Part shown: positions 1-64,000 of the stretch, piece after piece | How the letters are laid out: each line of letters opens with the position of its first letter | How positions within the stretch are numbered: position 1 is the stretch's first letter | Origin: Clostridia bacterium | GTDB lineage: Bacteria > Bacillota > Clostridia > UMGS1840 > HGM11507 | DNA length: 64,000 bases | Direction of reading: 5' to 3' | Assembly: GCA_017414505.1 (NCBI GenBank) | Contig: JAFQLQ010000031.1 | Coordinates: forward strand, 124,001 to 188,000 | Notes under the pieces: generated by a model | What the model saw: only the letters and a program-made list of their open reading frames with translations | Told to the model about the DNA's origin: nothing | Database searches by the model: none | Made by a program: the position numbers and the translations under genes

Positions 1-2438
1 CAAAAAACGTTACAAGAGCAGAATTTTCAAAAATGGCTTACAGATTGTTTAATCTTAATACTTTAATGAATGAAAATCATTTCAGAGATGTTTACGAAGA
101 TACTCCCGAAGTAAATGAAATTAATGTTCTTCACGAAATGGGAATTATAAACGGAGTGGGAGACAACAGATTTGCACCGGACAGAGAGATAAGCGTAAAC
201 GAAAGTATTAAAATAATCCTTGATATGATGGGGTATAAAAATTACTGTATTGCAAAGGGCGGATATCCCGCAGGATATTTAAGTACAGCAAGTCAGATAA
301 GACTGACGAACGACTTCTCAGTTGGTGCAGACAGAAACGGAATTGCCCGTATTCTTTACAATGCTGCACTTTGCGAGGTTCCCAATATAAATAAAATAAG
401 TGCAGACGGAAATTTCAATCTTTCTACCGACGGAACAACTCTTCTTGAAAGATATCACGATATTTATCTTACAAAAGGCATTGTAACTGCGAATCACCTG
501 TTTGCAGTTGACGGAAAAGAAACAACAGGTTTTGGTAAAATAAGAATAAACGGAATACAGCTTGAGCTTGGGGCAGACCGTTACAGACTTTATGATGCAG
601 TAGGGTATTATTCGGAAATTTTCTACAGATATGATGAAGAAGCCGACAAGAAAACTGTTGTTTTCGGCACTAAGGATGAAGAAAAGAGTAACGAAGAGGT
701 AATTTTCACAGAGGATATAGAAAATTACAGTTCATATACAATTTATCTTGAAAACGATGATAAATTTACATTCAGTTCTTCGGCAATTGTACTTAAAAAC
801 AACACACTTCTTCAAAGCTATACCAAAGATGATTTTACATCTGCTTACGGAAAAATTGTATATACATCCTATGGTGGATATAACGTTTTAAGAATTATAG
901 ACTGGGATATATATGTTGTAAATTTTGTTTCTTATGATGAGCGAACAGTTTATAATAAATATTCTCCTCAAAAAAACTTTGTACTTAACGAGGGCGATGC
1001 CAGTATAACTTACAGCCTTCACGATGCTTACGGTCAAATTGAAGATTTTGAAAGCATAAGACCGGGAGATGTACTGTGTGTGGCTGAAGGAAACGGATTT
1101 TCCGACATTACAAGAATTACTGAAAAGAAAACGCATATCATCACATCTTCTGATGAGGATAAGTTTTATTATGACGGCGGATATTTTGAACTTGGTTCTA
1201 ATTTAAAAAATGCAATAAAAAGCGGTCTTGAACTTGCTCCTCAGATTGGCGAATCTATGCAGGTTGTGTATGATTTGTACGGACGTGCGGCAGGATTTTC
1301 TGAAAGAAGCAACGATGGCGAAATGCTTGTGTATCTGGTAAATGCCTTGTATAAATCCAATTTATCCGAGTTGTACAAATTCCAGTTTTTAACCGATAAA
1401 GGCGCAAAACTGGCTGTAGAAGCCAATGATAAGGTTGAATATGCCGTAGGAGATATTTCATCGGTAATTTCTGCGGAACAGTTTTATAAAAAACTGTTTG
1501 ACGAAAACAAGGATATTATACGTCAGGTTGCATATATAAAAATTAATGCTGATAACAAGCTTATATATTTTGAAGGTGCAACAGATGATGAAAACCGTGT
1601 TGACGGAAAGCTGAGTAAAAAGAGCGTAAGCGGAAATTACAAAAAAGAACCAATGAGTATTGATGGAAAAGCCAGCGGAGATGCGCAAACAGTAGTTTTT
1701 GCTTATCCTGTTTCAGACAGTGAACGCAGCAATATTGATTTGTACAATGTATTTTCGCTAAGTAACCTTAATAATAACGATTCATTTTCCGCAACAGTTT
1801 ACGAAAGGGATATTGATAAAATTCCCGTTGTTGCAATGGCAGTAATGCAGAACAATGTAAGCACCAAGCCTGCTTCCTTATTCATTGTAGATGAAATTAT
1901 AAAAGTTTACGATAAAGATGAGGGTGAAGTTTTTGAAATAAAAGGCTTTGAAAACGGAGCCGCATCTACTATAAGAGTTCTTGATGAAAGCGTTATTAAA
2001 AATCCGGTGCTTACAACCGGTGATGCAAATACATTTGAGCTTTCAGGCGGCGATGTAATAAGATATTCGCGCGGAGCAGACAATTACATTACTGAAATAA
2101 CTGTTAAATACGATTACGAAACATCCGGTGTTACTCCGTGGGCAGGAGGTATTTACAATAAATTCACCAATCTTTTCCATATGGTTGGAGGAACAGCAGA
2201 GCTTGTTGACGGAAAATATGTGAAAATCAACTTGGGTACTACTGACGGTACGGATAACGGCTTTGAAATTGCTTATGCCGGTTCTGTAAAAATAACAGTT
2301 GTTATACCGAGCGGCAAAGGACTTAAAATCCGTGCCGGTACCGTAGAGGATATTATTGATGCAAGAAGCGGAAATCCGTCTTTTATAATCACAAGATCTT
2401 CAAGCGGTTCCTGTAATGAAATTATAGTTTACAGATAG
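1..2438 (+). CDS. S-layer homology (SLH) domain protein, 5' end cut by window edge
   Basis: The frame is already open at base 3. The residues before the first ATG (base 33) read as the start of an SLH repeat containing VTRAEF, so the true start and signal peptide lie outside the window and the ATG at 33 is internal. About 812 residues are visible. Degenerate SLH repeats fill roughly the first 135 residues, with FRDV and NRFAPDREI motifs; SLH domains bind secondary cell wall polymers and hold proteins in the S-layer. The remaining ~650 residues are beta-rich and not recognised. The protein has the same architecture as the SLH protein at 35505-38162, including a similar long C-terminal region. 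It lies 13 bp upstream of a secreted LamG protein and near a sugar importer, which suggests a surface role in glycan capture (inference). Only the first SLH repeat keeps a good TRAE motif. Confidence 0.85.
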   Translation, partial: KNVTRAEFSKMAYRLFNLNTLMNENHFRDVYEDTPEVNEINVLHEMGIINGVGDNRFAPDREISVNESIKIILDMMGYKNYCIAKGGYPAGYLSTASQIRLTNDFSVGADRNGIARILYNAALCEVPNINKISADGNFNLSTDGTTLLERYHDIYLTKGIVTANHLFAVDGKETTGFGKIRINGIQLELGADRYRLYDAVGYYSEIFYRYDEEADKKTVVFGTKDEEKSNEEVIFTEDIENYSSYTIYLENDDKFTFSSSAIVLKNNTLLQSYTKDDFTSAYGKIVYTSYGGYNVLRIIDWDIYVVNFVSYDERTVYNKYSPQKNFVLNEGDASITYSLHDAYGQIEDFESIRPGDVLCVAEGNGFSDITRITEKKTHIITSSDEDKFYYDGGYFELGSNLKNAIKSGLELAPQIGESMQVVYDLYGRAAGFSERSNDGEMLVYLVNALYKSNLSELYKFQFLTDKGAKLAVEANDKVEYAVGDISSVISAEQFYKKLFDENKDIIRQVAYIKINADNKLIYFEGATDDENRVDGKLSKKSVSGNYKKEPMSIDGKASGDAQTVVFAYPVSDSERSNIDLYNVFSLSNLNNNDSFSATVYERDIDKIPVVAMAVMQNNVSTKPASLFIVDEIIKVYDKDEGEVFEIKGFENGAASTIRVLDESVIKNPVLTTGDANTFELSGGDVIRYSRGADNYITEITVKYDYETSGVTPWAGGIYNKFTNLFHMVGGTAELVDGKYVKINLGTTDGTDNGFEIAYAGSVKITVVIPSGKGLKIRAGTVEDIIDARSGNPSFIITRSSSGSCNEIIVYR

Positions 2439-2451
2439 GAGGGGATGAAAG

Positions 2452-5160
2452 ATGAAAAAATTAACAGCAATGTTATCAGCCCTGCTTTTGGTGATTAACA
2501 CTGCAATATTTACAGTAAATGCAAGCGACGGGGTTATTGAGTTTGATACCGAAGCGGACAAAAGCAGTTTTGAACTGTGGGACGATGAAAATGAAAGTAG
2601 TCTTGAGTTTCCCCAATCAGGAGGAGTAGATGGTGGTGCGTGTCTTAAATTTGTTTCTGAGCGTTCAGCAGCAAAAAACTGGATTCCGGCTACTGTTACT
2701 TATACCTTTGACAATCCTAAGAAAACAGGTACGCAAGTTGTAGAACTTTACATTAAAATACCTGCCTCTGAGCAGGGAAATGCTTCTGCAAAGCACGTTA
2801 TTAATGTTTCCAATTCAAAAGGTGTACGTTACGGCGGAAGTGAACTGAATATGGAAATGTCCGGAGGAAAAGCAAAGCAGGTTGTTACAAAGTCAACAGG
2901 CTCAACCTATCCCGAAATAACAACCTACGATGATAATTGGCACAAATACACATTTGTAATGGATATTGATAACAGAAAAATAAAGTTTTATCAGGATGAT
3001 GTGTATATAACTGAAACTGATTTCCGCCGTGAGAACGGAACTCAGCCTGAAGACGGTTATCTTAATACATTTGATATTACAACCAACGACGGTAAATATA
3101 AAAGAACCATATATATTGATAAATTTAAGGTAAGCGATTCGTACACTCCTCCCGAATCCGGTGGCGGAGACGATAATGAAGAACCGGATACCGGCGGTGA
3201 TAATCCGGATGCCGGCGGCGGAGATGTTACCGAAATTCCAACCTCAATAGATTTTGAAGATGATTCCTGGAAGAAAGCATTTGCAATCACAAATATTTCT
3301 TCATCCGCTGACGGAGTTTTTGAGATTGCAGAAGATGCACAGATTTCAGAAAGTAAATATTTAAGAATTTTTTCTGCAAAGCAAACCGGTACAGATCCTA
3401 CCGCTACGTATACGCTACCTGCAAACTTGCAGAAAAAAACGGGAAATATTGTATTTCAGTTTGATGCTTTCTGGCCTGCGGCAAAGGAAGAAATTCCAAC
3501 CGGTACAGATGTTCCGCAGGTTATGCTTAATGCATATAACGAAAACGGTCTGAGTGAACTAAGTATGGCTATGAGACGTCAGAGATTTCTTCAGCATATT
3601 ACAAGAAACGGTTCTACCACAACTACCGATTTTAACGGAATTTCCTATGAAAACAAATGGCATAAATATACATTTGTACTGAATCTTGATGACAGAACTA
3701 TAACCTATTATGAGGATGACGTTAAACTTGGCGATTCAGAATTCAGACGTGACTTAGCACAGGCAGGAAAAGCGATAATCTCTCTTGCTTTTGTAAATAC
3801 CGTAAAAACGGAAAGAAGAGCCTTGTATATTGATAATTTCAGCGTAAGTGATACATACACTCCGCCGGAAAAACCTGATGACGGCGGTGATACGGATGGT
3901 GAAGAATCCGTTGAAATTATAAACGAAAGCTTTGATTCATCCAAAATTCCATCAAAATTCAACGTAGTTAGCGGAAATGTATCGGTTGAAGAAAAGGAAG
4001 AATTTGGCGGAAATGCTTTAAAGCTTGCAAAAAATTCAGATTCATCAAAGGAAACTGAGCTTAAAATTTCCTTTAGTGAGCAATCTAAGCTATCGCTTGA
4101 ATTTGATGCTATGCTTGTAACAAGCGGAACAAGTCTGAAAGCCTCTCTTGACCTTATTTCATCAGATAAAATTGCCGCAACCTCCTGGGGTATGTCACTT
4201 AGTATGACAAACGGAGCCATAAACAATAAAAGACTCGAGAATGGCTCGGTAACCGAAACAGCACTTGCGGATGTTGCGTTTGAAGCTAATAAAAAATATA
4301 ATCTTAAATTTATAGCCGATTCTAAAAGCGGTGCAGAGCAGGGAAGCTTTGATTATTATATTGACGGTAAAAAAATCGGAGAAGCATATTTAAGACTTGA
4401 TAGTGTACCGTGCTTTAAAACCCTGATATTTAAAATGCCTGCAAATGCAGGAACGGGAGATTTTCTGTATATTGACAATCTTAAAATAACATCAATTAAG
4501 ATTCCGGAAGTTACCGGATTTGATGTGCTTTCAAAAAAAGGTGATTCTTTAGGGGAGATAACTGCAAACGTACCCACTGATTCATTGGGAATTAATTTTA
4601 AACTTTCATTAATGGAAGGTGCAGTTTTAAAAGAAGATTTTTCCGGTGTTGAATTTTATGTTGGTGACGAAAAAAGAGCTGTTGATGTAAGCTTTGATGA
4701 AGAAAACAGTTTGCTGAAAGTAAAATTCAAAGATAATATCGGTTATGAAAAAAACTGTAAAATAGTTTTATCCGGAATAACCGACAGCTTCAAAAGTGTT
4801 CTTCCCAATAAAACATTCAGTTTTAAAACTCAGGAACCTCCGGTAAAATATGTTGTTAAATTTTATGATAAAGATGATGGTTTAATTAATTCGCTTCCTG
4901 CAAAGGGCGAAAAGGTTAAAGTAAAAGTCAGCATTAAAAATAATACTTCAGCTCCATTTACGGGTGCGGTAATCTGTTCCGTATATTCAGACGGTGAGCT
5001 TGTGGATATAACACAGCAGATTTCAGAAACTGCGGTAAATCGGGTAGGAAACGCTTCGTTTGAAGCAACGGTTCCCGAAAAAGGAAAAATAGGTATTTAT
5101 TTCTGGAATAACTGTAAGGAAATGGTAAGAATTTCTGATTCAGTATTCCTCGGACAGTAG
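2452..5160 (+). CDS. Secreted multi-LamG-like carbohydrate-binding protein
   Basis: This 902-residue protein has an N-terminal signal peptide (MKKLTAMLSALLLVINTAIF, cleavage near residue 25). It then has three concanavalin/LamG-like beta-sandwich modules at about residues 30-230, 265-480 and 495-690. Modules 1 and 2 are recent duplicates: both have WHKYTF, a DxRxIxxYxDDV strand and end with YIDxFxVSD followed by YTPPE. Gly/Asp/Pro-rich linkers separate them (about residues 230-260 and 480-495). A C-terminal ~85-residue module with a SDGELVDI strand recurs in several secreted proteins of this window. No catalytic domain, LPXTG sorting signal or dockerin is visible. It sits in the operon between an SLH protein and an importer, so glycan binding is the likely role. 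Its RBS is GGAGGGGATG. The name LamG-like rests on repeat pattern and strand motifs, not on a profile search. Confidence 0.75.
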   Translation: MKKLTAMLSALLLVINTAIFTVNASDGVIEFDTEADKSSFELWDDENESSLEFPQSGGVDGGACLKFVSERSAAKNWIPATVTYTFDNPKKTGTQVVELYIKIPASEQGNASAKHVINVSNSKGVRYGGSELNMEMSGGKAKQVVTKSTGSTYPEITTYDDNWHKYTFVMDIDNRKIKFYQDDVYITETDFRRENGTQPEDGYLNTFDITTNDGKYKRTIYIDKFKVSDSYTPPESGGGDDNEEPDTGGDNPDAGGGDVTEIPTSIDFEDDSWKKAFAITNISSSADGVFEIAEDAQISESKYLRIFSAKQTGTDPTATYTLPANLQKKTGNIVFQFDAFWPAAKEEIPTGTDVPQVMLNAYNENGLSELSMAMRRQRFLQHITRNGSTTTTDFNGISYENKWHKYTFVLNLDDRTITYYEDDVKLGDSEFRRDLAQAGKAIISLAFVNTVKTERRALYIDNFSVSDTYTPPEKPDDGGDTDGEESVEIINESFDSSKIPSKFNVVSGNVSVEEKEEFGGNALKLAKNSDSSKETELKISFSEQSKLSLEFDAMLVTSGTSLKASLDLISSDKIAATSWGMSLSMTNGAINNKRLENGSVTETALADVAFEANKKYNLKFIADSKSGAEQGSFDYYIDGKKIGEAYLRLDSVPCFKTLIFKMPANAGTGDFLYIDNLKITSIKIPEVTGFDVLSKKGDSLGEITANVPTDSLGINFKLSLMEGAVLKEDFSGVEFYVGDEKRAVDVSFDEENSLLKVKFKDNIGYEKNCKIVLSGITDSFKSVLPNKTFSFKTQEPPVKYVVKFYDKDDGLINSLPAKGEKVKVKVSIKNNTSAPFTGAVICSVYSDGELVDITQQISETAVNRVGNASFEATVPEKGKIGIYFWNNCKEMVRISDSVFLGQ

Positions 5161-5168
5161 AAAAGAGG

Positions 5169-6125
5169 GTGATGACAATTAATATTCTTGCAAAATCAAA
5201 AAAACAAAAAGAAAAAAATAAAGAAACAATATTGAAGAACATAAAAAAACATCCTGCACTTTACGCAATGATTGCACTTCCTGCATTATTGTTTCTTGTT
5301 TTCGATTATTTTCCAATGTACGGTCTTATCATCGGATTTAAGGAGTACGATTTGTTAGAGGGAATAATGGGCAGTCCCTGGGTGGGATTAAAGCATTTTA
5401 AAAGCTTTTTTAACGACCCGTACTGTTACAGACTTATAAAAAATACCTTGCTTACAGGTACATACAGCTTACTTTGGAGTTTCTGGCCTCCGATAGTGCT
5501 TGCAATACTTTTAAATGAGGTTTCAAATGTAAAATTCAGAAAAACCGTGCAGACAATTACATATCTTCCGCATTTTATTTCAACAGTTGTAATTGTTGGT
5601 ATGATGATGGAGCTTTTTGGTGCAAATGGTATTATAAATTCTATAATAAAAGCGTTCGGGCACGAGCCCATTTACTTCTTCAATGAAAGCAGCTGGTTCA
5701 GACCTCTGTATATTGGAAGTGGTATATGGTCGGGAGTTGGCTATAACTCTATTATCTTTATGGCAGCACTTGCAGGTATTGACCAGGAACAGTTTGAAGC
5801 GGCATTTATTGACGGTGCAAACAGATTTCAGCGTATTTTGTATATTACCTTACCGGGACTTGCACCTACCGTTACAATTATGCTTATTATGAGAGCGTCA
5901 TCCATTGTAACTGTCGGATTTGAAAAGGTATATCTGATGTACAGCCCTGCAACGTATGAAACTGCCGATGTTATCACAACCTATGTTTACAGGCGCGGTT
6001 TAGGCGGCGGATATAACTTCGGATACAGTACGGCAATTGGTCTTATAAACGGTGTTACCTCCTGTATCATCATTTGTTTAACCAACTATCTTGCAGGAAA
6101 AATAAGCGAAAATTCATTATGGTAA
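5169..6125 (+). CDS. ABC sugar importer permease, LplB/YteP type
   Basis: This inner-membrane permease of a CUT1-type carbohydrate ABC importer has about 318 residues and six hydrophobic segments. It opens with a basic, Lys-rich N-terminus and has PALLFLVFDYFPMYGL near the first membrane segment. The EAA loop that docks the ATPase reads EAAFIDGANRFQRILYITLP (about residues 210-230). It ends in the subfamily-typical ENSLW. The family includes B. subtilis LplB and YteP, which import polysaccharide fragments such as galacturonides together with a shared ATPase. It starts 9 bp after the upstream stop. The start is uncertain: GTG 5169 and ATG 5172 both lie very close to the GAGGGTGA ribosome binding site. 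The partner permease follows directly. No ATPase gene is in the window. Confidence 0.93.
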   Translation: MMTINILAKSKKQKEKNKETILKNIKKHPALYAMIALPALLFLVFDYFPMYGLIIGFKEYDLLEGIMGSPWVGLKHFKSFFNDPYCYRLIKNTLLTGTYSLLWSFWPPIVLAILLNEVSNVKFRKTVQTITYLPHFISTVVIVGMMMELFGANGIINSIIKAFGHEPIYFFNESSWFRPLYIGSGIWSGVGYNSIIFMAALAGIDQEQFEAAFIDGANRFQRILYITLPGLAPTVTIMLIMRASSIVTVGFEKVYLMYSPATYETADVITTYVYRRGLGGGYNFGYSTAIGLINGVTSCIIICLTNYLAGKISENSLW

Positions 6126-6141
6126 AAGGAGGAACGATATT

Positions 6142-7056
6142 ATGATGCATACTAAAAAAAGTCTGGGTTCAAAGATATTTGACTTTGTAAACATCTTGTT
6201 TCTTTCACTTTTGACACTCAGCGTAATTTATCCTTTTGTATATATGTTCTCACAGTCAATAAGTGATTATGTTGCCGTGGGAAAAGGGGAAATAACTTTT
6301 CTTCCCAAAGGTATTCAGTGGGAATCCTATAAAACTGTTCTTGGTGACAGTCAGATTGGTACTGCTTATGCAAACAGTATTTATTATACAGTTGTAGCAA
6401 CTGTTATTACGGTTTTTGCCAATGGGCTTGCGGCATATTCTATTTCACATCCGGATTTCAAAATGAGAAAATTCTTTGTAATGATGTTTATGTTCACAAT
6501 GTTTTTCTCAGGAGGTATGATTCCCAATTACCTTAATAAGAAAAATCTTGGATTACTTGATACCGTATGGGCGATGGTTCATCCCAGTGTATCAATGTGG
6601 AACATAATGCTTATGCAAACCAATTTTAAACAGATTTCACCAAGCCTTCGTGAATCCGCATATCTTGACGGTGCAGGCGACTGGTATGTTTTCTGGAGAA
6701 TTTATATGCCGCTTTCAAAAGCGATTATTGCAACGGTTGCAGTATTTGCGGCAGTAACCAACTGGAATAACTATTTTGCGGCACTTTTATATTTAACCTC
6801 GCCATCCAAGGAACCACTTCCGGTACTGCTGCGAAGGATACTTATATCGAATGAAAATCTTCAGTCATCAGTTGAAGCCGCTGCCGCGGCAACAAGCTCG
6901 CTTTCGGGAGATACCGACCCTGTAACCTATCAGGGTATGATGACATCAATAAAAATGGCAACGGTTTTTGTAACAATAGGTCCTATTATTCTGGTATATC
7001 CCTTTGCACAGAAATATTTTGTAAAGGGTGTTATGGTAGGCTCAGTTAAAGGTTAA
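6142..7056 (+). CDS. ABC sugar importer permease, LplC/YtcP type
   Basis: This is the second permease subunit of the first importer: 304 residues with six membrane segments. It carries FFSGGMIPNYL, a signature of the LplC/YtcP subfamily, the EAA-type loop ESAYLDGAGDWYVFWRIYMP (about residues 170-190), and the typical C-terminal KYFVKGVMVGSVKG. The RBS AAAGGAGG lies 8 bp before ATG 6142; a second ATG follows immediately. With the upstream permease and the downstream lipoprotein it forms a complete importer apart from the ATPase. It is a paralogue of the permease at 41185-42060. Confidence 0.94.
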   Translation: MMHTKKSLGSKIFDFVNILFLSLLTLSVIYPFVYMFSQSISDYVAVGKGEITFLPKGIQWESYKTVLGDSQIGTAYANSIYYTVVATVITVFANGLAAYSISHPDFKMRKFFVMMFMFTMFFSGGMIPNYLNKKNLGLLDTVWAMVHPSVSMWNIMLMQTNFKQISPSLRESAYLDGAGDWYVFWRIYMPLSKAIIATVAVFAAVTNWNNYFAALLYLTSPSKEPLPVLLRRILISNENLQSSVEAAAAATSSLSGDTDPVTYQGMMTSIKMATVFVTIGPIILVYPFAQKYFVKGVMVGSVKG

Positions 7057-7095
7057 AAAAATTTTAAAAATATAAAAAGACAGGAGAAGAAAAAA

Positions 7096-8715
7096 ATGAA
7101 AACAAATTTAAAAAGATGTGCCGCTTTGCTGGCGGCAGGATGCATGGCAATGGGAGTTTTCTCAGGCTGTGCCAAAAAGAACGAGGGTAACGCAAATGGC
7201 GAAGTGCCCACAATAACATACCTTGTTCCCAGTGATCCCGGTCATACCTTTACAAATGACACATGGGCAATCAAGGAATGGGGAAAAGCAACAGGTGTTA
7301 ATTTTGAAATCACCAGCCCTCCCCGTGACACTTTTAAAGAAAAACTTGCAGCACTTATCGCATCTGGAAATCTTCCCGATATGATTAACTATTATCAGGA
7401 CAGCGGTGCAGATATTTATAAAACTTACGGCGACAAGCTTTTTGTAAGCCTTGATGAATATATCGAAAAAGGCGATTTACCCAACTTCAAAAGCTGGCTT
7501 GATAAATATCCCGAAATCAGAAAAAAACTTTCTTCCAAAAATGATGGAAAAATTTACGGATTTACTCATATTTCCGATTACAACTCCTTCTATTCACTCT
7601 GGACAGTAAGAAACGACCTTTTAAAACAGGGCGGATGGGATGCTGACGATATCAAAACTTTGGATGACTTGAAAGAAGCACTTCTTGCTCTTCAGAAGGT
7701 TGCAGGAACTCCTTACATAACATCTTCAAGACTTGGCTGGAGCTACTTTGCTTTAACAACAGGTATCTTCTTCGGTTCACAGCCCGGTATGTATTATGAT
7801 AACAAATTTGAAAACGGTACAAACGTATGGACATACGGTCCTCTTACAGAAGCTTACAGAAACTGGGCTGATTTCTACAGATGGATGTTTGAAAACGAAT
7901 TACTACACCCCAACTTTGCAACAATGCAGCAGCAGGAACTTTTTGCAGGCTATGGTGATGGTTCTTTCACACTTTGTATGGAACAGGCAACAAGCGGATA
8001 TATGCTTGGCGGTGCTGATGAAAAATATCCTGACAGAGAAGAAAAACATATTTTCCCTGTTGAAATCAACGGAGAAGTTCCCAAACAGGCACTTTTATCA
8101 AATCTTAGCATAGGCTATCGCTGGCCTGTAACTATTACCAAAAATTCCAAGGTTATCGACGATTGTCTTCGTGCTATGGACTGGTTATACGGCGAAGAAG
8201 GTATTTCAATGATGATCAGAGGTAAAGAAGGCGAGCACTACGTTAAAGATGATAATTACATAACAGGTATCAGAAAAACAGGTGTTCAGTCCTCTACAAC
8301 AAAGAGAATGGTTGTTAATGGTGAAATGACACAGGAAGAATTTGATAAGCTTCCCACCGAAGTATCTTTAGGTATCGGTTCCGGATGGTTATCCGCAGTA
8401 ACCCCTGCAAACTATAAATGGGGACTTGATGATAAGCTGAAATCAGAAGAAGAAGCGGCAAGATTTACTCCCAATGCAATTAACAAATTTGTAGATGAAG
8501 GAAATGTTGTTGATCCTAACCCCTCAGTTGTTCTTAATTCTGATGAAAAATCTATGGTTGCTGATATTATAACACCTATCGAAACATTCGTAAGTGAATG
8601 GACTATAAAATACATTATGGGACAGCATTCACCCGAAGAATGGGATGGCTTTGTTGAAAAAGTAAAAGAAATGGGAATAGGTAAAATCGTAGATTTATAT
8701 AACAGCAAAAAATAA
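7096..8715 (+). CDS. Extracellular solute-binding lipoprotein of ABC sugar importer (LplA/YtcQ type)
   Basis: This 539-residue lipoprotein has a lipobox ending FSG-Cys25, so it should be processed by signal peptidase II and tethered to the outer face of the membrane. Mature-domain features of large CUT1 oligosaccharide-binding proteins include a segment with GNLPDMINYY near residue 95 and a final helix rich in Trp and Lys. The family binds oligosaccharides and delivers them to LplB/LplC-type permeases. It follows the two permease genes, with an RBS (CAGGAGAAG) ahead of ATG 7096. The insert length is comparable with the second binding protein at 42088-43647, but identity looks low, so the two importers probably prefer different ligands (inference). 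Confidence 0.92.
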   Translation: MKTNLKRCAALLAAGCMAMGVFSGCAKKNEGNANGEVPTITYLVPSDPGHTFTNDTWAIKEWGKATGVNFEITSPPRDTFKEKLAALIASGNLPDMINYYQDSGADIYKTYGDKLFVSLDEYIEKGDLPNFKSWLDKYPEIRKKLSSKNDGKIYGFTHISDYNSFYSLWTVRNDLLKQGGWDADDIKTLDDLKEALLALQKVAGTPYITSSRLGWSYFALTTGIFFGSQPGMYYDNKFENGTNVWTYGPLTEAYRNWADFYRWMFENELLHPNFATMQQQELFAGYGDGSFTLCMEQATSGYMLGGADEKYPDREEKHIFPVEINGEVPKQALLSNLSIGYRWPVTITKNSKVIDDCLRAMDWLYGEEGISMMIRGKEGEHYVKDDNYITGIRKTGVQSSTTKRMVVNGEMTQEEFDKLPTEVSLGIGSGWLSAVTPANYKWGLDDKLKSEEEAARFTPNAINKFVDEGNVVDPNPSVVLNSDEKSMVADIITPIETFVSEWTIKYIMGQHSPEEWDGFVEKVKEMGIGKIVDLYNSKK

Positions 8716-8734
8716 TATGAAAGGAGCTTGTTAA

Positions 8735-11700
8735 ATGAAAAAAATCATCGCAATGGGTATGGCTCTGTTTTTAACAATGCAAACCTTCCCGGTTTTTGCC
8801 AGAAATACAGAATCCAGATCCGATGATAATTTTAACGGCCTTCGAGAAGGTGCTCTTTCAGTTTCCTCATGGCAGATAACAAACAGCCTTTTAAATAACG
8901 AAAAAATTTCCGTTGTAAACCGTGCCGGAAAAAATATGGCGGTTTTAATTGATAAACCCGACAGTGAAAAAAACCGTTCAATCGGCATAAAAAGAACGGA
9001 CAGTATAACCTCCGGCGTTTTTACGGCAGAGCTTGATATAAGAATTACGGGTGGCACACAGTATGTGTCACTCCGTAATGATAAAAAATCAGTTCCTGAA
9101 ATTTTTCTTTTAAAATTATCGGAAAATGTTATTGGCTATAATAATATTGATTATCCGGTGGTTATGCCTTTAAATTCGTGGAACAATCTGCGTATATATG
9201 TTGATTCAGAGAATAAAAAGCTGTATGTATATGTAAACAGAATACTTACAGATGTCGGCTTTGAGCTTGTAAATACGGCATCTGATAAGAAAGTGGAATT
9301 TTCTGTATATACAAACAATTCATCATCGGCGGCTCAGATGTATATTGATAATTACAAGCTGTATAACGGAGCACCGAGAGGAGCGGTTGTAATCGACGGA
9401 GTTCCGGAAAATGAGCTTGAGATTACTCAGGATGAAATTACTCCTTATAAAGAGCTTTATATTCAGAATTTCAACAATGAAACTGCCGGAAAAATAAGCA
9501 GTTTGCCCTCGTGGACAATAAGAGGTGCTTCAAACGGAAGTATTGATATTGTTGATGGCGGAAAAGAACGTGGTAATGTTGTTAAATTTACAAAGAATAA
9601 AACAAGTGTAACCGCAGATTTGTACGCTTCCATAAAAATTCCTGCTACGGATAAGGAGCATACAGTTGAGTTCAGTTATATGCACGATAAGGAATCCGAG
9701 TCAAGAGGTATGTCATACATCTTCAACAGTGCAGGAACAGCTCCGGGTAGTGTTGCGGCAATGATGGATGGCGGAATGGCACTTTTTGACGGCGGTGTGC
9801 AGAAAACACTTACCACCGGAGGCGGTGTAGGAAACTGGCAGAAAATCATATTCCATATAAGTCCGGAAGAATGTATGTTTGATGTATATGTTAACGGAAT
9901 GAAGGTGGCAGAAAACTATCAGTACAGAAATACTGCAACCGAAAATACCGGTATGGTAAATATAGGAAGCTCATCAACTGCAAGTAAGGTTGTGTGCTAC
10001 TATGACGATATTAAGGTTTATGAAGGCGCACCTGATTTCAAAGGTGATGAATATGCAGATAATGATATGCTTTCCGGCAAGAAAACCTTGCTTAGCGAAT
10101 ATCAGAATCTTTCACAGAAAGCAGTTTCAAGACTGAAAAATGCTGTTGTACTTTGCGAAAATGAAAATATGGCATATGTAAATAATGTACGCAGTTTTAT
10201 TGACGACAACAATCCGCTTGCAATGCCCGAAATGATTAATGGTGAAATTTATCTGCCCTGTGATTTTGTAGCAAATAATATTGATAATTCAAATATTGAT
10301 TCATCAAAAATTACAGAGCATAACGGCATTAAAATGATTAGTGCGGAAGAATTTGCCCAAAATAGCGGAAAGAAGCTTTATACCAATGAAAACGGCCTTA
10401 TTGTTTTAAGCAGCAGCGAGCGTATTTTCAACGAAAACAGTGAAAATGACCGTGCTTTGATGGAATTTGTAAGAAACAGATTTGATAATACAAGAGATAA
10501 ATATTCATCCGGTAAATATTCTGATGTATATGTTACCTCCCGTTCTTACCGTATGGACGGTCAGGACGGACAGCTTGGAACTCTTGATATGACAAAACGT
10601 TTTATGGGCAATCAGATGAAATGGTCATATGCAATAGGGGATGCCGAGGTTGCTTCGGTAGAAAACTTAGGTGTACCTTTCCAGGGGTCCTTTACAATTA
10701 CATACAGTGCAAACGATGTTGCCTGCCGTATGCTTAAATTTGACGGAGGTTATACAGTTGCACCCTGGATGCCTGCAAACTATTTCTGGGCTTGTGTAAA
10801 TAACCCAAAATACAGAGCAAATCTGTGGGAACGTGCCGCAACATACGTTAAAAACGGAGTTACAAGATTCCAGTTTGACGACTGGGCGGCTAACGGAGAC
10901 GCCAATTCATGGGGTTCCTGCTTCTGTACTTACTGTATGGAGGGGATTCGTGAATATCTTAAACAGAATTATACCAATGAACAGATTGCAGCATTTGGAA
11001 TAGTTGATATTGAAAGCTTTAACTATCACGATTTCCTTGCTTCCAAGTATAATATCAAAACAAACGATGAATATCTTGCAATTCGTGAAAAAGAACCCCT
11101 TAACGCTGTAATGGTAGATTTTTCACACGTTTCTGTTCGTAATTTCCATAAGGAACTAAAAAAATACCTCAAAGAAATTGCAGGAGACGATATTGAATTC
11201 AGCCATAATGCTAATAATTTCGGAATAAGATTCCGTACAGATAATTACACCTTCTGCTATGATATTTACGACCTTGCAATGGGTGAAATAAATACAGAAA
11301 GCATGGAGCTTCAGGCACAGGTTGCAAGTGCATATCTAAACAGAGGTCTTAACAAAACATTTATCTACTCAACAATTCCCGAAGATGATAATATGCCCCT
11401 TATCCGCAAGGCTACAGCACTTGCTTATGCAACAGGGCAGTATGGTCTTGTTCCGTGGGATACATATGTAAAGGGCAGTATCAGATATTATGCAACGGTT
11501 GACGAAATTGGTGACATGTTCCACTTTATAAGAGAGTATCCGTATCTTTTTGATAAGTATGAAATACCGTCAAAAGTCGGAATTCTGTTGGATCTTCGTG
11601 ATGCAACAGTACCTCTTGTAAGATCAGCAAACTTTGATGTATTTGCAGCAGGTATTCCTGCAAGGGATATTATTTCACGAAACGGTAACGGAACAACACA

Positions 11701-13624
11701 TTCCTTTACCATCTCGCCCGATGATGTAAAAAATCTTGAATATATCGTTACTGCAACTCCGCTTGAAAAAGTAAGAGAAGAGGAGCAGAAACTGATTAAA
11801 AATTCGGGTGCAAAGCTTGTAAGTGTTGACGATATTAAGGGAAGCCTTGCACAAACTATGTGGGCGTCAAGAAGTACAGAGAAAAATGTGTATACTGTGC
11901 TTCGTGAAATTCCCGAAAACGAGAATATGCCAAAAATTCTTCACATTCTTAACAGAAATGAAGAAAGTGTCAGCAATGTAAATGTAGAGATAAACAAAAG
12001 ATATCTGCCGGAAGGCAATATCAGAATTATGCTTTACAGACCGGAAGAAAATCCCGTTCTTCTTACTCACAGCGTAACTGCAGACGGAATAAGCGTTTCT
12101 GTTCCCGAAATGAACGAATGGGCGATTTTAAGAATTTGCGGAGATGCAGAATTCCTTGATGAAAACTATTTTGAAAATGGTTGGACAATGCACGCCGTAG
12201 GAACTCGTAAGGACAGTATGGCAAGTGCAGTTCAGACCAGGGAAAATGCATTTACACTGACAAGTGCAGGAAGAGGCTTTAATGTTACTTCTTTAGGTGA
12301 CAATTCAGGTGCTTCCGACCAGCTTAACTTTGTATATAAGAATATTCCGGCATCCATAATGCATAATTACAGTGTTTCGGCAAAGCTTGGCGATATAGAA
12401 AGTGTTGGCGGACTAATGCTTCGTGAAAATCCGGCCTCCAACGCAAAATTTGCCGCACTTGCATATGAGAAAAATCACGGTCTTGTGCTTGTTGCAAGAT
12501 ACGATGATAATAAAACCGCCGAAATTATTCCTTTAGGTATAAAAGAGATGCCTCAATATGCAAAGCTGGAAAACAACGACGGTACAATTTATGCGTATAT
12601 GTCAAGCGACGGCAATAACTGGACAAAGCTTGAAAAAGGCGTTGCTCTCACTCTTAAAAAGCCTATTGGCGGTGTGTTCCTGGCAAGTCAGAACGGAGAT
12701 ACAGTAAAAGCTTCGTTTGATAATGTTGAAGTTAAGCTTCTTGATATGTATGCTTCTGCAGTTCCTAAAAAGCTTACAATTGAAGCTAAAAAACAACAGG
12801 TGGAAATAACAAAAACACTTAAGCTTAATTCAGTTTGCGAAACAATAGCAGGTGATTTGCTTGACCAGTCAGTAATTGATATTAAGTACACTTCTTCCAA
12901 CGAATCAGTGCTTAAGGTCAATGCCTCGGGTAAAATTACACCTGTAGGAATAGGAAATGCAACCGTAACTGCAGAATGCTTGCTTGGTGCAAACAAAATA
13001 AGTAATACAATTGATATTTCCGTAATTCCTGAAATTACAGAATTTATAAACGAAAACTTTGACGGTGTTGATCCGGGAAGACTTCCCGCAGGATGGACAT
13101 ATGTTAAAAACACCGAAAACGGCGGACATAACAAGGTTGTAAATGTTCCTTCCGAAACAGACAGAAGTCTATCTATGATGGATAATGCAACCAAGAAGGA
13201 CAGTTCGGCAACATATGTATTTGAAGAACCAATTGAAAAACCGCTTGTTCTTGAATTTGACTTTATGCTTCGCAGTATGGACGGAACAAGAAACGGTGTA
13301 GGCGGAACGCCTGTATACGTTTACAGTTCGGCAGGTGAATATGCACTTTCACTGCTTGTTTCGGATACTCATTTCTGGTATCTTGATAACGGAAAAAGTA
13401 CAAATATTTGCGAATACGAGCTTGATAAGTGGTATCATATTAAAGTTGAGCTTGATCCTGCAACCAAAAAGATGGTTCTTTATATTGACGGTGAATGTGT
13501 TGTTGCAGACGGTAATTTCAGAGGTCAGGCAACAGATTTCTCTAAGATTCTGCTTGGAGCAAACGGAAACGCAGTTAATTCTGATGCATTGTGGAACAAT
13601 TTCAGAGTTTATCTGAAACAATAA
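8735..13624 (+). CDS. Giant secreted GH42-like barrel protein with LamG, stalk and Big2 domains
   Basis: This 1629-residue protein has a signal peptide (about residues 1-22). Two LamG-like modules follow (about 25-215 and 240-430), then a copper-amine-oxidase-like stalk region (about 460-560). A TIM-barrel segment (about 590-1010) is followed by a Rossmann-like and beta region as in GH42 trimerisation domains, a further beta-sandwich (about 1165-1330), a Big2 Ig-like domain (about 1335-1425) and a C-terminal LamG-like module (about 1435-1629). In the barrel, Cys687 begins CVNNPKY and Cys729/731/734 form C-x-C-x-x-C, matching the layout of the GH42 zinc site. The GH42 acid/base Asn-Glu position is Asp715-Asp716. 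Function as a glycoside hydrolase is inferred, and its activity may differ from beta-galactosidase. The next gene is a paralogue. RBS AAAGGAG precedes ATG 8735. Confidence 0.75.
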   Translation: MKKIIAMGMALFLTMQTFPVFARNTESRSDDNFNGLREGALSVSSWQITNSLLNNEKISVVNRAGKNMAVLIDKPDSEKNRSIGIKRTDSITSGVFTAELDIRITGGTQYVSLRNDKKSVPEIFLLKLSENVIGYNNIDYPVVMPLNSWNNLRIYVDSENKKLYVYVNRILTDVGFELVNTASDKKVEFSVYTNNSSSAAQMYIDNYKLYNGAPRGAVVIDGVPENELEITQDEITPYKELYIQNFNNETAGKISSLPSWTIRGASNGSIDIVDGGKERGNVVKFTKNKTSVTADLYASIKIPATDKEHTVEFSYMHDKESESRGMSYIFNSAGTAPGSVAAMMDGGMALFDGGVQKTLTTGGGVGNWQKIIFHISPEECMFDVYVNGMKVAENYQYRNTATENTGMVNIGSSSTASKVVCYYDDIKVYEGAPDFKGDEYADNDMLSGKKTLLSEYQNLSQKAVSRLKNAVVLCENENMAYVNNVRSFIDDNNPLAMPEMINGEIYLPCDFVANNIDNSNIDSSKITEHNGIKMISAEEFAQNSGKKLYTNENGLIVLSSSERIFNENSENDRALMEFVRNRFDNTRDKYSSGKYSDVYVTSRSYRMDGQDGQLGTLDMTKRFMGNQMKWSYAIGDAEVASVENLGVPFQGSFTITYSANDVACRMLKFDGGYTVAPWMPANYFWACVNNPKYRANLWERAATYVKNGVTRFQFDDWAANGDANSWGSCFCTYCMEGIREYLKQNYTNEQIAAFGIVDIESFNYHDFLASKYNIKTNDEYLAIREKEPLNAVMVDFSHVSVRNFHKELKKYLKEIAGDDIEFSHNANNFGIRFRTDNYTFCYDIYDLAMGEINTESMELQAQVASAYLNRGLNKTFIYSTIPEDDNMPLIRKATALAYATGQYGLVPWDTYVKGSIRYYATVDEIGDMFHFIREYPYLFDKYEIPSKVGILLDLRDATVPLVRSANFDVFAAGIPARDIISRNGNGTTHSFTISPDDVKNLEYIVTATPLEKVREEEQKLIKNSGAKLVSVDDIKGSLAQTMWASRSTEKNVYTVLREIPENENMPKILHILNRNEESVSNVNVEINKRYLPEGNIRIMLYRPEENPVLLTHSVTADGISVSVPEMNEWAILRICGDAEFLDENYFENGWTMHAVGTRKDSMASAVQTRENAFTLTSAGRGFNVTSLGDNSGASDQLNFVYKNIPASIMHNYSVSAKLGDIESVGGLMLRENPASNAKFAALAYEKNHGLVLVARYDDNKTAEIIPLGIKEMPQYAKLENNDGTIYAYMSSDGNNWTKLEKGVALTLKKPIGGVFLASQNGDTVKASFDNVEVKLLDMYASAVPKKLTIEAKKQQVEITKTLKLNSVCETIAGDLLDQSVIDIKYTSSNESVLKVNASGKITPVGIGNATVTAECLLGANKISNTIDISVIPEITEFINENFDGVDPGRLPAGWTYVKNTENGGHNKVVNVPSETDRSLSMMDNATKKDSSATYVFEEPIEKPLVLEFDFMLRSMDGTRNGVGGTPVYVYSSAGEYALSLLVSDTHFWYLDNGKSTNICEYELDKWYHIKVELDPATKKMVLYIDGECVVADGNFRGQATDFSKILLGANGNAVNSDALWNNFRVYLKQ

Positions 13625-13635
13625 GGAGAAAAGGT

Positions 13636-16600
13636 ATGAAAAGACTTATTACAATCTTTGTTATATTTGCACTTACTATTGTTAATCCTTATGTTTATGC
13701 TGAGGGCGGCACAGCTGCCGCCTTTGGCGAGCTTCAGTATGCTTCCGTTTTAATAGGAGAGCAGGTTTTCGGATGCGATGATGTCATTACCAAAAGCGGC
13801 TTGGGAACATTTTCCGGTATTCTTAAATCTACAAACGGTGTAAGCCGCGATATAATACCCATTATAGCGTGGTTTGATAATAATGATGTTCTTATTTCCG
13901 CTCAGGTTTGCGAAAAGGTCACTGTAACATCAGTTTCTTCTGAATACGTAATTGATGTAAATATTCCGAAAAATCTGTTTGATTACAGAATGGTTGTGTT
14001 TTTCTGGAACGAAATAGGGAACACAACTCCATTCTCCACACCTGCTGAATTTATAATATGTAACAGTGAGGAAACCTCAGATTACAATTATTCTGATGTT
14101 TACCTTTCTTCAAGAAGCTATCATACTGCGGATGAAAGTGGAGGTTCAACCTCTGATGCACTAAAAAAGTTTATGGCAACCGGTTGTCTGTGGACATATA
14201 TCCGTGATAATTCTTCTCTTCAGGTAATAAGAGATTCAGGAGCGAAGGTTCAGACATCTGTTACAATAACGGTAGGAAATGCAAGAACAAGAGCACTTGA
14301 TTTTGGTGGAAATTATGTTGTTGCACCGTGGCTTCCTTCGGATTATTACTGGAGCTGTGTGAATAATTCAAGCTATAAAACAGTACTGCTTGAAAGAATT
14401 GACACGGAATTCCAAAAAGGCATAAGAAATGTTCAGTTTGACGATTGGGCGGCAAATGCTCAGCTTACGTTAAACGGTTGCTTTTGCAGTAACTGTATTG
14501 AAAAATTCGATGAATGGCTAAGAAAAAATTTAACCACAGAAGAGCTTGCAAATTGGGGTATAACTGATGATGAGTTTAACTTCAAAACTTACATAAAAAG
14601 CAAGTATGCAATAACCTCTCTTGCTCAGTATAAGGATTTGAGGGAAAACAACACTGAATTTATAAACAACGAGTTTGCAAAGTTTGGCGAATTTCAGCGT
14701 GAATCGGTTAAAAAATTTCATTCATCTGTTTCCCAATACCTTAAGGAAAAATGGGGAGAAGATGTACAGTATATGGCGAATGTTTCCAGCCTTTCAACTG
14801 TACTTAAATATCAGAATGACACATTCTGTTATAACGTGTTCGACGGAGGTATCGGTGAATCGGATGATTCCGATTTATCCTTTATAAATGTAGTTACAAA
14901 CAGCTATCTTAATAAAGCCATAGATTATAACTTTATTTATTCACCTTACCCGACAAACGGTATGAATGACAACATAAGAAAAGGCGTTGCCTATGCTTAT
15001 GCAACAGGTCAGCATATGCTTGTTCCGTGGGATGTACATATAGGTCAGGGGGTTGGCCGATATTACGGAACCAAGGATGAATGCGGAGAAATGTTTCGCT
15101 TTGTAAGGGAATTTCCCTTCCTGTTTGACGGCATGGAAGAAAATCCCGAAGTTGGTTTGCTTCTTGATATAAACAATATGGGGCAGACTGATGTAAAAAA
15201 TGCAGTTTCAAAACTTGTTGACAGAGGCATTCCATTTAAGATGATACTAAGCGGAGATAAGCATTTAAACCAAACGCCGGAATATGTTGTTAAAAAGCTA
15301 GCAGGCGATGATTATGAAGATTATAAAAACGGAGATATTCCCGTTGCGGTACTTTCCTCCGAAAGCGGTCTTGAAATAGGTGATGATACTTATTTTAACC
15401 TCAGTACAGGTGCAGACGGCAAATATCTTCATATTATAAATAACGCTGACGACACAATTGAATATAAATTCCCACGTACCGAAAAGGTTACTATGGAATT
15501 TGATATTTATAATCCCTATGCGGATAATACTACAAATACTTTGCAGTTTTATTTGAACGACAGTGAGCAGTCCATTATATCAGGTGTTCCTGTTATTGTT
15601 GAGAAGAACAGAATAATACGTTACGATTCAAATGCACAGGCACAGTGGCTTGGCACACCTTCAAAGCAAAAATGGGATCATATAAAAGTTGTTGCAGATG
15701 CAAAAACAAATACCTTTGATATATGGGTAAACAACAGTGTTATGACAAATCAGCCTACCAGAAAGGGCAATATCAGTGCTTTCGATTATCTTAGAATAAC
15801 ATCAAAATCGGGAACAAACAGATATATTGATAATTTGAAAATTACAACATCTGAGTTTGAAAGTGATTCTGAGGTTATCTTTATTGACGACAGCAGTAAG
15901 GCGAAAATTTCCGAAGATTTAATTTCTTTGATGGAGGAAAATGAAAAAACTGTTGTTTATGTTACAGATACTCCCTCTGAAGAAGAAACAAAATACTTTG
16001 CAAGTAAAGCAGACAAAGAAAAAGTACATACGTTGATGCGTGAAGGCAAAAACGGCAAGGTAATTCACGTTCTTAATGAAAATACTTCTGATTTGACAAA
16101 TGTAAAGGTGTATTTCAGCGGTGAAAAAATTTCAGATACTGAGGTTACTGTTTTTGCTCCCGGAGAAAATCCGTATAAACTTACCGTGAACGAAGAAAAC
16201 GGATTAAAGTATGTAACTCTTCCCGCTCTTTCAGACTGGGCAGTTATAAGCTCTGCAGAATATACGCTCGATAGCAGAAGCTTTATAAATCTTGGTACGC
16301 AGTATGTACCCTCGGATTTTGCAGAAATATCAGAATCAGGTAAAATTACCATTACAACTCACGGAAGAGGACTTGGCGTCAAAGCACTGGGTGACGAAGA
16401 TGGAACGCAGGACAGAGCAGGATTTGTCTATAAAAATGTTCAGGGAACTTCGGCATATGTTTCAGCAAAAGTTTTGTCAGAAAACACTCCATCGGGTGTT
16501 ATGATAAGAGATGATGTTTCTTCCAACGCAGTTTTTGCCGCACTTGAACGTGAAGGAAATAAAATCAGCCTTGTTTACCGCAATAAGGATAATGGGGCTG

Positions 16601-16803
16601 TTAACAGAAAAACTGTAATGGAAAATTGCGACAGTAATTTCCTTGGTCTGGAATATGACGGACAGGCAGTATCGGTTTACATAGACGGTTTCTTTATAGA
16701 AACTTTTGATATTGCTATGGAAAACACCGTTTGCGGAATTTATGCGTATTCCGACAGTAAAAGAGCAGAAACAGCTTCATTTGAAAATATGAAAGTGCAG
16801 TAA
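13636..16803 (+). CDS. Secreted GH42-like barrel protein with an inserted LamG module
   Basis: The start is set at ATG 13636 because AAGGAG lies 7-8 bp before it and a signal peptide (MKRLITIFVIFALTIVNPYV) begins there; an in-frame ATG at 13591 is inside the previous gene. The protein has 1055 residues. A short N-terminal beta module ends near residue 145. A GH42-like barrel follows (about 150-530), with Cys241 in CVNNSSY, Asp269-Asp270 in place of the GH42 Asn-Glu, and Cys282/284/287 as C-x-C-x-x-C. A LamG-like module interrupts the following Rossmann-like region (about 565-745). The chain resumes with the Rossmann remainder and a terminal beta-sandwich. It is a clear paralogue of the preceding protein, which lacks this insertion. 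The role is predicted to be extracellular glycan hydrolysis; the substrate is unknown. Confidence 0.75.
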   Translation: MKRLITIFVIFALTIVNPYVYAEGGTAAAFGELQYASVLIGEQVFGCDDVITKSGLGTFSGILKSTNGVSRDIIPIIAWFDNNDVLISAQVCEKVTVTSVSSEYVIDVNIPKNLFDYRMVVFFWNEIGNTTPFSTPAEFIICNSEETSDYNYSDVYLSSRSYHTADESGGSTSDALKKFMATGCLWTYIRDNSSLQVIRDSGAKVQTSVTITVGNARTRALDFGGNYVVAPWLPSDYYWSCVNNSSYKTVLLERIDTEFQKGIRNVQFDDWAANAQLTLNGCFCSNCIEKFDEWLRKNLTTEELANWGITDDEFNFKTYIKSKYAITSLAQYKDLRENNTEFINNEFAKFGEFQRESVKKFHSSVSQYLKEKWGEDVQYMANVSSLSTVLKYQNDTFCYNVFDGGIGESDDSDLSFINVVTNSYLNKAIDYNFIYSPYPTNGMNDNIRKGVAYAYATGQHMLVPWDVHIGQGVGRYYGTKDECGEMFRFVREFPFLFDGMEENPEVGLLLDINNMGQTDVKNAVSKLVDRGIPFKMILSGDKHLNQTPEYVVKKLAGDDYEDYKNGDIPVAVLSSESGLEIGDDTYFNLSTGADGKYLHIINNADDTIEYKFPRTEKVTMEFDIYNPYADNTTNTLQFYLNDSEQSIISGVPVIVEKNRIIRYDSNAQAQWLGTPSKQKWDHIKVVADAKTNTFDIWVNNSVMTNQPTRKGNISAFDYLRITSKSGTNRYIDNLKITTSEFESDSEVIFIDDSSKAKISEDLISLMEENEKTVVYVTDTPSEEETKYFASKADKEKVHTLMREGKNGKVIHVLNENTSDLTNVKVYFSGEKISDTEVTVFAPGENPYKLTVNEENGLKYVTLPALSDWAVISSAEYTLDSRSFINLGTQYVPSDFAEISESGKITITTHGRGLGVKALGDEDGTQDRAGFVYKNVQGTSAYVSAKVLSENTPSGVMIRDDVSSNAVFAALEREGNKISLVYRNKDNGAVNRKTVMENCDSNFLGLEYDGQAVSVYIDGFFIETFDIAMENTVCGIYAYSDSKRAETASFENMKVQ

Positions 16804-16820
16804 GGAAAGGAGGAAACAAT

Positions 16821-18791
16821 ATGAATTTCAGACAAGTACACCTTGATTTCCATACTTCGGAATTTATTGAAAATATAGGTGAAAATTTCAGTAAAGAAAA
16901 TTTTCAGAATGCATTAAAGGAAGGACATGTTAATTCAATAACTGTGTTTTCCAAATGTCATCACGGATGGTCTTATCATCCTACCAAAGCAAATGAAATG
17001 CATCCGCATCTTAAATTTGATTTGCTTGGAAAACAGATTGAATGGGCGCACGAAATCGGTGTAAAAACACCTGTTTATCTATCTGCTTCAAGAGATGAAA
17101 AATCAGCAAGAATTCACCCTGAATGGCTGGCAAGAAACAAAAATGAAACAACAATGCCAATGCCTGATATGTTAACTCCAGGATGGCACAATCTTTGTTT
17201 TAATACCGATTATCTTGAAGAGCTTGCTCTTCAGGTTGAGGAAGTAGTAAAAAATTATGATGCAGATGGCATATTTATGGATATCTGCGGAGTTAAAATG
17301 TGCTACTGCCAGAAATGCGTAAAAGATATGACTAAAGAAGGAATCGATATTTCGGATGAAGAGGCAGTACGTCATTTCCAGGAAAAGGTATATCTTAACT
17401 ATGCAAAGAGAATAAGAGAAGCTATTGATAAGTATAAACCCGGACTTCCCGTTTTTCATAACGGCGGACATATAAAACACGGAAGATACGAATTTCGTGA
17501 TATCAATTCTCATCTGGAACTTGAAAGTCTGCCAACGGGCGGCTGGGGATACGACCATTTCCCAATGTCTGCTTCCTACGTTGAAAATTCCGGAATGGAA
17601 TATCTTGGAATGACAGGTAAATTCCATACTACATGGGGCGAGTTCGGCGGATATAAGCATCCCAATGCTCTTCTTTACGAAACAGCACTTTCCAATGCTT
17701 TCGGAGCAAAATGCTCTATAGGGGATCAGCTTCATCCATCGGGAAAAATGGATATGGCAACCTATAAGCTTATCGGAAACGCTTATTCCCGTGTTGAAAA
17801 AGCCGAGGAGTATGTAGAGGGTTCAAAAGCGGTTTGTGATATTGCCGTTTTGTCATCAGAAAGCTGTATTCACGATTCAAATGTTAAGAACATTGAAGCG
17901 GATGTTGGTGCAAACAGAATTTTGCTTGAGGGAAAATATTTGTTTTCAATTGTTGATACATTGGCTGATTTTTCTCCTTATAAGCTTATTATTCTGCCGG
18001 ATGCAGTTAAGCTTGATAAGAATACAACGGACAAATTGAAAAAGTTTATCAGTGATGGCGGTAAAATACTTGCCGCAGGAGATGCTCCGGTTGATGAAAA
18101 CGGTAATTCCATATTTGATTTTGGTATTAAAATAAACGGAAAATGCAAATTTAAGCCTGCATTTTTAAACCCTAAATTTGAGCTTAATGAGCATTATTCA
18201 CCGGAGAGCTTTGTTATCTACAGCGACTCTTATGATATTTCGGAGGACGGATGTACGGTTCTTGCCGAAAAAACCACTCCGTATTTCAACCGTGAACCGT
18301 TGAGATACTGCTCGCATCAGCATTTCCCGGATAGCGGAAATGTAAGCGGTGTGGGAATGGCGCTCGGACGTGACGGAATTTATATTCCGTGGCAGGTATT
18401 TACCGAATACGCAAGAGGCGGAAGCGTTATTCTTAAAAATACTGTTTGCTATGCAATTGATACACTTTTAGGAGAGGCAAAAACCTTAAAAACAGACTTG
18501 CAGTCTCTTGGAGTGGTTACTCTTCGTAAACAGATTGAGAAAAACTGTTATATTCTTCATACACTTTATGCTTCGCCCATAAAAAGAGGCAGAAACATAG
18601 AGGTTATAGAAGATCTTGTAAAAATAAAGGATCTATCGGTAAGCCTTTCGGTTAAAGAAAAAATTACCGGCATTAAGACTGTTTTTGGTGAAAAAACACT
18701 TGATTTTACAGAAGAAAACGGTCGTGTGAATTTTATTATTCCTGAAATTTATTGCAGTGAAATTATAAAACTGCAATACGAAAATAAATAA
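16821..18791 (+). CDS. GHL6/GH151-like glycoside hydrolase, candidate alpha-L-fucosidase
   Basis: This 656-residue protein has no signal peptide and is therefore probably cytoplasmic. The N-terminus RQVHLDFHTSEF and the segment VFSKCHHGWSYHPTK are, from memory, typical of the GHL6/GH151 group, whose characterised member is an alpha-L-fucosidase. A TIM barrel occupies about residues 1-340. A beta-galactosidase-trimerisation-like domain follows (about 360-560; VLSSES, then a Rossmann fold), then a small C-terminal beta domain. It shares with the two preceding gene products a Cys126 in CFNTDY, Asp154 and a Cys161/163/166 C-x-C-x-x-C cluster, so all three descend from a GH42-like ancestor. RBS AAAGGAGG precedes ATG 16821. 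If it is a fucosidase, it would act on imported fucosylated oligosaccharides. Family assignment is from motif memory only. Confidence 0.62.
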   Translation: MNFRQVHLDFHTSEFIENIGENFSKENFQNALKEGHVNSITVFSKCHHGWSYHPTKANEMHPHLKFDLLGKQIEWAHEIGVKTPVYLSASRDEKSARIHPEWLARNKNETTMPMPDMLTPGWHNLCFNTDYLEELALQVEEVVKNYDADGIFMDICGVKMCYCQKCVKDMTKEGIDISDEEAVRHFQEKVYLNYAKRIREAIDKYKPGLPVFHNGGHIKHGRYEFRDINSHLELESLPTGGWGYDHFPMSASYVENSGMEYLGMTGKFHTTWGEFGGYKHPNALLYETALSNAFGAKCSIGDQLHPSGKMDMATYKLIGNAYSRVEKAEEYVEGSKAVCDIAVLSSESCIHDSNVKNIEADVGANRILLEGKYLFSIVDTLADFSPYKLIILPDAVKLDKNTTDKLKKFISDGGKILAAGDAPVDENGNSIFDFGIKINGKCKFKPAFLNPKFELNEHYSPESFVIYSDSYDISEDGCTVLAEKTTPYFNREPLRYCSHQHFPDSGNVSGVGMALGRDGIYIPWQVFTEYARGGSVILKNTVCYAIDTLLGEAKTLKTDLQSLGVVTLRKQIEKNCYILHTLYASPIKRGRNIEVIEDLVKIKDLSVSLSVKEKITGIKTVFGEKTLDFTEENGRVNFIIPEIYCSEIIKLQYENK

Positions 18792-18810
18792 AAAAAAGGA
18801 AAGGGATGAC

Positions 18811-21800
18811 GTGAAAATGAAAAAAATCATTTCAATGGTAATGGTACTTGCAATGCTATTTACTTTTGTTAACGGAATCAGTATTGTAAGTGCGGCAGAT
18901 GCAACGGCAATAGGAGGAAGATGTCTTCTTTATGAAGATTTCGAGAACTATACAGCAGGTGACTCTGTTGCAGCAGGAAATAATGTAACTGTTGGTAACG
19001 CAGTAAACGCGGTTGTTGCAAACGATGCAACACTTGGAAACTATCTTGTTAGAACTGCAAAAACTCCTGAAGAGGGAACACCTAATTACAACTTAACCTA
19101 CAGCTTTGAGGGAGCTTCTAAAATTGCTGTGGATTTCAGCGTTAAAATTGTTAATACAACAGCATCAGCTTTTGTTGGAGTATATGATTCTTCAAAAAGC
19201 GTAAATGCAGGGCCTTCTTTTGAAATTTCAAAAGGTACAATCAAAGGCTGGAATACCGCAAATAGCGGATATACCGATGGCATAGTATATGATATTACAA
19301 ATTGGATTCAGATGAGATTTATCGCCGATACAAAAACACAGTCTGCCGAGGTTTGGTTTAACGGAAGATACAAAGGAACCTTCCCGTTCAGAGTACAGTC
19401 GGGAAATCTTCTTGATTCATTAAGAGTTGACGTAAGAGGCGGAGAATATTATTTTGATAATATCCGTGTTTTAAATGCCGATGACACTTACATTAATGAA
19501 AACTTTAATGAATATACAAACGGTCAGATGCCTGTTGCCGGAGTTGCAAAGGATGACCTTTCAAAAACAAATATAGTTACAGGTGTATTTACTGTTCAGA
19601 ACGATGCTCTTGTTATAAACAATACTACTTCAGCTGAACATAGACTTTGGTATTCTTTCCCTGCAAGCGAAGAACTTGAAGTTGAATTTGATATTAAAGG
19701 TGCAGCAGCCGGCGGTAATATTTACATCAACAGTTATGATGCAATCAATAGTTCCGGAAGTCACCTAAATACCGGTGTAGCAATATTTATAAATAATGGA
19801 AAGCTTGGTGTATATAATACACTGGCTGCTAATGCAGTTAACCTTGCAACATTAAGCGATAGCGCATATACAAATGTTAAGATCAGAGCAAATACAAAAA
19901 CTCAGACAGAACAAATCTGGATAAATGGTGTTTTAAAAGGTGAGTATGGATTCAGAGCAAATAATTCTCCTGTACCTACTGTTCTTGATAAAATCAGCAT
20001 AAGATCAACTGCAGGTAAAACTTTCACAATGGATAATCTGAAAATTTCAAAACCCGGAAACTACTATGTTAACGAGGATTTTGAAGAGTATGCAATTGGT
20101 GAAACTCCTGCAGCCGGAAAAATTATGTCTGTTGCAACTGTAAAAAATGATGCGGCTCTTTCAGCAACCACAGGTAACAATGGTCAGTATATGGTAATTA
20201 ATGGTATAACTGAAACGGAAGAAAATATGATTTATACTTTTCCTGAATCACAAAAGATAGCTGCCGAATTTAAGGTTTATAATCCCTATTCGGATACAAC
20301 CGCAAACTCAGTTACAGTTGTTCTTCAGGAAAATAACAAGCCTACAACAGGTGCTCCGCTTAATATTGAACAGGGCAGAATTACAAGAGTTGATAACAAT
20401 GCTCAGGCACAGTGGGTTGCAACACCTTCAAAACAAAAATGGGATGCATTTAAGATTCTTGCAGATGTAGAAACGCAGACCTTTAAATTATGGCTTAACG
20501 GTTCACTTTGCGGAGAATATCCTTTCAGAAATGCTCCGGCATCTTTAAGTCAGCTGAGATTTTACGGAAAAAAAGGCGGTCTTAACAAATACTTTGATGA
20601 TATAAAGATATATCCGGTTGTTGATTCTGTAGTAAAAAGTGTAGCTTGTGAAAACGGTCAGTTTATAATTGATGCAGATACAACTGTTGAAACAAATATC
20701 AATACAACCAATATCTACGATGCTGTCACAATAACCGATGAATATGGTCGCAATATCGAATATTCCTTTGTAAACGATGTTTCAGACAGCAAGCTTTACA
20801 TCAAACCTAATACCGATTTACTTGCAGGTGTAACCTACATATTAAATGTAAGCGGACTTGCAGATTCCAACGGTGCTGTATTTGATGATATAATGGAAAT
20901 GTTCACAATGGACGGTGTAAAAACAGATATAGACACTGCTAAGGTTACACTTAAAAATCAAAACGGAAGTATATATATTAAAACCGGAGATACAGTTAAA
21001 GCTTGTGCTGAAGTACTAAATGCAGGAAAAATGCCATCTTATAAGCTTGTTCTTGCATACTATGATATTTCCGGAAAGCTTACAAATGTAGAAATTTCCG
21101 AAACAAAAACAGCAAAAGCTGATGAAGTGACAACTTCTGATTTTACCGGTACTCAGGTAATAGATGCAAATATTGCTTCTGTAAAAGCGTTCATCTGGTC
21201 TGACGATAATACTATTTCTCCTTACGGAAAAGCGGACATTACAAACACAAATGATGTAAGCTTTAACAATGGCGAAACTCTTACAGTTGCTATGATTGGC
21301 GACAGTATTACAGCAGGCTGCAACTACGAAAAATATATTGAGCATTATTATAATATGAAATATCCTGAACGTGACATAGTATTTTATAACAAAGGTATTT
21401 CCAGAGGTAATGCAAACAAGGTTGTAGCACGTTTTGACTGGGATATTTTAAATAACGAATACACCGAAAAGCCCGACGTTGCAACGATGATGATTGGTAT
21501 GAACGATATTAATCATTCTGAATATCCCGATGGAGATACAGAAAAATATCTTAACTGGTGCTATGAAAATATAGAAGCGGTTATTAACCTTTGTAAGGAA
21601 AATGATATCGAACTTACACTTATTACTCCTTCCTTATACGACGATGATGCAGAAGCAGAAGGCTTAAGCGCAGCTATCGAAGGTGTAAATGAAGGTCTTG
21701 GAAAAGTTGCAGATAAAATGAAAGAATTTGCTGAAACTTACAATCTTGAGCTGATTGATATGTGGACTGCCACAAATGAAATCAACGATGCAATAAGAGC

Positions 21801-22548
21801 CAGCGCTTCTGTTACAGGAAAACTTTTATCTGACGACAGAATCCATCTTAACGGTCTTGGTGATGTAGCTTTTGCATACAGCTTTATTAAGCAGCAGCTT
21901 GGCGACGATGCAAAAATCATGGTAGACGTTGCTGCAGACGGAAGTATAGTTTTAAACAATGCACGAGTTTCTGAATTTACAAAAACCGAAGATGGTGTAA
22001 GCTTTAAATATTCTCCCAAGGGACTTCCTATGGCAGTAACCGATAAATATATTGAGCTTGAAAATTACGGTTATGACATAACCGGAGAAATCAACAGCGA
22101 AATTATTAAGATTGCAGGATTGGAAGACGGTGAATATACTCTTAAGGTTGACGATGCAGTTCTTGGAACTTACAGTGCTTCAAAGCTTTCAAAGGGTGTA
22201 AATATTTCAGGTAACGAGCTTTATGCAGGTCAGATTAAAGCTATGGAATTGTTTGAAAACACTAACCAGAAGAGATTTTACGAGCACAGAACACGTTGCA
22301 GTGCATATTGTGATGAGCTTATGATTGCAAATAATATTGAATATACAGATGAAGATGTTGCATACGAATGGCTTAATGAAAAGCTTAACGACAGCTCATT
22401 TGCTTCTCATAAAGATTTCATTTCAATAACACTTAAAGATGTATGGGGCAAAAAAGCTTCTGTATGGGAAAACTTAAACAACTATGCAAAAGCTGCTGAA
22501 ACAACTCCATATGCTTATACTTATAATGTTACAATAACTAAAAACTAA
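18811..22548 (+). CDS. Secreted LamG x3 - SGNH/GDSL esterase
   Basis: This 1245-residue protein has a signal peptide (to about residue 30). Three LamG-like modules follow (about 32-225, 227-415, 418-607), each opening with an E-(D/N)-F-x-x-Y strand and containing a TKTQ/ETQTF strand. An Ig-like region lies at about 608-705 and the recurring FIWSDD-type module at about 710-815. The SGNH hydrolase domain spans about 824-1020: Ser832 in GDSIT, Asn898 in GMND, and Asp1009/His1012 in DRIH. A C-terminal ~210-residue extension is common in sugar-processing GDSL proteins. The family removes acyl groups, often acetyl, from polysaccharides, and extracellular deacetylation would assist the hydrolases encoded upstream. 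The start is GTG 18811 or ATG 18817; GGG at 18803-18805 suits GTG slightly better. It is the last gene before a terminator. Confidence 0.82.
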   Translation: MKMKKIISMVMVLAMLFTFVNGISIVSAADATAIGGRCLLYEDFENYTAGDSVAAGNNVTVGNAVNAVVANDATLGNYLVRTAKTPEEGTPNYNLTYSFEGASKIAVDFSVKIVNTTASAFVGVYDSSKSVNAGPSFEISKGTIKGWNTANSGYTDGIVYDITNWIQMRFIADTKTQSAEVWFNGRYKGTFPFRVQSGNLLDSLRVDVRGGEYYFDNIRVLNADDTYINENFNEYTNGQMPVAGVAKDDLSKTNIVTGVFTVQNDALVINNTTSAEHRLWYSFPASEELEVEFDIKGAAAGGNIYINSYDAINSSGSHLNTGVAIFINNGKLGVYNTLAANAVNLATLSDSAYTNVKIRANTKTQTEQIWINGVLKGEYGFRANNSPVPTVLDKISIRSTAGKTFTMDNLKISKPGNYYVNEDFEEYAIGETPAAGKIMSVATVKNDAALSATTGNNGQYMVINGITETEENMIYTFPESQKIAAEFKVYNPYSDTTANSVTVVLQENNKPTTGAPLNIEQGRITRVDNNAQAQWVATPSKQKWDAFKILADVETQTFKLWLNGSLCGEYPFRNAPASLSQLRFYGKKGGLNKYFDDIKIYPVVDSVVKSVACENGQFIIDADTTVETNINTTNIYDAVTITDEYGRNIEYSFVNDVSDSKLYIKPNTDLLAGVTYILNVSGLADSNGAVFDDIMEMFTMDGVKTDIDTAKVTLKNQNGSIYIKTGDTVKACAEVLNAGKMPSYKLVLAYYDISGKLTNVEISETKTAKADEVTTSDFTGTQVIDANIASVKAFIWSDDNTISPYGKADITNTNDVSFNNGETLTVAMIGDSITAGCNYEKYIEHYYNMKYPERDIVFYNKGISRGNANKVVARFDWDILNNEYTEKPDVATMMIGMNDINHSEYPDGDTEKYLNWCYENIEAVINLCKENDIELTLITPSLYDDDAEAEGLSAAIEGVNEGLGKVADKMKEFAETYNLELIDMWTATNEINDAIRASASVTGKLLSDDRIHLNGLGDVAFAYSFIKQQLGDDAKIMVDVAADGSIVLNNARVSEFTKTEDGVSFKYSPKGLPMAVTDKYIELENYGYDITGEINSEIIKIAGLEDGEYTLKVDDAVLGTYSASKLSKGVNISGNELYAGQIKAMELFENTNQKRFYEHRTRCSAYCDELMIANNIEYTDEDVAYEWLNEKLNDSSFASHKDFISITLKDVWGKKASVWENLNNYAKAAETTPYAYTYNVTITKN

Positions 22549-22554
22549 TTTTAT

Positions 22555-22589
22555 AAAGGCAGGGCAAGATTTAACTGCTCTGCCTTTTT
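22555..22589 (+). terminator. Rho-independent terminator after the LamG-esterase gene
   Basis: A 12-bp stem (22555-22566 with 22576-22587, one G-T wobble) surrounds a 9-base loop and ends in a T run at 22585-22589. It begins 7 bases after the stop codon. The next gene starts 22 bases later with no room for a promoter, so some read-through is expected. Confidence 0.85.
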
Positions 22590-22611
22590 AACAGAAAGGA
22601 AGAGTTTTTGT

Positions 22612-23373
22612 ATGACAAAAATACTTGCTCACAGAGGCGCTAACCGCATTTGTCCTGAAAACACAATGAGTGCTTTTAAAAAAGCATATGAATGTAATGC
22701 AGACGGTTATGAATCCGATGTTTTTGTGCTTCACGATTTAACTCCTGTTATACATCACGATTTCCTTCTTGGCAGATGTGAGAATGTAGGAGGGAATATT
22801 TACGATTACCGCCGTGAAAACATTCAGTCTTTCAGCGTAGGCGAGAAATATGCACAGGAATTTGCGTTTGAGCGAATTCCTCTGTTTGAGGATTTGCTTA
22901 AATATATGCAGGAAAAGGATTTATTTTTTTTAATTGAAATGAAATCGGATGTACGTCAGGAATGTCCTTTTATAAAATATCAGGAGGATATTGTGCTTCC
23001 TCTTATAAAGAGATACGGCTTCGAGGACAGATGTGCGTTTGTTTCGCTTAATCATCAGATGCTTTTAAGATTAAAAAGCAAATACCCCGAAGCGAAAATA
23101 TCAATGCTTTATCTTTACGACCACGAAATGGATGTTATTGACTACACACTAAAAAATGGCTTTGATATTTTCACCTTAAGGCGTGACGAGATGACAAAGG
23201 AAAATGTAGAAAAACTTCATTCTTTGAATCTTGAGGTAAGCACCTGGCCGCAGAATAATCCTGAAATGATAAGAAACTGTCTTGACTGGGGAATTGATTA
23301 CCTTGTTACCGATGATATTGAAACTGCCATGCGGGTGAAAAACGAATGGCTTCTTGAAAGGGGCGGTAAGTAA
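22612..23373 (+). CDS. Glycerophosphodiester phosphodiesterase family protein
   Basis: This 253-residue cytoplasmic TIM-barrel protein of the GDPD family hydrolyses glycerophosphodiesters to glycerol-3-phosphate and an alcohol. All expected active-site positions are present: His7 in AHRG, Glu34 and Asp36 in ESD, His48 in the HHD motif and a Glu in LIEMK (about residue 104). RBS AAAGGAAG precedes ATG 22612. It is the first of two adjacent GDPD genes; the second starts in its stop codon. Why a lipid-type phosphodiesterase sits in a glycan locus is unclear. It might process teichoic-acid-like or glycerophosphoryl substituents, or act on another phosphodiester. Confidence 0.88.
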   Translation: MTKILAHRGANRICPENTMSAFKKAYECNADGYESDVFVLHDLTPVIHHDFLLGRCENVGGNIYDYRRENIQSFSVGEKYAQEFAFERIPLFEDLLKYMQEKDLFFLIEMKSDVRQECPFIKYQEDIVLPLIKRYGFEDRCAFVSLNHQMLLRLKSKYPEAKISMLYLYDHEMDVIDYTLKNGFDIFTLRRDEMTKENVEKLHSLNLEVSTWPQNNPEMIRNCLDWGIDYLVTDDIETAMRVKNEWLLERGGK

Positions 23374-24098
23374 TGTTAATGGCGTACAGAGGCTTTAAAA
23401 ACGAATATCCGGAAAACACTATGGCGGCAGTTAATGCGGCTTGCAAGGCAGATGTTGACGGTGTTCATATTGATGTGCAGATGCTCCTTGATAAAACAGT
23501 TATTGTCCATCGTGATGTACCTCTCGGAAGATGCGAAAATAAAGACGGACATATTTATAATTACAGAGCGGATAATTTTCAGTCCTTTAGCGTAGGGGAG
23601 AAATTCTCCGAAGAATATGTTCCGGAACGAATCCCGTTAATGGAGGATGTTGTCAGAGAAGTTAAGGAAAGCGGTAAATTTTTAGGTGTGGAAATAAGCT
23701 ATGATGCGCGTCCTGATTTCTGCTTTAAAAATGATTGTGTTAATCAGATTATGGGCATTATTGAAAAATATGATATGCTTGATAAATGCTATATAACTTC
23801 ATATAACCACATAATGCTTAAGGAAATAAAAGAAAAATATCCTGATACAAAGGTTTTTATTACTTTTATGACAGAACATACCCATAATCTTGATATAGTT
23901 GATTATGTTTTAAACTACGGATTTGACGGTGTTCATTGTCATGTAAGTTATGTAACTGATGAATTTATAAAAAGACTTCATAATAATGGACTTGAACTTT
24001 CTGTTTTTGGAGTAGCAGATAAGACTGTGTATAAAAAAGTTCTTAATTTAAAAGCAGATTTTATTAATATAGATGTATCAAAGGAGATCATATTATGA
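23373..24098 (+). CDS. GDPD-like protein with substituted active site
   Basis: This 241-residue paralogue of the preceding GDPD protein shares long stretches such as the PENTM and QSFSVGEK segments and VPLGRCEN/FLLGRCEN. The catalytic histidine of the HRG motif is Tyr5 (AYRG) and the metal-binding glutamate of the ExD motif is His32 (HID). Asp34, His46 and the later Glu of VEI are kept. In characterised GDPDs the HRG histidine is one of two acid/base catalysts, so this copy is probably inactive on classical substrates or has a changed chemistry. It starts within the TAATG of the upstream stop and ends in an ATGA overlap with the next gene, so translation of all three is coupled. Confidence 0.8.
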   Translation: MLMAYRGFKNEYPENTMAAVNAACKADVDGVHIDVQMLLDKTVIVHRDVPLGRCENKDGHIYNYRADNFQSFSVGEKFSEEYVPERIPLMEDVVREVKESGKFLGVEISYDARPDFCFKNDCVNQIMGIIEKYDMLDKCYITSYNHIMLKEIKEKYPDTKVFITFMTEHTHNLDIVDYVLNYGFDGVHCHVSYVTDEFIKRLHNNGLELSVFGVADKTVYKKVLNLKADFINIDVSKEIIL

Positions 24099-25012
24099 GC
24101 AAAAAGAAGGTTAGTCTGTCAACCTGCGGACTTCAGAAAGATTTAGGGGATATTGAAACCTTAAAATTTGTAAAAAGTATAGGTGCAGACGGTGTTGATT
24201 TCTGTCTTTATACCGATAATTACGATTGCAGAAACCCGGAGTCGATATACAGCAAAAGCGATGATGAAATTTACGAATATTACACAAAAGTAAAAAAATG
24301 TGCCGATGATTTAGGTCTTGCAATTTGTCAGACTCACGGCAGAATAAACGGTTTTACAACCGATGAGGAAAACAACATTGCAGAGGAAGAAAACGCAAGA
24401 AAGGACTGCCTCATCACAAGTATTTTAGGTTCTCCCGTTTGTGTTATGCACGCTTGCACAAACTTTCATCTTGGGATTGATGTTGATCCGAAATTCATGA
24501 GAGATTTAAACTTTGAAATGTTCAATAAATTCCTTGTTTTTGCAAAGAAATACAATGTGCAGATTGCAACGGAAACCTTTGGGGATGCAATGCGCTGGGA
24601 AAAATGTGATTTTTTTGGTAATATGGATGAGTTTTTAAAAAGCTATAACAGAACCTGTGCTGTGGGTGACAACAAAAAATATTTTTCAACCTGTGTTGAT
24701 ACCGGTCATTCTTTCCGTGCAAGCAGATTCCCCGGAAATCCCGGTGTAGGTGATTCCATAAGAATGCTTGGAGATTCGCTTTCTGTTTTACATATCAACG
24801 ATAACAATAAAGTTCGTGACCAGCATAAAATTCCATTAACCGGTTCGATTGAATGGGACGATGTATGGGATGCACTTGATGAAGTTAAGTTTGACGGATA
24901 CTATACCCTTGAACTTTTCCTGCATTGCTTCGGGCAGAATTTCAAAAAAGAAACTGCTGAATTTGCAGTTAAAGTGATGCGTAATATACTTGACAACAGA
25001 TACGGAGGATAA
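24095..25012 (+). CDS. Sugar phosphate isomerase/epimerase-like TIM-barrel protein (copy 1)
   Basis: This 305-residue member of the xylose-isomerase-like AP-endonuclease 2 superfamily has SQ/CQTHGRI near residue 75, ATETFGD near residue 157, CVDTGHS near residue 200, VLHINDNN near residue 230 and GYYTLELF near residue 270. These supply the usual His/Glu/Asp metal ligands. The family includes sugar and keto-sugar isomerases, epimerases and inosose dehydratases, so the exact reaction cannot be assigned. It overlaps the upstream GDPD-like gene by ATGA and is followed 5 bp later by a close paralogue. Confidence 0.82.
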   Translation: MSKKKVSLSTCGLQKDLGDIETLKFVKSIGADGVDFCLYTDNYDCRNPESIYSKSDDEIYEYYTKVKKCADDLGLAICQTHGRINGFTTDEENNIAEEENARKDCLITSILGSPVCVMHACTNFHLGIDVDPKFMRDLNFEMFNKFLVFAKKYNVQIATETFGDAMRWEKCDFFGNMDEFLKSYNRTCAVGDNKKYFSTCVDTGHSFRASRFPGNPGVGDSIRMLGDSLSVLHINDNNKVRDQHKIPLTGSIEWDDVWDALDEVKFDGYYTLELFLHCFGQNFKKETAEFAVKVMRNILDNRYGG

Positions 25013-25017
25013 TTAAA

Positions 25018-25935
25018 ATGAGCAAGAAAAAAGTTGGTTTAACAGTCGGCGGACTTAAAACAGTAATGGACGATTTTGAAATTATAAAATTTGTGAAAAG
25101 TATAGGTGCAGATGCAATTGATTTTAATCTTTTTACAAAAGAGTATGATTACAGAAATCCCGATTCAATTTATTCTAAAAGCGATGATGAAATTGCCGAT
25201 TATTTTACAAGAGTAAAAAAATGTGCAGATGAAAACGGAATTGAAATTTCACAGACACACGGCAGAATTGATGGATTTACAAATGATACAGAGCAAAATG
25301 ATGCAGATGATAAAAATGCAAGAATCGATTGCTTTGTAACCAGTCTTCTTGGCGCACCTGTTTGTGTTATGCACGGTGTTACATCCTTTAAAATGGGAAT
25401 AGACGCCGATCCTAAGCTTATGCGTGACCTTAATTACGAAATGTTTACGAGATTTCTTGTTCACGCTAAGAAATACAATGTGCAGATTGCAACCGAAACC
25501 TTTGGCGATGCACTTCGCTGGGATGCCTGCGACTTTTTCGGAAATATAGACGAATTTATTAAAACATATAACAGAATTGCAGCGGTTGACGATAATAAAA
25601 AGTATTTTTCCGTATGTGTTGATACGGGGCATTCAAATAAAGCATACAGATTCGAAAACAATCCAAGTCCGGCAGATGTTATCAGAATGCTTGGAGAAAA
25701 AATTTCTGTGTTGCATCTTCACGATAACAATAAGATTAAAGATCAGCATAAAATCCCGATGACAGGGGATATTGACTGGAACGATGTGTTTGATGCTCTG
25801 GATGAAATCGGCTTTGACGGTGTATATAATATGGAATTATTCCTTCAGCATTTCGGCGATAATTTCAGAAAAGAAACAGCAGAATTTGCAGTAAAAGTGA
25901 TGCGTAATATGCTTGACACCCGTTATGGAAAATAA
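25018..25935 (+). CDS. Sugar phosphate isomerase/epimerase-like TIM-barrel protein (copy 2)
   Basis: This 305-residue protein is colinear with the preceding gene product over its full length and strongly similar (both begin MSKKKV and share IKFVKSIGADxxDF, ATETFGDA, VDTGHS, KDQHKIPMTG and ETAEFAVKVMRN-type segments). The metal-ligand motifs QTHGRI, ETFGD, DTGHS, LHLHDNN and MELF are all kept. It is an evident tandem duplicate and probably acts on the same or an epimeric sugar. It is the last plus-strand gene before a bidirectional terminator. Confidence 0.82.
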   Translation: MSKKKVGLTVGGLKTVMDDFEIIKFVKSIGADAIDFNLFTKEYDYRNPDSIYSKSDDEIADYFTRVKKCADENGIEISQTHGRIDGFTNDTEQNDADDKNARIDCFVTSLLGAPVCVMHGVTSFKMGIDADPKLMRDLNYEMFTRFLVHAKKYNVQIATETFGDALRWDACDFFGNIDEFIKTYNRIAAVDDNKKYFSVCVDTGHSNKAYRFENNPSPADVIRMLGEKISVLHLHDNNKIKDQHKIPMTGDIDWNDVFDALDEIGFDGVYNMELFLQHFGDNFRKETAEFAVKVMRNMLDTRYGK

Positions 25936-25941
25936 AAAAAT

Positions 25942-25977
25942 GGTCAGTAAAAAGTTGAATTTTACTGACCGTTTTTT
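25942..25977. terminator. Bidirectional terminator between convergent genes
   Basis: A perfect 11-bp stem (25942-25952 with 25960-25970) around a 7-base loop is followed by six T on the plus strand (25972-25977) and preceded by a run of A, which acts as the T tract for the minus strand. It serves the isomerase gene and the converging AraC gene, whose stop codon overlaps it. Confidence 0.9.
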
Positions 25978-26806
25978 ACATATTGTGGTTTTCTTTGCGA
26001 AATTTATTAGGTGAAATGTTTATTTTTTGTTTGAAAGCTTTCAGAAAATTGGAAACAGAAGAAAATCCGCTTGAAAAGCAAATATCGGTTATGGATAAAT
26101 CTGTTGTAAGAAGCAGCTTTTTAGCATAATCAAGCTTAAGCTCAGTAAGATACTCCGAATATGTTTTTCCCATATATTTACGGAACATACTGCTGAAATA
26201 ATTTGTAGAAAGATAGCATATTTCAGCGGCTTTCTGTACCGGTGGATCCTCCTGGAAATGAAGCTTCATATAAATAACAGCACTTTGGATAGGATTGTAT
26301 CCAGAAGATTTTATATCTGTCAGAGTTGTAAAATTACGTGCAAGAAGAATAAAAATGCATTCAACAATGTTTGCTATGTATTTAGGTTCGGGAGAACTCC
26401 TTGTATATTCTTCATAAAGTAAATTACACAGATTAAGAGCTTTGTCGTAAAGTGTTATATTATCGTCGAAAAAAATATTGCTTTGCGAATTCAGAATAAT
26501 GTTCAGCAGATTATATGGAAGAAAATTTTCGTAAAGCTTGATACTGTAAAGATCAATAGGTGCTTTAGTAACAGTTATCTGATGATAGTCAAGAGGTGTA
26601 ACCAGATAAAGAGTTCCTTTTTTCATTTCGTATTCCTTGCCGTTTAAAATCTGCGTACCTTCGCCGCTTAACACAAGTTCAATTTCAAAAAAATCGTGTG
26701 CGTGAAAGGCAACATTATTTGTAATGGTGGATTTTTTCACAGACAGCATTCTTTTATCCTGAATATAGTCGGTAGCAAGACGTTTATTAATTTCAAAATT
26801 AATCAT
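25976..26806 (-). CDS. AraC-family regulator with N-terminal cupin
   Basis: This cytoplasmic transcription factor has about 276 residues. The N-terminal cupin-like sugar-binding domain (about 20-110) contains FHAHDFFEIELVLSGEG and a later LYLVTPLDYHQI. The C-terminal double helix-turn-helix (about 180-275) contains YFSSMFRKYMGKTYSEYL and SITDICFSSGF. Cupin-AraC proteins usually activate carbohydrate genes in response to a sugar. ATG 26806 is preferred over the upstream TTG 26812 because AAGGA sits at a normal distance. It has its own promoter (TTGAAA-17-TATAAT) and is divergent from the DapA-family gene, its likely target. Confidence 0.9.
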   Translation of the reverse strand: MINFEINKRLATDYIQDKRMLSVKKSTITNNVAFHAHDFFEIELVLSGEGTQILNGKEYEMKKGTLYLVTPLDYHQITVTKAPIDLYSIKLYENFLPYNLLNIILNSQSNIFFDDNITLYDKALNLCNLLYEEYTRSSPEPKYIANIVECIFILLARNFTTLTDIKSSGYNPIQSAVIYMKLHFQEDPPVQKAAEICYLSTNYFSSMFRKYMGKTYSEYLTELKLDYAKKLLLTTDLSITDICFSSGFSSVSNFLKAFKQKINISPNKFRKENHNM

Positions 26807-26837
26807 AATCAATCTTCCTTTTTACTCTCTTTATAAT

Positions 26838-26866
26838 ATTATAACTCAAAATATTTTATTTTTCAA
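26838..26866 (-). promoter_or_regulatory. Sigma-A type promoter for the cupin-AraC gene
   Basis: On the minus strand TTGAAA (26861-26866) and TATAAT (26838-26843) are separated by exactly 17 bp, about 30 bp upstream of the start codon. On the opposite strand a TATAAT (26937-26942) precedes the divergent DapA-family gene but has no recognisable -35 box, as expected for an activator-dependent promoter. Confidence 0.75.
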
Positions 26867-26970
26867 CAAAAAACTTAGTTTTTGATAATTATTTTGATAT
26901 TTTGAAAAGAATATATAGTAAAAAAGAGGTAGAATATAATTACTTAAATAAAAGAAAGGTGATTATTACT

Positions 26971-27900
26971 ATGTATAAAAATATTGTAAACGGTGTTTAC
27001 CCAACAATGATTACTCCATTTACTGCGGATGGAATGGTTGATTATGAAGCTGCAAATCGTATTGTAAAATGGTATCTTGAGCATAATTGTGACGGGATAT
27101 TTGCAGTATGTCAGTCCAGCGAAATGTTTTTCTTAAGCCTGGATGAAAGAATAAAGCTTGCAAAAACTGTTGTGGAAGCGGCTGAAGGAAAAATTCCGGT
27201 TGTTGCATCCGGTCATTGCAGTGATTCTTTAGACGAACAGATAAAAGAAATTACAGAAATTTCCAAAACAGGTATAGATGCCTTTGTTCTGGTAAGCAAC
27301 AGATTTGATATGCATAACTGGGGTGACGAAGAGTGGTTTAAAAACGCCAAATATGTATTGGACAGAATTGATCCAAACCTTCCTCTTGGTATTTATGAAT
27401 GTCCCACACCTTATAAAAGACTTTTAAGCGATGATATTATAAAATGGTGTGTTGAAAGCGGCAGATTCAAATTTATTAAAGACACCTGCTGTGATCCCGA
27501 TCTGCTTGTTAAAAGAGCGGATATGTTAAAAGGAACAGATTTAAAATTATTCAATGCAAATGCTCAGACTACACTTCATTCACTAAAGGCAGGATGTGCA
27601 GGTTATTCCGGAATTATGGCAAACTTCCATCCTGATGTTGTTGTATGGCTTTGCAAAAATTACGAAAAATATCCCGAAGTTGCCGAAAGAGTTCAGGAGT
27701 TTTTCTCAATGTATGCTTTTACGGAATGTATGCATTACCCGATTACTGCAAAATATCATATGAATCTTGTTGGTGTTCCAATGGAGCTTGATACAAGATG
27801 GAAAAATAAAAAAGAATGTACAGAGTATGAAAAAATGGTTATTCGTCAGGGCGTAAGCTTTGAAAACTATGTAATTGATTTGTTAAAAGAATACAAATAG
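26971..27900 (+). CDS. DapA/N-acetylneuraminate-lyase family aldolase or dehydratase
   Basis: The start is set at ATG 26971, behind AAAGAAAGGTGA; an in-frame ATG at 26902 lies in the promoter region. The 309-residue protein is a class I aldolase TIM barrel. Schiff-base Lys170 lies in FIKDT, and Tyr142 lies in GIYECP, where dihydrodipicolinate synthase and sialate lyase have YNxP. The usual GTTGE/GSTGE loop is QSSEMF, which argues against housekeeping DapA. Members of this family cleave or dehydrate 2-keto-3-deoxy sugars, sialic acid or related acids. It is followed 13 bp later by a sialidase-like protein, so a role in acidic-sugar catabolism is likely, but the substrate is unresolved. Confidence 0.82.
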   Translation: MYKNIVNGVYPTMITPFTADGMVDYEAANRIVKWYLEHNCDGIFAVCQSSEMFFLSLDERIKLAKTVVEAAEGKIPVVASGHCSDSLDEQIKEITEISKTGIDAFVLVSNRFDMHNWGDEEWFKNAKYVLDRIDPNLPLGIYECPTPYKRLLSDDIIKWCVESGRFKFIKDTCCDPDLLVKRADMLKGTDLKLFNANAQTTLHSLKAGCAGYSGIMANFHPDVVVWLCKNYEKYPEVAERVQEFFSMYAFTECMHYPITAKYHMNLVGVPMELDTRWKNKKECTEYEKMVIRQGVSFENYVIDLLKEYK

Positions 27901-27913
27901 GAGGAATACAGCG

Positions 27914-29254
27914 ATGAGAGGCTATAATAAATGGAATTACAGACCTTATATACCGCTAGACAGAAACGATAGCTTTGTAAGCCCTTATATCTGTCGTGTT
28001 GCACCTTCGGAAACAAGTGTTCTTATAGAATGGCTTGATAATTCAGAAAGCGAAACTCATACGCTTTATTATAAGGAAAGAACAGAAGAAAAATACGAAA
28101 ATAGTCTGGAATTAACAGATAAAAAGATTGTTATATCCGGATTAAAGCCTGATACAGAATACGAGCTTTATATAGAAAATAAAGATGGATACAAAAGTGA
28201 TGTAAGAATTGCCAAAACAGGCTTTGTTCCCGGGCAGGTAATCAACTATCTTCATCCTGAAGACACCTGCTACAGCTTTTCGGGAAAATGTCTGTGCAGT
28301 CCGTCTCTTGTAAGACTTCCAAGCGGAAAGCTTCTTCTTTCAATGGATGTTTTCGGTCATTCAACACCTCAGAATCTTTCAATTATTTACGAAAGTGATG
28401 ATAACGGTGAAACCTGGAGCTATCTTACCGAATTATTCCCGTGTTTCTGGGGAAAATTATTTATGCATAACGGAAGCCTTTATTCCATTGCCGCATCCTG
28501 TGAGTACGGAGATTTGCTGATAGGCCGTTCTGACGATGAGGGCAAAACATGGACTATGCCAACTGTTATACATCGTGGAAGTGCATCAACCAATGAAAAC
28601 GGCTTGCATAAAGCTCCCTGCGTTATTTTGAATGCAAAAGGCAGACTTTGGCTTGCTGTTGATTACGGTTCCTGGAAACATAAGCAGTTTTCAAATGCCG
28701 TTTATTCCATAGATGTAAATGATGATTTACTTGTTGCAGAAAACTGGTGTTGTACCGGATTTTTACCTCATAACAAGGAAAATCCCGGTGCTCTGGATAT
28801 TCCGGGTGCAATTGAAGGTGCACTTATTGAAAATCCACAAGGTGAAGTAATAAACTTCTTAAGATACGCAGAAAATAAAGCGTGGATAATAAAAGCGGAT
28901 TCCGAAAATCCTGAAAAAATGCCTGAATTTGTGGAAGTTGCAGATTTCCCGATGGGGCATACAAAATTTGATATTATAAAGCATGAAGACGGATATTATT
29001 ATTCAATAGGAAACCGCCTTCCGCTCAGAAATATTTTATCGGTTTATAAATCAAAGGATTTGAAGGAATGGATACTTGTTAAGGATGTTCTTAACTATGA
29101 AGAAATGGATAAGCAGTATGTAGGCTTCCAGTATCCTTCGGTATTGCTTGAAGGCGATGAAATGATAATTGCTTCACGAACTGCTTTTAACGGTGCACAT
29201 ACTTTCCACGATAATAACTACATAACCTTACATCGCACGAAGCTTTCTGATTAA
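27914..29254 (+). CDS. Cytoplasmic sialidase-like (BNR repeat) protein with N-terminal FN3-like domain
   Basis: This 446-residue protein has no signal peptide. A fibronectin-III-like domain lies at about residues 22-105 (ISGLKPDTEYELYI is a classical FN3 strand pattern). A beta-propeller follows, with two clear Asp boxes, SDDNGETW (about 162) and SDDEGKTW (about 207). This is the BNR_2/sialidase-superfamily fold, used by sialidases and by several other exo-acting glycosidases and lyases. The arginine triad of true sialidases cannot be confirmed by eye. The strong RBS TAGGAGGAA lies in the intergenic space after the DapA-family gene. Cytoplasmic location implies work on imported oligosaccharides. 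Confidence 0.75.
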   Translation: MRGYNKWNYRPYIPLDRNDSFVSPYICRVAPSETSVLIEWLDNSESETHTLYYKERTEEKYENSLELTDKKIVISGLKPDTEYELYIENKDGYKSDVRIAKTGFVPGQVINYLHPEDTCYSFSGKCLCSPSLVRLPSGKLLLSMDVFGHSTPQNLSIIYESDDNGETWSYLTELFPCFWGKLFMHNGSLYSIAASCEYGDLLIGRSDDEGKTWTMPTVIHRGSASTNENGLHKAPCVILNAKGRLWLAVDYGSWKHKQFSNAVYSIDVNDDLLVAENWCCTGFLPHNKENPGALDIPGAIEGALIENPQGEVINFLRYAENKAWIIKADSENPEKMPEFVEVADFPMGHTKFDIIKHEDGYYYSIGNRLPLRNILSVYKSKDLKEWILVKDVLNYEEMDKQYVGFQYPSVLLEGDEMIIASRTAFNGAHTFHDNNYITLHRTKLSD

Positions 29255-29270
29255 AAAACGGAGGTTTTAT

Positions 29271-31478
29271 ATGGAAACTGTAAGGAAAAAAATCGTAGAT
29301 TTTTTTAACTACCGAAGTTTGCGTAAATTTATTTTGCTTTCGATTATTCTGGCGATGCTTTTCCTTTTTTGCGGAATGTCCATATCAAGAGCGTTTGTAT
29401 ATTCCAAAGTTAAATCAAATATGATTGAAACAAACGAAAAATATGCAACAGCATTATTTAAGCAGATTGATACCGAAATGAATGTTGTCAATGCAATAAT
29501 CAACAATTACATCAACGATACTGCATTAAACGAAATTACAAGATGCAACGAGTCGGATTACAGATTTATAGAGCTTCTTGTAGACGCAAGTGCAGATATA
29601 TCACGAACTGTAGAAGAGAACCTGTTTGTTGATGATATTGTTGTAGTTTTTGATAATAAGAATGTTGCATTTTCAAAGGACGGACGTTTTACCAAAAAAT
29701 ATTTTCTCAGAGCCAATTATTATTATGAGGAAATTGCAAAAATGTCCGGTCAGAAAAATGTTATAAGAACAGTTCCGTATTTTGAAAAAAAGGGAAGTAC
29801 TGAAACCGGAAAAGTTTTGCTTTTCTCTGTTCCTGCAAACGGATATACAGTTAATGTAATGGTAAGCTATAAACGTCTGGAGGAGATTTTCGGTCAGAAT
29901 ATTACTGAGGGGAAAAAACTGGTTATTTTATCGGAAACAGATTTAATATATAATAATACAGAATGTTCCGATGAAGAACTTTTTTCGTCAATTGGCTTCA
30001 GAGAAGATGATTCTGATATCAAGAAGAATTCTCTTGATATAAATGGCGAAGAGCATTTCGATGCATACGCAAATCTTCAAAGTGTGGGCTGGACATGTCA
30101 TATGCTTCTGCCCCGTAAAATGCTTCTTAATGAAATTAATATGGTAATGAATCCGTTTGTATATTCTTACATTGTCATTCTTCTTGTAATGATATTTCTT
30201 GTAGCGGTGTACAGAAGAAAAATTGTTTTTCCTCTTACCGCATTGTTAAACGATATGCTTAAAGACACCGAGCATAAGGATAATCAGAGCGAGTTTGAAA
30301 TGATAAACAGCTATATTACCGATATGAATTTCAAAAATGAAAAATACACCGAAATTATTGAAAACAGTACAAAACGGATGCAGGTTGTTATTTTAAAAGA
30401 TATACTTGAAAATAATGCTTCTGTGGAAGCGGAAATGCAAGATGCGTATTTTGGAAGTATGGAATATGAAAAATTTCTGCTTTTAAAGTTCTTTGTTGTA
30501 AGCTGTGATGGAGATGTGGCATTTATAAAGGAATATATTGAAGATTTTCTTACCCGCGAGGAATGTTTTTTCACAGTTTTCAATGCGAGTGAAAATTCAC
30601 TTTTTGCAGTTATTAACTGCCCTGATGAAAAGCTTTTGTACGAAAAAGTTGAAAATGAGGTGGAGAAGATTCGCCTTATGGGTAACGATGTTTTTGCTGT
30701 GTTTTCAGATGCAGTCAGCTTAATATCTGAGCTTTCTTATTCCTCAAAGCAAATAGAACAAATTTTCAGCAACAGAAATGCATCTTTGGAAAAAGCTGTT
30801 TACACTATTTCCGATGTTGTTAATAAAAGCAACGAAAATCTGTTTGAAAATGCCGGAAAAATGCTTCAGAAATGTATTCTGGATAAGGGCAGGGAAGAAA
30901 CAGAAAATTGTTTTTCGGATTATTCAAATAATAAAAATATGGTAAGTTATTCAGTATATAAAAAATTTCTTTGCGAAATTATATCCGTACTGGAATTTAC
31001 CGCCTCTTCGAACAGCATAGATATGAGAGGCATTGGTTACGATATGATAATGCTTAATAACCCGAAATGTGAATTTGTAAATATAAATAAGGAAGAGGCT
31101 AAGTTGTTCGCTCTTTCGGGAATTGTAGCTGAAAGGATTTTTCAAATGAAGAATGCAGGAGAAGACCAGATAATTGATTATATAAAAGAGAATTATTCCA
31201 ATTATATTTCTCTTGATATAGTTGCGCAAAAATTCAATATGAATCCCAATTATCTGTCGGGCTATATAAAGAAAAAAATAGGAATGAATTATCAGGATTT
31301 TGTTAATAATCTGAGAATTGAGCAGGCGAAAAAATTAATGAGTGAAACGGATATGACAATATCTGAAATTGCAGGTGTTCTCGGATATGATAATTCAAGC
31401 TCCTTTATACGCTTCTTTAAAAAGCACGTAAAAGAATCTCCCGGAGCGTTCAGAAGCAAAAATAAATCAGAAGAGTAA
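29271..31478 (+). CDS. Membrane-bound AraC-family regulator with extracytoplasmic sensor region
   Basis: This 735-residue protein has a membrane helix at about residues 20-43 (LRKFILLSIILAMLFLFCGM), a ~250-residue extracytoplasmic region of the Cache type, and a second membrane helix at about 296-318. A cytoplasmic linker with ElbH/YesN-like alternating segments follows, then a C-terminal AraC helix-turn-helix (about 637-733; NPNYLSGYIKKKIGMNYQDF and SEIAGVLGYDNSSSF). This design joins ligand sensing outside the cell to DNA binding without a separate kinase. It is the last gene of the DapA/sialidase-like operon and is followed by a terminator, so it probably regulates this cluster. Confidence 0.88.
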   Translation: METVRKKIVDFFNYRSLRKFILLSIILAMLFLFCGMSISRAFVYSKVKSNMIETNEKYATALFKQIDTEMNVVNAIINNYINDTALNEITRCNESDYRFIELLVDASADISRTVEENLFVDDIVVVFDNKNVAFSKDGRFTKKYFLRANYYYEEIAKMSGQKNVIRTVPYFEKKGSTETGKVLLFSVPANGYTVNVMVSYKRLEEIFGQNITEGKKLVILSETDLIYNNTECSDEELFSSIGFREDDSDIKKNSLDINGEEHFDAYANLQSVGWTCHMLLPRKMLLNEINMVMNPFVYSYIVILLVMIFLVAVYRRKIVFPLTALLNDMLKDTEHKDNQSEFEMINSYITDMNFKNEKYTEIIENSTKRMQVVILKDILENNASVEAEMQDAYFGSMEYEKFLLLKFFVVSCDGDVAFIKEYIEDFLTREECFFTVFNASENSLFAVINCPDEKLLYEKVENEVEKIRLMGNDVFAVFSDAVSLISELSYSSKQIEQIFSNRNASLEKAVYTISDVVNKSNENLFENAGKMLQKCILDKGREETENCFSDYSNNKNMVSYSVYKKFLCEIISVLEFTASSNSIDMRGIGYDMIMLNNPKCEFVNINKEEAKLFALSGIVAERIFQMKNAGEDQIIDYIKENYSNYISLDIVAQKFNMNPNYLSGYIKKKIGMNYQDFVNNLRIEQAKKLMSETDMTISEIAGVLGYDNSSSFIRFFKKHVKESPGAFRSKNKSEE

Positions 31479-31484
31479 ATTTTT

Positions 31485-31513
31485 AAAAGGTTGAGTAATT
31501 CTCAGCCTTTTTT
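31485..31513 (+). terminator. Terminator after the membrane AraC gene
   Basis: An 11-bp stem (31485-31495 with 31501-31511, one G-T wobble) with a 5-base loop leads into a T run, starting 7 bases after the stop codon. Confidence 0.85.
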
Positions 31514-31522
31514 AATTTCAAA

Positions 31523-31558
31523 ATAGAAAAATTCCATTAACGTATGGAATTTTTCTAT
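31523..31558. promoter_or_regulatory. Perfect 15-bp palindrome upstream of a promoter, putative operator
   Basis: Bases 31523-31537 are the exact reverse complement of 31544-31558, with a 6-base spacer. The right arm touches the -35 box of the promoter of the six-hairpin glycosidase gene. An A-rich left and T-rich right flank mean that a second terminator cannot be excluded. Confidence 0.55.
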
Positions 31559-31586
31559 ATACATTAGTTGATTTTGATATTATAAT
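31558..31586 (+). promoter_or_regulatory. Promoter of the six-hairpin glycosidase gene
   Basis: TATACA (31558-31563), 17 bp, then TATAAT (31581-31586), 26 bp before the start codon. The -10 box is consensus and the -35 box matches four of six positions. Confidence 0.65.
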
Positions 31587-31612
31587 ATTAAAAAAACGGA
31601 GGTAATATCAAT

Positions 31613-33169
31613 ATGGATAAATTTGCAATACAGGCACTTAATGAATACTGTAGCGATACTAAAACAGTTCGCAGGGGAGGGGTAAACGGAAAACCGTTCT
31701 GGAATGTTAATGCTTCACAATTTATGTTTGCACCGGATTTTCTGTTTCCTTTAATCCCCGGAACAAAGGAATATGTGTTTACAGCTGTTGACAGTAACGG
31801 AAAAAAACATTCCTTTAAAGCCGATGTTCCTACTGCACCTCTTACTCCCATATGGAGGAATATAGCACCGGGAATGGTTGAACTTAAGGTAGAGGCAGTT
31901 CACGAAAAAAGCGGAGTAACTTATCTTGCCGGTGCAAGAACATTTTTCAAAATGATGCCTTTTCCGGGGCGTGAATCGTTGCCCCGAAAAGCCTGCTCGT
32001 ATAAGGAATGTTCAGTAAAAGCTTTCAGATATGTGTTTTACGATGCAACAACACAGTACTGGCTTACTCACGGTGTTCCAAAGCCCGATTACTATCATAA
32101 TGTTTATCCTTCAAAAACCATAAGCAGTATTATTAATGCAATGGTTTCCTATGCAGAGCTGGAACCGGAAAACGCTGAAAAAGCACTTAAAATAGCTTCA
32201 AATGCGGCTGATTATCTTATTTCCATTACATACGGAGAGGATTCCGCACTTGCAGGGCTTCCGCCAACGTATTCTTTTAAAGGTCTTATTAAAGAAATTG
32301 TTGATGAAACTGCTCCCGCTGCTGACGGGCGTAAGGATATGCTGATGACCATTTATCCTGCAATGGTGGGAAGTTCCTATCTTAAACTTGAAAAGGCAAC
32401 AAAAGATGAAAAATATTTTAAAGCGGCACAGAAAATAGCAGAGTATTACAGAAAAAATGTACTCGAAAATGGCAGTTGGTATCTTCTTGTATCTGAAAAA
32501 ACAGGAAAATCTGATTCACCCAACTGCTGCGGACATTTTGCAATTCTTGATTTCTTAAACGAATTTTATTTAATAACAGGGGAAGAATGCTGGCATAATC
32601 TGGAACGTAATTATTTTGAATATATTAAGAAAACACGTCTGGACACATATAACTGGGAAGGTCAGTTTGAAGATATTCCGCTGACTGCCGGTTATACAAA
32701 TCTTACTCACCTTAGCGCGGACGGAATGATTAACTATATTGTAAATAATATGGCTGATGATTCTGAAATGATAAAGGAAGCGGAAGAACTGATACATTTT
32801 GTAGAAGACCAGTTCGTTGTATGGGGTGATTTTGCACCATGGAATCCGCATTACGGGCCGGAAGAATACTGGTATTCACCTGCGGCTCTGGAGCAGTATA
32901 ACTGGCATGTTCCGATTGATGGAAGCACAGCTGCAGTTATAAAGGCTTTTCTTGATATGTATTCTTTAACAGGTGATGACCTTTTCCTTGAAAAAGCCTG
33001 TGCTCTTGGCGATTCGGTAACGAGAATGCAAAATCCGGAGACCGGAGTTATTCCAACTCATTGGATGACAAAGGATTGCAGTACAGTACTTAAGAATTTC
33101 TGGATAAACTGTCATATAGGAACGGCCTTTAATATGATGATATTGGCTAAGGCAATCGGCGAAATATAA
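31613..33169 (+). CDS. Six-hairpin (alpha/alpha) glycosidase-like protein
   Basis: This 518-residue protein has no signal peptide. A short N-terminal beta region (about 1-120, with FMFAPDFLFPLIPGT) precedes an (alpha/alpha)-toroid built from paired helices (about 140-515), each repeat with a Trp/Tyr-rich turn such as NCCGHFAILDFLNEFY, NWEGQFEDIP and WGDFAPWNPHYGPEEYW. Such barrels occur in GH88/GH105 unsaturated-uronyl hydrolases, uronyl epimerases and other glycosidases. I cannot pick one family from motifs alone. Its own promoter, with a palindrome beside it, suggests independent regulation. Beside two heparinase-type lyases, a hydrolase for unsaturated uronic-acid products would make sense, but this is inference. 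Confidence 0.6.
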   Translation: MDKFAIQALNEYCSDTKTVRRGGVNGKPFWNVNASQFMFAPDFLFPLIPGTKEYVFTAVDSNGKKHSFKADVPTAPLTPIWRNIAPGMVELKVEAVHEKSGVTYLAGARTFFKMMPFPGRESLPRKACSYKECSVKAFRYVFYDATTQYWLTHGVPKPDYYHNVYPSKTISSIINAMVSYAELEPENAEKALKIASNAADYLISITYGEDSALAGLPPTYSFKGLIKEIVDETAPAADGRKDMLMTIYPAMVGSSYLKLEKATKDEKYFKAAQKIAEYYRKNVLENGSWYLLVSEKTGKSDSPNCCGHFAILDFLNEFYLITGEECWHNLERNYFEYIKKTRLDTYNWEGQFEDIPLTAGYTNLTHLSADGMINYIVNNMADDSEMIKEAEELIHFVEDQFVVWGDFAPWNPHYGPEEYWYSPAALEQYNWHVPIDGSTAAVIKAFLDMYSLTGDDLFLEKACALGDSVTRMQNPETGVIPTHWMTKDCSTVLKNFWINCHIGTAFNMMILAKAIGEI

Positions 33170-33176
33170 TAAATCA

Positions 33177-33217
33177 GATAGTAAGAAGCCACCCGAAATG
33201 GGTGGCTTCTTACTGTC
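33177..33217. terminator. Strong hairpin between convergent genes, terminator-like without T tract
   Basis: An 18-bp stem including one wobble (33177-33194 with 33200-33217) has a 5-base loop. It begins 8 bases after the stop of the six-hairpin gene. There is no T run on either strand, so classical intrinsic termination is uncertain; it may act in RNA protection or with Rho. Confidence 0.5.
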
Positions 33218-33262
33218 GAAAAAGTTGGTCTACCGCAGAAAAATTATTTATCAATGAAAAAG

Positions 33263-33348
33263 TGCCGGTGAAAAGCCTCTCACTCCGGGAGAGCTGGCAG
33301 CGTTAGCTGACTGAGAGGGTTGACGAAATATACCTTCCTTTTTCGGCA
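33263..33348. repeat. GC-rich structured repeat-like element
   Basis: This block is visibly richer in GC than the surrounding DNA. Its core has outer arms CCTCTCA (33276-33282) and TGAGAGG (33312-33318) enclosing two small hairpins, CTCCGGGAG and CAGCGTTAGCTG. TGCCG (33263-33267) and CGGCA (33344-33348) flank it. The pattern resembles small palindromic interspersed repeats I recall from clostridial genomes with the sense pattern GGGAGAGCTGGCAGC then GCTGACTGAGAGGG. It encodes no protein. Only one copy is in this window. Confidence 0.6.
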
Positions 33349-33352
33349 TCTT

Positions 33353-35440
33353 CTATTGCTCTAAATTATCTTTTATGAATGTACTGGGTAAGATACCCTC
33401 GTATTTTTTGAAAATTCTTATATAAGTTTCTACACAGTTACAGCCTATACTTGAAGATACATCCGAAATTTTATGTCCTTTTAGCAAAAGCTCTTTTGAA
33501 TATTCAACCTTTTTCTTGTTTAAATAAGTTTTGAAATTTTCGCCGAATAATGTTTTAAATACCCGGCTTGTTTTATAATGTGAGTACCCAAGATGTTCAG
33601 CTAATTCATAAAGGCTTATATCTCTGCATAAATTATCAGAAATAAACTTTTCAATTATATCTTTTTCGTTTTCGGCATATTTTACGCTTCCGGTGTAGCT
33701 GAGAATGGGAACAAACATATCAAAAAGCTTCTTCTTTATTTCTTCGGAAGATAGATTTTCCAGCGAAAAATCCAATGATACCGAACCGGGGTATAAATCG
33801 TTTAATGTTTTGTCTATACTTTTTAAAATACGGTTTATTGTAACAATTAAGCTGTTTTTCAGCATTATCAGATTAAATTTATTTGCGTGAACAAGATTTG
33901 CTTCAATAATATGTTTAATCTGATTTTCAGCGAGAGCTGTTTCACCGTTTACAATTGACTGTATAATTTGTCTTTCCGATTCAATGGGGTAGTAAACATC
34001 AGCTTCAAGATTAATCTTTGTTTTTGAAGATTCATAAATATTTTTTGTATCATCAATAAAAAATACGCTGTTTTTTATAAGCTGTAATTTATTGAATTCT
34101 GCCGTACTTTCTTTTAAACCTTTAACTCTGTCACTTATACAAACTTTAAAATCAATGTTAAATTCAATTTGTAATGTATTTGATAAATTTTCCAGTATTT
34201 CATAAAAATCAATTTCTGAATCTTCCGTAATTATGCAAAAACCGTTGTAATAATCGTCAAAATACAGCATGGAAGGGAACTTCCCGATAAGTATTTCAAT
34301 TATATCGTTTTTAATAAAAGGAACACCTGCAACTGTGTAAACCGCCGCACATTCCGTATCGTTAACAATGGAGGCTAAAATAAGTCTGTGATTTTTATTT
34401 ATAATATCAATGCTGTATTCTTTTATAATATTGTTGGCGTGGTAGTCAACCAGTATACCGTGATATAAATCAGATAAATATGACTGAATAAGAAGCTTTT
34501 GTCTTATCTGAGCTTCTTTTTTTATTTCGGTAATGTTGGTTTGCATATTTTTTATGTTCTGTAAGCCGTCTTCAAGTGTTTCTATGTCCGAAATGGATTC
34601 TATCTGCTTTAATTCATCAATAAATTCTCTTACAGGCGTTGAAAATGATGCAACTATTTTTTTTGATAACACGTATGATGCCAATATCAGCAATATATAA
34701 ATCAGAATAAGCGGAATAACCGATGCATAGGGGAATGTGTTTTTTATGCAGTAAACATATTTGAAATTTTCCGAAACAACACAGGAAACAGAATATCCGG
34801 CTATTGCAGAATTTGATTCTGTCAATTCTTTTAAATTGCTTATTACCGGTTTTGTGTCATTTGAGAAAATAAGATCATTGTTGTTAAGCACGTAATAATG
34901 TGCATTAGTGCTGTTTTCGTCAAAAAACACCGAGCTCATATCATCATATAAAATATATATAAAAACAAGCTCAAGATCATTTATATAAGATTTCTTTTCG
35001 TAAAACACCTGACCGTGGCGGTATTTGAATGAGCCTTCTCTTTCGGGAAAATCCGATTCGGAAAAATTAATAACCTCGGTTTTTGCAAAATATTTTTTTT
35101 CGGTAATGTTGTAAATCCCAACGTCAAAATAAAGATTACCGTAAATGTGAGCGTAGGTTTTAATTTTGTCGTTTATGGTAAGGGTATACCAGCTGTCTTT
35201 TGTAAGAGCATATCTTGATATATCAACATCGGTTTGAAGATTGGCAAAAATGTTTTTTGCAGAATTTACACGAACATTGTTCCAGGTTGCCAGCATCTGA
35301 CAGTTTGCCTGAGAAAAATTAAGATTCTTTTTGTTGTTATTTTCAATAGAGAAAAAACATAAGCCTGAGCACAAAGCTGTGCTCAGGATAAGCAATATAG
35401 AAAATATAATTATTGTATGTTTTTTTAATTGTTTATTCAT
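33353..35440 (-). CDS. Membrane-bound AraC-family regulator with extracytoplasmic sensor region
   Basis: This 695-residue protein has a membrane helix at about residues 9-30, an extracytoplasmic ~200-residue sensor region, a second membrane helix at about 232-256 (VIPLILIYILLILASYVL) and a long cytoplasmic linker. A C-terminal AraC helix-turn-helix (about 592-690) carries SLYELAEHLGYSHYKTSRVF and an ISDVSSSIGC segment. It has the same design as the regulator at 29271-31478 but low sequence similarity, so it likely senses a different ligand. A promoter (TTGAAA-18-TATAAT) precedes it. Its position behind the two SLH genes that diverge from the second importer operon makes it the leading candidate regulator of that operon (inference). 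Confidence 0.87.
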   Translation of the reverse strand: MNKQLKKHTIIIFSILLILSTALCSGLCFFSIENNNKKNLNFSQANCQMLATWNNVRVNSAKNIFANLQTDVDISRYALTKDSWYTLTINDKIKTYAHIYGNLYFDVGIYNITEKKYFAKTEVINFSESDFPEREGSFKYRHGQVFYEKKSYINDLELVFIYILYDDMSSVFFDENSTNAHYYVLNNNDLIFSNDTKPVISNLKELTESNSAIAGYSVSCVVSENFKYVYCIKNTFPYASVIPLILIYILLILASYVLSKKIVASFSTPVREFIDELKQIESISDIETLEDGLQNIKNMQTNITEIKKEAQIRQKLLIQSYLSDLYHGILVDYHANNIIKEYSIDIINKNHRLILASIVNDTECAAVYTVAGVPFIKNDIIEILIGKFPSMLYFDDYYNGFCIITEDSEIDFYEILENLSNTLQIEFNIDFKVCISDRVKGLKESTAEFNKLQLIKNSVFFIDDTKNIYESSKTKINLEADVYYPIESERQIIQSIVNGETALAENQIKHIIEANLVHANKFNLIMLKNSLIVTINRILKSIDKTLNDLYPGSVSLDFSLENLSSEEIKKKLFDMFVPILSYTGSVKYAENEKDIIEKFISDNLCRDISLYELAEHLGYSHYKTSRVFKTLFGENFKTYLNKKKVEYSKELLLKGHKISDVSSSIGCNCVETYIRIFKKYEGILPSTFIKDNLEQ

Positions 35441-35471
35441 GTAAAGTTCCCCATATTGATAATTCAGGTAT

Positions 35472-35501
35472 ATTATACCATAAATGTATCAGCATTTTCA
35501 A
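35472..35501 (-). promoter_or_regulatory. Promoter of the second membrane AraC gene
   Basis: On the minus strand TTGAAA (35496-35501), 18 bp, then TATAAT (35472-35477), about 32 bp before the start codon and just after the stop codon of the upstream SLH gene. Confidence 0.75.
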
Positions 35502-35504
35502 GTG

Positions 35505-38162
35505 TTAATCATAAATAACAACCATTGATGCACGCTGATAAGTTGTTTTTACAACAGCGTTTGTTGTATCTGTGCCGGTTGCCAGATAGCTTAAAATCTC
35601 GTCATTTCGCATAGGCTTAACACGTCTGTTTTTTGTGTCGTATTTAATATACTGTGTTGAATCGTTAAGCGATAACGGAGTCATAGAATCAACAAGAGTA
35701 TATTTTCCTGTAGGCCCTTCGCTTACTTTTATTACTATGGTTTGCCTGCTTGCATTGTAAACAGTACCCTTGTAATAGGGATTTCCTACCTGGTCCTGTG
35801 CTTTTGCATTAGCAGACAGATCTGCTGTATGTGTTGATTCGTTGTATTTTGCATCTATAGAAAGACTTTTTATTTCTCCGCCGTAGCTGAGTGTTATTCT
35901 TACAATATCTCCGCTTTCAGGCATAGCATTGTTCTGCTTTAATCTGTTTTCAGTTTCATCGGAAAGAATATATCTTACAAAGCTTCCTTTGTTGTAAAGG
36001 GTAAGCTGAGTTGCAATGTCTCCTTCATCAGTAAGTACAGTAAGAATTTCATCAACAACAAATGCTCCGCCGCTTATGTGGTTTTCGCTCTCAGGATTTG
36101 TTTTGTTAAGATAAACAACAATAACGCCTGCACTCATTTCCTCATCAGGATCATATAAATCAACAGTATATGCTTTTGACGGACTTAATTGCGATGTTGT
36201 TATAACTTCAAAATCGTCCACGTTGTGCAATTCAACTTTGGTGGCATTTAAAAGAGTGTTTGGAATACCAAAGATAAGCGAATCGGAAACTTTTGAAGCC
36301 ACCGGTATAAGCGCGTTTGTACCGCTGTAATGATATGCTTCTGCTCCGCTTGCGTATTTTACAAGTGCGTCTTCGTTTTCAAAATCACTGTTATATATAT
36401 CCTCAAGCTTCATATCAGCAGTTTTTTCAATTGAAGTGTCAATCTTTTTTAGGAAACCTTCATTGTTAAGCTGATATCTGATAACCTGATAACGTACAAT
36501 TCCGGAATCTGTTAAAATGGAAGTAACGGCAGGGGAATTGTTGGTGTATGTTTCTCCGTTTAAAATGATTTTGTCAGCCAGAACAGGAGTAACAAAAGTA
36601 TTTTCCTGATCTAAAATTTTCACTTTTATTTCTTCGTTTAATTTCGTTTCTGCCATATAGCCTACAAGGTATCCGTAACGCATGGCAGAACCGGGATTTT
36701 TTACAGCTGTGACTGTATTATCGTAAGCAATCAGAAATTCACCGGAAAAGCCAGCTCCCACATCAGAAAAGTTCTTTTCAAAATATGAATTACGCTTGTA
36801 ATTGGTTCCGTTAATTACAATATATTCATCATAAACACTCTCAAGTGTACCTTTTACGGAAGCTTTTGAGGCAATTATTTCGCAGTATTTTTTGTCATCG
36901 CTTTCATAAACGGTAAGAACCTGACCCTTGGAAAGGATTCCGAAATCGGCTTCTGTAACAGTTCCGTTTTCATCGGAAACACTTATTTTGTAAATAAAAT
37001 TATCCTTTTCCTGAAGCACCAGATGCTTGTTTACGGTTGTATCGTATAAAGTAAGATTATAGTAGTCAGCTGAGGTTACAACCATATATCCGGCATTACG
37101 GGCAATGACAACGTCATATTTGTTATCGGCATTATTATCAATAAGGGTAAGACTGCCGGAATCAAATTTAAAATCTGAATCTTTCTGGTCAATCAATCTG
37201 CCGTTTTTTACAAAACTGAAGCCACGGTCTAAATTATAGCTTATAATATCATTATTATTTTCAGCTTCAAGCTTAAAATAACTGTAGTTTACAATATCAT
37301 CAGCAGGGATAGTTACTGTTTTGTTGGAAAGGGTGGGAATTAATGCTGTTATAACATCATCCTCATTGTAATAAGCTTCAACGGATTTTCCGAAATATGT
37401 TTCCGGAGAATCAATTTCCGTGTTGAAGTTTTTTCCGTTTATCATTAAGGTTTTTCTTTCAGTATGGTCATAATCAGTCATTGAATAATTTCCGGCTACT
37501 TTTACAACACCGGATGTTTTTGTAAGCTTGAAAATTCCTGTTAAGGGAGTATAATCGTCTGATGAGTCAAAATACAGGTTTCCGTCAGATATTCTGTCGT
37601 TTTTACAAATTGGTGTGTTTATAAATCTGTAAATAATATCTGTTATACGGTTTCTTTCAAGGGGAGTATCAGACATATCAATGGCGGTTTTAACAAGCTG
37701 TAATTCGTTGGAAACCTTGATGTATCCTTCGGGATATCCTCCGAATAATTCAGCTTTTTTTTCGTATCCAAGTGCATTTATCATAATTTTAAGTGCCGCT
37801 GTAACACTTATAGGTTCGTCCGGCATAAATTTATTTTCGCTTGTTCCGGAAACCAAACCAAGCTGTTTTGCTGTTGCTATATAAGAAGAATACTGATGGC
37901 TTTTTTTAACATCAGAAAAATTATCTCCCGTATATAAACTGTATTTCATGGATTTAACTGTTAAGCTGATAAATTCGCCTCGTGACAGGGCTTCTTCTTT
38001 TGTAGCAGTTTCTTCATCGAAAATATCAAGCATCTGTAAAAAGGCTGCTTTGTTAGCATCCATTATTTCTTCGTTTACAATTATTTCTGCAGTAGCAAAA
38101 GTAGGTAAAAGAAAAGAAATAAGAGACAGTATCAATATATATGTAAATATTATTTTTTTCAT
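35505..38162 (-). CDS. Exported SLH-domain protein with long unrecognised C-terminal region
   Basis: This 885-residue protein has a signal peptide (MKKIIFTYILILSLISFLLP, cleavage near residue 25). Three degenerate SLH repeats lie at about residues 40-210 (SRGEFISL, FSDVKKSHQYSSYIATAKQL, NKFMPDEPISVTAALKIM, ERNRITDIIY). The TRAE-type motif is eroded in all three, so wall binding may be weak. About 670 beta-rich residues follow, similar in organisation to the SLH protein at the left window edge; no known domain was recognised. Its start codon overlaps the stop of the upstream SLH gene (TAATG), so the two SLH proteins are translationally coupled, probably in equal amounts. Confidence 0.85.
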   Translation of the reverse strand: MKKIIFTYILILSLISFLLPTFATAEIIVNEEIMDANKAAFLQMLDIFDEETATKEEALSRGEFISLTVKSMKYSLYTGDNFSDVKKSHQYSSYIATAKQLGLVSGTSENKFMPDEPISVTAALKIMINALGYEKKAELFGGYPEGYIKVSNELQLVKTAIDMSDTPLERNRITDIIYRFINTPICKNDRISDGNLYFDSSDDYTPLTGIFKLTKTSGVVKVAGNYSMTDYDHTERKTLMINGKNFNTEIDSPETYFGKSVEAYYNEDDVITALIPTLSNKTVTIPADDIVNYSYFKLEAENNNDIISYNLDRGFSFVKNGRLIDQKDSDFKFDSGSLTLIDNNADNKYDVVIARNAGYMVVTSADYYNLTLYDTTVNKHLVLQEKDNFIYKISVSDENGTVTEADFGILSKGQVLTVYESDDKKYCEIIASKASVKGTLESVYDEYIVINGTNYKRNSYFEKNFSDVGAGFSGEFLIAYDNTVTAVKNPGSAMRYGYLVGYMAETKLNEEIKVKILDQENTFVTPVLADKIILNGETYTNNSPAVTSILTDSGIVRYQVIRYQLNNEGFLKKIDTSIEKTADMKLEDIYNSDFENEDALVKYASGAEAYHYSGTNALIPVASKVSDSLIFGIPNTLLNATKVELHNVDDFEVITTSQLSPSKAYTVDLYDPDEEMSAGVIVVYLNKTNPESENHISGGAFVVDEILTVLTDEGDIATQLTLYNKGSFVRYILSDETENRLKQNNAMPESGDIVRITLSYGGEIKSLSIDAKYNESTHTADLSANAKAQDQVGNPYYKGTVYNASRQTIVIKVSEGPTGKYTLVDSMTPLSLNDSTQYIKYDTKNRRVKPMRNDEILSYLATGTDTTNAVVKTTYQRASMVVIYD

Positions 38163-39805
38163 TATTTACCATCCTTTAAATATTCAAATAAATTGCATAT
38201 AATTTGCGCTGCTTCTGCTCTGTTGAGATTATTTTTAGGTAAATACATATTATTTCCTGAGCCGTTTAAAAGCTTGCTGTAAGAAAGTGCACCTATTGCT
38301 TCTTTTGCATAATCGGAAATTTCGTCTGAATCATTGAAAGTTAAATTTCCGGATAATTCCTTGCCTCTTAAATTAAGACATCTGTATGCAATAACAGCCG
38401 CATCTTCACGGGTAATATTGTCCTCCGGCATAAATTTGTTTCCTGAGCCTTTTATAATTCCCAAAGCATCAGCTTTTGTAACATAAGGATAGAACCAGTC
38501 GGTGTTTTTTATATCTGAATATGTATTTTGGCTTTCAGCATTGCCGTTGTCAGCAATAAAAAGAATCATTTTAGTAAATTCCGCACGAGTAACATTGTTG
38601 TCGGGATAAAACATATTGTTTTCATAACCGTTTACTGCACCTTCGGTGTAAAGTAGTTCTACTGCACGGTATGCCCAATGCTCGTTATTGATATCAGTAA
38701 AAGCCGGTTTTAACGGTGCAGGAGCCGGTGAGGGTACAGTAACAGCACTGCTTCCACCGTAGGAACTGCCGCCACCGCCGCTTGGACCTCCGCCACCACC
38801 GGATGGTATGAAGGTGCGGTTTTCTTCGTTGAATGCAACGACAACACAGTCGGAAAACAACTGTTCTGCTTTCTGTAAAGTATCAAAGCTTCCTTGCATC
38901 ATAAGCTGAAATACACGGTCTTTATCTCTTAACGAATTGTAGCTTATATTGGAATTAACAAAAGAAAAATCGAAATCTTCCGTTAAAACTTTTTTCAGTT
39001 TCTGCCAGGATAAAGCGCTCTGTATACAGCTGATTGGCTTTAACTCGTTAAAAATTGCAGAAAAGCTTTTTGTTTTCAGATTTTCTTTGTAATTATAGGA
39101 AGAAAGCAGGTTGCATAAATTTGTTTTTGCATTTTCATCCAGTCTTTCATCAGTTGCGTAATCTTTCCGAAAATCAATTGAAAGCTGAGTTGAATACTTG
39201 TTTAAAAGCTGTTCTATTGTATTTCTGTCCGAACCGGGAAGCCCGCAAATAGCATAAACCATATAAAAAGCATTGTTGAAATCAACCGGAGTAGATGCGC
39301 GTTTCAAAGTGAACAGAAGACTGTAAATTTCATCTTTGTTTTTAAGATACAGTGCATCCTCAGTGTTTATTCCAAGATCTGTTGCATATTCTTCAATTGC
39401 AATGGTAAACTCAGTTAAAGTAGTTTTCTGGTTGATTATTTCAAGTCCGGATTCAGCCTTTTTCTTGTCCATATAATTAAAGGTATCGCCGGCTGACGAA
39501 CTTTCACTTGTAACATACACAGTATATTTACCGCTTTTTGCATCCGGAGACATTGTAAAGGAATACATATATGTACCGTTTGCATTAAGCTGTTTTATTA
39601 TTATACTGCCGTCATTTTGTGAAAGGGAGGGGATATAAAGGATTATTGTTCCCTCTGCGTTTCCTTTTACAGTTACAGTTGAAGATTCCGGATCGTAAGA
39701 AACAACAGCAGTTAAAATGCTTTCGTCACTTGCGAAGCTATGAAAAACCGTGCCTGATATAATAAAGATAAATGCGCATATCAGACTTATTAATTTTTTC
39801 TTCAA
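38162..39805 (-). CDS. Exported protein with C-terminal SLH triplet (S-layer anchor)
   Basis: This 547-residue protein has a signal peptide (about residues 1-25) and an N-terminal beta module (about 28-105, VVSYDPESSTVTVKGNAEG). A mostly helical region of unknown function spans about 110-335. A Gly/Ser/Pro-rich linker (about 338-368) leads to three canonical SLH repeats (about 370-547) with VTRAEF, ITREDA and LNRAEA, the motifs that contact pyruvylated secondary wall polymer. It is the best anchor in the window. It is first of a minus-strand SLH-SLH-regulator cluster, with a promoter at 39892-39919, and diverges from the second importer operon. Confidence 0.9.
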   Translation of the reverse strand: MKKKLISLICAFIFIISGTVFHSFASDESILTAVVSYDPESSTVTVKGNAEGTIILYIPSLSQNDGSIIIKQLNANGTYMYSFTMSPDAKSGKYTVYVTSESSSAGDTFNYMDKKKAESGLEIINQKTTLTEFTIAIEEYATDLGINTEDALYLKNKDEIYSLLFTLKRASTPVDFNNAFYMVYAICGLPGSDRNTIEQLLNKYSTQLSIDFRKDYATDERLDENAKTNLCNLLSSYNYKENLKTKSFSAIFNELKPISCIQSALSWQKLKKVLTEDFDFSFVNSNISYNSLRDKDRVFQLMMQGSFDTLQKAEQLFSDCVVVAFNEENRTFIPSGGGGGPSGGGGSSYGGSSAVTVPSPAPAPLKPAFTDINNEHWAYRAVELLYTEGAVNGYENNMFYPDNNVTRAEFTKMILFIADNGNAESQNTYSDIKNTDWFYPYVTKADALGIIKGSGNKFMPEDNITREDAAVIAYRCLNLRGKELSGNLTFNDSDEISDYAKEAIGALSYSKLLNGSGNNMYLPKNNLNRAEAAQIICNLFEYLKDGK

Positions 39806-39891
39806 ACCAATTCATCCTTTCAGGTGTATTGCAATCAAGGTCTTTGTTCTGCAAGCCAATAAACACAGCCTGCTATCATAATTCTAAAATG

Positions 39892-39919
39892 ATTATAACA
39901 TATTATATTTTTAAGTCAA
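39892..39919 (-). promoter_or_regulatory. Promoter of the SLH gene pair
   Basis: On the minus strand TTGACT (39914-39919), 16 bp, then TATAAT (39892-39897). It leaves an ~80-base leader before the start at 39805. The element TTGCAAATTTT ends 5 bp upstream of the -35 box. Confidence 0.75.
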
Positions 39920-39924
39920 TTGAT

Positions 39925-40045
39925 AAAATTTGCAAGGTAAAACAACACTTGAATATGCAGTTTTTAAACAAAGGCTTGAAATAAAGGGATTATTTGAAAA
40001 AAAATTGATTAATCTGTTATTTGACTTAATTTTTTTGCAAATTTT
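39925..40045. promoter_or_regulatory. Mirror-image 11-bp operator elements of two divergent promoters
   Basis: AAAATTTGCAA at 39925-39935 is the exact inverse of TTGCAAATTTT at 40035-40045. Each copy reads TTGCAAATTTT in the direction of its own promoter and is separated from that promoter's -35 box by exactly 5 bp. This is the usual place for an activator that contacts RNA polymerase and predicts co-regulation of the SLH pair and the second importer operon. The ~395-base region 39806-40200 otherwise holds the two promoters, AT-rich DNA and a leader hairpin. Confidence 0.6.
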
Positions 40046-40050
40046 GTATA

Positions 40051-40080
40051 TTGACCGGAGAAGTTTTTTGGGGTTATAAT
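40051..40080 (+). promoter_or_regulatory. Promoter of the second importer operon
   Basis: TTGACC (40051-40056), 18 bp, then consensus TATAAT (40075-40080). It gives a leader of about 115 bases before the permease start at 40201. Confidence 0.8.
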
Positions 40081-40124
40081 TACCCTGCAAAGCACATCAA
40101 CGACTTTGTAATCATAATTCTTAT

Positions 40125-40142
40125 GCCAAAGGAGACTTTGGC
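40125..40142 (+). promoter_or_regulatory. Leader hairpin in the second importer operon mRNA
   Basis: A perfect 7-bp stem, GCCAAAG (40125-40131) with CTTTGGC (40136-40142), has a GAGA loop and lies in the 5' untranslated leader. No T run follows, so it is not a terminator; it may stabilise the mRNA. Confidence 0.5.
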
Positions 40143-40180
40143 TTCCAACTAATTAAATTACAACGGAGGTTAATATCAAA

Positions 40181-40204
40181 ATGAAGAGGTCGGAGTTAAT
40201 ATGA
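40181..40204 (+). CDS. Possible 7-residue leader peptide coupled to the permease gene
   Basis: ATG 40181 has the best ribosome binding site of the region (CGGAGGT, about 10 bp upstream) and opens a short frame encoding MKRSELI. It ends in TGA 40202-40204, which overlaps the permease ATG 40201 as ATGA. The permease also has its own GGAG 5 bp upstream. This could be a translational-coupling leader or simply a relic of an older start. Sequence alone cannot tell. Confidence 0.4.
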   Translation: MKRSELI

Positions 40205-41160
40205 GAACAGAAAGCACATCTGTAAAAATTCCGGTAAATTCAAAATTCAAAAGTTATTTCTCTGCATTATACAGAGATGTAAAGCGTGATAAAGCTTTAT
40301 ATGCGCTTTTAATATTACCGGTTTTATATTTCGTTCTTTTTCACTATAAGCCTATGTACGGCCTGCAAATGGCATTTCAGGATTACAGTCTTTATAAAGG
40401 CATCGACGGAAGCAAATGGGTTGGTTTTGAAAATTTCAGAATGTTTTTTGAAAGCCCTTATTTTTTAAGAACTCTTAAAAATACTGTTCTTATAAGCTTG
40501 TATCAGTTGGTTTTTGCTTTTCCTGCACCCATTATTCTTGCAGTACTGTTTAACGAGGTAATAGGAAAAAGACTAAAAAAAGCCTTTCAGACAGCTTGCT
40601 ATATTCCGCATTTCGTTTCTGCAGTTATTGTAACCGGTCTTGTTACAAGATTCTGCGCAACAAACGGAATTGTAAATGTAATAGCATCCCTGTTTGGGGC
40701 GGAAAAACAAAATTATCTTACAATGCCTGAATATTTCAGGGGTATTTACACTTTTATGACAGTGTGGCAGAATACAGGTTTTGACAGTATAATTTATTCT
40801 GCAGCGCTTATGTCGGTTGATACTTCTCTTTATGAAGCCGCATCCATTGACGGAGCCAATAAATGGAAAAGAATGGTACACGTTACCTTTCCGTCAATTC
40901 TGCCTACAATTGTAACCATGTTTATTATAAAGCTTGGAAACTTTCTTAACGTAGGTGCTGACAATATTATACTGTTGTATCAGCCGGTAACTTACGAAAC
41001 CGCTGATACAATTTCTACATATATATACCGTGTGGGACTTGAAAACAGTCAGTATTCTCTTGCGGCGGCAGTTGGTCTTGTAAACGGAATAGTCGGACTG
41101 ATTCTTGTATACGTTTCCAATTATGTGAGCAGACGTGTAACGGAAAGCAGTTTATGGTAA
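40201..41160 (+). CDS. ABC sugar importer permease, LplB/YteP type (second importer)
   Basis: This 319-residue inner-membrane permease has six hydrophobic segments. Subfamily signatures are LPVLYFVLFHYKPMYGLQMA near residues 35-60, the EAA loop EAASIDGANKWKRMVHVTFP (about 218-238) and the final SSLW. It is a paralogue of the permease at 5169-6125. Its start overlaps the end of a tiny upstream frame. With the next two genes it forms a complete importer without ATPase, and it heads the second long operon, suggesting import of the lyase products encoded downstream. Confidence 0.93.
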   Translation: MRTESTSVKIPVNSKFKSYFSALYRDVKRDKALYALLILPVLYFVLFHYKPMYGLQMAFQDYSLYKGIDGSKWVGFENFRMFFESPYFLRTLKNTVLISLYQLVFAFPAPIILAVLFNEVIGKRLKKAFQTACYIPHFVSAVIVTGLVTRFCATNGIVNVIASLFGAEKQNYLTMPEYFRGIYTFMTVWQNTGFDSIIYSAALMSVDTSLYEAASIDGANKWKRMVHVTFPSILPTIVTMFIIKLGNFLNVGADNIILLYQPVTYETADTISTYIYRVGLENSQYSLAAAVGLVNGIVGLILVYVSNYVSRRVTESSLW

Positions 41161-41184
41161 ATTTTAAGAAAGGAAATAAAAACA

Positions 41185-42060
41185 ATGATTCAATCAAAAG
41201 CAGAAAAAACATTTTACGTAATTAACAATATTTTCCTTCTGATTTGTGCCGTAGTTGCAGTTTATCCGCTTATTTATGTTTTGTCGGCATCACTTTCTGA
41301 TCCTACATCAGTTGCAATGGGAAGTATACGGCTGCTTCCGAAAGGTCTGAATTTAAATTCGTATAAGGAAGTAATCAATTATAACGACGGTGCAATCTGG
41401 GTTGCGTATGCAAATACGTTTTACTATGTTATTGTTGGAACTGCAGTAAGCCTGATTCTTACTATTTTTACTGCATATCCGCTTTCCAAGAAAAGATTAA
41501 GAGGCGGAACAATTATTACTTTTCTTGTGGCGTTTACTATGTGGTTCAACGCAGGCATGATACCAACATATCTTAATTACAGGGATTTTCATCTTGTAGA
41601 TACAAGAACTTCAATTCTGCTGCATGGCGCAATTGTTTCTTTTTATGTATTTATGATGAAAACATTCTTCCAGAGTATTCCCGATTCGCTGGAAGAAGCT
41701 GCAAAAATTGACGGTGCAGGGGATATATACATTATGCTGCATATATATCTTCCGCTTTCAGCATCGTGTATAATCACAATTATACTTTATTATCTTGTAA
41801 GCAGATGGAATGCTTATTTGTGGTCATCTATTCTTCTTAACACCGAATCGAAAATTCCGCTTCAGGTATTGCTTAAAAAACTTGTTGTAGATGCAAACTG
41901 GAATGCCGAAACGGCAGGGATAGATTCAGTGAAAGATTATAACGCAGAAACACTTGTATATGCTACAATGGTTGTTTCTATCGTACCAATGCTAATTCTT
42001 TACCCGTTTTTACAGAAATATTTTATAAAAGGGGTAATGATTGGTGCAATTAAAGGTTAA
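41185..42060 (+). CDS. ABC sugar importer permease, LplC/YtcP type (second importer)
   Basis: This 291-residue permease carries WFNAGMIPTYLNY, the EAA loop EEAAKIDGAGDIYIMLHIYLP (about residues 171-191; first 20 residues are the signature) and the C-terminal KYFIKGVMIGAIKG of the LplC/YtcP group. RBS AAGGAAAT precedes ATG 41185. It pairs with the upstream permease and is a paralogue of 6142-7056. Confidence 0.93.
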   Translation: MIQSKAEKTFYVINNIFLLICAVVAVYPLIYVLSASLSDPTSVAMGSIRLLPKGLNLNSYKEVINYNDGAIWVAYANTFYYVIVGTAVSLILTIFTAYPLSKKRLRGGTIITFLVAFTMWFNAGMIPTYLNYRDFHLVDTRTSILLHGAIVSFYVFMMKTFFQSIPDSLEEAAKIDGAGDIYIMLHIYLPLSASCIITIILYYLVSRWNAYLWSSILLNTESKIPLQVLLKKLVVDANWNAETAGIDSVKDYNAETLVYATMVVSIVPMLILYPFLQKYFIKGVMIGAIKG

Positions 42061-42087
42061 ATTTATATAAATATGGAGGATTTTATT

Positions 42088-43647
42088 ATGAAATTAACAA
42101 AGAAAATTATCAGCGCTGCATTGGCGGCTACATTAATGGTTGTTTCTTTTTCAGGATGTTCCGAAAAAGAAAATACTAACGTAGAAAGAACAAACGACAC
42201 TCCTGATTTAGCTTATAAAATCAGCGATAAAAAGATAACACTTGATTTATTCTATACCGGAACATACGGTTCCGCAGTTGACGATGAAGCAGGAAGACTT
42301 ACAAATATTTATGTTAAAAATGTTGTTCCTGCATCAACCACCGATGCTACAAATGCCTATAATGTTATGCTTGCATCCGGAAACATTCCCGATCTTGTTT
42401 CATATTCTATCACAGATATAGAAAAAGAAGCTTTTGAAGGTGCTTTTGTTGCTTTGGATGAGTATATTGACGAGCTTGCTCCCAATATAAAAAAATTTCT
42501 TGACGAAAATCCTGATAAAAAAGCAAGTATCACCTCTTACGATGGACATATCTATTCCATTCCGCTTTTTGAAGCAGGAGAAACCGCTGCCGGATATTAT
42601 ATAAGACAGGACTGGCTTGATAAACTTGGCTTAAAAGCACCCACAACAGTAGATGAACTTTACACCGTATTAAAAGCTTTCAAAGAGCAGGATCCTAACG
42701 GAAACGGCATTCAGGATGAAATTCCTTTCTTCCAGAGAAGTATGAATCTTATGGGAATTATTTCACGTTTTGATTTAAAAGACGGTTTTTATGTTGACGA
42801 AAGCTCTGACAGCATAGTTCACGGCAAATACAGCGAAAAGTATAAAATGGCAATTGAAACTATTTCCAAATGGTATAAGGAAGGTCTTATCGATCCTGAT
42901 ATTTTCACAAGAGGCTCAAATGCAAGAGAAGAGCTTTTAGGAAACGATATCGGCGGTATGACTCACGACTGGTTTGCTTCCACATCAAGATACAACGAAC
43001 AGTTAAAAGATAAAATTGAAGGCTTCAATTTTGCACCTGTTGCACCTCCTGCAGATATAAACGGAAAAGTATGGGAATCCTCTGCACGTATGGTAGGGGT
43101 TCGCGGTTATGCGGTTTCTGCAGACAGTGAATATATTGAAGAAGCTATAAAATATATGGATTTCTGGTTCTCTGAACCCGGACTTATTCTGCAGTCCTAC
43201 GGTGTTGAGGGCAAACACTTTAACTATGTAGACGGAGCTCCTGTATTTACCGATGAATACCTAAGCTCTACAAAATCAATGAACGAAGCCTGGGCATCTG
43301 AGGGTATAACTCTTTACCGTTCAAGTGTTCAGAATTTTGATGCAGAACGTCAGTGGATGGCTCCTGCAGCACTGGAAGGTGCAAAACTTTACATTGATAA
43401 CGGATATTGCTCCAAACCTCAGCCTCAGCTTTCATTCAGCCCTGATGAAAAGAAAGTTCTTTCCACAAAATGGACTGCGGTTGATACATATATGAAAGAA
43501 ATGGAACAGAAATGGATTCTTGGCAAAAATGATGTTGTGGCAGACTGGAACGAGTATATCGAAACTTGTAAAAGCTTTGGTATGGAAGAAATCCTTAAAA
43601 TTTACAACGATGCTTATACACGTTATAAAGAAGTTAAAAGCAAATAA
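42088..43647 (+). CDS. Extracellular solute-binding lipoprotein (second importer)
   Basis: The start is set at ATG 42088 because TGGAGGA lies just upstream and a lipoprotein signal begins there; the in-frame ATG at 42073 overlaps that RBS. The protein has 519 residues, with a lipobox ending FSG-Cys24. A calcium-loop-like stretch DPNGNGIQDEIPF lies near residue 207, as in alginate-binding AlgQ-type and related CUT1 binding proteins. Such proteins bind oligosaccharides and pass them to LplB/LplC-type permeases. The heparinase-type lyases directly downstream suggest that the ligand is a uronic-acid-containing oligosaccharide (inference). Confidence 0.92.
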   Translation: MKLTKKIISAALAATLMVVSFSGCSEKENTNVERTNDTPDLAYKISDKKITLDLFYTGTYGSAVDDEAGRLTNIYVKNVVPASTTDATNAYNVMLASGNIPDLVSYSITDIEKEAFEGAFVALDEYIDELAPNIKKFLDENPDKKASITSYDGHIYSIPLFEAGETAAGYYIRQDWLDKLGLKAPTTVDELYTVLKAFKEQDPNGNGIQDEIPFFQRSMNLMGIISRFDLKDGFYVDESSDSIVHGKYSEKYKMAIETISKWYKEGLIDPDIFTRGSNAREELLGNDIGGMTHDWFASTSRYNEQLKDKIEGFNFAPVAPPADINGKVWESSARMVGVRGYAVSADSEYIEEAIKYMDFWFSEPGLILQSYGVEGKHFNYVDGAPVFTDEYLSSTKSMNEAWASEGITLYRSSVQNFDAERQWMAPAALEGAKLYIDNGYCSKPQPQLSFSPDEKKVLSTKWTAVDTYMKEMEQKWILGKNDVVADWNEYIETCKSFGMEEILKIYNDAYTRYKEVKSK

Positions 43648-43683
43648 TGTTTTTCAATTGTAAATCTATACGAGGTGATGAAT

Positions 43684-46600
43684 TTGCTTAAAAAAACAGC
43701 TTTAATACTTGTATTTACAATGTTGATAAGTCTTTGTCCTGTAATGTCAGCGGATAATTTGCTTATCAATGAAGTTTTTGAAAATTATGCTTTGAATGAA
43801 ACTGCGTTTTCTTCTTTTAACGTTCATTCAGGTGTTGATGTCAGAGTTACCGAAGATAGCGGAAATAAAGCTCTGTACGGAAAAGCCTGGGGAAGCGGAG
43901 TTTCTGTTTCGGTTCCGTTAAGCGGAGTTGACGCAAAAGGAAAATACGTATATTCCGTTCGTATTAAAACAACAGACGAAAAACCTGTTGGCAAGCTTTT
44001 TTCAATAACAGATACAAGTGGAAATATTCTCGATTTAATAACAATTAAAAAAGATAGCGGATTATATCTTCCTGATAACAAGCAAATAGGCGGATATGTT
44101 CACAACAAATGGACTGAATATACCGTTATGGCAGACTGGCGTGCTCAGAGCATCAGCATTTATATAAACGGAAAAAATGCTGTTTATTCCTGGCGCTTGC
44201 CACAAAAAAGCTTTGGTGCTGCGGCAAAAATTGATTTTTCCTTTGCAGAACCTGCGGAAGGTATAATACAGTGCCTGTTCGATAATTTAAGAATTTATAA
44301 GGGGAGCATTCTGCCGGATAAGATGAATTTTCCTTCGGTTGCTTATTCATCTGAGGTAAAGGAATTTACTCCTGCAACAGAAATTATCAACGAATATACA
44401 TCATATTTCGATATTAATTTCTCGAGTATATCCGGGAATATAGCCTTTGGTGACCACGGTCTTTCTGTTTCATACGAAAAGCTTGAAGATGAAAATGGCG
44501 TTATGAAATTTGAAACACATTCAGATTCGCCCTGTTCAGGTTATTTCGATATTGATTCGCGTTCCTTATCATCTGACAGCAGATATGTTGTTCAGGTAGA
44601 TGTTTTTGTCAAGGAATTTGACGGCGACGGAAACCAGATGAATCTGTTTTACAGTAAGGATGCCAATAATAATTTCTATTCCGGATTGTATTTAAAACCG
44701 GACGGTACGGTTTATTACGGGCATACAAATACCAAAGCAGGTACATTTGAATTTAATGAATGGACAAATTTTGCCATTGTATATAATAAAGATGCGGGGC
44801 TTTGCGATATTTATATAAACGAAGAGCTAGCCCTTAAGGATGCAGCCTGCGTTTCTTCTATGAAGCCTATTATTTACAGATTCGACGCTAAAAATAATTC
44901 CGGCGGAAATATAGATATTTGTCTTGATAACCTTCGTTTATACCATAGCAGGACATTGCTTACAAACGACGAAGCAGAAGAAAATACAAATACTCCGTCT
45001 GTTCCGTCAGGGGAGAGAACAACAATTTACACCGATGACAAAGCTCTGGAGTATTCGGATGGTGCAAGCGTTTTAATGCTTACCAACAATACTTTACTTG
45101 TTGACGGAAAAAAACTTAACTGTGACAGCAACGATTTGAAACCGCAGGTTATAAACGGTTCTACTATGCTTCCTGCCGGTGCAGTTAAGCTGATAGGCAA
45201 AACAGAGGTTAACTGGAATAAAGATTCCGGAGAAATATCTGTCGGCGGAAGCAGTCTGAAAGAGGGCGAAAAAACCGCTAATAAAAACGGTAGTGTAATT
45301 GAGCTTTCTTCTGCTCCCAAAGCAGAAAACGGAATTTTATATCTTCCTTTGCGTTCCGTTTGCGAAAATGTTCTTAATAAAAGTGTTCTTTGGGACGAAC
45401 GCGGTTTCATTGTTATTTCAGATTCGGAATTTGAATATACAAACAGTCCGCTGTTTACTGAAACTTCCGAACCAATTGACGAAATTTACAGATTTATGCA
45501 GTTTGACCGTCCGTCGGGCGAAGCGGTTATAGAAACAATTAAGAAAAATTTCCCGAATAAGGCTCATCCGAGAATTATTCTTGATCAAAGTGAGCTTGAT
45601 TACATTAAAAATAAGGTTTCAACTGATTCCCAATGGAAAAAAAGAATAAACGACTGGGTAGTTTCCACCGAGCCCTTTATGAATAAAGAAATTGCCACAA
45701 ATCCCGATCCGCTTGAAATTTATGATACATACGGAAATCTTTATATGAATATGATGCTTAAGGTCGGTACAGCATTTCTTTTAACCGGTGACGAAAGATA
45801 TGTAAATAAAGGTGTTAAAGAAACACTTAATGCCTGCAAGTGGAACAATCTTGGTGAAAGCTACTCTGCTTTACAGAGCGGACATTGGGCAATTGGTATG
45901 GCGGTAGCATATGACAGTTTTTACAACTATCTTTCACAAACCGATGAAGGTAAGGAAACTCTTGCTGAGATGCGTAAAGGCATTAACAGACTGCTTTACC
46001 GTATCAATATAAGAGGCTTTGAAGGCGCTGAAAAATCTCAGTGGCTTGACAGAAATAATAACTGGCTTGGTGTTGTAGGAGGAGGTATTCTTGCACTTTT
46101 ACTTAGTGTTGGAGACGAAGAAGACCTGCCCGATACAGCTTATATGATTGAAAACACCTTAAAAGCACTTGAAAAATTCATAGGCTTCTATTCTCCGGAC
46201 GGAGGATATTTTGAAGGTGTATCATATTCGCACTACGGTGCACATCTTACAGTTTATGCTCTTGTAGCTCTTAACCGTATATGTAAAACCGATTACGGTA
46301 TTTCCACCGCATCCGGATTTAAGGATATGGCTAAATTTTTCGTGTATACCCAGACACCCACAGGCCATTTTAATTTCCACGATGATTCACAGCAGTTTTT
46401 AAGTAACTATATACCGTATCAGATTTGTTACTTATATGATGATCCTGAAACGTTGTATTATTACGATAATCTGCGTTCTATTTCTGGAATGAAAAATGAC
46501 GTTTTAATGCAGCTTTATTACGAAAAATGTATTACCAACAGAAATATAACTGTTCAACCGAATAAATCGCTTGATAATTATTTTGTCGGATGTGATGTTG

Positions 46601-48102
46601 GTTCTTTCAGAAACAGTTTTCAGACCAAAACACCGGTATTTGCAGCGTACCACGGAGGCTATTCCGGGCTTAACCACGATATGCTTGATTTAGGTCAGTT
46701 CTATTTTGAGGCTGACGGTGTAATATGGGCATACGACCTTGGAAAAGACAGTTATTCTCTTCCGAATTACTTCACTCCGGCAGGATATGCGCATTACAGA
46801 AAAGGTACATCCGGTGAAAATTGTATTGTTATTAATCCCAAGAAAGATTCCAATAAGTATTTCGGTCAGAAGGTAGGAGCATATGCAAAGCTTATTGATT
46901 CCGAATCCAAAGCAAGAGGTGCGAAAGCAGCATACGATCTTACAGAAGCGTATGAAAGAGATGCCGAAAGCTATATAAGAGGCTACTATTTTGGCGATAA
47001 CAGAAACACTCTTACGGTGCGTGATGAAATAACTTTTAAATCATCAGAAAACGAAGTTTACTGGTTTATGCACACACCTGCATCTATAGAAATTACAGGC
47101 GAAAACAAGGCAATTCTTACATCTGCAACCGGAAAAAAACTGCAGGTTGATGTCCTTGTTGAAGGTGCAGATGAATATGAGCTTCTTGATATGGAAGCAA
47201 AGCCGTTCTCATTTGCGCCCAATGCTTCGGGGCAGGGCAGTAATGACGGTATAAGAAAGCTTGCCATAAAAGCACTTTCGGATAAAGAACTTTCCATTAC
47301 AGTTAAATTAAGCCCTGTTAATAATGAATACGATTTAACAGAAATTTCAGCTGAGAAAATCTCCGGCTGGACTATACCTGACGGTGAAATTCCGAAAAAG
47401 CTTGAGTTATATGAGCTAACAGTAAACGGTGAAAGCGTTCCGGCGTTTAATTCTTCAAGAAATTATTATGAAATTGAGTTACCTTTCGGAACAGAAGAAT
47501 CTCCCGTTGTTCAGGCAAAATCATATGATGGGGAAGTAGTTGTTACTCAGGCTCCCACACCTTTTGACGAAGCAAAAATTACTGTTAATAAGAGCGGTAA
47601 TAGGGACAGCGTTTATACTGTTAAATTCAATGTGTCCTCCGACCGTGAAATTGTGGTAACTGAAGAGCTTTATGACGTACAGCCCGTTGCAAAAATGAGC
47701 GGAACTCTTATTTCGCCCGTAAGCGCAAGTGCCAGCGACCTTTCTGAACCTCAGAACGGTTCGGATAAAATGATTGACAACGATTTGAGCACAAGATGTG
47801 CAGTTTCGGGTAACGGTATATGGATGGAAATAGACCTTGGCGCTGTTAAAGAATTCGATGGTGTTGCACTTGGTTTCTTTAAAGGTGATACAAGAAACTG
47901 TTATTTTGATATTATGTATTCTGAAGACGGAATAAACTTCAAAAAAGTATTTAACGGTGAATCAACCGGCGAAACAGCAGAGCTTGAAAGTCTGCCGATT
48001 CCCGGAAAAGCCCGTTATATAAGATATGTGGGATACGGAAACTCCTACATTCCGTCTGCGGTTTGGAACAGTGTGACAGAATTTGCAGTATATAAAAACT
48101 GA
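43684..48102 (+). CDS. Giant secreted heparinase II/III-type lyase with LamG, stalk and F5/8-type C domains
   Basis: TTG 43684 is the likely start: it lies 5 bp after GAGGTGAT, whereas GTG 43675 and ATG 43678 lie inside that ribosome site. The protein has about 1472 residues. It has a signal peptide (to about 22), two LamG-like modules (about 25-205, 225-420) and a copper-amine-oxidase-like stalk (about 430-590). A catalytic (alpha/alpha) toroid and beta-sandwich of the heparinase II/III family span about 600-1235: NNNW at 791-794, YSHYGAH at 848-854, NHDMLDLG from 997. A cadherin-like module (about 1240-1320) and a discoidin F5/8 C-type binding domain (about 1330-1472) follow. The family cleaves uronic-acid polysaccharides such as heparin, heparan sulfate or alginate. 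It is paralogous to 50268-55034. Confidence 0.82.
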   Translation: MLKKTALILVFTMLISLCPVMSADNLLINEVFENYALNETAFSSFNVHSGVDVRVTEDSGNKALYGKAWGSGVSVSVPLSGVDAKGKYVYSVRIKTTDEKPVGKLFSITDTSGNILDLITIKKDSGLYLPDNKQIGGYVHNKWTEYTVMADWRAQSISIYINGKNAVYSWRLPQKSFGAAAKIDFSFAEPAEGIIQCLFDNLRIYKGSILPDKMNFPSVAYSSEVKEFTPATEIINEYTSYFDINFSSISGNIAFGDHGLSVSYEKLEDENGVMKFETHSDSPCSGYFDIDSRSLSSDSRYVVQVDVFVKEFDGDGNQMNLFYSKDANNNFYSGLYLKPDGTVYYGHTNTKAGTFEFNEWTNFAIVYNKDAGLCDIYINEELALKDAACVSSMKPIIYRFDAKNNSGGNIDICLDNLRLYHSRTLLTNDEAEENTNTPSVPSGERTTIYTDDKALEYSDGASVLMLTNNTLLVDGKKLNCDSNDLKPQVINGSTMLPAGAVKLIGKTEVNWNKDSGEISVGGSSLKEGEKTANKNGSVIELSSAPKAENGILYLPLRSVCENVLNKSVLWDERGFIVISDSEFEYTNSPLFTETSEPIDEIYRFMQFDRPSGEAVIETIKKNFPNKAHPRIILDQSELDYIKNKVSTDSQWKKRINDWVVSTEPFMNKEIATNPDPLEIYDTYGNLYMNMMLKVGTAFLLTGDERYVNKGVKETLNACKWNNLGESYSALQSGHWAIGMAVAYDSFYNYLSQTDEGKETLAEMRKGINRLLYRINIRGFEGAEKSQWLDRNNNWLGVVGGGILALLLSVGDEEDLPDTAYMIENTLKALEKFIGFYSPDGGYFEGVSYSHYGAHLTVYALVALNRICKTDYGISTASGFKDMAKFFVYTQTPTGHFNFHDDSQQFLSNYIPYQICYLYDDPETLYYYDNLRSISGMKNDVLMQLYYEKCITNRNITVQPNKSLDNYFVGCDVGSFRNSFQTKTPVFAAYHGGYSGLNHDMLDLGQFYFEADGVIWAYDLGKDSYSLPNYFTPAGYAHYRKGTSGENCIVINPKKDSNKYFGQKVGAYAKLIDSESKARGAKAAYDLTEAYERDAESYIRGYYFGDNRNTLTVRDEITFKSSENEVYWFMHTPASIEITGENKAILTSATGKKLQVDVLVEGADEYELLDMEAKPFSFAPNASGQGSNDGIRKLAIKALSDKELSITVKLSPVNNEYDLTEISAEKISGWTIPDGEIPKKLELYELTVNGESVPAFNSSRNYYEIELPFGTEESPVVQAKSYDGEVVVTQAPTPFDEAKITVNKSGNRDSVYTVKFNVSSDREIVVTEELYDVQPVAKMSGTLISPVSASASDLSEPQNGSDKMIDNDLSTRCAVSGNGIWMEIDLGAVKEFDGVALGFFKGDTRNCYFDIMYSEDGINFKKVFNGESTGETAELESLPIPGKARYIRYVGYGNSYIPSAVWNSVTEFAVYKN

Positions 48103-48119
48103 TATGCAAGAGGTAAAAT

Positions 48120-50243
48120 ATGAGAAAAATAAATAAAATAATATCACTTCTTATGATAATCTGTATGATGAATTTTGTACAGGTTTGTGCTGATAGTGCC
48201 GAAGTGATTTCGATATTTCCTGCTGACGGAAGCGCTGTTACCGCTGACACTTTGCAGTTATCTGCACAGTGCTCCAAAACCGCACAGAAAGCAGTTTTTA
48301 TACTTGACGGTGTGAAACTTACTCCTGTGGAAATTGCCGGCGATTTTGCGGAGATTTTCCTGCAGGAAAATATGAAATACGGAAAGCATATTTTAGAAGT
48401 TGTTTTTATAGGTGATAATTTTTCTGCTTATAAAAAGTCGGAATTTACTGTTATAAAATCTGAGGATACAGTTCACGAAAACAGTGCCGGTATAACAGAT
48501 ATGGCATTGGCAAATAACAGTGCTTCAAACCCCGGAGGAGGAGAGCTTTATCTTTCTACCCGCACTCTGGATAAGGCGTGGAAAATTAATCTTGGAACTC
48601 AGATTTATAATTCTACAGGCCCGTATATAGATTTGACAAACAATGTATTTTCAGGTGCTAAAACCACTTCGGAATGCGTAATACATTTTACTTTTGATGT
48701 AAAAGCCACTCATACAGGTGCCGGCATGAAAATTGAAAGCCGCTGTTATAACGAAGCAGGAATTTCAAGCTGGAGTGGTATTAAAAATATATCAGCTATG
48801 GCAGATGGCAAGCTTGCAGACAGCGAAATTTCTTTTGAAGCGGATAAGTGGTATTCTTTTGATTATATGTTTGATACCGAAAATAATATTATTTCTGTTT
48901 CAGTAGATGGCGAAGAGCTTATAAGCGATACATATACTTCGGATCAGTTTAATAAAGGTCTTGCTCTTATAAGGTTGAGAGTTCTGCAGTATGAATGTGC
49001 AGACAGCGAGGCTTATCCAGATGGCGGATATATTGTTGTTGACAATATGAAGGTTATATCCGGAGATGATGTTTTTACTTCAACCGGAGATGTTAACAAT
49101 GTAACATTTGGCAATAACGCTTCCGGTAATCCCGGCGGCGGAGAGATTTCTCTTGAAAATACAACGGGAAAAAACACTTCCGGAAAAGAATATTTTTCGG
49201 TTAATCTCGGAAAGCAGGTTTATACAAGTACCGGGCCTTATATTGACCTTAATTTAAAAAACTTTCCTAAAATTATTGTTCACGATAAATGTATAACAAC
49301 ATTTAATTTCGACTTGTATGCATCACATATCGGAGCAGGGCTGATGATAGAATCACGTTGCTTCAATTCTGTAAATGCATCAAGCTACACCGGAATTAAA
49401 AATATTAAAGCTATTTACGACGGAAAGCTTGCAGAAACCAGTAAAAGCTTTAATCCCGGAAAATGGTATAGCTTTAAATATGTTTTCGATACTGTGAGCA
49501 ATAAAATTACAGTTTATGTAGATGATGAAAAATTACAGGAAATGCAGTATACATCAGGGGAATACAATAAAGGAATGTCATTATTGAGATTCAGATTTCT
49601 TCAGACTGCTGCAAGTAATAACGGTTTTATTCTTCTGGATAAGATGAATGTTGTAACAACATCTGTTAAAGGTACCGGTATTTATGCTGAATATTTAAAA
49701 GACGGTGCATATGTGGCAATAGCCGACGGAACGATTCCTTACGGTGTTAATAAACTAAGATTTAATTCTGATGTTGCCCTCACTGATTTAAAGGTGTATG
49801 AAAACGGCAGGCTTATTGACGCCGCAATAAATTCCGTTTCGGATACAGTAAAAGAAATTACTGTTGAAAAAAACTTCCCTGCAGGTTCTGAAATTAAGCT
49901 TTCTGCAGCCGAGACTGAGCTTAAAGTGAGAGTTGGATTGAAAAATTCTGCAGATATTAAAGGAACATTCACAGTAAACGACACACCGCTTTACGTTTCC
50001 GAACAGTTAAAAGCCGGAGATACGGTATCAGTATCCTATAATATAACCGGAGAAAGTGAAGATTACTGCACAGCGATAACTGTTTTTGACGGAAACGTAC
50101 CTGTGTGCTCAGATTTTGCTTACGGGCAGGAAATATCTGTTACCTTGCCTGGTGACTTAGGAAATTATACAGTAGAAAGCTTTGTTTTTAAAGATATTTC
50201 CGCTAAAATTCCTGTTTCGGCACAAATCTGGAATGTCCATTAA
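48120..50243 (+). CDS. Secreted protein with Ig-like and two LamG-like modules
   Basis: This 707-residue protein has a signal peptide (about residues 1-24) and an N-terminal Ig-like module (about 25-115, IFPADGSAV). Two near-duplicate LamG-like modules lie at about 120-310 and 320-510; each opens with GGGELYL or GGGEISL and contains STGPYIDL, then a WYSFxYxFDT strand. Two further beta modules form the C-terminus, the last related to the recurring terminal module of this window. There is no catalytic domain and no wall anchor. It lies between two lyase genes and most likely binds the same polysaccharide. The LamG modules resemble those of the next two proteins (GAYINL, EYIFDT). Confidence 0.72.
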   Translation: MRKINKIISLLMIICMMNFVQVCADSAEVISIFPADGSAVTADTLQLSAQCSKTAQKAVFILDGVKLTPVEIAGDFAEIFLQENMKYGKHILEVVFIGDNFSAYKKSEFTVIKSEDTVHENSAGITDMALANNSASNPGGGELYLSTRTLDKAWKINLGTQIYNSTGPYIDLTNNVFSGAKTTSECVIHFTFDVKATHTGAGMKIESRCYNEAGISSWSGIKNISAMADGKLADSEISFEADKWYSFDYMFDTENNIISVSVDGEELISDTYTSDQFNKGLALIRLRVLQYECADSEAYPDGGYIVVDNMKVISGDDVFTSTGDVNNVTFGNNASGNPGGGEISLENTTGKNTSGKEYFSVNLGKQVYTSTGPYIDLNLKNFPKIIVHDKCITTFNFDLYASHIGAGLMIESRCFNSVNASSYTGIKNIKAIYDGKLAETSKSFNPGKWYSFKYVFDTVSNKITVYVDDEKLQEMQYTSGEYNKGMSLLRFRFLQTAASNNGFILLDKMNVVTTSVKGTGIYAEYLKDGAYVAIADGTIPYGVNKLRFNSDVALTDLKVYENGRLIDAAINSVSDTVKEITVEKNFPAGSEIKLSAAETELKVRVGLKNSADIKGTFTVNDTPLYVSEQLKAGDTVSVSYNITGESEDYCTAITVFDGNVPVCSDFAYGQEISVTLPGDLGNYTVESFVFKDISAKIPVSAQIWNVH

Positions 50244-50267
50244 TATTTCTTATAAAGGAGGGATAAA

Positions 50268-53200
50268 GTGAAAAAAATTATATCTGTAATTTTAATATTT
50301 ACATTGATTTTATCCTTTTTTCCTGCTGTTGGAATGTCAGCAACTGAAGTTCTGCTTGCTTCATACGGTTGGGATGATACAGCTTTCGTACCATCTTTCG
50401 GAAATAACGAGTCACTTAAAATGACTTATTCCTATGAAGAAGGATTGAACGGAACAGCACTGAAGATTCAGCTTGGCGAAACTCCAACAGCTCAAGGTGC
50501 ATATATAAATTTAACTGATACGGTGTTAAAAAAAGCACTGATTAATGAAAAATCAAAAATCCGATTTAAATTTGATGTATATACTTCGGAGGATTATGCA
50601 GGCGTAGGCGTTGAGGCAAGATGCTACGGCACAACGGCAAATGCTTACGACGGCGCCGCAAATCCCTGGAAGCTCTATGCAGGCGAGAGACTAAAAAAAG
50701 AAACCTGGCATACTGTTGAATATATTTTTGATACCATAGAAGAGGTTTATTACAGTTATATTGACGGAGCTCTGCATCAGCCAAAAACCGGTTATACGGT
50801 GGAAAACAGAGATACAGGTCTTTCCCTTATCAGGTTAAGATTTGTTCATCAGAACAAAGCAGAGCCCGACAGCATACTTAATGATGCGTATGTAATGGTT
50901 GACAATATGGAGGTTTCTTTAGAATATCCTGCATCTTTAATGAAATTAAGTGCATATGAGTACAAAGATAATGTTTTATCTGTTAAAAACGATTCAGTAC
51001 CTGAAGGTTCGTCTGCAATTCATCTTGAGCTTGATGAAAATACAACAGGACTTACCATATCGGATGTAACTGTTGCAGATTCTTTGGGAAATGTACTTTC
51101 AACAGAAAATTCCCTTACTGATAACAAGATGACAATTTCGTTTCAGGATACTCTGAAAATCGGTATTTATAACATTAATGTGGATTGCTCAGATGTTCTT
51201 TTTAACGGACATTATGTGGGGGATAAATATTCAATTCCGCTTACTGTAAAAGGGGCTTCTTTTGAAATTCTTTCTCCGGCAGAAGCAGATGAATTTATAA
51301 AAGATGAAAAAATTACTGTTCGTTTGTATAACAATAATATGACTTCTGTTGCACTTTATCTGAACGAAGAATTTGTTGAAGAAAAAGTGACAGAAGAGGG
51401 AATTTGCGAATTTGTAATAAATCCGGTTTTTGGTGTAAATTCCATCAAAGCGGTTGGTAGGGATAAATTCGGAAACAAATATATCAAACGGGTAACCGTA
51501 CATTGCCGCGAGTATAAAAATACCGTTTACCAATACGGCTCATATAATGATAAGTTTGGTGTTTCCTTAAAAAACGGCGTATATACTTTTACTAAAAAAT
51601 CAGAAACTGCAACTTCGGGAGCGATTCTTGATGTCAGAGATAAATATGCTGAATACGGCGTGTTTACTCATATTTCAAAAGTTAAAATGGACAGTCTTGA
51701 TTCGTGTATAAAATTTATACCGATAGGATACAACGAGAATAAAACCGAAGTATGGAAATTCAGCATGATGTCTACACCTGTGTTTAACTATGGCAAGCTT
51801 GGTAATACCAACATTGCATATAAAGCAGGTGAATGGTATCAGATGAAGGTTGTAAGCGATATACCAAACCGGATTCAGACGGTGTATATTTCAGGCGAAG
51901 GATACGGCCCGTATAAAATGGAATTTCCAATAAACTGCTCTGCTTCTGAAACTGTTTATTTAAGGCGGGAAAAGGTTGAAGCCACAATCGGAGAAGGTGC
52001 AGAATTAACCGACGGAATACATTTTGAGCATATTTGTCATTACAGCGATATAAACGGTTTTCCGGTGACTGATATAAATTCTTCTGATAATATTATATCC
52101 TGCAAGGCTTTGTCTGCTCAGTTTGAATTATCGGGAAATTCATATTCTTCGTTAACAACAGATAATGTAAAGCTTTTTAAAGCGAATGAAGAAGTAACTT
52201 TAAATTCGTTAGATTATGATTCCGAAGCAAATAAGTTTAAAATTACCTTTTTAAATACGCTTGATAAAGGTTTTTACCTGCTTAAAATACTTCCGGGAGC
52301 AGCTTTGAACGCAGATACAGTTTCCGAAGAAACTGCAGTAATACCAATCACAGTAACTGATTCATCGGGAATATTTACAGACGGCATTGAACTGTCGCAG
52401 TCAGGCGATAACGTTGTATTTTATGCCGATTACAAAAATGTATCCGGAGAGGCTAAAAAAACTGCTGCTGTTATTGGTATGTATGATAACGATAAGCTCA
52501 TTAATGTAGAGTCGGAAGAAAAGAAGCTTTCCGAAGGAACGGGAAGTATTACCTTTACGCTGAATGATGTAAGCTATGCAAATAAACTGTGCGGAATGCT
52601 TTTAAGTGATGTTAAAAATATTACTCCGCTTTCATCTGCTGTAAAAATTGATGTTGAGGAAGAAGAGAGAAATTCAATATTCAGTAACGAAAAAGCAATA
52701 CAGTATGCCGAAAATTCAAGTATATTTATGCTTTCTAACGATTCAATGTTTTTAGATAATAAAAAACAGAATTATGAAAGTGAAGCATTGAAACCGGTAT
52801 TTATTGATGATGTTTTAATGATTTCTGAAAATTTAATTAACCTTATCGGAGATAATAACATCAGTTGGAATAAGGAAACGGGCGAAATAAGTATAAACGA
52901 AGCGATTTTTACAACAGGAGAAGAAAATGCCAAGATAGACGGCAACAACGTTGTGCTTTCCAAAGCACCAACAGTAAAAAATGATGTTTTATATCTTCCT
53001 CTTTACGATGTTTGTGAGAAGGTGCTTAAAAAATATGTTTATTATGACAAAAGAGATTTTGTTGTAATAACCGATTCGGAGTTTGAATACACCGATAGCG
53101 ACCATTTTCTTTTAAACAGTGAACCTGTTGACGAAATATACAGATTCCTGCAGTTTGACAGACCGTCAGGTAAAGAAGTTATAAACACAATAGAAGAAAA

Positions 53201-55034
53201 TTTCCCCGGTAAAGCACATCCAAGAATTCTTCTTGATAAAAGCGACGTGGAATATATAACAACAATGGCTGAAACCAATGAAGAATGGAAAGCTAAAAAG
53301 GAAAACTGGCTTGCTTTGGCAGACCGGTATATGACAACGGAATTTCCCGTTAACGCCACACCCGAGGATATGCACGGTAACGGAGCAAACTATGCACAGA
53401 CATATCAGGAAATGATGATAAAATTAGGAGTTGCATATCTTTTAAGCGGTGACGAAAAATACGCTGAAAAAGGAATAACAGAAACTCTTAATGTCTGTCA
53501 GTGGGAAAATCTTGGCGAAAGCTATTCAGCTTTATCCAGCGGACATTGGATGATGGGGATGGCGGTTGCTTACGACAGTTTTTACAATTATCTTATAAAA
53601 ACTGCAGACGGACGTCAAAAGCTTTCGGGAATAAGAAAAGACATAGACCGTCTTGCCTACAGAATAAATATTCGCGGATTTGAAGGAGCAGAACAATCTT
53701 TGTGGATTAACAGAAACAACAACTGGGTTGGAGTTGTTGGCGGCGGACTTCTCGCGCTGCTTTTAAGTGTTGGCGATGAGGAAGAGCTTTCCGATTCCGC
53801 ATATCTGATTGAAAATACACTAAAAGCGCTTGAACCGTTTGCAGGCTTTTATAATCCGGACGGAGGCTTTTTTGAAGGTATCGGCTATTCTCAGTACGGA
53901 GCGTATCTGACCGTAAATGCACTTGTTGCTCTTAACCGCATTTGCAAAACAGATTACGGAATAAAAGAGGCAAAGGGATTCGCTGAAATGTCAGACTTTT
54001 TCGTGTACACACATACTCCGAACAGTCATTTTAATTTTCATGATGATTCACCGGGATTCATAACCTCATATATTCCTTATCAGCTTGGCTGGATATATAA
54101 TAAACCTGAAATTTTGGAACAATATGACAAACTTCATTCGCTTTCGGGTAAAAGCAGAGATATTCTTTCTCAGCTTTATTATGATAAATGTATGGCTGAA
54201 TGTGATACTATTTCAGAAGTTTCATTGGACAAGTATTTTTACGGATGTGATACCGGAAGCTTCCGAAACAGTTTTGATTCAAAAACACCTACATTTGTTG
54301 CATTTCACGGTGGATATTCCGGTCTTAATCACGATATGCTTGATTTGGGACAGTTTTACTTTGAAGCAAACGGAGTTGCGTGGGCGTATGATTTAGGTAA
54401 AGATAATTACAGTTTGCCGAATTATTTTGCTCCGGAAGGCTATGCTATTTACAGAAAAAGTACAGCCGGAGAAAACTGTGTTGTAATAAATCCTGAAACT
54501 GATTCCGATACATATTTTGGTCAGAAAACAGGTGCATATGCAAAGCTTACGGATTTTGAAAGCAATGATAAAGCGGCATACGCTTCGTATGACCTTACCG
54601 AAGCATATGAAAGAGATGTTAACAGTTATCTGAGAGGGTATTTCTTTGGTGACAACAGAAACTCGTTAACAATACGGGATGAAATAAGCTTTAAAAATTC
54701 AGATAATGAAATTTACTGGTTTATGCATACTCCTGCAACGATTGATATAACAAGCAGTAAAAAAGCAATACTTTCATCGGGCGGTAAAAAACTATTGGTT
54801 GAAATTTCGGTTGAGGGTGCTGAAAGCTTTGAGCTTCTTGACATGCCTGCCGAACCGTTGCCCTGTTCACCCGTAGTAGAAGGTCAGGCGGAAAATACCA
54901 ATATAAGAAAGCTTGCAGTAAAAGCTTCGGCGGATAATAATATTGCTGTTACTGTTAAACTAAGCCCCATTGATAACGGATATGATTTAACAAATATATC
55001 AACTACCTCAATCAGCAACTGGGTATTACCTTAA
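50268..55034 (+). CDS. Giant secreted heparinase II/III-type lyase with long non-catalytic N-terminus
   Basis: The start is GTG 50268, 6 bp after AAAGGAGGG. The protein has 1588 residues. It has a signal peptide (to about 24), a LamG-like module (about 25-225), Ig-like modules, a second LamG-like module (about 420-600) and a recurring MYDNDKLI module (about 690-795). A copper-amine-oxidase-like stalk (about 800-955) precedes the heparinase-type catalytic region (about 970-1588): NNNW at 1150-1153, YSQYGAY at 1207-1213, NHDMLDLG from 1354. Compared with its paralogue at 43684-48102 it replaces two histidines of the YSHYGAH motif and lacks the C-terminal discoidin domain. Its first ~800 residues are colinear with the next gene product. 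Substrate presumably uronic-acid polysaccharide. Confidence 0.82.
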   Translation: MKKIISVILIFTLILSFFPAVGMSATEVLLASYGWDDTAFVPSFGNNESLKMTYSYEEGLNGTALKIQLGETPTAQGAYINLTDTVLKKALINEKSKIRFKFDVYTSEDYAGVGVEARCYGTTANAYDGAANPWKLYAGERLKKETWHTVEYIFDTIEEVYYSYIDGALHQPKTGYTVENRDTGLSLIRLRFVHQNKAEPDSILNDAYVMVDNMEVSLEYPASLMKLSAYEYKDNVLSVKNDSVPEGSSAIHLELDENTTGLTISDVTVADSLGNVLSTENSLTDNKMTISFQDTLKIGIYNINVDCSDVLFNGHYVGDKYSIPLTVKGASFEILSPAEADEFIKDEKITVRLYNNNMTSVALYLNEEFVEEKVTEEGICEFVINPVFGVNSIKAVGRDKFGNKYIKRVTVHCREYKNTVYQYGSYNDKFGVSLKNGVYTFTKKSETATSGAILDVRDKYAEYGVFTHISKVKMDSLDSCIKFIPIGYNENKTEVWKFSMMSTPVFNYGKLGNTNIAYKAGEWYQMKVVSDIPNRIQTVYISGEGYGPYKMEFPINCSASETVYLRREKVEATIGEGAELTDGIHFEHICHYSDINGFPVTDINSSDNIISCKALSAQFELSGNSYSSLTTDNVKLFKANEEVTLNSLDYDSEANKFKITFLNTLDKGFYLLKILPGAALNADTVSEETAVIPITVTDSSGIFTDGIELSQSGDNVVFYADYKNVSGEAKKTAAVIGMYDNDKLINVESEEKKLSEGTGSITFTLNDVSYANKLCGMLLSDVKNITPLSSAVKIDVEEEERNSIFSNEKAIQYAENSSIFMLSNDSMFLDNKKQNYESEALKPVFIDDVLMISENLINLIGDNNISWNKETGEISINEAIFTTGEENAKIDGNNVVLSKAPTVKNDVLYLPLYDVCEKVLKKYVYYDKRDFVVITDSEFEYTDSDHFLLNSEPVDEIYRFLQFDRPSGKEVINTIEENFPGKAHPRILLDKSDVEYITTMAETNEEWKAKKENWLALADRYMTTEFPVNATPEDMHGNGANYAQTYQEMMIKLGVAYLLSGDEKYAEKGITETLNVCQWENLGESYSALSSGHWMMGMAVAYDSFYNYLIKTADGRQKLSGIRKDIDRLAYRINIRGFEGAEQSLWINRNNNWVGVVGGGLLALLLSVGDEEELSDSAYLIENTLKALEPFAGFYNPDGGFFEGIGYSQYGAYLTVNALVALNRICKTDYGIKEAKGFAEMSDFFVYTHTPNSHFNFHDDSPGFITSYIPYQLGWIYNKPEILEQYDKLHSLSGKSRDILSQLYYDKCMAECDTISEVSLDKYFYGCDTGSFRNSFDSKTPTFVAFHGGYSGLNHDMLDLGQFYFEANGVAWAYDLGKDNYSLPNYFAPEGYAIYRKSTAGENCVVINPETDSDTYFGQKTGAYAKLTDFESNDKAAYASYDLTEAYERDVNSYLRGYFFGDNRNSLTIRDEISFKNSDNEIYWFMHTPATIDITSSKKAILSSGGKKLLVEISVEGAESFELLDMPAEPLPCSPVVEGQAENTNIRKLAVKASADNNIAVTVKLSPIDNGYDLTNISTTSISNWVLP

Positions 55035-55060
55035 TATATAAAAAGAAAGGAACGAAAAAA

Positions 55061-57493
55061 ATGAAAAAATTATTATCACTTATGGTAGCAATAGTTCTTG
55101 TAATTTCTATGCTGCCGGCAGCAGTTCTTGCTGCAACAAGTACAGCCAGTTATTCTATAACTGAAATGGCATCCTACGGATGGGATGATGAAACCTTTAC
55201 ACCAAACTTATCCGATCCTCTTGCCCTTGGAATGGCAACATCTTATGTTGACGGAAAAAACGGAAAAGCGCTTAAAGTTCAGCAGGGAACAACTCCCTCA
55301 GATGCAGGCGCGTATATTGATTTGACTGCAAGTGTTTTAAAGGGTGCATTAATAAATGAAAAAGCCATAGTGCATTTTAAGCTTGATGTGTATCCATCTG
55401 ATGATTATGCAGGTGTAGGCGTTGAAGTAAGATGTAACGGTGATTCAACAAATGCCTGGGACGGTGCGGCTAACCCCTGGAAGCTTTATGCCGGTGAAAG
55501 TCTCACAAAAGAAAAATGGCATACAGTTGAATATGTTTTTGATACAATAAACAAAGTTTATTATAACTATATAGATGAAAAATTACATCAGCCGGCAACT
55601 GCATATACAATTCCCGGAAGAGAAACCGGACTTTCACTTTTAAGATTAAGATTCCCTCATTACAATAAAAAGGCAGAGGATAAAACTGCACCTCTTTCAG
55701 ATTCCTATGTATTAATTGATAATATGGAAGTAAAAAGAGAACATCCTGCACCTGAATTAAGCCTTGTTTCATATAAAATCGCTGATGAAACCGTTGAATT
55801 TAAGGATGCATCTTTAATTGCAGGCGCAACAGAAATGAATCTTAATTTATCAGATCTTATTACAGGTCTTGATGCTTCTAAAATAAGTGTAAAAGATTCT
55901 GACAACAATTCTGTTAATGCAAGCATATCAATCAGCAATACAAAAATAAACATTGCGTTTCCGGAAGGAATTGCGGCAGGAAAATATACAGTTAACATAG
56001 ACAATGCAGGATTAACTTATAATAAGCTTGCTCTTGATGTTCCTTATTCTTTGCCCTTTGAAGCAAAAGAAATGTATTTTGGTATTCTTTCGCCCAAGGA
56101 TGGAACAAAATATAATGCAGATGAAGATATAACTGTTTGTGTAAGCAATAAGGATATGATAAATATCGGTCTTTATGTAAATGAAACACTTGTTGAAGAA
56201 AAAGAAGTAACAGATGGTATTTACAATTTCACAATTTCCGAGCCTGTTTACGGTGTTAATTCAATAAAAGTTGTTGGAACAGATGCAAACGGCAGAAAAT
56301 TAACAAGACGTATTGAAGCAGTATCATATAGCAAAGAAAAGGTAGTAACCTCATATTCTCACGGAACATACACTAATTTCAATGTAACCATACCAAATAA
56401 AACACAGTCATATTTTACCTTTACTAAAAAAGAAGGAGCAGAAACAACTGCAGTAGCAGGTGATATGCTTAATGTTGAGGGTAAATATTCAGAAACGGGT
56501 GTATTTGTAAAAGAAAGCCGTGTTATGGTAGATAATCTGGATTCTGCAGTAAAATATATCTATCGGGCTTCTGATGGCACATGGGGCACAGTTGTAGTGT
56601 TTAATAATGGTAAGCTTGGAAATACCGGTTTAACATATGAAGCGAAAAAATGGTATGATGTAAAAATTGTAAATGATATCCCAAATAATAAACAAACTTA
56701 CTATATTTCCGGTGAAAATTACGGGCCTTATGCACTGGAATATAAACTTTCTGATTTTGTTGGTTCAATAGTAAGAGAAAAAATCCATATTACAATCGGA
56801 GCTTCGGCGACCTTAACAGATGCAATTTATTTTGAACACGTATCACATTATTCAGAAAAAGAAACCCTGCCCGTTGTAAATAAAGTAACTGCATATTCTG
56901 CTGATGCTGAAACAGAGACTGTAAAAGGTGTTGTAGACCTTGATACAGTATCAATCGGAGTTAAATTCTCAGATGTAGCCTTTGCTTCTCTTGACGAAGA
57001 ATATGTTAAACTGTATAAGGGAAATCAGGAAGTTGTTTTGCTTAGTGTTGCTGTAACAGAAGAAAATGAAATTCTTCTTTATCCTGCAAACAAATTGAGT
57101 GAAGGCGATTATCAGATTAAAGTGCTAAATGGCGCAGCGCTTGCATCCGGTAATTCAATCGACAGAGATATTATAATACCAATTAAGGCAACAAATACTA
57201 CCGGTGTATTCAGCGATGGAATAGAATTTTCAGTTTCAGGTGCTAAAGCAACCTCTTATATTCCTTATAACAATGCAACCGGTGCAAAAGTAACCGGAAA
57301 AGTGATTATTGCAGCTTACGAAGGCGATAAGCTTGTAAATATATCTGCTTCAAATGCATCAATTAACGTTGGTGAAGGCTATATTTCCTACGGACTTAAT
57401 GACATTAAAACTGCAACCAGACTAAAAGCTATGCTTTGGCTGAACAGCAATATGGATGTAATTGTTCCTTTTGCAGAAATTAATATTAAATAA
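55061..57493 (+). CDS. Secreted non-catalytic twin of the lyase N-terminus (LamG/Ig-like protein)
   Basis: This 810-residue protein has a signal peptide (to about residue 24). It is colinear with residues 1 to about 800 of the preceding lyase. Shared landmarks include ASYGWDD, GAYIDL, DDYAGVGVEVR, AANPWKLYAGE, GISLLRLRF-type strands, FGILSPKDG, YGVNSIKVVG, NNGKLGNTGLTYE and YYISGENYGPY. It stops where the lyase continues into its stalk and catalytic domains, ending with the recurring module (KAMLWLNSN). It probably binds the same glycan without cleaving it, as a surface or secreted capture protein. It is last in the operon and followed by a terminator. Confidence 0.75.
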   Translation: MKKLLSLMVAIVLVISMLPAAVLAATSTASYSITEMASYGWDDETFTPNLSDPLALGMATSYVDGKNGKALKVQQGTTPSDAGAYIDLTASVLKGALINEKAIVHFKLDVYPSDDYAGVGVEVRCNGDSTNAWDGAANPWKLYAGESLTKEKWHTVEYVFDTINKVYYNYIDEKLHQPATAYTIPGRETGLSLLRLRFPHYNKKAEDKTAPLSDSYVLIDNMEVKREHPAPELSLVSYKIADETVEFKDASLIAGATEMNLNLSDLITGLDASKISVKDSDNNSVNASISISNTKINIAFPEGIAAGKYTVNIDNAGLTYNKLALDVPYSLPFEAKEMYFGILSPKDGTKYNADEDITVCVSNKDMINIGLYVNETLVEEKEVTDGIYNFTISEPVYGVNSIKVVGTDANGRKLTRRIEAVSYSKEKVVTSYSHGTYTNFNVTIPNKTQSYFTFTKKEGAETTAVAGDMLNVEGKYSETGVFVKESRVMVDNLDSAVKYIYRASDGTWGTVVVFNNGKLGNTGLTYEAKKWYDVKIVNDIPNNKQTYYISGENYGPYALEYKLSDFVGSIVREKIHITIGASATLTDAIYFEHVSHYSEKETLPVVNKVTAYSADAETETVKGVVDLDTVSIGVKFSDVAFASLDEEYVKLYKGNQEVVLLSVAVTEENEILLYPANKLSEGDYQIKVLNGAALASGNSIDRDIIIPIKATNTTGVFSDGIEFSVSGAKATSYIPYNNATGAKVTGKVIIAAYEGDKLVNISASNASINVGEGYISYGLNDIKTATRLKAMLWLNSNMDVIVPFAEINIK

Positions 57494-57499
57494 TAGTAC

Positions 57500-57545
57500 A
57501 AAAGCTGGTGCTAAAAGCTGGTGCTTATTTAAGCATCAGCTTTTT
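57500..57545. terminator. Terminator with duplicated left arm between convergent genes
   Basis: A 15-bp stem (57513-57527 with 57530-57544, one G-T wobble) with a 2-base loop ends in T. A second copy of the 13-base left arm (57500-57512) lies directly before it, so two alternative hairpins are possible. It ends the second importer operon and overlaps the stop of the converging AraC gene. Confidence 0.85.
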
Positions 57546-58353
57546 AAATAAATGTTTTACGGTATCTCAGAGGGCTTATATTATATTTTTTCAAAAAACA
57601 TCGATTAAATGATCGCAAACTTCCAAAACCGCATTGTAAAGCAATATCTGTCATACTGAAGTTTGTGGAATTAAGAAAAATAATCGCTTTTTCCAATCTG
57701 AAATCATTAAGATATTGTATAAAAGTAGTATTTGAAATTTTTTTGAATTCATGCGAAAAATAAAATTTAGACATATGACATTCGCTCGCAATTTCTTCAA
57801 GTTTAATTTTCTGTGAATAGTTAGTTTCAAGAAATTTGTTTACCGTATTCAACAATCTGATGTTTTTCTCTTTATCAATAATTTCAAATTCCATATTCCT
57901 TATAATATTAGAAATTATACAGTTTTTATGTGCTCTTATTGCAAACTCATATCCGGGAGCTTTTTCTTCATATTCATTTTGAATAGCTTCAATAATGTTT
58001 TTGAGGTTATTATAAAGTGAATGCTCAGGGGATATAATATTGTTTTTTAATCTTATTTTTTCAAAATTTATATTTTCTACATATGAGTTAAGGTTTATTT
58101 TTATAACATATCCATTGCTGTCTCTTACAAGTGTGAATCCGTGAATTTCGCCTGGCATAAAAATACAGAAGGAGCCTTCATTTATAGTAATTTTCTTATT
58201 TTCAGAAAAAGCTGAAAGGTTTCCTGTTTGTGCGTAAACAAGTTCCATTTCTTCGTGATAGTGTGCAATGCTGCTTAAATTTCTGTTTGTAAATTTTATA
58301 TATGGAAAACTTCCTATTGGCTTGTTTTTTGTTTCAAATAATATTTCCGACAT
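57544..58353 (-). CDS. AraC-family regulator with N-terminal cupin
   Basis: This 269-residue cytoplasmic regulator has a cupin domain at about residues 25-100 (IAHYHEEMELVYAQTGNLSA, FCIFMPGEIHGF) and an AraC-type double helix-turn-helix at about 165-268 (KLEEIASECHMSKFYFSHEF, SMTDIALQCGFGSLRSF). It is divergent from the GH3 gene and separated from it by 200 bp, so it probably controls the GH3 gene in response to a sugar. A GGGG-rich ribosome site precedes ATG 58353. Confidence 0.9.
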   Translation of the reverse strand: MSEILFETKNKPIGSFPYIKFTNRNLSSIAHYHEEMELVYAQTGNLSAFSENKKITINEGSFCIFMPGEIHGFTLVRDSNGYVIKINLNSYVENINFEKIRLKNNIISPEHSLYNNLKNIIEAIQNEYEEKAPGYEFAIRAHKNCIISNIIRNMEFEIIDKEKNIRLLNTVNKFLETNYSQKIKLEEIASECHMSKFYFSHEFKKISNTTFIQYLNDFRLEKAIIFLNSTNFSMTDIALQCGFGSLRSFNRCFLKKYNISPLRYRKTFI

Positions 58354-58429
58354 TTTATCGCCCCTTGTTTATATTATCATATTGTTTCCATAAAAGCAAT
58401 ATTTGTCTTAAATTAAACAACGTGTGTTA

Positions 58430-58458
58430 TTGCAAAATGTATTGTTATATGTTACTAT
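58430..58458 (+). promoter_or_regulatory. Promoter of the GH3 gene
   Basis: TTGCAA (58430-58435), 17 bp, then TACTAT (58453-58458), followed by a leader of about 90 bases and the strong RBS GAGGAGG. The two boxes each match the sigma-A consensus at most positions. Confidence 0.6.
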
Positions 58459-58553
58459 AGAATCAGAAAATATAGATATTGATAGGTAAAACAAAATTTA
58501 AAAGTAAAAAACAGATAATTCAGTTTACTTTTAAATAATGAGGAGGTATAAAA

Positions 58554-60428
58554 ATGAAAACATTCAAAGAACGGGCAATCGAACTTGTTTCTCAAATGAC
58601 ATTGGCTGAAAAAATAGCACAGATGCAATATCAGGCACCTGCAATTGAAAGACTTGGAGTTCCTGCTTACAATTGGTGGAATGAATGCTTGCATGGAGTT
58701 GCAAGAGCAGGAAATGCAACTGTTTTCCCACAGGCGATAGGAATGGCTGCAAGTTTTAATCCGGAACTTCTTAATGAGGTTGCAACAGTAATTTCAGACG
58801 AAGCAAGAGCAAAATATAACGAATTTAGAAAATTCGGTTCTACTGGGCAGTATGAAGGTCTTACTTTCTGGTCACCCAATATTAATATTTTCAGAGATCC
58901 AAGGTGGGGCAGAGGTCATGAAACTTATGGTGAAGATCCGTATCTTAGCGGCAGAATGGGCGTTGCATTTATAAAAGGCCTTCAGGGAGAAGGGAAATAC
59001 CGTAAAGTTGATGCAACTATAAAGCATTTTGCTGTACACAGCGGACCGGAAGATGAGAGACACAGCTTTGATGCAATAGTTGACGAAAAGGACTTAAGAG
59101 AAACATATCTATGGGCTTTTAAATACTGTATAGATAATGCTAAACCGTCTGCTGTTATGGGTGCGTATAACAGAGTTAACGGCGAACCTTGTTGTGCAAG
59201 TAAAACTCTTCTTCAGGATATTTTATACGGTGAATACGGATTTGATGGATATGTTGTTTCCGATTGTGGTGCAATTTGTGATATTAATGCTCATCATCAT
59301 GTAACGGAAAATGAAGCGGAAAGTGCCGCACTTGCTGTAAATAACGGATGTCAGCTTAATTGCGGTACTGCATACAAATGGCTTAAAACCGCAGTTGCGG
59401 AAGAATTAATCAGCGAAGAAACCATAACCAAAGCCGTTGAAAAGCTGTTTGAAGCACGATTCAGACTTGGTATGTTTGATGATGACTGTGAATATGATAA
59501 TATTCCGTATGACGTTGTTGAATGTGATAAGCATACTGCTCTTAATCGCAAAATGGCTCATGAAAGTATTATTCTTTTGAAAAACAATGGAATATTGCCG
59601 TTAAAAAATGGTGTAAACGTTGCAGTTATAGGACCAAATGCCGATTCGTATGAAGCGCTTGTGGCAAATTATGAAGGCAGAGCTTCACGCTATTCAACAA
59701 TATTAAAAGGTATTCAGGATGCGTCGGAGGGTAAGGTTCTTTATTCCAAGGGTTCACATTTGTTTAAAGCTGATATCAACAGAGGGCATAACTTAAATGA
59801 AGCAATAATTGCTGCCAACAAGTCCGATGTAGTTATATTGTGTGTTGGTCTTGATGCAACTTTAGAAGGCGAAGAAAGCGATGCTTATAATTCAGCAATT
59901 GCACGCGGCGATAAAGACTCTCTGGAACTACCCCAAAAACAGCAGGAACTTGTTGATGCAATTATAAACACCGGAAAACCTGTTATATATGTAAATATAA
60001 GCGGAAGCTGTATGAATCTAAGTATTCCCAAAGAAAAATGCGCTGCTGTTATTCAATGCTTTTATCCCGGTGCTGAGGGCGGGAACGCTTTTGCAGATAT
60101 TATTTACGGAAAAGTTTCGCCAAGCGGAAGATTACCTGTTACATTTTATAAAAATACTGATGATTTACCGGACTTTAAAGATTATAGTATGAAAAACAGA
60201 ACTTATAAGTTTTATAAGGGTGAACCGGTTTATCCATTTGGATACGGACTTACATATTCTGACGTAAAAGAAAACTGGTTAGATGATAATACGGTTGAAA
60301 TTACAAATTGCGGAAATTATGATACAGCATATTCTGTATTAAAATATGAATATATTCCTCATAAAAGCTTGTCTGATTTCAAAAAAATTTTTATTAAAAA
60401 AGGTGAAAAAATAATTATTGAATTTTAA
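58554..60428 (+). CDS. GH3 beta-glycosidase (beta-glucosidase/beta-xylosidase type), short C-terminus
   Basis: This 624-residue protein has no signal peptide and is cytoplasmic. It has the GH3 N-terminal barrel with VPAYNWWNECLHGVARAG, DPRWGRGHETYGEDP, the KHFAVHSGPE motif and nucleophile Asp237 in SDCG. The alpha/beta sandwich domain follows (about 340-560), ending in YPFGYGLTY. This subgroup contains beta-xylosidases and alpha-arabinosidases as well as beta-glucosidases. The usual C-terminal FN3-like domain is cut to about 60 residues, so the protein is shorter than the common ~700 or more. It would hydrolyse imported oligosaccharides. It is monocistronic, with its own promoter and terminator. 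Confidence 0.93.
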   Translation: MKTFKERAIELVSQMTLAEKIAQMQYQAPAIERLGVPAYNWWNECLHGVARAGNATVFPQAIGMAASFNPELLNEVATVISDEARAKYNEFRKFGSTGQYEGLTFWSPNINIFRDPRWGRGHETYGEDPYLSGRMGVAFIKGLQGEGKYRKVDATIKHFAVHSGPEDERHSFDAIVDEKDLRETYLWAFKYCIDNAKPSAVMGAYNRVNGEPCCASKTLLQDILYGEYGFDGYVVSDCGAICDINAHHHVTENEAESAALAVNNGCQLNCGTAYKWLKTAVAEELISEETITKAVEKLFEARFRLGMFDDDCEYDNIPYDVVECDKHTALNRKMAHESIILLKNNGILPLKNGVNVAVIGPNADSYEALVANYEGRASRYSTILKGIQDASEGKVLYSKGSHLFKADINRGHNLNEAIIAANKSDVVILCVGLDATLEGEESDAYNSAIARGDKDSLELPQKQQELVDAIINTGKPVIYVNISGSCMNLSIPKEKCAAVIQCFYPGAEGGNAFADIIYGKVSPSGRLPVTFYKNTDDLPDFKDYSMKNRTYKFYKGEPVYPFGYGLTYSDVKENWLDDNTVEITNCGNYDTAYSVLKYEYIPHKSLSDFKKIFIKKGEKIIIEF

Positions 60429-60430
60429 AC

Positions 60431-60466
60431 AAAAACATTGTCAATAGAAATTGACAATGTTTTTTT
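60431..60466 (+). terminator. Terminator of the GH3 gene
   Basis: A perfect 14-bp stem (60431-60444 with 60451-60464) with a 6-base loop is followed by a T run to 60466. It starts 3 bases after the stop codon. Its right arm contains the -35 box of the next promoter. Confidence 0.9.
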
Positions 60467-60479
60467 ACTGTGATATAAT
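60451..60479 (+). promoter_or_regulatory. Consensus extended -10 promoter of the lyxose isomerase operon
   Basis: TTGACA (60451-60456), 17 bp, then TATAAT (60474-60479) preceded by TGA as an extended -10. Every core position is consensus. It lies 33 bp upstream of the start codon at 60513, with RBS CAGGAGG between. Confidence 0.88.
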
Positions 60480-60512
60480 CAAAATATATTATAAATTCAG
60501 GAGGACTAAATT

Positions 60513-61199
60513 ATGAAACGTTCAGAAATTAATCAGGCCATTTTAAAAGCCAAGGAAAGACTTGCGGAGTACAAAATTACGCTTCCCATGTTCGCTTACT
60601 GGACAATGGAAGACTGGAAAAATAATAAAGCAGAAATAGGCAGAATAAAAGAAAGAATGTTGGGATGGGATGTATCCGATTTCGGTACAGATGATTTTGA
60701 ACATTGCGGAGCAGTTTTATTTACTGTGAGAAACGGCGATAAAAATGATAAAGAATACAGAGCTCCCTATGCAGAAAAGTATATTCTTTTATACGACGAA
60801 ACAGAACAGTCTCTTCCTTTCCATTATCATATTGATAAAACAGAGGACATCATTAACCGTGGCGGAGGTGTTATGGTTCTTGAAATGTTTAATAAGGCTG
60901 AAGATGGCGGAGCAGATAAAGAAACTCCGGTTGTTGTTTATGAAGACGGTGTTAAGCACACATATAAACCCGGGGAAAAAATATATGTTACTCCCGGTAA
61001 CAGTATAACAATAGAGCCATACGTTTATCACAGATTTTATGCTGAAAAAGGAAAAGGTTATCTTATTGTCGGAGAAGTTTCCAAGGTTAATGATGACTGT
61101 AATGATAACATATTCCTTTATCCGATGGAAAGATTTATTCCTATCGAAGAAGATGTTGATATAATTCATCCTCTTGTTAATGAATACGATATTATATAG
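60513..61199 (+). CDS. D-lyxose ketol-isomerase family cupin
   Basis: This 228-residue cytoplasmic cupin resembles the D-lyxose isomerase family: N-terminal MKRSEIN, FHYHIDKTEDIINRGGG with metal ligands His104, His106 and Glu111, and His173 in YVYHRF. The family interconverts D-lyxose with D-xylulose and D-mannose with D-fructose. It heads an operon with an acyltransferase and a stalk-domain protein (9 and 13 bp spacings), driven by a consensus promoter. In a glycan locus it would feed liberated lyxose or mannose into central metabolism. Confidence 0.88.
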   Translation: MKRSEINQAILKAKERLAEYKITLPMFAYWTMEDWKNNKAEIGRIKERMLGWDVSDFGTDDFEHCGAVLFTVRNGDKNDKEYRAPYAEKYILLYDETEQSLPFHYHIDKTEDIINRGGGVMVLEMFNKAEDGGADKETPVVVYEDGVKHTYKPGEKIYVTPGNSITIEPYVYHRFYAEKGKGYLIVGEVSKVNDDCNDNIFLYPMERFIPIEEDVDIIHPLVNEYDII

Positions 61200-61207
61200 A
61201 ATGTATT

Positions 61208-62344
61208 ATGGAAAACAAAAGAGTTAATTTTACCTACATAGATATTCTTAGAATATTTTCCATGTTTTCGGTTGTTGGATTGCATACTGTTGCTGATAAT
61301 CTAAGATTTTACAGATTAACCACAAACTGGCATTTTGCAAATATAGTAACTTCGTTGCTGAGTATTGCGGTACCTGTATTCTTTATGATTTCGGGAGCAC
61401 TTATTCTTTCCAGCCCGAAAGCTGCAAGCCTTAAGTACACCTACAAAAAAAGGCTCACAAAAATACTTGTTCCTTTTCTTGTATGGTCGCTGCTTGCAAT
61501 TTTATACTATTTTTTAATAGGCTACTTTTTTTATGGAAAAAAGGTCAATTTTGAACCTACCATATACCGTTTAACTCATTTGTTAGGGCAACCGGTAACA
61601 ATTCATCTGTGGTTTGTATATGCTTTGGTTCCTTTATATATCCTTTCGCCTATATTAAAGGTTTTGGTTGATAATATGTCCGAAAAAACAGCTAAATATG
61701 CACTGTTTATATGGTTCTTTTTCAGCTCGGTTATGCTTACTGTGGCGCGCCTTGTTGATCCGGAAATCAAAGAAACGGTTATGTTAAGCTATAATTATAA
61801 TCTTGATTTTATGGACGGATATATCGGATATTTCATTTTGGGATACTATCTTCATAATACAAAAAGAAAGTTTTCCTGCGATATACTGTTAACAGTTATT
61901 GTTATATGCTATACGCTGATTTTTGGCGGAACATGGATTTATCAGAATATGTGTACGGATTATTTTGAGGGATTTAAGGTTTATAGCGGAACATTTATTC
62001 TTGTTATGTCGGTTGCAGTGTTTTTATTTGTGAAACAGCTGTGCGAAAATCACGAATTTAAAAGGGGAACTCTTGCAAGAATAAAATTCTTTTCATCTGT
62101 TTCTTATATGGTGTATCTTGTTCATAATTTACTGATTCACTATATGTCTATAAATGAGTGGATAGTAATTGAAAATATTTTCAATACTGTTTTACGTTTT
62201 GTTATTGTTTGTGCAGTATCTGTTATATTAACAGTTTTACTGGGCAGTACAAAAGCAACATCCTATGTTTTTACCGGTGTTGATTATAAAACTGCTTGTA
62301 AAACCTTTAATTTACAGTATTTATTCGGCAGAAAAGAAAAATAA
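61208..62344 (+). CDS. Acyltransferase 3 family membrane protein
   Basis: This 378-residue polytopic membrane protein has about ten hydrophobic helices. The family signature is at the N-terminus: FTYIDILRIFSMFSVVGLHT, with the conserved catalytic-type His in GLHT, followed by VPVFFMISGALIL and a later IHLWFVYALVPLYILSPIL. Members O-acylate exported or membrane-linked glycans. ATG 61208 has no good ribosome site and is 9 bp from the upstream stop, so translational coupling is likely. Its role may be to decorate the cell's own surface glycan instead of degrading a substrate. Confidence 0.92.
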   Translation: MENKRVNFTYIDILRIFSMFSVVGLHTVADNLRFYRLTTNWHFANIVTSLLSIAVPVFFMISGALILSSPKAASLKYTYKKRLTKILVPFLVWSLLAILYYFLIGYFFYGKKVNFEPTIYRLTHLLGQPVTIHLWFVYALVPLYILSPILKVLVDNMSEKTAKYALFIWFFFSSVMLTVARLVDPEIKETVMLSYNYNLDFMDGYIGYFILGYYLHNTKRKFSCDILLTVIVICYTLIFGGTWIYQNMCTDYFEGFKVYSGTFILVMSVAVFLFVKQLCENHEFKRGTLARIKFFSSVSYMVYLVHNLLIHYMSINEWIVIENIFNTVLRFVIVCAVSVILTVLLGSTKATSYVFTGVDYKTACKTFNLQYLFGRKEK

Positions 62345-62356
62345 AGGGGTATAATT

Positions 62357-63856
62357 ATGAAGAAAATTATTTGTATTGTTCTTTGCTTTGTTATTCTGGC
62401 TTTAACACCTGCATATGCAGTTGAAAATTTAAATTCAGATGAGGTTTTTGCGGAACAGGAACCGGCTCCGGAGCTATATACCTTAACAATGTATTGTAAT
62501 GGCGTTGAGAGTAATATAGTAACCATTCCTTATAAATGGAGTGCTAATGCGCCGGTAAGTTTTTACAGTCAGTCGTATCAGTATATAACTATAGCCAATA
62601 CTCTTGGTTATACTACGACATATAATGAAGAAACAGAAGAAATTGTATCTGTAAAGGATGGCAGAACCATAAAATTGAAAGTCGGAGATTACGATGCATT
62701 TGTTACCGAAGGAGAAACAACAAATGATGTTTTTCTGTACGATGTTCCGTTTGTTGTAGAGGGAAGAACATTTATTTCAAGGTCTGCTTTAAAAAATTTG
62801 TTTGATGTGGAGCTTTATTTATCTGACTACGATGAAGAAAATCCGGAATCTCTTCCTTACATAAACATATACGAGTACAATCATTTTTACAGGATTTTCA
62901 AAGAAAATTTTACAGAATATGAGAATCTTATAGAAAAAATAGCAGAAATCTGCAATCCTGATATTGATTTTCAGACAGAAGCTCAGATGGAATACAAGCT
63001 TGATTTCAATAGCCCTGCATTCGGAACAACCATCAAAGGAAGCGGAAAAACAAAGTTTGTTTTTGAAGATTCCGACAGCTACAAATATATGAAAGTTTCA
63101 AACAATTCTGATGGGATTTTCAATTTGTTAGACTTTAGTCTGTATGCGTTTGATTATGATTTTTATAACGAGGAAAATTCAGAAAAACGTCCTGAAATCG
63201 ATTTAGACAAAACCGATGAATTGGAAATGTATTATACTCCGGAAAATATCTATTTGAAATCGGATGATGTTGTTTACTACAATATGTATGGTACTGATTA
63301 TTTTAATGGAGAAAACATTAAAGACAAATGGTTGAAGTTGCCTAATCTGGCTTTTGGGGAAGAAATAGCATCCTTTGACGATGAAAATTTTGAAATGGCA
63401 AAGGATTACCTTATCAGGGAAGTTATTGCAAGCTTTCTTGAGAGGAATTCTCACTTAAGCTATAACGAAATTTGCGGTAAAATAACCGAATTTACAAACA
63501 CTTTTAATAAAGACATAATAAAATACAATGAAAAAACAAAAACGTTGAAAATAGACTGTTCAGCGAAAGATTTTAAAAATATTGTTATGTTCTTAGGCTT
63601 TACGGAAAAAGAAGCGCAGTGGGCAGCGTTTGATTTTGAATCAACAGATGTATATGATGATAAGGGCTTGCCAAAAGGACAAGGGAAGCTTAGTTATACT
63701 CTTACAAATATTCCTAATCCTTTTAATGTGGAGATCGGTACTGTTTCTTTTGAAATGAAAATAACAAGTAAAAGCAAACAGCTTAATCAAAAAAGAGCAA
63801 TTCCATCACCTGAATCAATAATTAATATTGATGAAACTGATAATGGAGCAATATAA
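62357..63856 (+). CDS. Exported protein with copper-amine-oxidase-like stalk domain
   Basis: This 499-residue protein has a signal peptide (MKKIICIVLCFVILALTPAY). A copper-amine-oxidase N-terminal-like stalk domain lies at about residues 45-155, with a DGRTIKLKVGD strand and PFVVEGRTFISRSAL, a very common surface module in Clostridia. The remaining ~340 residues are not recognised and are acidic with a mixed alpha/beta look. There is no SLH or sortase signal. It is the last gene of the lyxose isomerase operon, followed by a terminator. Function unknown. Confidence 0.75.
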   Translation: MKKIICIVLCFVILALTPAYAVENLNSDEVFAEQEPAPELYTLTMYCNGVESNIVTIPYKWSANAPVSFYSQSYQYITIANTLGYTTTYNEETEEIVSVKDGRTIKLKVGDYDAFVTEGETTNDVFLYDVPFVVEGRTFISRSALKNLFDVELYLSDYDEENPESLPYINIYEYNHFYRIFKENFTEYENLIEKIAEICNPDIDFQTEAQMEYKLDFNSPAFGTTIKGSGKTKFVFEDSDSYKYMKVSNNSDGIFNLLDFSLYAFDYDFYNEENSEKRPEIDLDKTDELEMYYTPENIYLKSDDVVYYNMYGTDYFNGENIKDKWLKLPNLAFGEEIASFDDENFEMAKDYLIREVIASFLERNSHLSYNEICGKITEFTNTFNKDIIKYNEKTKTLKIDCSAKDFKNIVMFLGFTEKEAQWAAFDFESTDVYDDKGLPKGQGKLSYTLTNIPNPFNVEIGTVSFEMKITSKSKQLNQKRAIPSPESIINIDETDNGAI

Positions 63857-63893
63857 AAAAATGGTAAGGATTTTAAAATCCTTACCATTTTTT
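63856..63893. terminator. Bidirectional terminator between convergent genes
   Basis: A perfect palindrome, 63856-63874 with 63875-63893, has A runs on the left and T runs on the right. It serves both the stalk-protein gene and the converging translation-factor gene. Confidence 0.9.
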
Positions 63894-63897
63894 ATGA

Positions 63898-64000
63898 TTA
63901 TTTTTTAGATTCTTCTATAATTTTCTGAGCAACATTTGCAGGAGCTTCTTCATAGCGAACAAATTCAAACTCGAATGAACCTCTAGCACGGCTCATAGAA
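63898..64000 (-). CDS. 3' end of an elongation factor G family gene, cut by window edge
   Basis: On the minus strand the last 34 codons of a gene enter from the right edge and end in TAA at 63898-63900. The translation contains SMSRARGSFEFEFVRYEEAP and ends EESKK, matching the conserved C-terminus of EF-G-type GTPases (consensus like TQGRGSF-x-M-x-F-x-x-YEEVP). EF-G drives ribosomal translocation. SRARGSF instead of TQGRGSF suggests a divergent EF-G paralogue. This marks the return to core genome at the right end. Confidence 0.75.
   Translation of the reverse strand, partial: SMSRARGSFEFEFVRYEEAPANVAQKIIEESKK

Follow-up and report, generated by a model that had tools for sequence, protein, structure and literature searches.

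An identical 11-bp element stands at the same distance from two divergent promoter-like sites between SLH genes and an importer operon in a Clostridia bacterium

Two promoter-like sites that point away from each other, one toward a pair of predicted SLH surface protein genes and the other toward a predicted importer-lyase operon, share an 11-bp element, placed equally far from the −35-like hexamer of each, in a 64,000-nucleotide stretch of DNA from a Clostridia bacterium (the whole stretch is called the window). Herein, we found that the mirrored element pair is real, local, and unusual for its genome, and the analysis supports the view that both promoter-like sites have an element in common that is specific to the locus. 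The best reading of this arrangement is that one activator would serve both sites. Specifically, we consider it somewhat better than an even chance that a single activator encoded in the cluster, predicted to be of the AraC type, uses the element as a twin operator and would co-induce the SLH proteins and the importer-lyase operon. Our confidence in this reading comes mainly from shuffles that keep the register, from the comparison with distant promoter pairs, and from the count of the element beside TTGAC against the Markov expectation.

The gap between the divergent genes (39806-40200) is 395 bp long and AT-rich. It contains the following features:

39935-39925, minus strand: shared element copy 1, TTGCAAATTTT, reading toward the SLH genes
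39919-39914, minus strand: −35-like hexamer TTGACT of the promoter-like site on the SLH side
39897-39892, minus strand: −10-like hexamer TATAAT, spacer of 16, preceded by TG
40035-40045, plus strand: shared element copy 2, TTGCAAATTTT, reading toward the importer operon
40051-40056, plus strand: −35-like hexamer TTGACC of the promoter-like site on the importer side
40075-40080, plus strand: −10-like hexamer TATAAT, spacer of 18

An earlier reading made from the sequence alone (the sequence-only reading) had described an identical 11-mer, 5 bp, TTGAC(T/C), and TATAAT mirrored on both sides, and its coordinates and geometry were correct. The 5 bp between the element and the −35 are ATCAA on the minus side and GTATA on the plus side, and each promoter-like site is near consensus, with 11 of 12 hexamer bases matching (5 of 6 in the −35). 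The identical part, 11 of 11 bases, includes both TTGC and AAATTTT. Read by eye, TTGCAA stands 16 bp from TTGACT/C, which is itself the −35, and no clear direct-repeat half-sites were seen around the element. From the start of the element through the end of the −35, 18 of 22 bases are equal between the two sides, and the agreement stops at the element edges. Duplication of the promoter region was also considered. Since only 22 of the 65 bases upstream of the −35 are equal, 11 of them being the element itself, a copied segment seems unlikely, and this candidate was set aside.

The genes on either side are as follows:

38162..39805, minus strand: SLH protein 1, 547 aa, with three SLH domains (Pfam SLH, 3e-40)
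35505..38162, minus strand: SLH protein 2, 885 aa (Pfam SLH, 3.7e-9)
35501-35472, minus strand: promoter-like site before the AraC gene, lacking the shared element
33353..35440, minus strand: AraC-type regulator, 695 aa, HTH_18 at the C-terminus (Pfam HTH_18, 1.1e-12)
40201..43647, plus strand: ABC importer (Pfam; PDB sequence matches)
40201-41160 and 41185-42060, plus strand: two importer permeases (Pfam)
42073-43647, plus strand: solute-binding protein, AlgQ1/AlgQ2-like (best PDB relatives include AlgQ1 and AlgQ2)
43675..57493, plus strand: rest of the predicted operon
43675-48102 and 50268-55034, plus strand: DUF4962/heparinase II/III-type enzymes (Pfam)
48120-50243 and 55061-57493, plus strand: two large proteins without a clear family
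57544..58353, minus strand: cupin-type AraC regulator, just past the importer operon on the opposite strand

SLH protein 1 has a TTG start and, by eye, a signal-like N-terminus, and the two SLH genes overlap by one base. The AraC-type protein at 33353-35440 contains two hydrophobic segments, recognized by eye and not with a predictor. On the plus strand, seven genes run from 40201 to 57493 with short gaps between them, and we infer that they form one operon. For one of the DUF4962/heparinase-type enzymes a PL35 chondroitinase was among the matches, and its CBM32-like end matches those of alginate lyases. A locus for a uronate glycan is plausible, the substrate being predicted from these relatives. 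Within the genome, 10 of the 14 scored relatives of SLH protein 1 (itself included, and chosen from 110 first-look candidates) lie at most 16 kb from a top permease match; this is a raw count made with the best 19 of 27 permease matches, the 8 weakest being omitted.

Some further features of these genes were observed. The first importer operon (window 33-6125; L079:8147-9820) also has two SLH proteins before its permeases, of 557 and 801 aa. Between the first and second importer operons, the second members of the SLH pairs agree at 27% over 364 residues, and the first members align mainly in their SLH parts. A 24-nt palindromic stem-loop (35364-35387), followed by a T-rich stretch and scored as terminator-like, lies in the first codons of the AraC gene. 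The AraC gene converges with the gene at 31613-33169, and a terminator-like 15-bp stem (33180-33214) separates the two.

The sequence-only reading held that chance placement of the pair was very unlikely. For mere presence this did not stand. Of 4,000 dinucleotide shuffles of the gap, 398 contained an inverted exact 11-mer pair somewhere, and little can be read from the presence of such a pair by itself. For the shared register it held: when the two 40-bp upstream pieces were shuffled, 11 consecutive bases agreed in register in 20 of 60,000 shuffles, or 11 of 60,000 when at least two G/C were required. Chance agreement of two AT-rich upstream regions over 11 bases is further favored by the way in which the pair was found, as it was picked by a reader from the 64-kb window, which was searched by eye with many comparisons open.

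Real promoter pairs were then taken as a background. The genome sample comprised 948,566 distinct bases, mostly around importer and SLH loci, with 340 promoter-like sites; a stricter list of 46 sites misses the minus promoter of the locus, and the 340-site list was used instead. Near pairs were defined as promoter-like sites less than 40 kb apart. An in-register run of at least 11 bases with at least two G/C was found in 2 of 2,989 near pairs and in 1 of 54,407 distant pairs (Fisher one-sided 0.008). The distant-pair rate predicts about 0.05 such runs for the near pairs, whereas 2 were seen, namely the SLH/importer gap and the pair C2:122894/C2:137215. With runs of 10, 9, and 8, the near-pair excess was not significant (2 near vs 11 distant, 2 vs 26, and 3 vs 52; Fisher 0.14, 0.43, and 0.55). 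When the register was slipped by one base, three distant pairs shared runs of 11 to 13. A 13-mer common to the minus upstream region and C2:122779 is one base out of register and was judged to be chance.

Among the divergent gaps in the genome sample, 22 of 37 were testable (71 promoter pairs), and the SLH/importer gap was the only one of the 22 with at least 8 in-register bases, at least two of them G/C. At the importer loci of other species, none of the 9 testable gaps (of 31; 28 pairs) had at least 8 bases in register under the same G/C requirement. Weighing the in-register results against the shuffled gaps and the open search, we regard chance agreement as rather improbable.

The genome searched is 2.38 Mb and 88% complete, and expected counts were taken from an order-3 Markov model of the genome sample. 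The exact 11-mer TTGCAAATTTT occurs 14 times in it, against 21.6 expected and 6 for reversed-pattern controls, and the 12 copies outside the pair all lie within ORFs of at least 100 aa; a count below expectation is also what chance agreement would allow. The element followed by N5-TTGAC occurs twice, both times in the SLH/importer gap, against 0.016 expected. The genome-wide scan proposed in the sequence-only reading, where a common and randomly distributed element would have counted against it, thus gave a divided answer, true of the bare 11-mer and not true of the 11-mer beside TTGAC. When up to 3 mismatches were allowed in the element beside a −35, 87 matches were found against 100 for reversed-pattern controls, with no excess. 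A genome-wide regulon was therefore rejected, and the absence of an excess of degenerate copies indicates a local element, which fits a local regulator. The pattern TTGCAA-N10-TTGAC was found only at the locus, with 0 in controls, but was not counted as evidence because the Markov model expects 3.

Other genomes were also searched. The gap had short matches in 23 of 290 other genomes, the longest of about 58 bases, which we read as AT-rich chance. The exact full pattern occurred in 1 of 195 other genomes and in 6 of 390 genomes of the class, one each (the first included). If the own-genome rate of 0.016 applies, 6 matches in 390 genomes are about the chance level. Three of these six matches fall within open frames; the other three come with a −10 box and precede inositol monophosphatase-type, SLH, and MazE-type genes. 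The SLH case, in another genome of the class (L184:1501-2729), reads element-N5-TTGACA-17-TATAAT before the SLH gene and is possibly chance.

These matches bear on a second explanation, in which the element is part of an UP element and the gap holds a strong, unregulated promoter pair with no dedicated regulator. Assuming a transcription start 7 bases past each −10, the two AAATTTT tracts fall at roughly −48 to −42 and −46 to −40, and so provide, on both sides, an A/T-rich block within about −57 to −38. This is close to the proximal UP subsite, centered at −43 in the B. subtilis promoters described in PMC4495994. Given the near-consensus cores, both with 11 of 12 consensus bases, and AAATTTT at the UP position, an unregulated strong promoter pair is the main rival. 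In addition, the genome contains 6 copies of AAATTTT-N5-TTGAC, where 2.7 are expected and reversed-pattern controls give 3: two of them are in the gap, a third (C53:48709) comes with a −10 recognized by eye, two (C38) are inside an ORF, and the sixth is C2:6248. The full-pattern matches outside frames in the 390 genomes all have a −10 box (3 of 3). However, among the 106 TTGAC sites of the sample that lie outside frames, 54 come with a −10 in any case, so 3 of 3 is not surprising. Furthermore, UP elements in that B. subtilis account are degenerate A/T tracts (PMC4495994), whereas here 11 of 11 bases are equal in an exact 11-mer, and the TTGC in the identical part goes beyond the need of an A/T tract alone. 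No other of the 22 testable divergent gaps shows a shared element. We therefore hold the UP element to be a possible explanation, though a tentative one.

The other near pair in the same genome provides a second case. The promoter-like sites C2:122894 and C2:137215 are 14 kb apart, and 69 of the 75 bases upstream of their −35 are equal. The two upstream segments are:

L123:2819-2893: upstream segment of the first site, with GTCCA repeats
L123:17140-17214: upstream segment of the second site, with GTCCA repeats

The sites precede a Hepar_II_III gene (protein of 2,149 aa) and a permease gene (L123:17288-18187, 299 aa, Pfam), and a PocR/AraC-type gene (L123:11165-12352) lies between them. Unlike this case, the SLH/importer element is without clear direct-repeat half-sites. 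Together with the second case, our finding, if true, suggests that shared promoter-proximal elements could reveal the promoters of one polysaccharide locus in such genomes.

An operator would call for a regulator, and AraC-type genes are present in the same cluster as the shared 11-bp element. Four were found in the window (25976-26812, 29271-31478, 33353-35440, and 57544-58353); in a Pfam scan of the 33 main window ORFs, two of which gave no family below 0.001, no other DNA-binding regulators were named. The sequence-only reading had put forward the AraC protein at 33353-35440. In favor of it, the protein has an AraC-type HTH and, on the side of the surface proteins, no regulator gene lies closer. 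Against it, there are three other AraC-type genes in the window, and the gene's own promoter-like site (35501-35472) is without the element. Moreover, it was not borne out that an AraC gene usually lies directly beside such permeases: only 3 of the 17 scanned genes adjoining related permeases in the genome had an AraC-type HTH, a scan in which 4 neighbors gave no family and several were cut by the locus end, loci L097 and L111-L114 lying outside it. A close AraC relative was found (P0001, 95% identity). The membrane AraC protein is kept as a putative first candidate for the activator, a guess that we put at perhaps one-in-three odds, and the cupin-type AraC regulator at 57544-58353 is a putative second candidate.

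According to the explanation that we prefer, the cluster-encoded activator would dock on the 11-bp element, which precedes each −35 by 5 bp, and recruit RNA polymerase to both divergent sides, so that the two SLH surface proteins and the alginate/glycosaminoglycan-type importer-lyase operon would be switched on together. The inducing signal would be an oligosaccharide released by the lyases, and the purpose of the arrangement would be that surface proteins and uptake machinery appear together despite their opposite gene directions. The twin operator of an activator is favored because of the exact identity including TTGC, the fixed register, the lack of any other TTGAC-adjacent copy, the four AraC-type genes, and the second case. 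Binding of a protein to the element, activation as opposed to repression, and the AraC-type identity of the regulator are predicted from sequence. Several observations speak against an activator, among them the near-consensus cores on both sides, the missing element before the membrane AraC gene, and the lack of clear direct-repeat half-sites.

The first of these would suit a different regulator. A repressor, or a regulator of another family than AraC with its gene elsewhere, might use the element as a twin operator and block both promoters until the substrate is present, and near-consensus cores would fit release from repression better than activation. But the element is upstream of the core, neither over it nor downstream of it, whereas in the Caldicellulosiruptor bescii loci described in PMC8579813 the predicted-repressor sites overlap promoter elements or sit in the 5' UTR. 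As for a non-AraC regulator, the DNA-binding regulators named by Pfam in the window are all of the AraC type. Such a repressor or outside regulator is in our view quite improbable.

One activator for two back-to-back promoters is found in E. coli at malEFG/malK-lamB and rhaSR/rhaBAD, with several operators and CRP between the promoters. Here, unlike the several operators of these divergent regulons, there is one element copy per promoter. The mirrored element pair is of a known kind, the activator step being predicted.

Further likenesses come from carbohydrate loci of C. bescii, where, as far as the account in PMC8579813 goes, regulators are mostly local, and the AraC-type sites lie upstream of promoter elements in 4 of 4 single-component and 3 of 5 two-component cases and are read as activators. 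Like the CUT1 loci in that account, the locus studied here has a cluster-encoded AraC-type regulator, a site upstream of the core, and a predicted local regulon. The C. bescii sites are tandem repeats with large spacers (PMC8579813), whereas here each divergent promoter has a single 11-bp block, the two being symmetric, and the arrangement is known from the sequence of one genome.

Regarding the MarA/SoxS/RamA promoters described in PMC10268841, the likeness to class I/II lies in an asymmetric site that directly precedes the core and whose orientation relative to it is fixed. In class II promoters of MarA and SoxS, the site overlaps the −35 and there is no recognizable −35 consensus (PMC10268841), whereas here a 5-bp gap separates the element from strong −35 boxes, so that a site over a poor −35 was found on neither side, each −35 having 5 of 6 bases. 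Class I sites are farther upstream and in reverse orientation, unlike here (PMC10268841). The Spx/alpha-CTD promoters of B. subtilis resemble the present ones in having a short G/C-containing motif and then an A-rich tract upstream of the −35 (PMC2801614). The Spx motif in that description is AGCA at −45 to −42, whereas the GC of TTGC lies here at about −50 to −47, and the genes here are not thioredoxin-type, unlike the Spx/alpha-CTD targets described (PMC2801614).

A bolder version of the activator reading can be drawn, which we consider unlikely. The membrane-embedded, one-component AraC protein would sense an extracellular glycan, bind the mirrored operators, draw the divergent promoter to the membrane, and fire both sides simultaneously, so that the S-layer-anchored coat and the uronate-glycan importer and lyases would be rebuilt together, as a Gram-positive counterpart of a Bacteroidetes polysaccharide-utilization locus that is equipped with a bidirectional switch. 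If the twin operator is true, it would link S-layer-type surface proteins with one specific system for glycan import in a Clostridia-like lineage, and the element would be a small, testable operator recognized by an AraC-type regulator.

A perfect hairpin, GCCAAAG-GAGA-CTTTGGC, was observed at 40125-40142, where the 5' leader of the importer transcript is predicted; the stability of the leader as a whole is not unusual (z −1.1). Downstream of it, at 40181-40204, a seven-codon ORF, MKRSELI, has a good ribosome site by eye, and its stop extends into the start of the first permease gene; it is possibly a leader peptide or an old start.
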